DNA of 33,251 nucleotides from a virus. The translations under genes were made by a program, and so were the position numbers. Below are positions 1 through 33,251 of the stretch, piece by piece. Position 1 is the stretch's first letter. Each line of letters opens with the position of its first letter. Location of the stretch: IMG/VR virus record IMGVR_UViG_3300047322_000313, positions 1 to 33,251 of that record; one strand, given 5' to 3'. The notes under the pieces were generated by a model that saw only the letters and a list, made by a program, of their open reading frames with translations, was not told where the DNA came from and ran no database searches.

Positions 1-557
1 CTCGGCGCCGCTCCCGGCCGTCCTGGCACCAGGGGAGGGACCCGTAGCGACCACCGTGGGGCCGCGAGTACGGGAAAATCCTGAGTCGGGAAAAATCCGG
101 ATTCGCGGGGGATGTGAGTCAGGAAAAATCCCGATTCGAATAGAGGGCACGCTGTCATGCCGTGGGTGTGCGCTGCTGCCTGCACGAATGCCGATTAATC
201 CGGATCCGCGTGTGTGCATGCGTGGTGATGCACAGCAGGCCGAGAACGCAGCAGATGCCAGCGCTTACTACATGGCAGCAGGTAGGCCAGACCAACAGCG
301 CGCCAACCCCACGCAGACAACACACCCGCGCACCGATGGCTAAGTGACGAACGCCAGCGACCACACGCACCCATGCCCGAACGAGTGGTTACGATGGGCG
401 CGGCTATCCGGTCGGGCGTTGTCATTCAATCGGCCTGGGTGGCGGGACCTTCCACACGGCCTGGTCCATGCTCTAGCGGAAGGCCTCGCCCTGGTGGCTG
501 CACCGGTTAGAACAGCGGGCGGGTTCAACCAATGCCGTTTGTCGGCAATGTTGGGCA
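1..557. other. Non-coding left edge, GC-rich with short repeats
   Basis: I see no convincing gene here. The open frames at 56-343 and 344-574 start with GTG, lack a Shine-Dalgarno and have arginine-, proline- and cysteine-rich translations typical of chance frames in GC-rich DNA; the second also runs into the operator at 558. The stretch holds an inverted repeat CCTGG-CA-CCAGG at 22-33, a set of GGAAAAATCC-type repeats at 71-138, and a perfect 7-bp stem TGTGCAT/ATGCACA at 213-219 and 228-234 with an 8-nt loop. It could be a control or replication region, or an intergenic spacer cut by the window edge. No tRNA-like fold was seen. Confidence 0.5.
71..138. repeat. Three direct copies of a GGGAAAAATCC-GATTCG-type repeat
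   Basis: Copies lie at 71-86 (GGGAAAATCC then TGAGTC, degenerate), 88-105 (GGGAAAAATCC then GGATTCG) and 121-138 (AGGAAAAATCC then CGATTCG). A partial fourth, AATCCGGATCCG, lies at 197-208. The last two full copies agree at 16 of 18 positions. Spacing is irregular (17 and 33 bp). They could be protein-binding sites, but no partner can be named from the sequence. Confidence 0.5.
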
Positions 558-590
558 ATTCAACAAACAGTTGAATAGCTCAGCTATAGT
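558..590 (+). promoter_or_regulatory. Operator-promoter A (palindrome plus -10 box)
   Basis: The palindrome ATTCAAC-AAACA-GTTGAAT spans 558-576 with perfect 7-bp arms. Eight bases later is TATAGT (585-590), a fair -10 hexamer preceded by GC. The same palindrome, 8-bp gap and GC-TATNNT box occur at 1889-1920 and 11793-11824. The palindrome overlaps where a -35 element would lie, so a protein bound there would be expected to block or replace sigma contact. It drives the gene at 634. Confidence 0.75.
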
Positions 591-602
591 TTCAGTACGT
601 CA

Positions 603-626
603 ACACCAACCACGCACTAAGGGAGT
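603..626 (+). promoter_or_regulatory. Conserved 5' leader A with Shine-Dalgarno
   Basis: This stretch begins ACACCAACCACGC and ends in GGGAGTT just before the start codon at 634. It is nearly identical to the leaders at 1927-1951 and 11831-11855, though the genes that follow differ. Conservation beyond the GGAG ribosome site suggests a recently duplicated control module or a leader with its own role. Confidence 0.65.
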
Positions 627-633
627 TTTAACC

Positions 634-969
634 ATGATCGGCATCGACCAGCGCACCCTAGATCAAGAGGACGTAGCCGTCTTGTTCTATGCGATGTGCC
701 TCTATGGCAACGCGAACGAGGAAACAACAGACACTTCGCTGGTGTGCAAAGGCTTCGCGGAAATGATGAACCGCGCCAGCTTAGCGGCGGGCATGATCGC
801 CCACCTGCACGCAGACGAGGGCGATGATTGGGACGGCGTTGTGTGGTTCGAACGCTTCGAAGATCAGAGCGCCGATTCGCTGGCGGGCATGCTGTTCATG
901 CTCGAAGAAGGCACGGATGGCGACGTGGAATCCGTAGTTACCCAATGGCTCGCAGATCGGGGGCTTTGA
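634..969 (+). CDS. Small acidic protein of unknown function
   Basis: A 111-residue protein starting MIGIDQRTLDQ. The ATG at 634 is chosen because GGGAG (621-625) precedes it and because promoter A lies directly upstream; the open frame extends to 532, but that would run back through the promoter. The product is rich in Asp and Glu (segments such as HADEGDDWDGVVWFERFED) and has no membrane segment. I recognise no family. It is first in a run of five small genes ending at the terminator at 1830. Acidic small proteins of phages are often inhibitors or DNA mimics, but nothing here shows that. Confidence 0.75.
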   Translation: MIGIDQRTLDQEDVAVLFYAMCLYGNANEETTDTSLVCKGFAEMMNRASLAAGMIAHLHADEGDDWDGVVWFERFEDQSADSLAGMLFMLEEGTDGDVESVVTQWLADRGL

Positions 970-970
970 C

Positions 971-1066
971 ATGAACGCCACCATAGCCGACGTCCCTACC
1001 CTGCTGAATCTGGTCGGCGCTGCTGTCGCCGTCTTTACCGCCGCCTATTTTGCTTGGAGCAAATGA
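971..1066 (+). CDS. 31-residue single-pass membrane peptide
   Basis: This tiny gene starts one base after the preceding stop and ends in a TGA that overlaps a possible ATG of the next gene, the tight packing expected of a real gene in this operon. The peptide is MNATIADVPTLLN followed by a hydrophobic stretch (LVGAAVAVFTAAYFAW, about residues 14-29) and a final Ser-Lys. It would span the inner membrane once. No function is recognisable. Confidence 0.6.
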   Translation: MNATIADVPTLLNLVGAAVAVFTAAYFAWSK

Positions 1067-1068
1067 CC

Positions 1069-1422
1069 ATGATTCTCTACGACAAAAAGGGCTCGTGGGT
1101 GACTGTGCCCTATCGCGCCGAACTGTTAAGCATCCCATTCGAAGGCGGTGCGGTTTTCAACCCACTGCGCACGCTGGATAACTCGGCGTTCTGCACACCC
1201 GAGCGCTACGGCTTTGAGGTCGTCAACACGGGCGGCGGTTGCATGGGCTGGCGGCTGGACTTGCCCGATGGCGGGTATCTGCTGATTACCGACGAGGGCG
1301 GGAGCGGCTTGCCGGAAGAAGACGACGACGGTAGCCCGCTGATTGGTCGCTACACCGTCGAAGGTGACTGTCTGGCGCTGTCCGACGACTTCCGCGAACT
1401 GCCCGCGAATGGGAGCGTGTGA
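1069..1422 (+). CDS. Unknown protein, about 117 aa
   Basis: The product begins MILYDKKGSWVTV and ends in a Gly-, Asp- and Glu-rich half containing LPEEDDDGSP. I chose ATG 1069 because the GGAG at 1056-1059 is 9 bases upstream; ATG 1063, which overlaps the previous stop, is possible but lies only 3 bases from that GGAG. No transmembrane segment and no recognised domain. It lies in the small-gene operon under promoter A. Confidence 0.7.
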   Translation: MILYDKKGSWVTVPYRAELLSIPFEGGAVFNPLRTLDNSAFCTPERYGFEVVNTGGGCMGWRLDLPDGGYLLITDEGGSGLPEEDDDGSPLIGRYTVEGDCLALSDDFRELPANGSV

Positions 1423-1423
1423 C

Positions 1424-1669
1424 ATGAGCCGCCGCACGCTTGAGGCGCAGAAGCATGCGCTGCATCAGCTGGCCGCCGCGTTGCTGGCCTGCGAAGCCGC
1501 CCACGTCACTGTCCGTTGCCATGACGACAAGGGGGCTGCCGCGTCGTTCGCTGTCTTCGCCCGCCCTCGCGCTGGCATCGTTGAGCGCCTTTACGACGGC
1601 AACGACCACGGCGGCCAAGACGTTTTGAACTACGCCGCTGTTGAACTCGCCCTAGACGCGTTGGAGTAG
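1424..1669 (+). CDS. Unknown protein, 81 aa
   Basis: Starts MSRRTLEAQKHALHQL, three bases after the preceding stop, with GGGAG at 1411-1415 as ribosome site. The N-terminal half is alanine- and leucine-rich and probably helical; the C-terminal part ends YAAVELALDALE. The open frame extends upstream to 1343, but the ribosome site and operon spacing favour 1424. No family recognised. Confidence 0.7.
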   Translation: MSRRTLEAQKHALHQLAAALLACEAAHVTVRCHDDKGAAASFAVFARPRAGIVERLYDGNDHGGQDVLNYAAVELALDALE

Positions 1670-1675
1670 CCAGCC

Positions 1676-1810
1676 ATGAAAACCCGCCGTCACGAATTCC
1701 CTAACGCGCATTGGGCTTTTGCCTTCGCGCTGTACGAATTTGCCCAAGGGCGGCGGGTATCTGTTGGCCGCGATCCTTTCCACCGCTGGCATGTTGAACT
1801 GTATTTCTGA
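1676..1810 (+). CDS. Unknown small basic and aromatic protein, 44 aa
   Basis: Last gene before the terminator at 1830. It starts MKTRRHEFPNAHWAF and ends HRWHVELYF. GGAG at 1663-1666 lies 9 bases before the ATG and overlaps the end of the preceding gene, so translation is probably coupled. The high content of His, Trp, Phe and Arg resembles small nucleic-acid-contacting or structural peptides, but no family is recognised. Confidence 0.6.
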   Translation: MKTRRHEFPNAHWAFAFALYEFAQGRRVSVGRDPFHRWHVELYF

Positions 1811-1829
1811 GCCACCCTGCCCCACCTTT

Positions 1830-1856
1830 GCCCGCGCCGATAACGTGGGCTTTTTT
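1830..1856 (+). terminator. Rho-independent terminator
   Basis: A 7-bp stem GCCCGCG/CGTGGGC (one G-T pair) with a 7-nt loop is followed by six T residues at 1851-1856. It closes the operon started by promoter A and separates it from promoter B. Confidence 0.85.
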
Positions 1857-1888
1857 ATGCGCTACCATTCGTCGCCCGACATCCTGCT

Positions 1889-1920
1889 TTCAACTGTCGG
1901 TTGAATAGTTAGGCTATGCT
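1889..1920 (+). promoter_or_regulatory. Operator-promoter B
   Basis: TTCAAC-TGTCG-GTTGAA at 1889-1905, followed by T, then an 8-bp gap counted from the end of GTTGAAT, then TATGCT (1915-1920) preceded by GGC. Geometry is the same as at sites A and E. It stands just after the terminator at 1830 and before the gene at 1958. Confidence 0.8.
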
Positions 1921-1926
1921 TTGTTT

Positions 1927-1951
1927 ACACCAACCACGCACCAACGGAGTT
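1927..1951 (+). promoter_or_regulatory. Conserved 5' leader B with Shine-Dalgarno
   Basis: Starts ACACCAACCACGCACC and carries CGGAGTTA as ribosome site. It matches leader E at nearly every base, including the upstream GTTT, and the match continues into the coding start (ATGAAAAC). Confidence 0.7.
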
Positions 1952-1957
1952 ACCGCC

Positions 1958-2578
1958 ATGAAAACCCAAGTACGCGAAACAGCAGCAGGCAAGTCTATCT
2001 CGGCTTACATCGTGCTCAATCCGAAAGGCAAGCACGTTGCAACCGTTAACGCCCATTTTGCCAACAGCGGCATGGTGACGGTTGACCTTTGGAACATCGG
2101 CGACCAAGCCGCCGAACGCTGCTTAGCCGCTGCTATCAAGTCGGGCGACGTGACAGAACAGACGCTCGAAAAAGCCCGCAGGGCAGCCGCCACACAGCGC
2201 GACTGGCTGGCCGCAGACGCTGACCTTTCCGGTTACATCGCCTTCGACCTTTTCGGCTTACAGCGAGGCAGCGCGGGCGGTGGCGGCTATGACAAGTTCA
2301 CCGCCGCGCTGTCGCGGATGTACATCGACGGGCACAAAATGTACGACCACTGCGGCCACTCAGCCGAGTCGGAAAAGTTGCTCGCTGCCTACGCAAAACA
2401 CTATGACACTCCAGAAGGCCACAAAGCCGTCCGCGCCCATTGGGACGCCAAAGCCGAGAAAATCGGCGCTTGCTTCGCCAACTACGACAGCGAAAAAGGG
2501 CGGTTTACCTCGTTGCACATCACCGCAGGCCTTCGCCGCCTAGAGTCGATGGGCTACACCGTTATTCAAGCCATCTAA
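1958..2578 (+). CDS. Unknown protein, 206 aa, first gene under promoter B
   Basis: Starts MKTQVRETAAGKSISAY at an ATG 7 bases after the GGAGT of leader B. The sequence is mixed alpha/beta in character, with a beta-rich N-terminus (YIVLNPKGKHVATVNAHF, about residues 17-34), a helical middle (residues 65-95) and a GGGGYDKF loop near residue 107. It is soluble and not cysteine-rich. I do not recognise the family. The first residues (MKTQVRE) resemble those of the gene at 11863 (MKTEVQE), which has the same promoter and leader, so the control module and N-terminus appear to have been duplicated together. Confidence 0.75.
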   Translation: MKTQVRETAAGKSISAYIVLNPKGKHVATVNAHFANSGMVTVDLWNIGDQAAERCLAAAIKSGDVTEQTLEKARRAAATQRDWLAADADLSGYIAFDLFGLQRGSAGGGGYDKFTAALSRMYIDGHKMYDHCGHSAESEKLLAAYAKHYDTPEGHKAVRAHWDAKAEKIGACFANYDSEKGRFTSLHITAGLRRLESMGYTVIQAI

Positions 2579-2603
2579 CCGTTCTTTTTCCGGAGTCGCG
2601 GCC

Positions 2604-3044
2604 ATGTCCTCTAACCTCAAGTTCCACCAGAAAAACGGGCTTACCGCCTACTCGTTCGCTTGCGGGAATATTCAGCGCGCCGCCTACGCCGTAGGTGACT
2701 ATGAGTTGCGCGTTGACTTATGGCACGAGGGCGCGTGTTACCACGTCCGCGCCCACGAGCACGGCGGTCGCGGTCGTCTGGTTTGGGATAGCTTCGGATC
2801 GCTCACGGAAGCCCGCAAATTCTGGGCGCAGACGGTGGCGCTGTATCACGGCGAGCGCATAGCCACTGTGAAGGCTGACAAGCGTTACGCCGTGGCTAGT
2901 GAATTCTGCGGTGAACGGGAGCCGTACTACGTTGCCCGCGACTGCGGCGGCTGGATCGGCAAGTCTGCGACGGTGCAAGGTGCGTGGTTGCTGGCTTACC
3001 GTGCCAAACAACAGCTGGCGGTAGCGTTGGGTGAATCAGCATGA
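2604..3044 (+). CDS. Unknown protein, 146 aa
   Basis: Begins MSSNLKFHQKNGLTAYSFACG with CCGGAG about 8 bases upstream of the ATG. The product alternates short beta-like stretches with charged loops (YELRVDLWHEGACYHVR) and ends in an alanine-rich helix. The stop overlaps the ATG of the next gene (ATGA at 3041), so the two are coupled. No family recognised; it belongs to the promoter B operon. Confidence 0.75.
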   Translation: MSSNLKFHQKNGLTAYSFACGNIQRAAYAVGDYELRVDLWHEGACYHVRAHEHGGRGRLVWDSFGSLTEARKFWAQTVALYHGERIATVKADKRYAVASEFCGEREPYYVARDCGGWIGKSATVQGAWLLAYRAKQQLAVALGESA

Positions 3045-3214
3045 AAAACGCCAAGGACTACAACCGCGCCCGCGCTGGTATCGCTGCCGTGGTGCTAGCC
3101 CGTCTCGGGTGCTCGGGCTTCTTGCTGTATTACCTTTTCAAGGCTGACTTTATGGGGGTTGGCGTATGCATTGGCTTGTTCTGGATTGTCGGGTGGCTTC
3201 TGCCCGAGACCTAG
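3041..3214 (+). CDS. 57-residue membrane protein with two hydrophobic segments
   Basis: Starts at the ATGA overlap with the preceding gene. Two hydrophobic stretches lie at about residues 13-32 (including VVLARLGCSGFLLYYLF) and 37-54 (MGVGVCIGLFWIVGWLL), with a basic N-terminus (MKNAKDYNRARA). This fits a two-pass inner-membrane protein. The terminator at 3229 follows at once. It could be an exclusion or holin-like peptide, but there is no direct sign of either. Confidence 0.6.
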   Translation: MKNAKDYNRARAGIAAVVLARLGCSGFLLYYLFKADFMGVGVCIGLFWIVGWLLPET

Positions 3215-3228
3215 AACAGTGAAACGAC

Positions 3229-3251
3229 AGCCCGCCTAGAGCGGGCTTTTT
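3229..3251 (+). terminator. Rho-independent terminator
   Basis: Perfect 7-bp stem AGCCCGC/GCGGGCT with the 5-nt loop CTAGA, followed by a run of T to 3251. It ends the promoter B operon. Confidence 0.9.
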
Positions 3252-3272
3252 CAATTGCGTGAGGGTTAGACC

Positions 3273-3533
3273 ATGATTCAGCGGACAGAGGGGAAAACGG
3301 TTGTACAGCGGCTGGCTAACGCCATGTTCGACCTCGGGCAAGCCAGCCAGCGCTACCAGCTGCATCGGCTTGAGTGCCAAGACGCGGGCGGACATCTGCC
3401 CGAGACGGTGGCCGTCTGCACGGCTTACATTGAGGCGCTGCGGCTCGCTGGGGCGGCGTCGGTTGAGTACGCCCACCAGCTGGAGATTGAGTTTCTGGCG
3501 TCGGGCATCGCGGTTGCGTCACGCTTGAACTGA
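3273..3533 (+). CDS. Unknown helical protein, 86 aa
   Basis: Starts MIQRTEGKTVVQRL with GAGG at 3259-3262 upstream. It is predicted to be mostly helical, with alanine-rich segments (residues 45-80), and has no membrane span. It lies alone between two terminators and has no obvious promoter of its own, so it may depend on read-through of the terminator at 3229. No family recognised. Confidence 0.65.
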   Translation: MIQRTEGKTVVQRLANAMFDLGQASQRYQLHRLECQDAGGHLPETVAVCTAYIEALRLAGAASVEYAHQLEIEFLASGIAVASRLN

Positions 3534-3551
3534 TCCACACCAGCCAACGCC

Positions 3552-3576
3552 GCCCGCCTCGTGCGGGCTTTCTTTT
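3552..3576 (+). terminator. Rho-independent terminator
   Basis: Stem GCCCGC/GCGGGC (3552-3557 and 3563-3568) with loop CTCGT, followed by TTTCTTTT. It ends transcription of the gene at 3273. Confidence 0.85.
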
Positions 3577-3582
3577 GCCCGT

Positions 3583-3608
3583 AAAAAAGCCCGCCAATAT
3601 GCGCGGGC
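3583..3608 (-). terminator. Minus-strand rho-independent terminator
   Basis: Read leftward: stem GCCCGC (3608-3603), 8-nt loop, GCGGGC (3594-3589), then six T (A residues 3588-3583 on the plus strand). With the hairpin at 3552 it makes a back-to-back pair. No minus-strand gene is visible to its right before 4197, so it may stop antisense transcription or a non-coding transcript. Confidence 0.7.
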
Positions 3609-4115
3609 AAGGTTTACACCAATGGGCCAACAGCGGGCTATCCGTGCCCGTGGCCAGACCAACATAACAGCCCCTCAGAACGCGCCACAAGCGGGTTTTG
3701 CGTTAGCCCGTGGGCTGACCCTCATTCGCCGGTTGCCGTGCTGCGGCACGCATCACAGCGCGCATAACCTGCCAATCCGAGCGGCTGGCCAGCCCGCCGA
3801 GGCAGCCCGCGCCCGCCCAGAATCCGCGTTTTTGAGCCCCCAGCAGCCCGCGCATGAGCCCCATTCAGCACCAGGACCCGGGCGAGCGGTTGCCCCAGGT
3901 AGCCCGCGTATTAGGTGGTGTTACCCCTGGAACCCTCGCGATCCCATCGCGACCCGATTCCCGGGCGTTACCCCTGGCGGCCGCTCGATCCCCCTGCGCC
4001 GGAATTCCGAAGGAAAACAATCGCCTCGAGACTGTTACCCCAGGAGACCGCTTGACCCGTCAAGAATCGGGCGAAACGACCGTCTGTCGGCTCGAAAAAA
4101 TTCTCTACTTTTCGT
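3609..4115. other. Non-coding spacer, very GC-rich, with repeats
   Basis: About 500 bases without a credible gene; the open frame 3622-4137 has a low-complexity Pro/Arg/Ala translation and no ribosome site. GTTTACACCAA at 3612-3622 repeats part of the leaders at 1927 and 11831 but without their palindrome or -10 box, so it looks like a remnant. AGCCCG occurs repeatedly (near 3790, 3801, 3845 and 3901). There is a short hairpin CGTGC-TGCG-GCACG at 3737-3750, two TCGCGA palindromes at 3936 and 3947, and a repeat set at 3889-4044. It may be a regulatory or replication region. Confidence 0.55.
3889..4044 (+). repeat. Four iteron-like repeats GTTACCCCWGG
   Basis: Copies: GTTGCCCCAGG (3889-3899), GTTACCCCTGG (3920-3930), GTTACCCCTGG (3967-3977) and GTTACCCCAGG (4034-4044). 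All have the same orientation. Start-to-start spacings are 31, 47 and 67 bp. The block ends about 80 bp before operator C and the rdgC-like gene. This could be a binding array for a replication initiator or a regulator. Confidence 0.55.
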
Positions 4116-4145
4116 TTGCTATTCAACAATTAGTTGAACTACGAT
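4116..4145 (+). promoter_or_regulatory. Operator-promoter C before rdgC-like gene
   Basis: The palindrome ATTCAAC-AATTA-GTTGAAC spans 4121-4139. It is flanked by TTGCTA (4116-4121) and TACGAT (4140-4145), a weak -35/-10 pair spaced by 18 bp, which would place the palindrome in the promoter spacer, a usual repressor site. The -10 geometry seen at A, B and E (8-bp gap) is not kept here, and the ACACCAACC leader is absent, so this is a different promoter type sharing the same operator. Confidence 0.65.
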
Positions 4146-4196
4146 TCAGCCGTGAAACAGAGTTGTATCAGCCGCGACACTACTCAGGGCAGACCA

Positions 4197-5300
4197 ATGG
4201 GCCTCAAACTTTTCAAAGACGTCTTGGCGTACCGCCTTACGCAGCCGGTCGAACTCTTCGACCATGATCACCGGGAGGCGCTCAACGACGAGCTATCGCG
4301 CCAGCCTTCACGTCAGCCAGGCAGCCAGGAACTGGAGACTTTCGGTTTCGTCGAACCGGCCGGGGAAGAAAAGCGATTCGTCGAGGATCTGAACGACGAC
4401 GCCATGCTGATCAGCGCGCAGATATGGAAACGTGATCTGCCAGCATCAGTAGTCACCCGTGAGTTGAATTTAATTGTGTCGAAAATTGAACGAGACGAAG
4501 AGCGCAAGGTCTACTCGAAGGAAAAGCGCCAGCTCAAGGATGACATCATTTTGAAATTGCTTCCGAGAGCCTTCATCAAGGGCAAGCGCGTTTCGGCGAT
4601 TATCAAAGACGGTCTCGTCTACATTGATACATCTAGCGCCAAGCTTGCTGAACAGATGCTGTCGCTGCTGCGAAATTCCCTCGGCAGCCTGCCGGTCCGG
4701 CCGGTCACCGTCCGTATTAACCCCGTCGTTTCCATGACCCGCTTTCTACAACAGGCTTCTGTCGACGACAGCGGCGACTTCCTCCTGGGTGAAAACTTTC
4801 ACCTTCGGGGCGCCACCGTTGAAGCCAGCACGCTGAGCGGCAAGGACGTCGACCTCACCGACGATGACATCCGCGACCTTCTGGTCACCGGCCGGCAGGT
4901 CACCCAGCTGGGGCTCTCCTTCGTAGACACGGCGCTCGGCGAAATATTTCCGTTCACCCTTACCGAAGACCTGACCCTCAAAGGGATCCAGTGGCCCGAC
5001 GTCCTGCTTGATCAAGCGCAAGCCGACGTCGGTGAGGACGCCGCCCCGATCACCACCTTCCGCGCAACCATGTTTCTGCTGGCTGATAGCCTCGGGCGCC
5101 TGTTCAGCGCGCTGATCGATGCGCTGGGCGGTGAGGACCGCGGCGCCGAAACGACCGCCGCCTTTGAGAAGCGGATGGAAAAGGCAACCGCTGCCGCCAC
5201 CAAGCATATGACCGGTTTCAAACTCGGCGACACCAACCTGGTGACCGACTTTCCTGCGACCGAAACCCCAGCCGATGAAGACCAGGACGACCTGATATGA
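4197..5300 (+). CDS. rdgC: RdgC-like recombination-associated protein
   Basis: RdgC is a ring-forming DNA-binding protein that limits RecA loading and other recombination functions; phages carry homologues. The 367-residue product has the family's marks in order: an N-terminal LFKDVLAYRL strand (4-13), GSQELETFGFVEP (42-54), LPASVV (81-86), LKDDIILKLLPRAF (113-126) and LLRNSLGSLPVRPV (157-170). It is longer than the roughly 300-residue bacterial protein. I chose ATG 4197, where the family homology begins (MGLKLFKD); the frame reaches back to a TTG at 4134 inside the operator. It heads an operon running to 8971 and overlaps the next gene by ATGA. Being first behind operator C, it should be under the phage's general control. 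Confidence 0.9.
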   Translation: MGLKLFKDVLAYRLTQPVELFDHDHREALNDELSRQPSRQPGSQELETFGFVEPAGEEKRFVEDLNDDAMLISAQIWKRDLPASVVTRELNLIVSKIERDEERKVYSKEKRQLKDDIILKLLPRAFIKGKRVSAIIKDGLVYIDTSSAKLAEQMLSLLRNSLGSLPVRPVTVRINPVVSMTRFLQQASVDDSGDFLLGENFHLRGATVEASTLSGKDVDLTDDDIRDLLVTGRQVTQLGLSFVDTALGEIFPFTLTEDLTLKGIQWPDVLLDQAQADVGEDAAPITTFRATMFLLADSLGRLFSALIDALGGEDRGAETTAAFEKRMEKATAAATKHMTGFKLGDTNLVTDFPATETPADEDQDDLI

Positions 5301-5731
5301 ACCCGATCATGGACCCATTGAAGGAACAAGTCGGCGGTAACCACTACGCCAAACTACCGATCCAGCCCGTCCAGTTCGCGATGGCGAACAGCTGGGACGC
5401 CTGCGCCTTCAGCATCCTGAAATACGTCACCCGGCACGCCGATAAGAACGGTTTGCAGGACATCAAAAAGGCTATCCACTTCGTCGAGCTGAGGGTCGCA
5501 ACCCTTGACGGCGGCGGGGACTACGCAACCTACGACAAGCCGATCCCGATGATCGACTACCTGAAGGCCAACCGTATCGGCATTGCCGAAGCCGGTGCGC
5601 TGAAGGCGCTCGAGGTCTGGGTCTACGCCCGTACAGATCGAGCCAAACGTGAACTGCTTTGTGCTTTGGACTGGCTGGCTACGCGGTATCAGCCGGCCAC
5701 CGTCGAACTCAATCCAACCGCAGCAAGCTGA
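5297..5731 (+). CDS. DUF3310 protein (T7 gp1.7-type nucleotide kinase family)
   Basis: The first 60 residues carry the DUF3310 signature: VGGNHYAKLPIQPVQFAMAN (about 12-31), then a Cys-Ala-Phe helix, ILKYVTRHADKNGLQDIKKAIHFVEL (residues 39-64). T7 gp1.7, a member of this family, is a nucleotide kinase without a Walker motif; that activity is not shown for this protein. The tail after residue 65 (to 144) is specific to this version, with a helical segment rich in Ala and Arg. It overlaps the rdgC-like gene by ATGA and precedes a MazG-like enzyme, so the pair may adjust nucleotide pools during phage growth. Confidence 0.8.
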   Translation: MNPIMDPLKEQVGGNHYAKLPIQPVQFAMANSWDACAFSILKYVTRHADKNGLQDIKKAIHFVELRVATLDGGGDYATYDKPIPMIDYLKANRIGIAEAGALKALEVWVYARTDRAKRELLCALDWLATRYQPATVELNPTAAS

Positions 5732-5765
5732 GCCCATCCTGGGCCGGCATAAAGGAGAAGTACCA

Positions 5766-6245
5766 ATGGATCTCGTACAAGCACGCGACACGCTGGAAAC
5801 CATCTTGCTGGAGGCCAAAATCGGCCCGGAACTCGTCGCCCTCGGTGCGGTGGGGGGTAGTTACCACGGCCTCCAGTGCGCTCAGCAGCTGTCCCACCAG
5901 TTGGCGGCCAAGTCGGGCTGGTGGCTGGACACGGAAACCGGCGAGGACGTCCGCACCTGGCCGAAGAAGTTCTTCCTGCTGTGGGTCTCGACGAAGTTGG
6001 CGCTGGTGCATAGCGAAGTGTCGGAAGGCCTCGAGGGCTGGCGCAAAGGCAAGATGGACGATCACCTGCCGCACCGGTCGATGCTCGAAGTCGAGCTGGC
6101 CGACGCGGTGATCCGGATTCTGGATCTGGCAGGCGGCATGAACCTCGATGTCGCGGGCGCTGTGATCGAGAAGCTGGCCTACAACCAGAAGCGCCCAGAC
6201 CACAAGCTGGAAAACCGGGTGAAGGACGGCGGCAAAGCCGTCTAA
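5766..6245 (+). CDS. MazG-like nucleoside triphosphate pyrophosphohydrolase
   Basis: All-alpha NTP pyrophosphatases of this group hydrolyse (d)NTPs to the monophosphate. The 159-residue product has the expected metal-binding pattern: HSEVSEGLEGWRKG (about 81-94) supplying the ExxE motif, and LEVELADAVIRILDLAG (about 107-123) supplying ExxD, followed by AVIEKLAYNQKRPDHK typical of phage members. The ATG follows AAAGGAG with ideal spacing; the open frame reaches back to 5649 inside the previous gene and is not needed. Substrate cannot be told from sequence. It may trim host or unusual nucleotides, or lower ppGpp, as proposed for other MazG proteins. Confidence 0.85.
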   Translation: MDLVQARDTLETILLEAKIGPELVALGAVGGSYHGLQCAQQLSHQLAAKSGWWLDTETGEDVRTWPKKFFLLWVSTKLALVHSEVSEGLEGWRKGKMDDHLPHRSMLEVELADAVIRILDLAGGMNLDVAGAVIEKLAYNQKRPDHKLENRVKDGGKAV

Positions 6246-6290
6246 CCAATCGTCCAGGGTGCTCGGGCACCCAGCAAAGGAGTATCCACC

Positions 6291-6584
6291 ATGCGCCTTT
6301 ACCTGTTCTGGCTGTTCATCCTGGACACGCTCGCTTTCCTGATTCCGCACTACGAAACAACCGACGTCGCCCTCGACCTGTACCAGGACCGTGTGTACGT
6401 CGGTGAAGAGCTGGGTCACCTCATTAACTACGACATCATTTGCCCTGTCGGCATCCTCGAGCCCGAGGAACAGTACGACGCGGTCGGTACCATCCGGTAC
6501 TTCACCTGGCTCGGCTTCGCTACCTTCATTCGTCAGATCGGCGCTATCCGCCCGTTCGAGAATCCATATCAAGAGGAACAATAA
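6291..6584 (+). CDS. Unknown membrane-associated protein, 97 aa
   Basis: Starts MRLYLFWLFILDTLAFLI, a strongly hydrophobic N-terminus (residues 2-19) that could be a signal anchor, then an acidic region (VYVGEELGHLINYDIICPV) and a second, weaker hydrophobic stretch (YFTWLGFATFI, about 69-79). AAGGAG lies 8 bases before the ATG. Possibly a bitopic inner-membrane protein. No family recognised. Confidence 0.7.
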   Translation: MRLYLFWLFILDTLAFLIPHYETTDVALDLYQDRVYVGEELGHLINYDIICPVGILEPEEQYDAVGTIRYFTWLGFATFIRQIGAIRPFENPYQEEQ

Positions 6585-6586
6585 AA

Positions 6587-7030
6587 ATGCGTACTTACCT
6601 CATTAATGGCTGCTTCACCTTCGAATCTTCCAGCAGCCAATTGATGTCCGGTCAGGTCACCCTCGACGAGGGTCTGGTGATGGACTTCGCGACCTTGCAG
6701 ATGGTCGAAGCCAACACCCTGGCCACCGCACAAGAGCAAGCGACCGATTACAACGAAGTCCCACCGAAGGCCTTCCGCATCACCAGCTTCCAGGCGTTCG
6801 AAGTCCCGGGTGCAGCGGATCCCAGCCAAGCGCCCGCCATGCCGGCCGAACTCAACGCGGCGGATGTCCTGCCGCCTGAAGAGTGCCCGATCCTGATCGA
6901 ACTGCCAGGAGGCAGCCTGATCTGCGCCGAGCGCACCCGTCACATCGAGAAGCGTTCCGACGCTATGGAATACCGGATCGCGGGTAGCGAAGTGCTGATC
7001 ACCGGCCGGCTGCGGTGGGCATACCCATGA
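6587..7030 (+). CDS. Unknown protein, 147 aa
   Basis: Starts MRTYLINGCFTFESSSSQ two bases after the preceding stop, with AAGAGGAA as ribosome site. The N-terminal half is beta-like; residues 75-100 are Pro- and Ala-rich (PGAADPSQAPAMPAELNAAD) and look like a flexible linker; the C-terminal third is again beta-like. Stop overlaps the next ATG. No domain recognised. Confidence 0.7.
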   Translation: MRTYLINGCFTFESSSSQLMSGQVTLDEGLVMDFATLQMVEANTLATAQEQATDYNEVPPKAFRITSFQAFEVPGAADPSQAPAMPAELNAADVLPPEECPILIELPGGSLICAERTRHIEKRSDAMEYRIAGSEVLITGRLRWAYP

Positions 7031-7221
7031 AACAGACGTGGGGCTGCACAGTGGACGCCCTCGGGTACACGCTAGAGCTTCACGTCGAGGACGGGAGAAG
7101 ACGGGCTCGATTCCACGAGCCCCTGGGACAGATCGGCGCGCTCAGCGCCGACACCCGCCGCTCGATGTTTGAGTGGGCGGTACAACACCTGAAGTATCAG
7201 GCACTGAGGTATCTAGCATGA
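7027..7221 (+). CDS. Unknown protein, 64 aa
   Basis: Starts MKQTWGCTVDALGYTLELHVEDG at an ATGA overlap and ends in a helix (SMFEWAVQHLKYQALRYLA), whose stop again overlaps the next ATG. A small beta-hairpin plus helix protein, basic in the middle. Not recognised. Confidence 0.7.
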   Translation: MKQTWGCTVDALGYTLELHVEDGRRRARFHEPLGQIGALSADTRRSMFEWAVQHLKYQALRYLA

Positions 7222-7727
7222 TGGCAATCGAGGCTTACTTCATCACGCTGGGCGGTGTCGCTTCCGTCTTTGTATTGGGAGCAGCCGCCCTCACGTTCCA
7301 CGAAACACGCAAGCGCCGGACCCGGGTCTCGGAAGTCGTCGTGACGTTCCAGGGCGAGCAACTGGCCGATCACGTTCTGGCCGCACGGTTCGCCGTCGAC
7401 CAGGCTACCAAGTCCCTGCGGCCCGAAGCGCTGAAGGGCATGCAGACTCGGCTGCGCAGCGTGCCCAAGCCACCAGCCCGTGGCGCGAACTACCGGGAAG
7501 GCTGGGCCTGCCCTGATCAAGAAGACCGCGCTGGCGTCAGCTGGGGCGTCCACGAGCGCCGTTGGCTGGGCAACCGCTTCGAAGAAGGTGCGACCCGGGC
7601 TGAACTGGCCAAAGAACACGGCCGCACGGAGAACGCCATCGTCGCCCAGCTCTGCTACATGAGCCTGCTCGAGCAGGATCGGCAGCGTCAGGCCCGCGTG
7701 GTCAGCACCGGGAGTATCTGGCCATGA
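7218..7727 (+). CDS. Membrane-anchored protein with C-terminal helix-turn-helix
   Basis: The 169-residue product has a single hydrophobic span at about residues 6-27 (AYFITLGGVASVFVLGAAAL) followed by a basic RKRRTR stop-transfer segment. The C-terminal part (about 113-146) reads WGVHERRWLGNRFEEGAT then RAELAKEHGRTENAIVAQL, the pattern of small HTH domains common in phage proteins. A DNA-binding domain tethered to the inner membrane is one reading; the HTH may alternatively be a protein-interaction module. Starts at ATG 7218, overlapping the previous stop, with a second ATG directly after it. Confidence 0.7.
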   Translation: MMAIEAYFITLGGVASVFVLGAAALTFHETRKRRTRVSEVVVTFQGEQLADHVLAARFAVDQATKSLRPEALKGMQTRLRSVPKPPARGANYREGWACPDQEDRAGVSWGVHERRWLGNRFEEGATRAELAKEHGRTENAIVAQLCYMSLLEQDRQRQARVVSTGSIWP

Positions 7728-8032
7728 GCGAAACCGACCGTAAACGCCATTTCGCGATACTCGGCGCGGAACGTAAGCGCACACCTTGGGACACTGTTCT
7801 GGTCGAGGCCAGCCAGGCTATCGAGAAACGCCAACGCCGCGCCGGTCTGCAACCTCCGCTGCCGAAGCCGCGGGTCCGCGTGTTCCAGTACAACAAGGGC
7901 ATGGCCCTCTACGTTATCCGGTTGGGCAACGTCTGCATCACGGCAGAGACCTGGACGGCGTTGATCAAAAAAGCCGCCTGGGGGCCTTGGCGCACCGTTC
8001 GCAGGACCTGGGTCGACGGTCGCTGGCTATGA
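7724..8032 (+). CDS. Unknown basic protein, 102 aa
   Basis: Starts MSETDRKRHFAILGAERKR at an ATGA overlap. Highly basic, with a Pro-rich bend (LQPPLPKPRVRV, about 45-56), then a beta-like core (LYVIRLGNVCITAETW) and a Trp/Arg-rich end. Charge suggests nucleic-acid contact but no known fold is recognised. Confidence 0.7.
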   Translation: MSETDRKRHFAILGAERKRTPWDTVLVEASQAIEKRQRRAGLQPPLPKPRVRVFQYNKGMALYVIRLGNVCITAETWTALIKKAAWGPWRTVRRTWVDGRWL

Positions 8033-8223
8033 ACTGCCCACGGCCACGGGTGAACCGCTGCGGGGAGCTGGAATGCCATGCCTGTGGGTTGACCTGGGCT
8101 GTGGACGATCCCGCCCCGGACTGCGAGCAGCAGAGCCGCCAGAGCACGAAGCGACAGCGGGTTGCCGCCACCGCGATCCGTGAACTGGTGAAGATCAGAG
8201 ACATACTGAGGAAAGAACCATGA
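8029..8223 (+). CDS. Small cysteine-rich, possibly zinc-binding protein, 64 aa
   Basis: Starts MNCPRPRVNRCGELECHACG. Cysteines at 3, 11, 16, 19 and 32 include a C-x2-C pair followed by LTW, the usual form of a zinc knuckle. The C-terminal half is a basic helix (VAATAIRELVKIRDILRK). ATGA overlaps at both ends. Confidence 0.7.
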   Translation: MNCPRPRVNRCGELECHACGLTWAVDDPAPDCEQQSRQSTKRQRVAATAIRELVKIRDILRKEP

Positions 8224-8423
8224 GCAGGATCATCAAAAAGCGTAGACGCGAAATCCGCGATCAGGTGCGCGCAATCGTCATCCGAAAACTACAGCAGATC
8301 AATCTGGCTGGCTTCGCAGAGGGCGCCGACGAAACGGAGACCGGTTACGCAGAAGATTACCTGCGCAGCCTTATCGCCGTCCTCGAAAGCCAGACGACAC
8401 TTACCCCGAGGGTCGAGCAATGA
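8220..8423 (+). CDS. Unknown small helical protein, 67 aa
   Basis: Starts MSRIIKKRRREIRDQVRAIVIRK: a long basic helix followed by an acidic linker (EGADETETGY) and a second helix (YLRSLIAVLES). Could bind nucleic acid through the N-terminal helix. Coupled to both neighbours by ATGA overlaps. Not recognised. Confidence 0.7.
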   Translation: MSRIIKKRRREIRDQVRAIVIRKLQQINLAGFAEGADETETGYAEDYLRSLIAVLESQTTLTPRVEQ

Positions 8424-8971
8424 AAGAGATCCTTTGGGGCTTCCTCGCCCGCCTGCTGGCCAAGCCGGCAGTTACCCGGTGGTTGATAAAAAGGGCGGTA
8501 CGCACGCCGTACCTGCACCTGACCAGCCCAGACGGCAACGACCTGTACATGGCCCGCTTCTGGCTGTTCAACCCCTACGACCGCGTCACCCACGAGCCGA
8601 AGTACGCCTGGTGCCCGTGGTCTATCCGGCTTCACCACATCCACCGGGAAGATCAGGACCGGCATCCGCATAACCATCCGTGGGACGCCCGCACGATCAT
8701 CCTGCGGGGCTGGTACCACGAGCAGCGGATCCTCGGGTTCTTCCATCCGTACCGCGCTCGTCTCCAGGGCGACACCGCCCCACTCAAGTTCGGCGAGTAC
8801 CACCGGATCACCGAGGTGGCACCCGAAGGCGCAGTGACCCTGTTCATCAGCGGCCCGTACCAGGGAACGTGGGGTTTCCTTGTCGACGGCGTCAAAGTCC
8901 ACTGGAAAAAGTACCTGGGGCTCGCTGAAGATGAAGACTTGCAGCCCGTCAACCTCGAATTACAGGGTTAA
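8420..8971 (+). CDS. Cupin-like metal-binding protein, 183 aa
   Basis: After an N-terminal helical segment that is basic (about residues 1-28), the sequence has the look of a double-stranded beta-helix: RLHHIHREDQDRHPHNHPWD (about 70-89) contains a cluster of five His, and ARTIILRGWYHEQR, GEYHRITEVAP and WGFLVDG follow as strands. His clusters of this type bind iron or zinc in cupin dioxygenases and isomerases, but no substrate can be inferred. Such proteins are seen in many phages without a known role. Last gene of the operon starting at 4197; the operator at 8993 follows. Confidence 0.6.
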   Translation: MKEILWGFLARLLAKPAVTRWLIKRAVRTPYLHLTSPDGNDLYMARFWLFNPYDRVTHEPKYAWCPWSIRLHHIHREDQDRHPHNHPWDARTIILRGWYHEQRILGFFHPYRARLQGDTAPLKFGEYHRITEVAPEGAVTLFISGPYQGTWGFLVDGVKVHWKKYLGLAEDEDLQPVNLELQG

Positions 8972-8992
8972 CCGTTCGTCGTGCGAGCTGGC

Positions 8993-9035
8993 ATTCAACC
9001 AATAGTTGAATAATACTCGTCCTACATGGTAGAAC
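8993..9035 (+). promoter_or_regulatory. Operator-promoter D
   Basis: ATTCAAC-CAATA-GTTGAAT at 8993-9011, perfect 7-bp arms. TTGAAT in the right arm (9006-9011) can serve as a -35, with TAGAAC (9030-9035) as -10 after 18 bp and a TG one base before it (extended -10). An alternative -10 is TAATAC at 9011. It lies between the cupin-like gene and the gene at 9059, whose AAGGAG is at 9045. Confidence 0.7.
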
Positions 9036-9058
9036 GTGTAGGACAAGGAGACCGGACC

Positions 9059-9394
9059 ATGCACAGAGCAGCATATTTCGCGCTGGGGGAAGAGGTGATA
9101 GTCGACTCCAAAAAATGCCCGGATATGAATGGGCCATCGATCATCACTAACCGGATGTTCATCGTTGGGCGCAAGGGGTCGAAGGACGGTTGGGTGTACC
9201 AGATGTTGAATGGCGGCGGCGGTCGATGGCTGATGGAATCGAGCCTCAGAAAGGACTGCCGCCCGTGCGGCGAAACCTTCCAACAATTGATGACTACGTT
9301 CATGAACTACGCGGCAGCCTGCGACCTACCGTTGTCGCTGAAAGCCCAGGAAATCATGGACGACATTATGCGGCGCAGACCAAGCAAAGGGTGA
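9059..9394 (+). CDS. Unknown protein, 111 aa
   Basis: First gene behind operator D. Starts MHRAAYFALGEEVIVDSK with AAGGAG nine bases upstream; the frame extends to 9026, but that start has no ribosome site. The N-terminal half is beta-like with a Gly-rich turn (MLNGGGGRWLM, about 49-59), the C-terminal half helical. No family recognised. Confidence 0.75.
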   Translation: MHRAAYFALGEEVIVDSKKCPDMNGPSIITNRMFIVGRKGSKDGWVYQMLNGGGGRWLMESSLRKDCRPCGETFQQLMTTFMNYAAACDLPLSLKAQEIMDDIMRRRPSKG

Positions 9395-9400
9395 TTACCG

Positions 9401-9745
9401 GTGAGTTTCAAGGATCTGGAAAAAACAATAAGTGACTGGATCGAAGCCCAGCAAGCTGACTTACGCAAGCGGGCGGAGGCCCGCGCACACAAGGCCCTGA
9501 AGAAGGCATTCAGGAGAGCCCAGAAAGAACGGCCGCCGATGTACAAGCCTGACCGGCCGCCGAACTACAGGAAGATCGTCGTACTCAATGTCCGCAGGGT
9601 TTCCGAGGGCATGCACGGCGAGTTGCTGGAACGGGAGTACCCCGTAGACACAGTTTCAGAGCAGATAGCAGAGTTCCAAGCCAAGGCCCTGGCGAAAGCA
9701 GAGGGGTTCATCTGGCGAGGCACAGTCGATATTCGCGAGGGATGA
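9401..9745 (+). CDS. Unknown basic protein, 114 aa, GTG start
   Basis: Starts at GTG 9401 (MSFKDLEKTISDWIEAQQADL), with AAGGGTG upstream. Residues 1-48 form a long, highly charged helix rich in Lys, Arg and Ala, probably a coiled coil; after a Pro-rich link (PPMYKPDRPPNYRK) a beta-rich domain follows. No known family. Confidence 0.7.
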   Translation: MSFKDLEKTISDWIEAQQADLRKRAEARAHKALKKAFRRAQKERPPMYKPDRPPNYRKIVVLNVRRVSEGMHGELLEREYPVDTVSEQIAEFQAKALAKAEGFIWRGTVDIREG

Positions 9746-9749
9746 CGTC

Positions 9750-9962
9750 ATGGCATTGCATAGCCCAAAGAACGATATTGTCAGCAGAGTGATCGCCTTT
9801 GCCAAGAGCTTGGGCTTCAGTGCTGAACGAACCAAAAGCGGTCATATCAAGTTCATCCGCCCGAACACGCCGTCCGTGTTCTTCAGCGGTACCCCCAGCG
9901 ATCACCGCGCCTACCAGAACGGGATAGCCAAACTCCGCAGAGTTGATCGAGGTGTGGCATGA
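9750..9962 (+). CDS. HicA-like small RNA-binding protein
   Basis: HicA toxins are small dsRBD-fold mRNA interferases with a conserved active His. The 70-residue product fits the size and pattern: KSLGFSAERTKSGHIKFIRP (about 14-33) places a His after Ser-Gly as in the family, and FFSGTPSDHRAYQNGIAKLRR (44-64) resembles the C-terminal segment of phage HicA-like proteins. No HicB-like antitoxin is adjacent: the next gene overlaps by ATGA but has no Arc/HicB features. It may be a solitary member with a lost or altered nuclease role, or a toxin kept quiet by the operator. Confidence 0.6.
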   Translation: MALHSPKNDIVSRVIAFAKSLGFSAERTKSGHIKFIRPNTPSVFFSGTPSDHRAYQNGIAKLRRVDRGVA

Positions 9963-10657
9963 GCGACAACACTTTCCAGATGCAAGTGCTCGAGCTGCAT
10001 CCCATGAATCAGGTGCCCTACCACGTTGGGTTCAGCATGGGCTTCCTGAACGTCAGCCTGGAGCAGGAGATCTACTGCTCGGCTACCGAGGTAGGCAAGT
10101 CCAATCTATGGAACCAGGGCTGGTCTGACGGTCGCACCCAGGCCGAGGCTCAGGCCCTCCAGGAAGCCGAGTTGTACGCCGCTCAGGATCAGGTCGAAGA
10201 GGCCAACGGAACCGCTGAGCAGCTGATGCAGGGTCTCGACGCCGGCTATAGCGCCAGCACGATCTACCACGTTGGCACCGACGAGACCGGCCGGGTCATC
10301 GCTCGAGGCACCCGATCAACCTCCGACGCCCACAAAGATTTTCACATCATGCACGCGGCACTGGAGTTCTCCCAAGCCTACGAGCTGCGCGGCGTGGCGT
10401 TCCCTGAGCGGCAGCTTGGCGGTCTGTTCATCCGGCCAGCAGTCGAGCAGCCCAAAGCCGAGAAGCCCACCACTTCCGCGGACCGGGTCGAAGTAGCCGC
10501 TGAGCCGCTGCGCCAGGTACTTACGGCGCTGACGGGGCCACCCCACCACATCCGCGAACTGCAAGCCACACGCAAACTCCCAGGTACTGAGAACCCGATA
10601 AATCAGCTGATTCTCGAGTTCAACGCCTGGTTCAACTCCGTAGGAGGCGCCGTATGA
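9959..10657 (+). CDS. Unknown protein, 232 aa
   Basis: Overlaps the HicA-like gene by ATGA. Residues 1-45 are beta-like; 55-95 form an acidic, Gln/Ala-rich helix (RTQAEAQALQEAELYAAQ); residues 155-180 are Pro/Glu/Lys-rich, likely a linker; the end is a short helix. Several phages carry such a mid-size protein in early operons; no function is known to me. A role as antitoxin for the preceding protein is possible only from position. Confidence 0.65.
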   Translation: MSDNTFQMQVLELHPMNQVPYHVGFSMGFLNVSLEQEIYCSATEVGKSNLWNQGWSDGRTQAEAQALQEAELYAAQDQVEEANGTAEQLMQGLDAGYSASTIYHVGTDETGRVIARGTRSTSDAHKDFHIMHAALEFSQAYELRGVAFPERQLGGLFIRPAVEQPKAEKPTTSADRVEVAAEPLRQVLTALTGPPHHIRELQATRKLPGTENPINQLILEFNAWFNSVGGAV

Positions 10658-10950
10658 ACGAGGTCCCTATCCAGATCCAGGACGCGAAGGCCCGCCTCGA
10701 GCAGGCGATGACCTTGCTGCAAGGCGCGACCGTCCCGAACCACGTCGGCGTGCCGATCATGGCTGCGCTGAAGGTGGCCAAAAACCGGATCCACCGCCTC
10801 GAATCGCTGCTCGAGGACAAGTACACGGTGCGTGACAGGTTCGCCATGAACATCGTTGCGCACCTGATGGTCACCCGGCTATACGAACCCAAGGAGGCTA
10901 TCCGGTTGGCTTACGAGCTGGCGGATGAAGCCGAGTCGGTGAGGATATGA
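10654..10950 (+). CDS. Unknown helical protein, 98 aa
   Basis: Starts MNEVPIQIQDAKARLEQAM at an ATGA overlap. Predicted nearly all-helical with heptad-like Leu/Ile/Val spacing (residues 9-20 and 40-56), so a coiled-coil or helical bundle is likely. Acidic C-terminus. Not recognised. Confidence 0.7.
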   Translation: MNEVPIQIQDAKARLEQAMTLLQGATVPNHVGVPIMAALKVAKNRIHRLESLLEDKYTVRDRFAMNIVAHLMVTRLYEPKEAIRLAYELADEAESVRI

Positions 10951-11228
10951 GCCGTGTATGTGACTGCACCCGCCAGTTCGCGGTACTGATGCGCGATACC
11001 TCTATCGGGGAAGGGACGACCCTCGAAGAGCCGAGAAAGGTGTGCGCGCCGGATGGCCAGTCCAAAGTGTGGGCCGTAGACCGTGATGCCTTCGAACAGG
11101 CCTACGCTCAGTACACCGGCCGGGATCTCCAGAACATCCGCGATCAACGGCTGGGCACCAGCTACGGTCAGCCAAAAATCTCGACGGCCTGGACGTGGTA
11201 CCAGATCGGTCAAGGAAATCCGGTGTAG
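10947..11228 (+). CDS. Unknown protein, 93 aa
   Basis: Starts MSRVCDCTRQFAVLMRD at an ATGA overlap. Cysteines at 5, 7 and 33 are too few for a clear zinc site. Central region polar, end rich in Trp and Gln (STAWTWYQIGQG). Not recognised. Confidence 0.65.
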   Translation: MSRVCDCTRQFAVLMRDTSIGEGTTLEEPRKVCAPDGQSKVWAVDRDAFEQAYAQYTGRDLQNIRDQRLGTSYGQPKISTAWTWYQIGQGNPV

Positions 11229-11230
11229 CC

Positions 11231-11554
11231 ATGACTGGGCACCGGCCGCTGCATCAGTACACGCCGGAATCCCTCGCTCGAGTTCGCGAACTCCGGGCTG
11301 AAGGGCTGTCGTGGAAGCAGATCGCCGCCGAGCTGGGTGGTACTGGTGAGAACTGGCGGTCCGCGGTCAAACGGGAAGACGCCAACGAGGGCCTACCCCT
11401 CCCCTACCGACGAGGTCGGGCAACACGGTTGAACAAAGAATCGAAGTCGGTCTGCCCGTACCACGCGCTGACCGGTGATCGGTCCTGGTGGCTAGCCGGC
11501 TGGAACGATGCAGACCTAGAACTTGAGGAACGGAAAATTGGGCGAACTGGCTGA
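11231..11554 (+). CDS. Helix-turn-helix protein with ribosome modulation factor-like segment
   Basis: Two parts. Residues 9-46 (TPESLARVRELRAEGLS, then WKQIAAELGG and the recognition-like GENWRSAVKR) form a typical HTH. Residues about 75-94 read CPYHALTGDRSWWLAGWNDA, which closely follows the core of ribosome modulation factor (CPY-x-L...RS-x-WL-x-GW-x-x-A). RMF binds the 30S subunit and drives 70S dimerisation in stationary phase. Together they suggest a DNA-binding protein with an RMF-type module that might act on host ribosomes or only use the fold for contact. ATG 11231 chosen: it lies just after the preceding stop at 11228. Confidence 0.7.
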   Translation: MTGHRPLHQYTPESLARVRELRAEGLSWKQIAAELGGTGENWRSAVKREDANEGLPLPYRRGRATRLNKESKSVCPYHALTGDRSWWLAGWNDADLELEERKIGRTG

Positions 11555-11756
11555 TGAAGCGGTAGACCGGGCGCTGGACCAGATGGATCGGTTCTTCAAC
11601 AGCAACCCGGAAGAACGGCGCCGGATGCGCCAGCAGAAGAAACAGCAGCGGATCCGCGAGGCGGGTCTGCACGAGGACCGGCAGATCCGGGCGATCATCG
11701 CCAAGAAGGAATACTGTCTAGACCAATTACCTGACCTGGACGATGACGAGGACTGA
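11538..11756 (+). CDS. Small highly charged protein, TTG start
   Basis: The frame is open from a TTG at 11523, but TTG 11538 has GAGGAACGG directly upstream at suitable distance, so I prefer it; the product is then 72 aa and the gene overlaps the previous one by 17 bases. Residues 15-60 are dominated by Arg, Gln and Glu (NPEERRRMRQQKKQQR), a probable charged helix, and the end is acidic (LPDLDDDED). No family recognised. It ends the operon started at operator D. Confidence 0.55.
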   Translation: MGELADEAVDRALDQMDRFFNSNPEERRRMRQQKKQQRIREAGLHEDRQIRAIIAKKEYCLDQLPDLDDDED

Positions 11757-11792
11757 GCCAAACGCCCGCCGCTCGTCACCTAACCTTACGTG

Positions 11793-11824
11793 TTCAACTA
11801 TCAGTTGAATTGTTATGCTATTCT
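11793..11824 (+). promoter_or_regulatory. Operator-promoter E
   Basis: TTCAAC-TATCA-GTTGAA (11793-11809) then T, eight bases (11811-11818), then TATTCT (11819-11824) preceded by GC. Same geometry as A and B. It lies in a 106-base gap between the gene ending at 11756 and the one starting at 11863. Confidence 0.8.
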
Positions 11825-11830
11825 CCGTTT

Positions 11831-11855
11831 ACACCAACCACGCGCCAAACGGAGT
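11831..11855 (+). promoter_or_regulatory. Conserved 5' leader E with Shine-Dalgarno
   Basis: ACACCAACCACGCGCC followed by AAACGGAGTTA: nearly identical to leader B, and the match extends back to GTTT and forward to ATGAAAAC. Similar to leader A. Confidence 0.7.
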
Positions 11856-11862
11856 TACCGCT

Positions 11863-12255
11863 ATGAAAACTGAAGTGCAAGAGGCCGTAGAAATAGAAGG
11901 CTCTATCCCTGAGGGGGTCCTGTACCGGCTGCGCACGGGTAGTAGTCAGCTGTACAGGAAGATCAGCCCTACAGTTACTGTCCCGTGTGATTCTCAGGGC
12001 CAGCAGACCGGTACTGCGGAGCCCGTCCATCCCCACGATACGGTACAACGCGTGCAGCCCTCGCCTGCGACTGACAGCAAGCCGTACTTCATAGGGCAAC
12101 GGGTGCTGGTGGATAACGAAATAGTCACCACCATTCATCCGCCAGGCGGTGGCCGTAAGAACAGCGAGACCGTTCAGTGGGTCTGCTTCCCTAACGGCCT
12201 CACTCAATGGAGAGCCACGGACAATCTCAAGCCGCTACCCAACGGGCAGCTGTGA
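11863..12255 (+). CDS. Unknown protein, 130 aa, single gene under promoter E
   Basis: Starts MKTEVQEAVEIEGSIPEG, sharing its first residues and its whole control region with the gene at 1958, while the rest is unrelated. Residues 45-75 are Pro/Thr/Gln-rich and likely disordered; residues 78-130 look like a small beta-barrel (YFIGQRVLVDNEIVT; QWVCFPNGLTQWRATDNL), reminiscent of SH3-like folds, but this is only an impression. It sits between the regulon operator and the partition cassette; a link with either is possible by position only. Confidence 0.7.
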   Translation: MKTEVQEAVEIEGSIPEGVLYRLRTGSSQLYRKISPTVTVPCDSQGQQTGTAEPVHPHDTVQRVQPSPATDSKPYFIGQRVLVDNEIVTTIHPPGGGRKNSETVQWVCFPNGLTQWRATDNLKPLPNGQL

Positions 12256-12269
12256 TTCTGCAAAGTTAC

Positions 12270-12413
12270 GAAGTTGTGAATTCATAAAGCTATGACGTAA
12301 TAACTTCGTAATGCTCCGAGGTTAAAACTTCTTGAGGTTATAGCTTCTCGGGGGCATAGTGTTTTGGGGTTTTAACTTTAAAACTCTTTAGCTTTACGAG
12401 GTTATGACATGAA
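12270..12413. repeat. Centromere-like array: nine degenerate 16-bp tandem units
   Basis: Cut into 16-base steps, this AT-rich stretch falls into register. Units start at 12270, 12286, 12302, 12318, 12334, 12350, 12366, 12382 and 12398; the clearest are GAGGTTAAAACTTCTT, GAGGTTATAGCTTCTC, GGGGTTTTAACTTTAA and GAGGTTATGACATGAA. Consensus GAGGTTATRRCTTYWC; positions 9 and 10 are purines in every unit and position 8 is T in all but one. A weaker unit may precede at 12254. The last unit supplies the GAGG ribosome site and start codon of the RHH gene. Such arrays are binding sites (centromere and operator) for ribbon-helix-helix partition proteins. TTGAGG (12332) and CATAGT (12355), 17 bp apart, form a possible promoter inside the array. 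Confidence 0.75.
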
Positions 12414-12669
12414 GCCTTCAAAGGACGTAACAGACCTGGCCGCGACTCTGAGGGCCGCAGCCAGTACACCGTTGGTACCTCCCGCAACGACCAAGCCCGA
12501 CAAAAAATCCGCAGAAGACGGGGGCACGATGCAGATGACCCTGCGTCCGAGCCGCAGTCTGTACGCCCTCTACGTCAATAAAGCAGCCGAGCGCAGTAAG
12601 CAGGACGGGCGCAGCGTGTCCGTTCAGGAAGTCATGCTCGAGGTGCTGGCTGAAGGGGCGAAGGCATGA
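12409..12669 (+). CDS. Ribbon-helix-helix centromere-binding partition protein (ParB/ParG type)
   Basis: The 86-residue product has a flexible N-terminal tail (1-40) rich in Ala, Pro and Lys, then an RHH-like core: strand MQMTLRP (41-47), helix A SRSLYALYVNKAAERSK (48-64), turn DGRS, helix B VQEVMLEVLAEGAKA (72-86). Size, tail and position just before a ParA gene match small centromere-binding proteins of type Ib partition systems, whose tails stimulate the ATPase. It should bind the 16-bp array upstream and so also repress its own promoter. Gene order (binding protein before ATPase) is the reverse of parFG. The stop overlaps the parA start by ATGA. Confidence 0.8.
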   Translation: MKPSKDVTDLAATLRAAASTPLVPPATTKPDKKSAEDGGTMQMTLRPSRSLYALYVNKAAERSKQDGRSVSVQEVMLEVLAEGAKA

Positions 12670-13274
12670 GCAATCTGATCTTTATCGCGGGCCAGAAGGG
12701 CGGCACCACGAAAACGACCACCGCGCACCTGATGTGCCTGGGCGCTATTCTCCGGCGCCAGCCGGCTGCTTACGTGCTGACAGACCCCCACCGGAGCCTG
12801 AAGTCCGAAGGGCGGCCCTACGGCGTCATAGACGGGCGAGAAGCGGCTGACCTGGCGAGGATCATAACGGCGAGCGGTGACACCAAAAATGGCTGGCTGA
12901 TCGTGGACGGGGGTGGTAACCGCCCTGACTTGGACCGGGCTATCGCGGAGCAAGCGCTGCTGACTATCCTGCCGTTCCGTGATTCTGAAGAGGATCTGGA
13001 AATGATCTCTCGCGACCTTTCCGCGCTACCGAACTCCGTGGCATTGCCCTCTGCATGGCCGACGAACAAACGTGCGCAGGTGGCCGCTCAACGATTTATA
13101 GAGGCGTTGGAGCAGGTGTACCCTGGGCGGATCATCAGTACGCCGATCTATTTCGTGCATTCGACCCTGGAGCTTCTGGGCAAGCGGCTGGACAGCCCCT
13201 CGACGCCCGTGCGTAACGCCGCCCGCCGTGCGTTTTCTATCCTCACCGATCTTTCTAAAAGGGTTGAGCAATGA
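12666..13274 (+). CDS. parA: ParA-type partition ATPase
   Basis: ParA ATPases bind DNA non-specifically when bound to ATP and move or position plasmids by interacting with a centromere-bound partner. The 202-residue protein has the deviant Walker A GQKGGTTKTTTA (9-20; signature Lys 11 and catalytic Lys 16), the switch LTDPHRS (38-44), and a Walker B-like WLIVDGGG (77-84). Its size fits the short ParF/type Ib class with no N-terminal DNA-binding domain, and its partner is a small RHH protein. A phage copy fits either stable upkeep of an extrachromosomal prophage or positioning of phage DNA. Starts at the ATGA overlap. Confidence 0.9.
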   Translation: MSNLIFIAGQKGGTTKTTTAHLMCLGAILRRQPAAYVLTDPHRSLKSEGRPYGVIDGREAADLARIITASGDTKNGWLIVDGGGNRPDLDRAIAEQALLTILPFRDSEEDLEMISRDLSALPNSVALPSAWPTNKRAQVAAQRFIEALEQVYPGRIISTPIYFVHSTLELLGKRLDSPSTPVRNAARRAFSILTDLSKRVEQ

Positions 13275-13577
13275 TCGAAATTATCAAGAACAGGCTCGCC
13301 GTAGACCCGGACCGGATTCAGTCACTGACGATGGTTAACCGGGGGCCAGCTGACCATCCAGATGGAAGGCGGGTTCTGCCACGTCATCCAAAGCGAGTAT
13401 GGCGGGCCGCCCGGTACACAAGTAGTAGCCCGAGAAATTTACGACCTGCTCTTGCTGGCGACCACGAAGGCGGCTTACATTCCGCCTGGCACCAAACTAT
13501 GTGATAGCTGTTACATGGCCGTAGAGCCGAACCCGCTATGCACGGTATGCAGAGGGGAAAAAGTGTACAAGGAGTAG
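13271..13577 (+). CDS. Zinc-ribbon protein gene with an apparent frame change
   Basis: The start ATG 13271 overlaps the parA stop, and the first frame reads MIEIIKNRLAVDPDRIQSL, then drifts into an Arg/Pro/His-rich translation. From about 13340 another frame gives QLTIQMEGGFCHVIQSEYGG and ends CDSCYMAVEPNPLCTVCRGEK, a clear C-x2-C...C-x2-C pair. The two join smoothly if one G of the GGGGG run at 13341-13345 is removed, giving a 101-residue protein. The downstream frame alone could start at ATG 13362 but has no ribosome site. So this is either a sequencing slip, a true frameshift mutation or a programmed slip. Function unknown; last members of the partition operon may affect its control. Confidence 0.55.
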
Positions 13578-13579
13578 CT

Positions 13580-13828
13580 ATGCTGGCGACCGTCTTCTAC
13601 CTCGTGGCCCTTCACTGCCACCAGGGTTCATCCTGCGAATTCAAACGTGTAGAACCGCTGCCGGGGTACCCCAGCGACAGAGAATGTCATGCGCGTTGGG
13701 GGCAGCTGGCTTCGCAGTACGTGGGGACGGAGGACTTGCTGCTGTGTGTTGCGGAGGCAGAGGAAGCGGCCCCCCTTGAATCTTCAGCACTCGGGGGCCG
13801 CAAACCGAACGAGATACTTAGGCTTTAG
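13580..13828 (+). CDS. Small secreted or membrane-anchored protein, 82 aa
   Basis: Starts MLATVFYLVALHC with AAGGAG at 13569-13574. The short hydrophobic N-terminus could be a weak signal peptide, possibly with lipoprotein-like features around the Leu-His-Cys at 11-13, though no basic residues precede it. The rest is polar with four further Cys (residues 19, 35, 56 and nearby), which may form disulphides. Its 3' end overlaps the minus-strand gene ending at 13818 by 11 bases, so the two transcription units converge. Confidence 0.65.
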   Translation: MLATVFYLVALHCHQGSSCEFKRVEPLPGYPSDRECHARWGQLASQYVGTEDLLLCVAEAEEAAPLESSALGGRKPNEILRL

Positions 13829-14132
13829 GACGGCGGCGACTGATCGTGTCGTAGACCTTGGCCATGTCGCCTCGTGCCCAAGCAACCGGGCCGAACATCG
13901 TGAGGGCGAGGCACAAGAGAAGAACTTGGGCCCCAGTGTGAACCTCTTGATCCCAGTGCAGCAGCATTGGCACGGTAAGCCCCGCCGAGACCATCATGCA
14001 GATGCCGGCTAAGGCTGAAGGTCCGAGGCGGAAGCGGGAGTCGGGAGCGTGGTACCGGGCCAAGAGAAAAACGGTCGCCACTTGCAGGATCAAGCGGCCG
14101 ACCATCAGGATTTCCGGGTTAGCGAGGTTCAT
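13818..14132 (-). CDS. Holin-like membrane protein, 104 aa (second of a pair)
   Basis: Three hydrophobic stretches at about residues 9-26 (LMVGRLILQVATVFLLAR), 37-58 (GPSALAGICMMVSAGLTVPMLL) and 66-84 (GAQVLLLCLALTMFGPVAW), with a basic tail (SRRRPKA). This is the build of a class I-type holin or antiholin. Start ATG 14132 overlaps the TAA of the upstream holin-like gene, with AAGGTGG as ribosome site. It is the last gene of the leftward late operon. Its pairing with another small membrane protein suggests a holin with a partner, but no endolysin, spanin or Rz gene is next to them. Confidence 0.65.
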   Translation of the reverse strand: MNLANPEILMVGRLILQVATVFLLARYHAPDSRFRLGPSALAGICMMVSAGLTVPMLLHWDQEVHTGAQVLLLCLALTMFGPVAWARGDMAKVYDTISRRRPKA

Positions 14133-14503
14133 TATTCACCACCTTTTCGTGTCCAGGGCAGGATGTCGAGAATACCGGTGAGCCAAGGCGGCATCGGAGA
14201 ATCTTTGTTGACGGTCCGCTGGAGGGAAACGATAACGACGTGGACCAGGCTTGCGCCGAAGGCGGCTGTGACGAGAGTCCAACCGGTGTAGCTGACGGAC
14301 TGAGCAGCCGGGAGGCCCATCCCGTAGCCGAAACCAATGCTTGCGAGAGCCAGAAAGAATCGGTTGAAAACAGGGATTTCGGGGGAGAGTGACCAGAAAA
14401 ACATGCTGCCACACACCGCGCCTACTGCTGCCTCCGGGTAGATCGTGCGAAACAGGAGAAGCAGTAAGCCGCCCCAGGTGAAGTTGGTCATCAATTCATT
14501 CAT
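14132..14503 (-). CDS. Putative phage holin, 123 aa
   Basis: Residues 8-60 include FTWGGLLLLLFRTIYPEAAVG, then AVCGSMFFWSLSPEIPVFNR and FFLALASIGFGYGMGL, a pattern I associate with putative phage holins in which two or three membrane spans surround a conserved GAxxG and S-x-E-I-x-x-x-x-R stretch. A further span lies at 75-95. The C-terminus is basic. I give ATG 14503 as start; GTG 14551 would add 16 polar residues, and neither has a strong ribosome site. It follows the tail-fibre genes after a 117-base gap, where minus-strand TTGACA (14598-14593) is seen without a good -10 at 17 bp. Confidence 0.7.
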   Translation of the reverse strand: MNELMTNFTWGGLLLLLFRTIYPEAAVGAVCGSMFFWSLSPEIPVFNRFFLALASIGFGYGMGLPAAQSVSYTGWTLVTAAFGASLVHVVIVSLQRTVNKDSPMPPWLTGILDILPWTRKGGE

Positions 14504-14620
14504 GCGCTTGCCGTCCAGTAAGCCCGCGTTATCGATATGATGCGCTCCCACGGAATAGTGGCATTCTCTACCAAAAGTTGAAAGTCGGTTTTTGTCAAGT
14601 GCCGCGTCCCTGCGGCTGAG

Positions 14621-15511
14621 TTACATCATCACGATCATTTGAGGCTGCTGGACAGCACCGCTTGATTGACTGAAGGCGACCTCGACCACCATCTGGCTGA
14701 TGTCGCCCGCGATTGGGGCGCTAAAGGCTGCCTCGACCGCTAGCTGTGACACTGTGCCTACCGACGCGGTGGAGTGCGCCACTTCCGCCAAGGCTTGCGA
14801 CACTGTGCCTACCGACGCGGTGGAGTGCATCGCCTCCGTCACCACCTGAGAAACGTCAATAACGGTCGTGGTGCCACTACCTGGGAATGCCGCCGTGTCG
14901 CCATTGGTGGCTACGGTAAACAGGTCAAGGTCCCGTGTGCCCGTCAAGTCCTGGTTGTGGACCCCGACCCAGCCCGCCGTCGAGATGCTGGAGTCGGTAA
15001 AGGTGATTGTCCAGGCACTAGGTTCCGCGTCCCCATCCGCCCATATTTTGGCTGACAAGGTAGTGCCGTTGACCCTGAAGCGCAGGTAGTACCACGCGTT
15101 AGCTACAGGGACGAAGTTAATCGCTGAGGTTAGGTTGGTGAGCGTACCGGCCACCAACTTCTGGAGTTGATACGTCTGGGCCGACCCGTTGAAAGCGAAG
15201 TAATAACCACTTTCTGCCCCGGCAGCGCCTGAACCCCGGGCTAACAGGCGCAGGATTTCGGACGACGTGGAGCTGGACCTTGCCCGTGCCAGGATCTCTA
15301 CGTTGGCACGGTTAGCGTCCGCGTCTATCGCATCCCAAGTCAGCAGGTGGCGGGCGGACGCGGTGCCCGTGTATTCCAGGCACTGGCCACCCTGTGCAGC
15401 GCTCTTACTGCGCACCGCCCAGGTCGTGCTGGCCGTGACCCAACGCGCCGACCAATCAGACGGCTGCGCGCCAACCGTGTAGCTGTCAAAGCCAGTCGAG
15501 TATTGGGTCAT
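14621..15511 (-). CDS. Tail-associated LamG/jelly-roll lectin-like protein with C-terminal repeats
   Basis: The 296-residue protein starts MTQYSTGFDSYTVGAQPSDW, the opening typical of phage concanavalin/laminin-G-like modules. Residues 1-205 are beta-rich with aromatic motifs (WYYLRFRVNGTTLSAKIW). Residues about 217-288 are four 17-residue repeats of the type VSQ-x-x-x-E-x-A-x-S (VSQVVTEAM, VSQALAEVA, VSQLAVEAA, ISQMVVEVA), two of which share HSTASVGT. It probably binds a cell-surface sugar. It is paralogous in plan to the next gene (15514). Last structural gene before the holins. Confidence 0.7.
   Translation of the reverse strand: MTQYSTGFDSYTVGAQPSDWSARWVTASTTWAVRSKSAAQGGQCLEYTGTASARHLLTWDAIDADANRANVEILARARSSSTSSEILRLLARGSGAAGAESGYYFAFNGSAQTYQLQKLVAGTLTNLTSAINFVPVANAWYYLRFRVNGTTLSAKIWADGDAEPSAWTITFTDSSISTAGWVGVHNQDLTGTRDLDLFTVATNGDTAAFPGSGTTTVIDVSQVVTEAMHSTASVGTVSQALAEVAHSTASVGTVSQLAVEAAFSAPIAGDISQMVVEVAFSQSSGAVQQPQMIVMM
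14748..14828 (-). repeat. Exact 30-bp direct repeat coding for lectin repeats
   Basis: A 30-base block occurs identically at 14748-14777 and 14799-14828 (51-base period, 17 codons). It encodes HSTASVGTVS. Identity at third codon positions implies a recent tandem duplication or gene conversion within the receptor-binding protein gene. Confidence 0.9.
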
Positions 15512-15513
15512 GA

Positions 15514-16605
15514 TCAGAGGTCCGCAGAGATACGCACGCCGAACTCAGCCGCGTTGAAGTTGGTCTGAGACCAATCCGACGAGGTGTTCGGGTCCTGCTC
15601 GAAGACCTTAGTCGCGTACTTCGGCGTGGTCGACAGCGTCTGTGAGGCGGCGTAGACCTCAGTAGCCCCGGATTTGATGAATACATCCACTCCGCGAAAC
15701 CCCGCGTCCACCTTGTAGCAGTACGCACTGAGCTGGACGGCCTTGATGGTGCCGGTTTCGGCGGCGTCCTGGAAGTTATAGGAATCCTTGGTCAGGGCGG
15801 TACTGGAATAGACATAGTCTGTGAGGTTAGGCGATGTTTCTTTGACCAACGTGTTGTGCGTCGTACCGGTGCTGCACGTCATGCCCGAATAGGTGCCGTC
15901 CGCGTTCGGGTAGTACGGCTTGACTTTCACATCACCCAAGAAACCTGCTGCCTCGGCGCTGCCGGACGAGCTGGTGCGGACATACAGGTCATCGAAATAT
16001 TTGCTAATTGCGTTTGAGCCGTTGCCGCCCATTAGCGCGAGCACGCTGGCATAGTTGAACGATTGGTTCTGCGTGTTTACGCCGCTGACGTTGATGTCGG
16101 TCACCCCGTTGACCCGCACTTCAACTTGTCCGGCGCTGCTGTCGATAAACACTCGCACTTCAATGTAATACCAAGTGGCGGCGCTCAGCAGGGTGGTGCC
16201 AACCCCCAGCTCGGTAGCACTGGAAAGCCCCGCCCCGTTAGCGCTACCCCTCCCGACCCGGAGCTTTCCATCTGTAGTGACCACCAAGCCAATCTGCCCC
16301 TGTATAGCCCAGGTAAGTCCTTCACCGATACCGAAAATTCCCCCGCCGTTGTTGCTGGTAATGGTTGTGTCTGACGGAAGCGAGTTTAGGTACAACCCAA
16401 ACCCAACAGTCCAATTTCGGGCTTGCCCTACACTTTTCGCCGCCATCGCCGCGGAGCTAGTCCCAAGTTTCAGGGCTTTCCCAGAGTTTCGGAAAATGGT
16501 GGCGTCGATGGTCGCGTTGCCACTAGAAAACCCAGTCCACTTGGCCCCAATGTCCGCCGTCGAGTAGTGGTCGAAACCGTCCATAAACACTGTCGCCCAA
16601 GTCAT
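15514..16605 (-). CDS. Tail protein with concanavalin-like lectin domain, 363 aa
   Basis: Starts MTWATVFMDGFDHYSTADIGAKW, the common opening of phage lectin-like tail modules. Residues 1-210 look like one jelly-roll with NWTVGFGLYLNSL, then LVVTTDGKLRVGRG, WYYIEVRVFIDSSAGQVEVRVNG and YFDDLYVRTS as strands. The C-terminal 140 residues (from FLGDVKVKPYYPNADG) form a second beta domain ending SQTNFNAAEFGVRISADL, seen in other phage tail proteins of this kind. Likely a virion receptor-binding or decoration protein. Two bases from its neighbours on each side. Confidence 0.75.
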   Translation of the reverse strand: MTWATVFMDGFDHYSTADIGAKWTGFSSGNATIDATIFRNSGKALKLGTSSAAMAAKSVGQARNWTVGFGLYLNSLPSDTTITSNNGGGIFGIGEGLTWAIQGQIGLVVTTDGKLRVGRGSANGAGLSSATELGVGTTLLSAATWYYIEVRVFIDSSAGQVEVRVNGVTDINVSGVNTQNQSFNYASVLALMGGNGSNAISKYFDDLYVRTSSSGSAEAAGFLGDVKVKPYYPNADGTYSGMTCSTGTTHNTLVKETSPNLTDYVYSSTALTKDSYNFQDAAETGTIKAVQLSAYCYKVDAGFRGVDVFIKSGATEVYAASQTLSTTPKYATKVFEQDPNTSSDWSQTNFNAAEFGVRISADL

Positions 16606-16606
16606 A

Positions 16607-17440
16607 TTAGTGCGCTCCTACGATGGAAAATGAGAAGTCGGCCAGCGTCAGATCCGCCGTGCCCGGTGCTTTGAATTCCAGTGCATCACCAGCGGCCAGG
16701 CTAAAGGCCGAGGCGGCGATGAACGTCGGTGCAGCGCCAGCCGCTGCGAACCGGACAGTGCCCACCGCTGTGACGGCGTGACCGCTGGCCGCGATCTTGT
16801 TGACCGTGATGTCGGTCTGCGCGGTGGCCGCTGTGAGTGCGATACCCGAAGACCCGGCCATAGCCGCCGCGAAGTCGATGGCGTAGGGCGCGACGAACAG
16901 GCCGATCCTCTGACCAGATGTTGGTACCCCGTTCCACGCGACACTGACCACCGCAGGCGGGCGGAAGAACTCCAGGGCGTTGGCAGACGCATTTACCCGG
17001 ACGCTGTAGAGCGGGCTGCCGGTGTAGTTGGGCGGCACGTCGGACAGATCGGTGAAGTGCGAGATCAGGATCTTCGGGTCCCAGGTAGTCCCGTCGAAGA
17101 CGTAGCGGATCGGCGCACCACTTGCGTCCGTTTCATTCACCACACTCACGGCCCAGCCGCTCAAGGGGGTGAAGAACTCCCAGCCAGGGGCGCCCACGCC
17201 GACGGTAAAGCCGCGTGCGATCTGGCCGGTCTTCGAGGCCCAAGCACCCGTGGCCGAAGGGGGGACGATGTACATGGCGCCATCGGCGATTGTCGGCGGC
17301 GCAGTCAGGACTCGGCTCAGCACCCTCGGCATGATCAGGCCGTCGAGACCGCGTAGCAGGGCGCACAGCGGGGCGTAGTATTCTTCGCCGAGTGCAGCGT
17401 TTACCAGCAGCTTCAGGTTAGGACCATTAGTAGCAGTCAT
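16607..17440 (-). CDS. DUF2793-type tail fibre protein, 277 aa
   Basis: After an N-terminal helix (ALGEEYYAPLCALLRGLDGL) the segment 44-120 has the DUF2793 pattern: TAPPTIADGAMYIVPPSATGAWASK, GQIARGFTVGVGAPGWEFFTPLSGWAVSVV and YVFDGTTW. DUF2793 occurs in tail fibres of siphoviruses and gene transfer agents. The rest is an Ala/Val/Ser-rich beta segment (residues 150-277), ending FSFSIVGAH. Probably the shaft or base of a tail fibre attached to the hub encoded just upstream. Confidence 0.75.
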   Translation of the reverse strand: MTATNGPNLKLLVNAALGEEYYAPLCALLRGLDGLIMPRVLSRVLTAPPTIADGAMYIVPPSATGAWASKTGQIARGFTVGVGAPGWEFFTPLSGWAVSVVNETDASGAPIRYVFDGTTWDPKILISHFTDLSDVPPNYTGSPLYSVRVNASANALEFFRPPAVVSVAWNGVPTSGQRIGLFVAPYAIDFAAAMAGSSGIALTAATAQTDITVNKIAASGHAVTAVGTVRFAAAGAAPTFIAASAFSLAAGDALEFKAPGTADLTLADFSFSIVGAH

Positions 17441-17443
17441 TGT

Positions 17444-19729
17444 CTATTCACCAAAGTATTGACCGAAGCCCAGGCCGAAGCCGGAAACCACGGTGCAGGT
17501 TGATTCGAAGGCCTGCCACGACTTCTCGCCGCCGCGCATTGCGTAGACTCGAGTGATGATCGTCAGGGTATCGGTCGGCGCGGGTGTCACGCCCAGGTCG
17601 ATGGTGTAGTGGTCTACGAGGCCCACGTCGGTGTTGAACCACTTCGCGGCGAGCAGGGTACCGGCCGGATCGTAGGCATCAGCTTCTACGACGTAGGTTG
17701 TCCCGGCTTCCGGCGTCAGCGAACCGCCAGTCCAGGGCAGGATGGCCACGTCTTCCAGCAGCCGGTTACGGTGCGCCCAGGTCAGCGCCAGCGTAGTGAC
17801 CCCAGCGGACAGGCTCGCGGTGCCGAACGCTATACCGTTCAATTTCACGTTCGCCGGCCGGATCGGCAGCGTTGGCCTGGCCTTTGCGGTATCGGAGAAA
17901 ACCGGTGAGGTGCTTTCGTCGGTCTGGCCCAACGACGTGTGGGTCATGATCTTCACGGAGACGGTTTGGCCCGCCGTGAGTTCCACCGGCAGCGGGTCAA
18001 ACAAGCCTGCGGGGACCGACCAGACACGGGTGCCGGCCGCCCACGCTTTCGGCACGGTATCGAGCACGCCGCGCAGCAGGGTCAGGTTACCGCTCAGCGA
18101 GTCGACGGCAGTAACCAGCGCCAGCTCCAGGGTGGCCGGGTCCGCGGTGTCCGATCCGATCAGCATGATGGAGTCGACCCACGGGCTTGGGCCGGTGGCA
18201 CTGATCGGTGGCGCGATGATCGAGGTCGCTTCCTTCGCCAGGCTGGCCACCAGCTGCGCACGGCCGGCGAACTGCTGGGTGTCCTGCACCTGCACCCAGA
18301 CCGTCGCGCCACTGGCAGTGGTCTCGCTCAGTTTGGTGCTGTAGCTCACGCTGCCGCTGGTGTACGGCGATGGCACCAGAACCATTTCCAGCGTGCTCGG
18401 GTACGTGAGGTTGTCCGGTGACACTTGGTCCTGGAGCAATGCGTAGGCCGGCGCCGGAATGATGCGGGCCTGGCTGACGTTGACCGGGGTCTGCGCGGGG
18501 TTGACCCAGGCGCTGCTGGGCGGCTCGGTGAAGGCTACTTTCGGAAGTGAGAAGACGTCCTCGAGCAGCGACAGCTTCAGCGTCGGCCGCTCCGTGGTGC
18601 CGTAGCTCACGTTGGTGACGCGCATGATCAGCCCGGAGATACCGTACTCGGGCCAGATTAACTTGACGCATTCGTAGGGGGTGATGTCCCAGAAGGACCG
18701 ATCGGCTTCCGCCTCGACTGAGCACAGGGTCGCGGATGCAGCCCGCAGGTCACGGTCGGCCAGCAACTGCGCCAGCCAGGCGTACCGGACGCCGAAGTAG
18801 TTCCGCGAGTCGGAGATCACGGCCTGCTGCATCGCGATGTTTCCGAGATCCTGACTGTAGACCGTTTCCTCTTTCTCGTTGAGCGGGTTCGTCCACGTCA
18901 CCTTCATTTCGTTGACGGTCTCGCCCCAGCCCTTGCGACCGAAGTTCGTCAGTCTGGCGTTGTCCACCGTCACTGTGCGCAGGGTGTCCAGGTCATAATC
19001 GTTGCGGATTAGGCGCAAGGACAGCAACCCGGTCCGCGGGTGCGTGAAGATCACACCGTTGATGTGCTGACAGATTTGGTTGACGAAGTCCTCGATGGTG
19101 CCCGAGCGAGTCCACTGCATCGAGAGCCCCAGGCCCTCGTCGTACAGCACCTGGGCGACGGCTTGAAAGCCGGCAGCATCGATCCGGGCAGCGTCCTCGC
19201 CCATGCCCCAGTTGGTGTCCGTGAAGCAGGCGTAGATCATATGCGCGGGGTTGTTGTCTGGCGCACCCGGGCTGCCATCGAGGCGCGGTACCGCAGCATA
19301 CGGGCCGCCCAACCCGGCGTGGATCTTGCGGATCTTGAACCAGATCGTCTTCAGGTAAGGGTTGCTTGCGGCCCAGTAGAAGCCACGCGGGAACCCGTTG
19401 CCACGGAAGAACGCGGTAACGATGCCCCGAAAGCCAGGGAGGTTGGAAGGAACATCGCCTAAACGGCTGGCCAGCTCTGCCGAAGCGACCTGGATGCCGT
19501 CGCCCATCATCACTTCGACCGAGCCGTTGATGCCGCCTTCCTTCTGGATCCCGCCGAACAGGCCTTCCTGAATCAGGGAGATCGTGGTGCTGGCGGTGAG
19601 CACGCCGGAGAAGGCGATCTTCTCTCCGATAAGGATCCCTTCGACCGCGTCCACGGGGCCGATACAGATGCCATAGTGGATCGACATATTGTACCGAGGG
19701 ATCGAGACCTTGCTGCTCTTACCGCCCAC
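17444..19729 (-). CDS. Tail-tip (host-specificity, gpJ-like) protein, 761 aa
   Basis: Start GTG 19729 follows a perfect AAGGAGG with 7-base spacing. The N-terminal half (KVSIPRYNMSIHYGICIGPVDAVEGILIGEK...) resembles the tail-tip protein family that includes lambda gpJ and gene transfer agent tail proteins, with signature stretches such as GMGEDAARIDAAGFQAVAQ (about 185-203), GTIEDFVNQICQHINGVIF and RLTNFGRKGWGETVNEMKVTW. Residues beyond 480 are beta-rich and probably fibronectin-like. It closes the tail tip and presents the fibres. Overlaps the previous gene by 11 bases. Confidence 0.75.
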   Translation of the reverse strand: MGGKSSKVSIPRYNMSIHYGICIGPVDAVEGILIGEKIAFSGVLTASTTISLIQEGLFGGIQKEGGINGSVEVMMGDGIQVASAELASRLGDVPSNLPGFRGIVTAFFRGNGFPRGFYWAASNPYLKTIWFKIRKIHAGLGGPYAAVPRLDGSPGAPDNNPAHMIYACFTDTNWGMGEDAARIDAAGFQAVAQVLYDEGLGLSMQWTRSGTIEDFVNQICQHINGVIFTHPRTGLLSLRLIRNDYDLDTLRTVTVDNARLTNFGRKGWGETVNEMKVTWTNPLNEKEETVYSQDLGNIAMQQAVISDSRNYFGVRYAWLAQLLADRDLRAASATLCSVEAEADRSFWDITPYECVKLIWPEYGISGLIMRVTNVSYGTTERPTLKLSLLEDVFSLPKVAFTEPPSSAWVNPAQTPVNVSQARIIPAPAYALLQDQVSPDNLTYPSTLEMVLVPSPYTSGSVSYSTKLSETTASGATVWVQVQDTQQFAGRAQLVASLAKEATSIIAPPISATGPSPWVDSIMLIGSDTADPATLELALVTAVDSLSGNLTLLRGVLDTVPKAWAAGTRVWSVPAGLFDPLPVELTAGQTVSVKIMTHTSLGQTDESTSPVFSDTAKARPTLPIRPANVKLNGIAFGTASLSAGVTTLALTWAHRNRLLEDVAILPWTGGSLTPEAGTTYVVEADAYDPAGTLLAAKWFNTDVGLVDHYTIDLGVTPAPTDTLTIITRVYAMRGGEKSWQAFESTCTVVSGFGLGFGQYFGE

Positions 19730-19940
19730 TATCGGCCTCCTTCAGCGCCAGAGCGCGTTCGATAAATGGGTCACCCAGACTCGTGGCCACGTCGAGCGGC
19801 ATGCCTTCTTCGAGGAAAGCCCGCAGGGTCATCGTTTCCGGGAGCCGCTCGGCATTGCCGGTGAACCAGCGGCGGATACCGTTGGCGCAGCCGCCCGCAC
19901 GGATCACATCGTCGACGGTCAAGCGATCATCCGGACTCAT
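19719..19940 (-). CDS. Small tail-module protein, 73 aa
   Basis: Starts MSPDDRLTVDDVIRAGGC, overlapping the stop of the gene upstream. Helical and acidic, with a short helix-rich C-terminus (PFIERALALKEADSGR). Small proteins in this position are frequent between hub and tail-tip genes in siphoviruses; they may be assembly factors. No family assigned. Confidence 0.65.
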   Translation of the reverse strand: MSPDDRLTVDDVIRAGGCANGIRRWFTGNAERLPETMTLRAFLEEGMPLDVATSLGDPFIERALALKEADSGR

Positions 19941-20167
19941 ACTTTCACCTTCTCAACGGTGGTCGAGACATCGCCATACCAGAGGCAGTTCGGCGATTGG
20001 ACGGTTACGGAGCCGAAGACCACGGGCACCGGGCGACCGGCGTCGGCAGTGGGAGCGGTGAGTTCCTGTGAAGTGTCGGGTTTCGGGGACTTCGGCTTCG
20101 GCGCGAAGGCGTAGGCCAAGAGAGCCATAATGACGGCGATGATGATCTGAATTGCCCATACCGGCAT
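19937..20167 (-). CDS. Small membrane-anchored tail-module protein, 77 aa
   Basis: I take ATG 20167 as start (MPVWAIQIIIAVIMALLAYAF), with CTGAGGG about 10 bases upstream; the frame is open to 20233, but that would overlap the previous gene. Residues 3-20 form one hydrophobic helix, followed by FAPKPKSPKPDT, a Pro/Lys linker, then APTADAGRPVPVVFGSV (about 39-55), a motif found at the start of tail-tip proteins. Perhaps a detached N-terminal part of the tail-tip protein, or an assembly factor acting at the membrane. Confidence 0.7.
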   Translation of the reverse strand: MPVWAIQIIIAVIMALLAYAFAPKPKSPKPDTSQELTAPTADAGRPVPVVFGSVTVQSPNCLWYGDVSTTVEKVKV

Positions 20168-20178
20168 GGCTGCGACCC

Positions 20179-21033
20179 TCAGTAAAAGCTGTTGACGTTG
20201 CTGATGGGATTGACCAGCGGGATCCACGGGCACCCGCCGAAGTTGTTCACGTTGCCGTGCATCCGACAGCCGCTAAGCTTGTGGTCGCACCCGAGGGACA
20301 CGGACACCGTTGAGCCGATGGCCAGGTCCGTAGGGATGCCGTTCAGCAGGAGATCCGTGCTGACGCCCAAGCCGTCTGAAACCAGCAAGATCGTCCGGTT
20401 AACGGTGTTGCCGGTACCGGTCACCCAGGAGACCAGGCCGCCATGGAACAAGGCCGGATCTAGAGCACCGAACCAGCCCCCTGGCAGCTTGACCGTCATG
20501 CCATCGAGGTTCTGCACTGCGGCGGTTACGGTGGCCGCAGTCTTGTTCGCCTGGCATTGCGCGCTGTACAGAACGTGGGGGCACCCGTACTGGAAGTTCC
20601 GGCGCAAACCCGGCCGGCGCGTTGACGTGCCGATGGGCTCGCAGGTCAACTTCGTTTCGTCGACCTCGACGGAGAAGCCCAGCACCCGACCCGACCAGAG
20701 CCGCAGGAACTGGGCGTCCGGATCGTTACGGTCGCCCCGGTAGATTGAAACCTCGACCACGGAATCCGGAGGGCCAGTGCGGAACAGCTCCGTCAGCGGG
20801 CTGTTGAACGGCGTCCGGACCTCGACGGAAGACTTGTCCAGGCTTCCGGATGAATTGATTTCGGAATGCTTGATCGTGGACACGGCGTATGTATCGCCCG
20901 CGAACACGACCGGAGATTCTGAGTCCGTCAGGAAAACCTTGTTGGCCACGCCGGAGCCGTACACCACCTCGTATAGGTGGATCGGCTCCGCTAGGCTACG
21001 GCTGGACTGGAAGAAAGAGAGCATAGGCTGCAT
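20179..21033 (-). CDS. Baseplate hub-like protein (DUF2163/BR0599-type), 284 aa
   Basis: This family is found in gene transfer agents and siphoviruses and forms the hub next to the tail tube tip. Seen here: an N-terminal LAEPIHLYEVVYG (14-26), FAGDTYAVSTIKHSEINSSG (43-62), SVEVRTPFNSPLTELF (67-82), a Cys-bearing core YGCPHVLYSAQCQA (about 147-160), and the C-terminal GCDHKLSGCRMHGNVNNFGG (about 248-267) then CPWIPLVNP, diagnostic of the BR0599 segment. Cysteines may bind a metal or form disulphides. Start may be ATG 21033 or ATG 21024; both lie just at or below the degenerate palindromes at 21032-21069. Confidence 0.8.
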   Translation of the reverse strand: MQPMLSFFQSSRSLAEPIHLYEVVYGSGVANKVFLTDSESPVVFAGDTYAVSTIKHSEINSSGSLDKSSVEVRTPFNSPLTELFRTGPPDSVVEVSIYRGDRNDPDAQFLRLWSGRVLGFSVEVDETKLTCEPIGTSTRRPGLRRNFQYGCPHVLYSAQCQANKTAATVTAAVQNLDGMTVKLPGGWFGALDPALFHGGLVSWVTGTGNTVNRTILLVSDGLGVSTDLLLNGIPTDLAIGSTVSVSLGCDHKLSGCRMHGNVNNFGGCPWIPLVNPISNVNSFY

Positions 21034-21069
21034 TCATCCGAAAGTTGGATATTCAATAAACAGATGAAA
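21032..21069. promoter_or_regulatory. Two degenerate copies of the dispersed palindrome
   Basis: ATTCATC-CGAAA-GTTGGAT (21032-21050) abuts ATTCAAT-AAACA-GATGAAA (21051-21069). Both keep the 5-bp spacer but have mismatched arms. They fill the only sizeable gap (55 bases) in this part of the tail operon. On the minus strand GATGAAT is followed by TATGCT after 6 bases (8 in the true promoter sites), and that hexamer overlaps an ATG, so promoter activity is doubtful. Confidence 0.4.
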
Positions 21070-21088
21070 CCCGCCGCACGCCAAAGGG

Positions 21089-22837
21089 TCAAGCCGTTTC
21101 GGCAGGAAGATCCTCGAGGGTCGTCATCGTCATCTGGACGTTGGCCACCGAACTGGTCACCCACTCGACGGTCAGCTCGTCCGATACCAGGCGCCACGCG
21201 GGGCACCAGCCGCACATAACCACGGTATCGACCGACACGTCCTCGTCCCAGCCGGAGGCGAGGGTGATCAGCGAGTCAGAGCCGCCGCTGTCCGTCACGG
21301 CCTGCACGGATACAACTTTTCTGATCTGGACGGTGCCGCTACGCATCTGCGCGAAGATCGCCTTCTGTACGGTCGAGTCCTTGTAAAACTTGGCGAAGTC
21401 GGTGCCGGCCACGCGGAGGCTCAGCGATCCGGCGTTGGCCAGGATCTTCGGCTGGAAGTCGTACTCCCACGTCGGCATGTAGAACTCGCCCTGCCGACCG
21501 TGCATACGTTTGAAGAAATCCAGCAGCAGATCCGCATCGGCGGCGTTCCGGGCCAGGTAGGTCGCACGCTTTGTCTCGTAGCCGAACGCGACCGGCGTGA
21601 AGCGCGCCACCGGCCCACGACCGTAGTCCACCAGATCGACGTCGTGCGAGAACGTCCCTTCCACCGGAGTAGCCCAGTTCGGCTTGAGCAGAAACACCTC
21701 CCGGCCGTTGAAGGAAATCGCCGCAGCGGGGGGCGCCACGTAGAGTTCCGACACTGGGGAGACCTTGAACACGACGGAGACGGTGGCCACGGCGTTGGTC
21801 AATCGAGGTGCGGTGATGCTGGTGTCGAGGTTACCCGTGAGGCCGGGGTAAACCCGGGTACCGGCTGGCCAAAGCTGCACGGACTGGGTTTTAAACTGCA
21901 CGGTGGTGTCGGTCACCGCCAGCACCAGACGGATGTCCTGGAAGCCGTTGTAGTTCAGGATCAATTGGACGCCGGGGGCGATCCAGCCGGGGACCGCGGC
22001 AAATGTCATCGTGTCGGTACCGACCAGCATCGCGGCGACAGAATCGACCTTCCGGGTCAGTTCCGGAAGCGCGAAAGCCCGGTGCTGCCAGTACCACATA
22101 TTATCCTTGAGCGCCCGGAACCGGTCGCCGTTGACGTGGGACATGAAAGTCAGTGTCTTGCGCGGGGAGTGCCGATTGGCGATCCGCTGCTCCCGGCCGG
22201 AGCGACTCACACCGACCAACGTCTGGAACTGATAGTTGATCTGGTAGGTAGCCCCGGTCGGTGGCCACGCCGGGGTGAGCCCCGCCTGACGCACACGGCT
22301 CCCGACGACGTGCATAACGAACGTGACAGGCACGTCGAAGACCCAGTTTACGAGCGTGTCCAGCGCTGCGGGGCCTTCAGCGGTGGCGACCACGTTGTAC
22401 GTGACCTCCTGGAGCTTGCTGATCGCAGCCGGTGGGGCAGCACCCTCGACCCGTAGGCCTTGGGCTGAGTCGTAGCCGATAGAAGACAGCGTCACGGAGC
22501 GCCGGATGTAGGCGTTCCAGAGCTTCACGACCATGATCGCGTCCGAGGTAATCGCACTGAAGTCGATGCTCGTCGGGCTAAGGTAGATCCGGTTGTAGTA
22601 GTCGTCGAAATACGTTGGAACCCAGACGCCGACCCGGTTCGCGTAGGGGTGCATGTTGAGCACACCGGCAGGCGTTTTCGCCCCGGTCTTCAACTTCCCT
22701 GGAGTTCCCGGGTCGTACAAGCCACGCGGACCCGGCGCCCAGGTGAAGCCAGCCGGGGTGGTGTTCGGGGCTTTGTCGGGCACCTCGAACAGGCCGTTCG
22801 TCCCGGTGAGGATCTTCGCGCCGGCTACCGTGGTCAT
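21089..22837 (-). CDS. Tail-tip/distal tail structural protein, 582 aa
   Basis: Starts MTTVAGAKILTGTNGLFEVPD. Beta-rich with a segment YLARNAADADLLLDFFKRMHGRQ (about 425-447), then GEFYMPTWEYDFQPKILANAG (about 448-468), like parts of phage minor tail proteins that contact the hub: this 'GEFYMPTW' stretch recurs in tail genes next to BR0599 hubs. Its C-terminus includes DELTVEWVTSSVANVQMTM. Acts in the tail tip between the tape measure end and the hub. Exact family not named. Confidence 0.65.
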   Translation of the reverse strand: MTTVAGAKILTGTNGLFEVPDKAPNTTPAGFTWAPGPRGLYDPGTPGKLKTGAKTPAGVLNMHPYANRVGVWVPTYFDDYYNRIYLSPTSIDFSAITSDAIMVVKLWNAYIRRSVTLSSIGYDSAQGLRVEGAAPPAAISKLQEVTYNVVATAEGPAALDTLVNWVFDVPVTFVMHVVGSRVRQAGLTPAWPPTGATYQINYQFQTLVGVSRSGREQRIANRHSPRKTLTFMSHVNGDRFRALKDNMWYWQHRAFALPELTRKVDSVAAMLVGTDTMTFAAVPGWIAPGVQLILNYNGFQDIRLVLAVTDTTVQFKTQSVQLWPAGTRVYPGLTGNLDTSITAPRLTNAVATVSVVFKVSPVSELYVAPPAAAISFNGREVFLLKPNWATPVEGTFSHDVDLVDYGRGPVARFTPVAFGYETKRATYLARNAADADLLLDFFKRMHGRQGEFYMPTWEYDFQPKILANAGSLSLRVAGTDFAKFYKDSTVQKAIFAQMRSGTVQIRKVVSVQAVTDSGGSDSLITLASGWDEDVSVDTVVMCGWCPAWRLVSDELTVEWVTSSVANVQMTMTTLEDLPAETA

Positions 22838-22839
22838 GG

Positions 22840-23925
22840 TTATTCGACCTCTTCGTAAGCCATACCCGCGTACAGGCTGGTGTTGTCAGACGGGAAGCAG
22901 TAGGGCGTGCTGACGGTCGCGTACCCCTTAATAGGGACGCTCGGTGCGGCGCTTTTCCTGAACAGAGGGAACACCCGCCAGGTCGAACTGCCGATGGTAA
23001 TCGTGGACCCCGGGTCCAGGTCTTCCATATGCACCAGCCGCACGCCAGCCGCACGCCCCACGGCTTGGAAATACTGCACACCGGTCGCACGCTTACCCAC
23101 GTACAGGTTGACCGGGGTCAATATCTGAGCGCCCGCGTAAGGGCTCTTCCCCGCGTTCATGTAGCCGGTATTGATCGAGTCACCGAAGCCTCCGATAACC
23201 AGCTGATCGCCGAAGGCTGCAAACGAGTTATGGATGTCCGTATTGCTGAACGCATTGCCGTTCGTGTTGAACGAAGACCACGGGTTGGTCTTGAGCGCGG
23301 GGTCCAGATACAAGCCACCGTTACTGATGTTGACGGGTCCGTACCCGGTGTTCTCCGCAGTGAACGGCCACGAGATATAGCCGTTCCCGTAAGAGTTGTC
23401 CCATTTGACGATGCTGTCGTTAAAGGAGGTGATCGGTACCGGGCAGTACGACGAACCGGTGATGACCTCGCCGCCAGCAAACGAGCTGAGTTTCTCGATG
23501 TAGCCCATATAGAAGTGCCGGTATAGGTTGAACCCGTACTCGATGATCCCTGCGATATAGGTCTTGCCCGAGTCGCTCGAGCCGCCCGACAGCTTCCCGT
23601 ACAGGTGCAACTTGGTCGGCTGCGACACGACAACCGAGCCTGCGGTATTGCCGGAGGTCGGGTTCATCTTCGGCGATTCAGCCCAGGCGACAATGCTGCC
23701 GGTGACGTTCAGCTGAAGCTCGACCCGCTCCCGGCGAGTCTCTGCCGCGCCGATGTTGTTGGTCCGGATAGTAAAGACCTTGGCTCCGGTAAACGTCGGG
23801 TGCTGGACTGTCTTCTCAGTGCTGCTGACCGATGTTGTGGTGAAGCCCAACGAAGCGGCGAACGTGGCCACCAGTGCCGGGATGTCGGTGTTCGCTGTGA
23901 TCGCGGATGCCTGATAAGTCGTCAT
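22840..23925 (-). CDS. Putative tail-tip protein, 361 aa
   Basis: Starts MTTYQASAITANTDIPALVATFAASLG. Beta-rich and Gly/Ser/Asn-rich, with TYIAGIIEYGFNLYRHFYMGYIEKL (about 122-146), of which the Tyr-rich pattern resembles a segment of the next gene product (23929), so the two may be paralogues. C-terminus: RLVHMEDLDPGSTITIGSSTWRVFPLFRK (about 300-328) looks like a beta-sandwich with a loop, seen in other phage tail proteins. Probably part of the virion. Confidence 0.6.
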   Translation of the reverse strand: MTTYQASAITANTDIPALVATFAASLGFTTTSVSSTEKTVQHPTFTGAKVFTIRTNNIGAAETRRERVELQLNVTGSIVAWAESPKMNPTSGNTAGSVVVSQPTKLHLYGKLSGGSSDSGKTYIAGIIEYGFNLYRHFYMGYIEKLSSFAGGEVITGSSYCPVPITSFNDSIVKWDNSYGNGYISWPFTAENTGYGPVNISNGGLYLDPALKTNPWSSFNTNGNAFSNTDIHNSFAAFGDQLVIGGFGDSINTGYMNAGKSPYAGAQILTPVNLYVGKRATGVQYFQAVGRAAGVRLVHMEDLDPGSTITIGSSTWRVFPLFRKSAAPSVPIKGYATVSTPYCFPSDNTSLYAGMAYEEVE

Positions 23926-23928
23926 GGG

Positions 23929-24981
23929 TTACTCCAGGGCCAGTGCCCAGTATTCGCTCACGTCGGTGCGCTGGACGTTGGGGACCACCAAGTGGTTCAC
24001 GCCGGCTACGGTGATAATGTTTTCCGCGACGTTGCCGATCCCGGGTACCGAGAAGCACCCGTCCAGGACGCCGTAGGTGATCGGGTTCGGCGTGCCAGTA
24101 GTGTCGAAGGACATCAGGGTGATCGGCGTAAGCGGCATTTCCCCGTTCAGGCCGGCGATCATCTGCGCCCGGATGGTGTTGTAGCCGATCTGGCTGGCCG
24201 ACGAGTAGTTGAAGTTCCCGCCCAGCGAATCGCCGACCGTGTAGGGGCCCATGCGGTCAGGGAACGCCCGTGGCCCCACGATAAAGCGCGGGATGTCCAT
24301 CGTGCCGAGGTAGTCGACCGTGCCGCCGCGCCAGATGCCTTCCGGCGTGAGCATGAGTGCAGGACTATCGTAGTAGTTGCCTGAGTAGCTGTAGAAGCCC
24401 TTCGGGTACGTGAAATGCCGGTACGACTCGGCGGTGTTCGCCCGCCAGGAGACGATGTTCTCCCCCGTGGTCTGGGACTGGGTGGTGCCGCCCACCGTGC
24501 CTCCGATGAAATACGGCGCTGGGTAGGTGCTGGGCCGCGCATACGGGAGGTACAAGCCGCCGTACATCGCCTGGTAGATCGTCGAAATCTTGATCACCAC
24601 GACGAAGCGGCGACCGTTGGCCACGAACCAATACTGCATCGGATTCTGGTCGAGGAAGATTTTCGGCTGCTGGACTGACGAGTTGACGTGGCCGTTGTAC
24701 CGGGTTGCCGTTGGGATGACGCCCGTGCTGCCGCAGAGGTTGACCGTCGATTCGCCGGCAGTGAGCGCACCGTCCTGACGCCAAAGCCCGACGTACACCT
24801 GATCGGTACCGGAGAGACCCGGGCCCTTGAGCACCAGTTCCTCGTTCGGCCGGGTCGCGTGAGACCAGGCGACAGTCCATGCCTGGCCGGCAGCGACCAG
24901 ACTCGAATCACTGGTGAGGAAGGTTTTCAGCTTGTTCCAAAGGTCGACATGATCTGTCGCCGTGCCGGTCGAATAGGCCAC
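23929..24981 (-). CDS. Putative tail-tip protein, 350 aa, GTG start
   Basis: I place the start at GTG 24981 (VAYSTGTATDHVDLWNKL), since AGGAGA lies 8 bases upstream and the tape measure gene ends at 24995; the open frame to 25104 would overlap it by 110 bases in an Arg/Ser/Pro-rich, non-native translation. The protein is beta-rich with QYWFVANGRRFVVVIKIST (about 125-143), YGGLYLPYARPSTYPAPYF and GFYSYSGNYYDSPALML. Likely a structural protein of the tail tip, first gene after the tape measure. Confidence 0.7.
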   Translation of the reverse strand: MAYSTGTATDHVDLWNKLKTFLTSDSSLVAAGQAWTVAWSHATRPNEELVLKGPGLSGTDQVYVGLWRQDGALTAGESTVNLCGSTGVIPTATRYNGHVNSSVQQPKIFLDQNPMQYWFVANGRRFVVVIKISTIYQAMYGGLYLPYARPSTYPAPYFIGGTVGGTTQSQTTGENIVSWRANTAESYRHFTYPKGFYSYSGNYYDSPALMLTPEGIWRGGTVDYLGTMDIPRFIVGPRAFPDRMGPYTVGDSLGGNFNYSSASQIGYNTIRAQMIAGLNGEMPLTPITLMSFDTTGTPNPITYGVLDGCFSVPGIGNVAENIITVAGVNHLVVPNVQRTDVSEYWALALE

Positions 24982-24994
24982 GAGTGATCTCCTG

Positions 24995-27900
24995 TTAGAC
25001 GCCCAGTGCTCCGCGCACGGAGGACTTGTTTGCCCGCATAAAGTTGATGATCGCCCGCTGGCCCTGGATGTCTTCCACACCTGCGGAAACAAAGCTACCG
25101 GCATCGATGGCGTTCACGATCTTGACGTTACTGCCGCCCGCGCCACCGGCTCCCGCACTGGCAGCGGCGAGCGCCTGCTTCTCGGCCAGGGCTTTCTCCT
25201 GCTCGACGGTACGAATGGTTTCACCCTTTTGCAGGATCGTCGGGATTTCGTCGGACTTGAGGCCGGCGATACCGCCTGTGTGGTAGCGGACGGCGTTGTT
25301 GAACCACGAAGGGCTGACCGCCCGGGAGCCGATGCTTTGGCCAACCACGCCGCCGCTGTGCGCTACGCCGCCGATGGCAGCCAAGACGCCCTGGCCTACA
25401 GCCCCCGTGGCTCCGGTGGTGCCGCTGAACAGCGCTTTCATCGCGTTGAACAGCGCCTGCTTGGCGATCATCTGAGCGATCTTCAGCAGGAAGTCCGAGG
25501 CGAAGTTCTGGAAGGCTTCCTTGAGCGAGCCGAACACGTTGCCGGTTTCGCGAATCTTCGCGAGCCAGTTGTCCATGCCGGTGACCATGCCGCCGCCGAG
25601 TTCCTTACCGACGTTCTGGAAGGTCAAGATCCCTTGCTCGCCGACCTTGACCAGCGAGTTCTGGATGTTCTTCAGCTGGGCAATCGCGGCCTGGGCCTTC
25701 GGCGAATTGCCGCTGGCCTCCCAGAAGGCGATCATCTTCTTGAGCGCGGTGTCCAGCTGTGCGCTGACGCTCTTCAGTTGGATTTGCAGCTGGTCGTAGG
25801 CCACCAGATCGCCCTGTTTCTGGGCGAACGTCATCTGTTGCAGGATGTCCCGGCGCAGCTGTTGCAGCGTTGCGATGTCCTGCTCACCCTTGACCTGAGC
25901 TTTCTTCGCGTCGGCGATGTCCCACTCGGCCTGCTTCTTCTTCTGGGCTTCCGTGGTGCTTTGGACGATCAGCGTCCGCTCAGCCGAGGTCAGTTCAGTG
26001 CCGGCTTTCTTGGCCGCGTTCTCTTCCTTGGTCACTGCCAGGGAGATCGCCTGATCCAGCGTGTGGCGCTTGGCCGACTCCGCTGTCATCTGCTGGACTT
26101 CGAGGTTGCCCATGAGGCTGTCGTGGAACTTCTTCGACGTCTCCAGCATGGTCTCATAGACCTTGGCCATCCCTTCTGGGTTGAAGTTCGGTCCTTGCTG
26201 GAAGATCGCGGCTTCCTGGTTACGACGGCCGGCGTTGACACCCGCGTTGTCGGTACCCAGCGCCCGGATAGACTTGGCGATCTCTTCCGAGCTGCCCGAC
26301 CGGACAGCCCCGACGATGCGCTCCGGCAGGCTGCCGTAGTTGTAGGCGACCGAAGTCAGCGCGGCCTGCTGCTGGACGTTGAACGAATCGAAGCGATCAG
26401 ACCCGATCTGCCCTTTGACCGTGCCCTGGAACTCGCCGATGCGGCGTACCAGATCCCGGTTGGCGTCCTCGACGTTGACCTTCATGCCTTCGGTGATCTT
26501 CTGGATCGAACCGTCCGCCAGGGTGATGGTGTCCGAGCCGAAGCCCGCCCGGAAAGCGTTGACGTCGAACTTCGCGGTCGGCTGGAAGCCTTCGAACTGC
26601 TTGATCAGCTTCGACGACATATCGACGCCACTGCCTTCCGACGTCAGCAGCTTGGTGATCTCGCCGAACTCTTTCTTCTTGAACTGCTCGTTGATGTCGT
26701 TTTGCGCAGTCTGTACCAGCGTCAGGAATTCCCGGTACTTGTCGCTCGACTTGTCCAGGCCCTCGATCAGGTTGGCCGTTTTCAGGATTTCGTCGAGTTC
26801 CTTGAGGTCCTCGAGGCGCTTCATTTCATCCTTGAGGCTCGGGATCTTCCCTTTCAGGATGTCGATCTGCTTCCCGAGCAGGACAAACGGATCGATGACC
26901 TTGGTCGCGGTGATCAGGCCGGCGTCTTCCGCCATCTTCTTGATCGACAGGCCCAGCTGCGCAATCAGAGGGGCTACGGCCGATGCGTTACCGCCCAGCT
27001 CGTTGACCACAACGCCCTGCTTAGCGACCGCCTGCTCCGCGTCTGCGGTGCTCTGCAACAGCCCCGCGTTCGCACGAATGACGTTTTTGATTTCCTCACT
27101 GACCTTGTCGTCCTTGAGCATTTCGTCCAAGGCTTTCGCGTAGTCGGTGACCGTGACCTTGCCGAGGACCATGTCGTCCGTCAGCTGGCCGATCACCTTG
27201 CCCGCATCGCCCAGGCCGCCCTGCTTCAGGAAGATGGTACCGCCAAGGGTGCCAGCCAGCTTCTGGGCCAGCGGGATCAGCTGCCCGCTGAAGGCTTTCT
27301 CGAGATCGCCCAGCGTCTTCTCTGCCTGGCCAAGCGATACGCCTTTCACGGCCTTGGCCCAGTCGCCGGCTTTATCCTTCGCCTGGGTGTAGACATCGAG
27401 CAGCGCGAAGACCTGGCGCTGATGCTCTTCCACTGCGCTGGTGGCCGCCTCGGTACCGGTCATCCAGTAGGTGAACGCCAGCGACAACCCGGTGATGATA
27501 AGACCCGGCAGACCGCCCATGAGCGCCATCACACCGCGCAGCACGTTGAGCGCACCCGTCAGGATGCCCGCAGAAATGCTCGCCGCTGTCATGGCCCCGC
27601 TGCTGGTGCGCAGACCGGCTGCCAACGAGTTCAAGGACAGCTGGAGTCGAGTCGTCAGCGGTACCGCCGTCGACACGGTGGCGTTGTACACACCGCCCAC
27701 ACTCGCGAAGGCATTGAACGAGCGAGTCGTATCCTGCATCGCCGGGGGCAACGGTTTCATTGCCGTCACGATCTTGGTAAAGCCGGCGCTCAGACCGGTG
27801 CCGAAGTCGAGAATCTTCATCCCCAGCCACAACGAGAAAACCGCTGTGATCGGGGTCATGTAGTTCGGGATCTGGGCGAGGATCTTCACCAGGCCACCGG

Positions 27901-30139
27901 CAGCGGCGCCCAGGTTATTGAAGAAAGCCGAGCCGTCGCTACTGCGCATGAAGTCGATCAGCGACTGGAGACCCTTGCGCAGGCCTTCAACGAAGCCGCC
28001 GTTGGCCACCTTCTCCTGAGCCTTGACGACCTCGTTCTGGAAGGTGCCGATCTCGGTGGTCAGCGTCTGGAGAGCCTTCGGCAGCGAAGGGGCGAAAGTC
28101 TTCTCCAGCTCAGCCGCGAACTTCGGCAGGAAATCTTCCGTGGCCAGCTGCCCGGTCGAAATGAGTTTGGTCAGCTCCGCACCGGTCATGCCCATAGACC
28201 GAGCCGCGATGGTCATGGCGCCAGGCAAGTGCTCGCCGAGTTGCCGGCTCAGCTCTTCCATCGAGACCCGGCCTTTCGACACCATCTGGGTCAACGCCAG
28301 GAACGACAGCTCGATCTGCTCGTTGGAGAGCTTGTTCACCCGGGCCGCTTCAGACATCGCGGTGAAGATTTTGCGCGTCTGTTCGCCCTCGAGGGACGTC
28401 CCCCTCGCTGCAACAGCGAACTTCGAGTATTCGTTAGACAAGGAAATGAAGCTGATACCCAACCGGTCAGCCTCGGCCCGGATAAAACGGAACTCTTGTG
28501 CCGTCTGACCGGGGTTGTTGCCGAAGGCCACGTTCAGCCGGGACTGAGCCGCCTCGACCGATTTGAAGGTGTCTATGACCGCGCTGAGCTGCTGTATGGC
28601 TGCGAACACACCGACGTAAGCCGTAGCCAGCGCCACGACCTCACCGCGCAGACGCTGAGCCCAGGAGAGCGCCTGCCGGCCCCGGCCTTCGAGATCCGCC
28701 ATCGCCCCTTCGGCTTCTTTTGCCGCAGCAGCCTGGCTACGGGTCGCCGCCGCCAGGTTATTCATCGCAGGGGACGCACGGGATGCCGAAGTAGCGACAG
28801 CCGCCGTCAGCGCATTGAGCTTGGCCTGAGCCGCCTCAGAGGCATCGGTTACCGATCTGACCCGCTCCATCGCCGCGCTGAAGGTCTGTTGGGCCGCCGA
28901 CAGTTTGAGGACATCGGTACCGGCATCTCGGACAGACGTTCGCATCTGCTGCACGGCCACCTGCATTTCGAGGACCGCGGCTTTCGACAGCTTGGCCTTC
29001 TCGATCAGCGCTTCCAGCTCCGGCGTCAACGGGGCGCTGGTGTCGCGGCCCTTCATGCCGGCTGCGATGGCGGAAGTGGTGGTCTCCCATTCAGCCCGGT
29101 ACTTGGCCAGCGCGATCTGGGAATCCGCGAGTGCGCGCAGCAAACCCTGCCGGACGACGCTGCCGATCTTGTCCAGGGCAACGCCGGACTTGGCGGCGAC
29201 TTCCTGCACAGCCACGAATTCCGCCTGGGCCTTTTCCAGCGCCTCGGTCAGGCGAGCCATAGTGGTGGCGTTGCTATCTACCGTGCCCTCGACTTCCTTC
29301 AGCGCTTTGGCCGCTTCCCGGGTGGCGATGGTGTTGGTCTGTACGGCGTTCTTCGCATCGAGCTGCGCGACTTTCGCACGCTCCAGATTCGCGGTGGCCA
29401 GGTCTTGCTGCTGAGTAAGTTCCGCCAGGGACACGCCGAGTGCCGCGATGGCCTGCCGGTTGTCCAGGTAGTTGTTGCGAGACGTGGCGAGGCGCGCAGT
29501 CTGGCTACCCAACTTATCGTCGATCTTGGTGAACGACTCGATCAGCTTGGCGCTCGGCTCGTCCGTCGCGAGGATGGCCTGCGTCAGGTCGCGGTGCTTC
29601 TGCTGCGTCCGGGCAAGCGCCGCTTCCTGCCGGGTCAGCGAGGCCTCGAAGGTGGCGTTGTTCGAGATCCGGGTCTTCAGCTCATTGCCGCCGTCCTTGA
29701 TCTCGGTGTTCAGTTCCTTGAGGTTGGTCTTGGCGGCTGCCGTGGCTGCCTTCTGTTGATCGAGGGTAGCTGCCAGCTGCACGGTCTTGGCCTGATACTC
29801 AGCCAGCGAGGCGCCGGATTGGACGACTACTTCAGTGAGGGCTTCCTGCTCGCTGGTCAGCTTGGTGACCGAGGATTCTAACCGGGTGATGCCGTCTGCG
29901 GCCTTCGTAACACTGGCCGTGATCTTGTCGAACGTCGACATCCCGGCCACGGTTTTGCTGAGCTTACCGAGTTCGGCGCCGAACTGAGCCAGGACGGAAG
30001 TCGTCTTGTCGGACGTGTTGGTGATGTCTGTCTGAGCTTTTATGAGCTGGAACAGGGAGGCGTTAACCGCGTCGAGAGCTTTCGAGGCCTCGTTTTTGGC
30101 CCGGATGACTAAGTCTACTTCGCGGTTATTGTCACCCAT
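24995..30139 (-). CDS. Tape measure protein with lysozyme-like domain, 1714 aa
   Basis: Sets tail length and enters the cell during DNA injection. N-terminal 480 residues: long coiled coils rich in Ala, Gln, Glu and Lys. About 490-730: the tape-measure domain (VALATAYVGVFAAIQQLSAV; RLGISFISLSNEYSKFAVAARG; MEELSRQLGEHLPGAM). About 770-900: hydrophobic segments (LPGLIITGLSLAFTYWM). About 1173-1312: a GH24-type lysozyme segment with LIKQFEGF, Glu 1183 and Asp 1192 nine residues apart as in T4 lysozyme, then RAGFGSDT and VAYNYGSLPERIVG; the usual catalytic Thr is replaced by Arg 1197 or its neighbour. C-terminus has Gly-rich AVRYHTGGIAGLKSDEIP. Tail length by 0.15 nm per residue would be about 250 nm. 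Confidence 0.95.
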   Translation of the reverse strand: MGDNNREVDLVIRAKNEASKALDAVNASLFQLIKAQTDITNTSDKTTSVLAQFGAELGKLSKTVAGMSTFDKITASVTKAADGITRLESSVTKLTSEQEALTEVVVQSGASLAEYQAKTVQLAATLDQQKAATAAAKTNLKELNTEIKDGGNELKTRISNNATFEASLTRQEAALARTQQKHRDLTQAILATDEPSAKLIESFTKIDDKLGSQTARLATSRNNYLDNRQAIAALGVSLAELTQQQDLATANLERAKVAQLDAKNAVQTNTIATREAAKALKEVEGTVDSNATTMARLTEALEKAQAEFVAVQEVAAKSGVALDKIGSVVRQGLLRALADSQIALAKYRAEWETTTSAIAAGMKGRDTSAPLTPELEALIEKAKLSKAAVLEMQVAVQQMRTSVRDAGTDVLKLSAAQQTFSAAMERVRSVTDASEAAQAKLNALTAAVATSASRASPAMNNLAAATRSQAAAAKEAEGAMADLEGRGRQALSWAQRLRGEVVALATAYVGVFAAIQQLSAVIDTFKSVEAAQSRLNVAFGNNPGQTAQEFRFIRAEADRLGISFISLSNEYSKFAVAARGTSLEGEQTRKIFTAMSEAARVNKLSNEQIELSFLALTQMVSKGRVSMEELSRQLGEHLPGAMTIAARSMGMTGAELTKLISTGQLATEDFLPKFAAELEKTFAPSLPKALQTLTTEIGTFQNEVVKAQEKVANGGFVEGLRKGLQSLIDFMRSSDGSAFFNNLGAAAGGLVKILAQIPNYMTPITAVFSLWLGMKILDFGTGLSAGFTKIVTAMKPLPPAMQDTTRSFNAFASVGGVYNATVSTAVPLTTRLQLSLNSLAAGLRTSSGAMTAASISAGILTGALNVLRGVMALMGGLPGLIITGLSLAFTYWMTGTEAATSAVEEHQRQVFALLDVYTQAKDKAGDWAKAVKGVSLGQAEKTLGDLEKAFSGQLIPLAQKLAGTLGGTIFLKQGGLGDAGKVIGQLTDDMVLGKVTVTDYAKALDEMLKDDKVSEEIKNVIRANAGLLQSTADAEQAVAKQGVVVNELGGNASAVAPLIAQLGLSIKKMAEDAGLITATKVIDPFVLLGKQIDILKGKIPSLKDEMKRLEDLKELDEILKTANLIEGLDKSSDKYREFLTLVQTAQNDINEQFKKKEFGEITKLLTSEGSGVDMSSKLIKQFEGFQPTAKFDVNAFRAGFGSDTITLADGSIQKITEGMKVNVEDANRDLVRRIGEFQGTVKGQIGSDRFDSFNVQQQAALTSVAYNYGSLPERIVGAVRSGSSEEIAKSIRALGTDNAGVNAGRRNQEAAIFQQGPNFNPEGMAKVYETMLETSKKFHDSLMGNLEVQQMTAESAKRHTLDQAISLAVTKEENAAKKAGTELTSAERTLIVQSTTEAQKKKQAEWDIADAKKAQVKGEQDIATLQQLRRDILQQMTFAQKQGDLVAYDQLQIQLKSVSAQLDTALKKMIAFWEASGNSPKAQAAIAQLKNIQNSLVKVGEQGILTFQNVGKELGGGMVTGMDNWLAKIRETGNVFGSLKEAFQNFASDFLLKIAQMIAKQALFNAMKALFSGTTGATGAVGQGVLAAIGGVAHSGGVVGQSIGSRAVSPSWFNNAVRYHTGGIAGLKSDEIPTILQKGETIRTVEQEKALAEKQALAAASAGAGGAGGSNVKIVNAIDAGSFVSAGVEDIQGQRAIINFMRANKSSVRGALGV

Positions 30140-30820
30140 GATTCAGCTCCTTCAGGACTTTGTCTAGGAGCTGCGCCCCTTCTTTAGAGATCACCGCGCC
30201 GACTGCAATACGCATCAGGGACGTGTTGCTCGCCGCCTGCTGGTTCAGGCGCTGGACGATCAGTTCGGCTTCCTCCCAGACCCTGCCGATGGGGTAGTGC
30301 ATTGCGTACCTATGACCGTGATCGAGCAGGAGGCTGACCTGTCGGCGCAGCCCCCATACCCAGTCTTTTAGGCGGATTGGTCCGGCTGGCTCAGTTGACT
30401 CAGAAGACCCTGAGTCCCCTTCATCAGCCGGATCACGGTCTGGAGAAACTTTTTTGGCCCGCCCTCGGCGTCGAAGGTAAGCCGCAAAACCTGCTCGAGC
30501 GCTTCGACCTGCACGGGCACCGGCAACCTGCGAGCGAGTTCTGTATCACTCGGGTCACCGGCCCCCGAGGCGATGATCATCGCTGCAACCTGCGGTACTT
30601 CTTGCAGGAAAGGGAGAACCATATCGCCGACTTCACCCGCGCTAAATTCCCCTTCCGGGTCTGCGGCTTTCTGGACGATTTTGTCGAAGACGCTGTTCAG
30701 TGCGACTCCGTGCGCCCGGACGATAAAGGTGATGTGCTCCAGTGAAAGTCCCCGGACGGCAAACTCACCGCCCGCGAACTTTACCAGTGCTTCTTCGAAT
30801 TTAAGATGCTTGAGGCCCAT
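30132..30820 (-). CDS. Tail assembly chaperone GT fusion made by -1 frameshift, 229 aa
   Basis: In siphoviruses the gene before the tape measure yields a short G protein and, by slippage, a longer GT form that binds tape measure and tube subunits. Here the -1 frame stays open from the slippery A-AAA-AAG (30455-30449) through 30132, adding 105 residues after codon 124: a Pro/Asp/Ser-rich linker (VSPDRDPADEGDSGSSESTE) and a T domain (RLKDWVWGLRRQVSLLL; YPIGRVWEEAELIVQRL; ISKEGAQLLDKVLKEL). The T frame has no start of its own and ends 8 bases inside the tape measure gene. Confidence 0.85.
30368..30820 (-). CDS. Tail assembly chaperone G, 150 aa (zero frame)
   Basis: Starts MGLKHLKFEEALVKFAGGEF. 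The first 35 residues are beta-like (VRGLSLEHITFIVRAHG) and the rest helical (VGDMVLPFLQEVPQVAAMIIASG; VQVEALEQVLRLTFDAEGG), the usual plan of the pre-tape-measure chaperone. The zero frame ends at 30368, 44 bases past codon 135. It lies between the tail tube and tape measure genes as expected. Confidence 0.85.
   Translation of the reverse strand: MGLKHLKFEEALVKFAGGEFAVRGLSLEHITFIVRAHGVALNSVFDKIVQKAADPEGEFSAGEVGDMVLPFLQEVPQVAAMIIASGAGDPSDTELARRLPVPVQVEALEQVLRLTFDAEGGPKKFLQTVIRLMKGTQGLLSQLSQPDQSA
30449..30455 (-). promoter_or_regulatory. Programmed -1 frameshift site A-AAA-AAG
   Basis: The heptamer is in phase with codons 122-124 and identical to the dnaX slippery sequence. A Shine-Dalgarno-like GAGGG lies just upstream (30466-30462), as in dnaX. 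A perfect 7-bp stem GACTCAG/CTGAGTC with a 6-base loop lies at 30416-30397, about 32 bases downstream, which is farther than usual for a stimulator. Confidence 0.85.
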
Positions 30821-30853
30821 TGTTCAGCTCCTGTACCACGTCAGTGCATCAGA

Positions 30854-31627
30854 TCATGGAGTGTAAGGACGGCCGTTCGCGTACACCGCTTGCAGAGTGC
30901 CCTTCTTCAGGATCTCCAGGGTGAACGTCAGGGTCTGCCAGGCATCGCCCTTCAGCTTGAACTCGCCGTTCGGAGTCAGCTTCACCCAAGGCATGAAGTA
31001 GTCGATCAGCTCACCTGCCGGGTTAGCGGCGATGAAGCGGAGGGCGCCTTCGATGGTGGTGGACTGGCTGATCGACTGGTTGTAGGTCTGCGCGGTCACG
31101 GTGTAATCCACCGCGATGTTCGCGTTCGCGGTAATCGCGCCACCTTCCAGAATGGTGATACGGCCCATAGTCAGGTCGACGGTGTAGTCAACGTCCACGA
31201 CGAAGGCGGTGCCCGTTGGGGTCGGCTTCACAATGACTGCGGAAACCAGGCGAACACCGGCCGGGTTAACGGCGGAAGTACCCAGCTGGTAGGACGCGCC
31301 CTTATCCACGCCGGTAATTGCCTCGGCGGTCACGGTGCTCGAGGCAACGGTGACAGTGGCCGAGGTACCCAGGAAGAACGCCGCCAGGTTCTCGTAGCTC
31401 ACGTTATCCGTGCTGAGCGTACCGGCGTAGTCCACCTGAAGCAGGACGGATTCGTCCTTGGTCTTCACGCCTTCTTCGCTGGAGTAGTGGTCCAGGTTGG
31501 TCTGCTTGGCCGAGAAGCCCAGGTCGGGGGTGTTGCCCAGGTAGCGTTCGCCGCGTGGGGTCTGCGTGCCTGGCTTGTACTGGGCAAAGGAAACCTTGCC
31601 ACGTCCAAGAGTGTAATTGTTGCCCAT
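30854..31627 (-). CDS. Major tail tube protein, 257 aa
   Basis: Starts MGNNYTLGRGKVSFAQYKPG with GAGGTG before it. The sequence has the tube-protein plan: N-terminal RGERYLGNTPDLGFSAKQTN (25-44), HYSSEEGVKTKDESV (47-61), a beta-rich middle rich in Ala, Thr and Val, and a C-terminal DAWQTLTFTLEILKKG (about 229-244). Located before the chaperone and tape measure genes, as in other siphoviruses. Forms the hexameric rings of the tube. A palindrome copy lies in the gap before it (31650). Confidence 0.9.
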   Translation of the reverse strand: MGNNYTLGRGKVSFAQYKPGTQTPRGERYLGNTPDLGFSAKQTNLDHYSSEEGVKTKDESVLLQVDYAGTLSTDNVSYENLAAFFLGTSATVTVASSTVTAEAITGVDKGASYQLGTSAVNPAGVRLVSAVIVKPTPTGTAFVVDVDYTVDLTMGRITILEGGAITANANIAVDYTVTAQTYNQSISQSTTIEGALRFIAANPAGELIDYFMPWVKLTPNGEFKLKGDAWQTLTFTLEILKKGTLQAVYANGRPYTP

Positions 31628-31649
31628 GATTTCACCTCTTCGTTGAGTC

Positions 31650-31666
31650 TTTAACTGTTAGTTGAA
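31650..31666. promoter_or_regulatory. Dispersed palindrome copy before tail tube gene
   Basis: TTTAAC-TGTTA-GTTGAA: 6-bp arms with one mismatch and the constant 5-bp spacer. It lies in the 46-base gap between the tail terminator gene (ending 31674) and the tail tube start (31627). No -10 box is seen at the 8-bp distance on the minus strand. Confidence 0.55.
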
Positions 31667-31673
31667 GCCCCGG

Positions 31674-32168
31674 TCAAGAGTAGGGGTCTGCAAGATTCTC
31701 TACTATCGTCAGGGTCAATCTCAACCAGAAATATGCTTTTCCGGAAATATCATCCGGTGGCCGCACAACGCCCTGGCTGATCTCTAGCCCCGATACCTTC
31801 CCTTCCATCCCGAGGATGTTGAAGTCAGTATCGCGGAGGCGTTCTTTAATGAGGGCCATCCGGACGTCGGCCAGCAGTCGTTCCGCTGGATCTGACGGGT
31901 GCAGACGGTCTTCATCCACAAAGCCCTGGATCAGCAATTCCCAAGGCCCTTGGTATACGGTCGAGCCTCGAGGCGGCGTCAGCAGGCCTTTCTCCTGCGT
32001 GGCTTCCAGGATGCTGAGCATCGGCACCGGGTCGTCATCGCCGAAGAGATCACGGCCACGGAAGACCTTGCCGGTCAGGTCGTCGGTGTGCCCCGTAGGC
32101 ACGATAACTTCCAGCGCGGAGGTCAGCGCCTTGAGTACGCGGAGGCGGAACGGATCCGGGATCGACAT
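31674..32168 (-). CDS. Tail terminator-like protein, 164 aa
   Basis: Starts MSIPDPFRLRVLKALTSAL. The segment PWELLIQGFVDEDRLHPSDPAERLLADVRMAL (about 75-106) is the pattern of phage tail terminator or minor tail proteins that cap the tube before head joining: a strand with IQG followed by D-x-x-HP-x-DPA-x-x-L-x-x-DV. The C-terminus (AYFWLRLTLTIVEN) is a final strand. Position just upstream of the tube gene agrees. Confidence 0.75.
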   Translation of the reverse strand: MSIPDPFRLRVLKALTSALEVIVPTGHTDDLTGKVFRGRDLFGDDDPVPMLSILEATQEKGLLTPPRGSTVYQGPWELLIQGFVDEDRLHPSDPAERLLADVRMALIKERLRDTDFNILGMEGKVSGLEISQGVVRPPDDISGKAYFWLRLTLTIVENLADPYS

Positions 32169-32170
32169 GG

Positions 32171-32515
32171 TCAGACCTCGTCCCAGTTCGGCAGGTCGAC
32201 TGTCTTACCGGCCAGTGCGTGGGTGCAGTCGCCCAGAAACTGAATACAACCATCCGTGACGAACGAGTGACACACGAACGGTCGCGGCTCGATGTGACCG
32301 CCAGCCATCAGGACCGCGTGCTCTTCTTCTGTTACTCGTTGGACTCCCCGAACCAGCACTGAGGGCGTGAACGTCGGGCTCTCGAGACTACCGTTCCAGC
32401 CCCAGCGGGGACCCGATCCGGCGCCGTGCTGGATCGCATGCGCGCCATCGCAACCAGGGCACCAGAAAGTAAGGCTGCCGCCTTCACCAAGTAAAACCTT
32501 ATTGAGCTGGCTCAT
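32171..32515 (-). CDS. DUF6527-like protein, 114 aa
   Basis: Reads GGSLTFWCPGCDGAHAIQHG (12-31), GWNGSLESPTFTPSVLVR (39-56), then CHSFVTDGCIQFLGDCTHAL (81-100) and AGKTVDLPNW. This CPGC, ESPTFTPS and CHSF...DCTHALAG pattern is characteristic of a phage family annotated DUF6527, function unknown. The five Cys and two His suggest a metal site. It overlaps the next gene by four bases and sits among tail completion genes; many phages keep it there. Confidence 0.8.
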   Translation of the reverse strand: MSQLNKVLLGEGGSLTFWCPGCDGAHAIQHGAGSGPRWGWNGSLESPTFTPSVLVRGVQRVTEEEHAVLMAGGHIEPRPFVCHSFVTDGCIQFLGDCTHALAGKTVDLPNWDEV

Positions 32516-33105
32516 ATCTCTGCGTCCATAAGTCGGAGGAACTCGGCCTCGAGGTACTCGGCGGCGTTCTGCGCTTCGCCCACGGCCACACTGCGGAAAA
32601 CTTGGTCAACGCTGGGGCCGTACAGCAGGTACAGACCCTTGCCAACCCGGAGCATCTTTTTCTTGTTGCGGAGGGTCTCGCCGGCCTTCAACCGGATAGC
32701 CAAGCCGAGGTTGCCGCTGGCCAGGCGCATCAGGAAAGCGCCCTTCATAAACACGGTCTTGCCGGGTTGGACGGTCACGTTCACGCCGCCCTGCTGCCGT
32801 GTCTTGGCAGGGTCCGTTTCCGTGGCGAAGCGTGCGAGGGACGTTGGCCGATCCCGGCCGGTGATGGACGCGGAGAGCGAGGTTTCCGAGGCGTACTTGC
32901 TGATGCTCAGCCGTCCGTTGGCACCGGTCAGATAACGAGCAGGGAAGTCCACCTGGCTGCGCATTTCCTTCGCCGCAGATACCTGGCTGCGCTCGACCGT
33001 GGCGTTGATGGCCAACCGGGCGCGACGGAGGATCGCGGCGTCGAGGTTCTGCAAGTCCCGGAGGCTTTCGAGCCCCTCGACGGCGACCACGTAGTCATCG
33101 CTCAC
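32512..33105 (-). CDS. Tail completion protein, gpZ/HK97 gp10-like, 197 aa
   Basis: I take GTG 33105 as start (VSDDYVVAVEGLESL), because it overlaps the stop of the upstream gene in a GTGA; the open frame to 33135 lacks a ribosome site. Residues 15-60 form basic helices (RDLQNLDAAILRRARLAINATVE); FPARYLTGANGRLSISKYASE (about 57-77) and VFMKGAFLMRLASGNLGLAIRL (about 117-138) resemble minor tail protein Z-type proteins. It probably joins tail and neck. Function assigned by family resemblance and position. Confidence 0.7.
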   Translation of the reverse strand: MSDDYVVAVEGLESLRDLQNLDAAILRRARLAINATVERSQVSAAKEMRSQVDFPARYLTGANGRLSISKYASETSLSASITGRDRPTSLARFATETDPAKTRQQGGVNVTVQPGKTVFMKGAFLMRLASGNLGLAIRLKAGETLRNKKKMLRVGKGLYLLYGPSVDQVFRSVAVGEAQNAAEYLEAEFLRLMDAEI

Positions 33106-33251
33106 GGGAGCACCGGAGCCTGAAGGCCGCCCCAAGGCAGCGTGACATCGAGGCCTTCCGTGGTGGCTTGACCGGGGCTGAGCTTCGTCACCTCCGCGTC
33201 AATGCTGATGTCGTGGGCTGGGTACGTGCGCTCGATGTTGTAGATGCCCAT
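33102..33251 (-). CDS. Unknown protein, 49 residues visible, may be cut by window edge
   Basis: Reading leftward from 33251: MGIYNIERTYPAHDISIDAE, ending GLQAPVLP and a TGA that overlaps the next GTG. The window ends exactly at an ATG, so this may be the full 49-residue protein or the end of a longer one. It belongs to the neck/tail-completion group by position. No family recognised. Confidence 0.5.
   Translation of the reverse strand: MGIYNIERTYPAHDISIDAEVTKLSPGQATTEGLDVTLPWGGLQAPVLP

Follow-up and report, generated by a model that had tools for sequence, protein, structure and literature searches.

Silencing from operators dispersed over the genome is known from few systems, mostly from phages of Gram-positive hosts (L5, phiC31 and SPbeta). 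In the Streptomyces phage phiC31, the repressor sites have the form of inverted repeats. In mycobacteriophage L5 and the other cluster A phages, one repressor serves 20-30 sites, located at promoters or in the gaps of transcribed operons (PMC6550527, PMC9283540), and counts of 18-30 dispersed repressor sites are given for phiC31 and L5 (PMC4557955). In the Bacillus prophage SPbeta, the sequence element SPBRE was found first and the protein, MrpR, later (PMC10516654).

The palindrome described here, TTCAAC-N5-GTTGAA, belongs to a family of Gram-negative phages with many sequenced members, the Casjensviridae, and on the evidence below is in all likelihood the operator of the phage's own immunity repressor, CI, in a dispersed-operator, stoperator-like immunity system. 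It resembles the L5/cluster A system in the dispersal of sites among promoters and operon gaps, and in a motif that shifts with the repressor lineage. The L5 sites, however, are asymmetric, directional and bound by a monomer, whereas the casjensvirus sites are palindromic, fit a CI dimer and form tandem pairs 19 bp apart. No homology with the cluster A system was established, and since the sites are palindromes, not asymmetric elements in one orientation that bind a monomer, this is by definition not a cluster A stoperator system. Like phiC31, the casjensviruses are siphophages with many dispersed repressor sites, but phiC31 has three repressor isoforms, a host from a different phylum and a different repressor. 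The SPBRE repeats likewise lie in intergenic promoter regions under one master repressor; unlike CI, MrpR is a recombinase-fold protein, and its 15-bp motif is different (PMC10516654). The lambda, P22 c2 and 186 CI systems share the N-terminal XRE helix-turn-helix (HTH; P22 c2-like), the operator in the cI promoter and the Cro-like partner, but lambda and P22 are silenced from two clustered operator regions, whereas in the casjensviruses the sites are scattered over the genome, as far as the late genes. The intergenic repeat of T1 and Stevie is also stoperator-like and found in Gram-negative siphophages, but it is asymmetric, occurs in lytic phages and has no known repressor (PMC4319613). Literature searches found no earlier account of these operators in the Casjensviridae.

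The window and the probable other half of its genome

The window, i.e. the whole stretch of 33,251 nucleotides that was analyzed, represents roughly one half of the genome of a Casjensviridae siphophage. Its tail proteins match tails of the Casjensviridae type, including those of AchV4 and others, and its left arm carries RdgC, DUF3310 and pyrophosphatase genes; homologous tail, head and replication genes appear in the order of the family, with homologues in classified members. No near DNA match to the window was found among phage records. A near-complete relative of 58.8 kb (G001), found via RdgC, shares about 86-95% DNA identity over long aligned parts. When aligned to G001, another record, G008 (25.4 kb), extends from 7 bp before the right end of the window to 12 bp inside its left end, and both show the same identity, roughly 95%, to G001. 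Judging from these ends, G008 is very probably the missing half of the window's genome.

The 12-bp overlap between G008 and the window may mark a cos end; the annotation of BcepNazgul gives a cos overhang of 12 bases. At about 79-143, close to the left end (probably the cos end), units of the form GAGTC..GAAAAATCC..GATTC are repeated, in G001 as well, and are possible terminase-binding repeats. The left end of G001 also carries tandem 92-bp repeats (L005 255-481).

Number and placement of the palindrome in the window

The first-pass annotation had described five strong copies, with perfect 6-bp arms and a 5-bp spacer, as confined to intergenic gaps. Both statements were borne out: five perfect copies were found, versus 0.01 expected from dinucleotide shuffles, and all five are intergenic in a mostly coding window, of which only 10% is intergenic (binomial P about 1e-5). 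With up to one mismatch the window contains 7 copies (0.07 expected from such shuffles), and with up to two, 14 (0.74 expected). Intergenic copies far outnumber coding ones, the one-mismatch copy at 10619 being located within coding sequence.

The perfect copies, which are assigned to no strand, are TTCAACAAACAGTTGAA (559-575), TTCAACTGTCGGTTGAA (1889-1905), TTCAACAATTAGTTGAA (4122-4138), TTCAACCAATAGTTGAA (8994-9010, identical in G001) and TTCAACTATCAGTTGAA (11793-11809). G001 carries a perfect copy at the place equivalent to the first (503), where the surrounding DNA has diverged, and a counterpart of the second at 1426. The third is 61 bp upstream of the start of rdgC (4200-5300, + strand; PF04381, E=4.5e-66; phrog_724), a predicted target that encodes an RdgC-like recombination-associated exonuclease. 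The claim that each copy lies at or next to a plausible -10 holds for three of the five. The copies at 559, 1889 and 11793 have a common register, beginning 26 bp upstream of a -10-like hexamer: TATAGT (585-590, + strand; same register in G001), TATGCT (at 1915) and TATTCT (at 11819), respectively. For the copies at 4122 and 8994, assignment of a -10 is less certain. An arrangement of operator and promoter common to all sites was ruled out, as -10-like hexamers were found at several offsets. A long DNA pattern comprising operator and -10, scanned over viral contigs, gave no match because the flanks diverge.

In three operons, a near-identical leader (ACACCAACCACGCACCAA..GGAGTT) was observed 3' of the operator (about 609-633, 1928-1957 and 11831-11862), and G001 has its own version upstream of two operons. 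The protein encoded at 1958-2575 had no relatives among viral contigs.

The weaker copies noted earlier in gaps of the tail operon proved to be real, and are organized as tandem pairs with a spacing of exactly 19 bp. The first pair (21033-21049 and 21052-21068, two mismatches each, no strand) lies upstream of a tail-assembly gene, and its 21033 member is kept in G001. The second pair comprises a site with two mismatches at 31631-31647 (CTCAACGAAGAGGTGAA on the - strand), which overlaps the Shine-Dalgarno sequence of the major tail protein (MTP) gene, and a one-mismatch partner at 31650-31666 (no strand). The MTP gene itself (30857-31627, - strand; phrog_807, E=1.5e-60) is situated within the late operon.

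Distribution and conserved positions among relatives

Scanning of relatives for the motif, as had been proposed, revealed dispersed copies in every larger clade genome that carries this CI, and the counts exceeded those of shuffled sequences in every genome of the TT clade. With up to one mismatch, 9-18 copies were detected in G001, YMC16, AchV4, G014, G011 and G012. The partial records G008 and G009 have 6-7 such copies; about 0.1 would be expected in either case. In a motif-free palindrome search, the motif ranked first or close to first in the window, YMC16, AchV4, G014, G012 and RHph_X2_30. At the same threshold, 11 of the 14 sites in YMC16 and 11 of the 18 in AchV4 are wholly or mostly intergenic, in genomes that are 9.9% and 5.3% intergenic, respectively. 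The pattern is that of a dispersed operator, with many repressor-type sites over the genome, mostly between genes. A number of sites in AchV4, including a perfect one, are nevertheless inside coding sequence, which counts against the CI-operator explanation. Among phages that lack CI, one copy was found in Chi and three in Phobos; RcWhiteOak and V11, whose CIs are divergent, showed no convincing dispersed palindrome.

Certain positions are conserved. All eight clade genomes have the operator in the CI promoter and also at the start of the MTP gene, which lies within the late operon; seven of the eight have it in the divergent region of the Cro-like/gp70 gene. At the MTP start, the right arm (GAGGTGAA) often serves as Shine-Dalgarno sequence as well. 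Four records (the window, G001, G014 and a Stutzerimonas stutzeri prophage) have an operator upstream of rdgC, the last three with a perfect copy at a distance of 49-61 bp. Of the 27 cases in which a strong site has a neighbour no more than 60 bp away, 14 show a spacing of exactly 19 bp; this is the commonest spacing, and it suggests cooperative binding.

A CI-type repressor in the probable missing half

The first-pass annotation had stated that the binding protein is not encoded in the window. This was confirmed, and is explained by the record covering no more than a part of the genome. The CI gene was found in G008 and G001, following the replication helicase, in the half that the window lacks. 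In G001, a perfect palindrome (45369-45385) lies 42 bp upstream of a 221-aa gene with an XRE HTH; the G008 CI is 99% identical and has its own perfect site. The search that had been proposed, for a repressor-like HTH gene with the site in its own promoter, thus succeeded in the other genome half and in the relatives.

The protein matches HTH_3 above cut-off and belongs to phrog_2967. Its homologues are annotated as transcriptional regulators in YMC16/N133 (60% identity) and AchV4 (52%), and as a repressor in AH2 (40%). In an AlphaFold model the HTH domain is confident, and Foldseek matched it to P22 c2, including the operator complex (TM 0.83 on the target). The C-terminal domain gave no confident structural match by AlphaFold and Foldseek, and no Pfam match to the S24 peptidase domain was obtained. 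Because of the HTH and the operator in its own promoter, the system is grouped with CI-type repressors; by its N-terminal XRE HTH and the location of its operator, the protein is classified as a CI repressor of the lambda/P22-c2 type. In previous publications, AH2 gp70 was likened to 186 CI (PMC3483164) and the AchV4 protein to lambda CI; operators or palindromes go unmentioned in the latter report, in which stable lysogens of AchV4 were not obtained under laboratory conditions (PMC7996906), a point against the CI-operator explanation.

Covariation of operator bases with the recognition helix

The CI segment VSHEAVRKWF is invariant in the TTCAAC phages of the clade. In SS2019XI, PS6 and AH2, Gln replaces His; the core CAAC-N5-GTTG is kept and the outer bases are AA, TA or AT, giving operator halves AACAAC, TACAAC and ATCAAC. 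A TTCAAC operator was ruled out in AH2, which has no such site at up to one mismatch versus five AACAAC-N5-GTTGTT copies at that threshold, a weak motif. The Pro variant of RHph_X2_30 is accompanied by the halves TTCAAC and GTCAAC. In the Rhodobacter phage RcCWillis, with TAETVRKW in its CI, the dispersed palindrome is TTTCAC-N7-GTGAAA (10 copies at up to one mismatch), which lies upstream of CI and MTP and includes one 19-bp pair. Gln28 of the 434 repressor reads the A of ACAA at this position, and the direction of the His/Gln change is therefore sensible. Drawn from few independent operator classes, the covariation is the best evidence at the sequence level that points to CI itself as the protein that binds the palindrome. 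Enrichment, linkage to CI and recognition-helix covariation together support the likeness to dispersed operators or stoperators of temperate phages that had been drawn from the window.

A prophage in Stutzerimonas stutzeri

The genome of S. stutzeri 28a22 contains a complete-looking casjensvirus prophage, with terminase, portal, capsid, tail, CI, Cro-like, primase, RdgC and integrase genes. In its approximately 59 kb, 15 sites with up to one mismatch were counted, versus 14 in the remaining ∼4.5 Mb of the 4.6-Mb genome, which is background density. The earlier prediction had named an equal density of the motif in the host as evidence against it; the prophage alone is dense. A host regulator as the binder was ruled out by the same background density.

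Alternative explanations and the proposed circuit

A small Cro/YdaS-like HTH protein (HTH1), acting as a lytic timing regulator, might be the main binder in place of CI, as sites flank HTH1 in 7 of 8 clade genomes, and Phobos and PspYZU01 retain HTH1 together with about three sites, one of them at HTH1, in the case of Phobos without a CI match. HTH1 alone is nevertheless improbable: high site numbers occur only where CI is present, the flank bases track the CI recognition helix, and all eight clade genomes have a site in the CI promoter. Operators common to CI and HTH1 are more likely.

It is very unlikely that the palindromes are activator boxes, at which a phage protein bound at about -30 would replace the -35 element and turn on a regulon in a MotA-like geometry. 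Such boxes would suit 559, 1889 and 11793, where the centre of the palindrome precedes the expected start by about 30 bp and a good -35 cannot be seen, but other sites have a -10-like hexamer directly 3' or 5' of the palindrome, and those over a ribosome-binding site within the late operon fit poorly. RNA hairpins, hiding for example the ribosome-binding site of the MTP gene, have a negligible likelihood, for although a 6-bp stem with a 5-nt loop is possible and one copy overlaps a Shine-Dalgarno sequence, the stem is short and A+T-rich, the promoter-proximal copies are upstream of the expected transcript, and covariation with a DNA-binding helix would be left unexplained.

If the palindromes are operators of CI, a CI dimer would occupy each WTTCAAC-N5-GTTGAAW site, with pairs of dimers on tandem sites 19 bp apart. 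In the lysogen, CI would close many early/left-arm promoters as well as its own. Within the late operon, CI bound at short gaps, e.g., on top of the MTP ribosome-binding site, could stop polymerase during elongation in the manner of a stoperator, and the position of the operator there is compatible with an elongation block. The small Cro-like HTH protein, encoded beside clustered sites, probably competes for the same operators and so favours lytic growth. There is perhaps an even chance that such immunity is family-wide in temperate Casjensviridae, with one dimeric CI silencing both the early promoters and the interior of the late operon, repressor and operator co-diversifying via the recognition helix, and lytic lineages such as Chi and Phobos arising by loss of CI and most sites.

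The family thus offers a candidate repressor and operator with natural variants that suggest a residue-to-base code. These variants would predict immunity groups, and the palindrome would provide a sequence signature for finding lysogens. The repressor-and-palindrome pair recurs in the family, including phages described as purely lytic; AchV4, lytic in behaviour, carries a seemingly intact silencing circuit, which is relevant to the choice of therapy phages. With the site at the tail gene, silencing by a CI-type repressor that acts as a roadblock can be put to the test.

Other features of the window

No tyrosine integrase or resolvase match was found in G001, while other clade members carry an integrase. 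At 12409-13274 of the window, a small gene precedes one for a ParA-like ATPase, and imperfect direct repeats of 14-17 nt lie upstream (12266-12407). Because of the ParA-like gene and repeats, and the lack of an integrase or resolvase match in G001, the phage of the window may persist as a plasmid prophage. Finally, the C-terminal part of the protein encoded at 11195-11554 matches ribosome modulation factor (PF04957) above cut-off.
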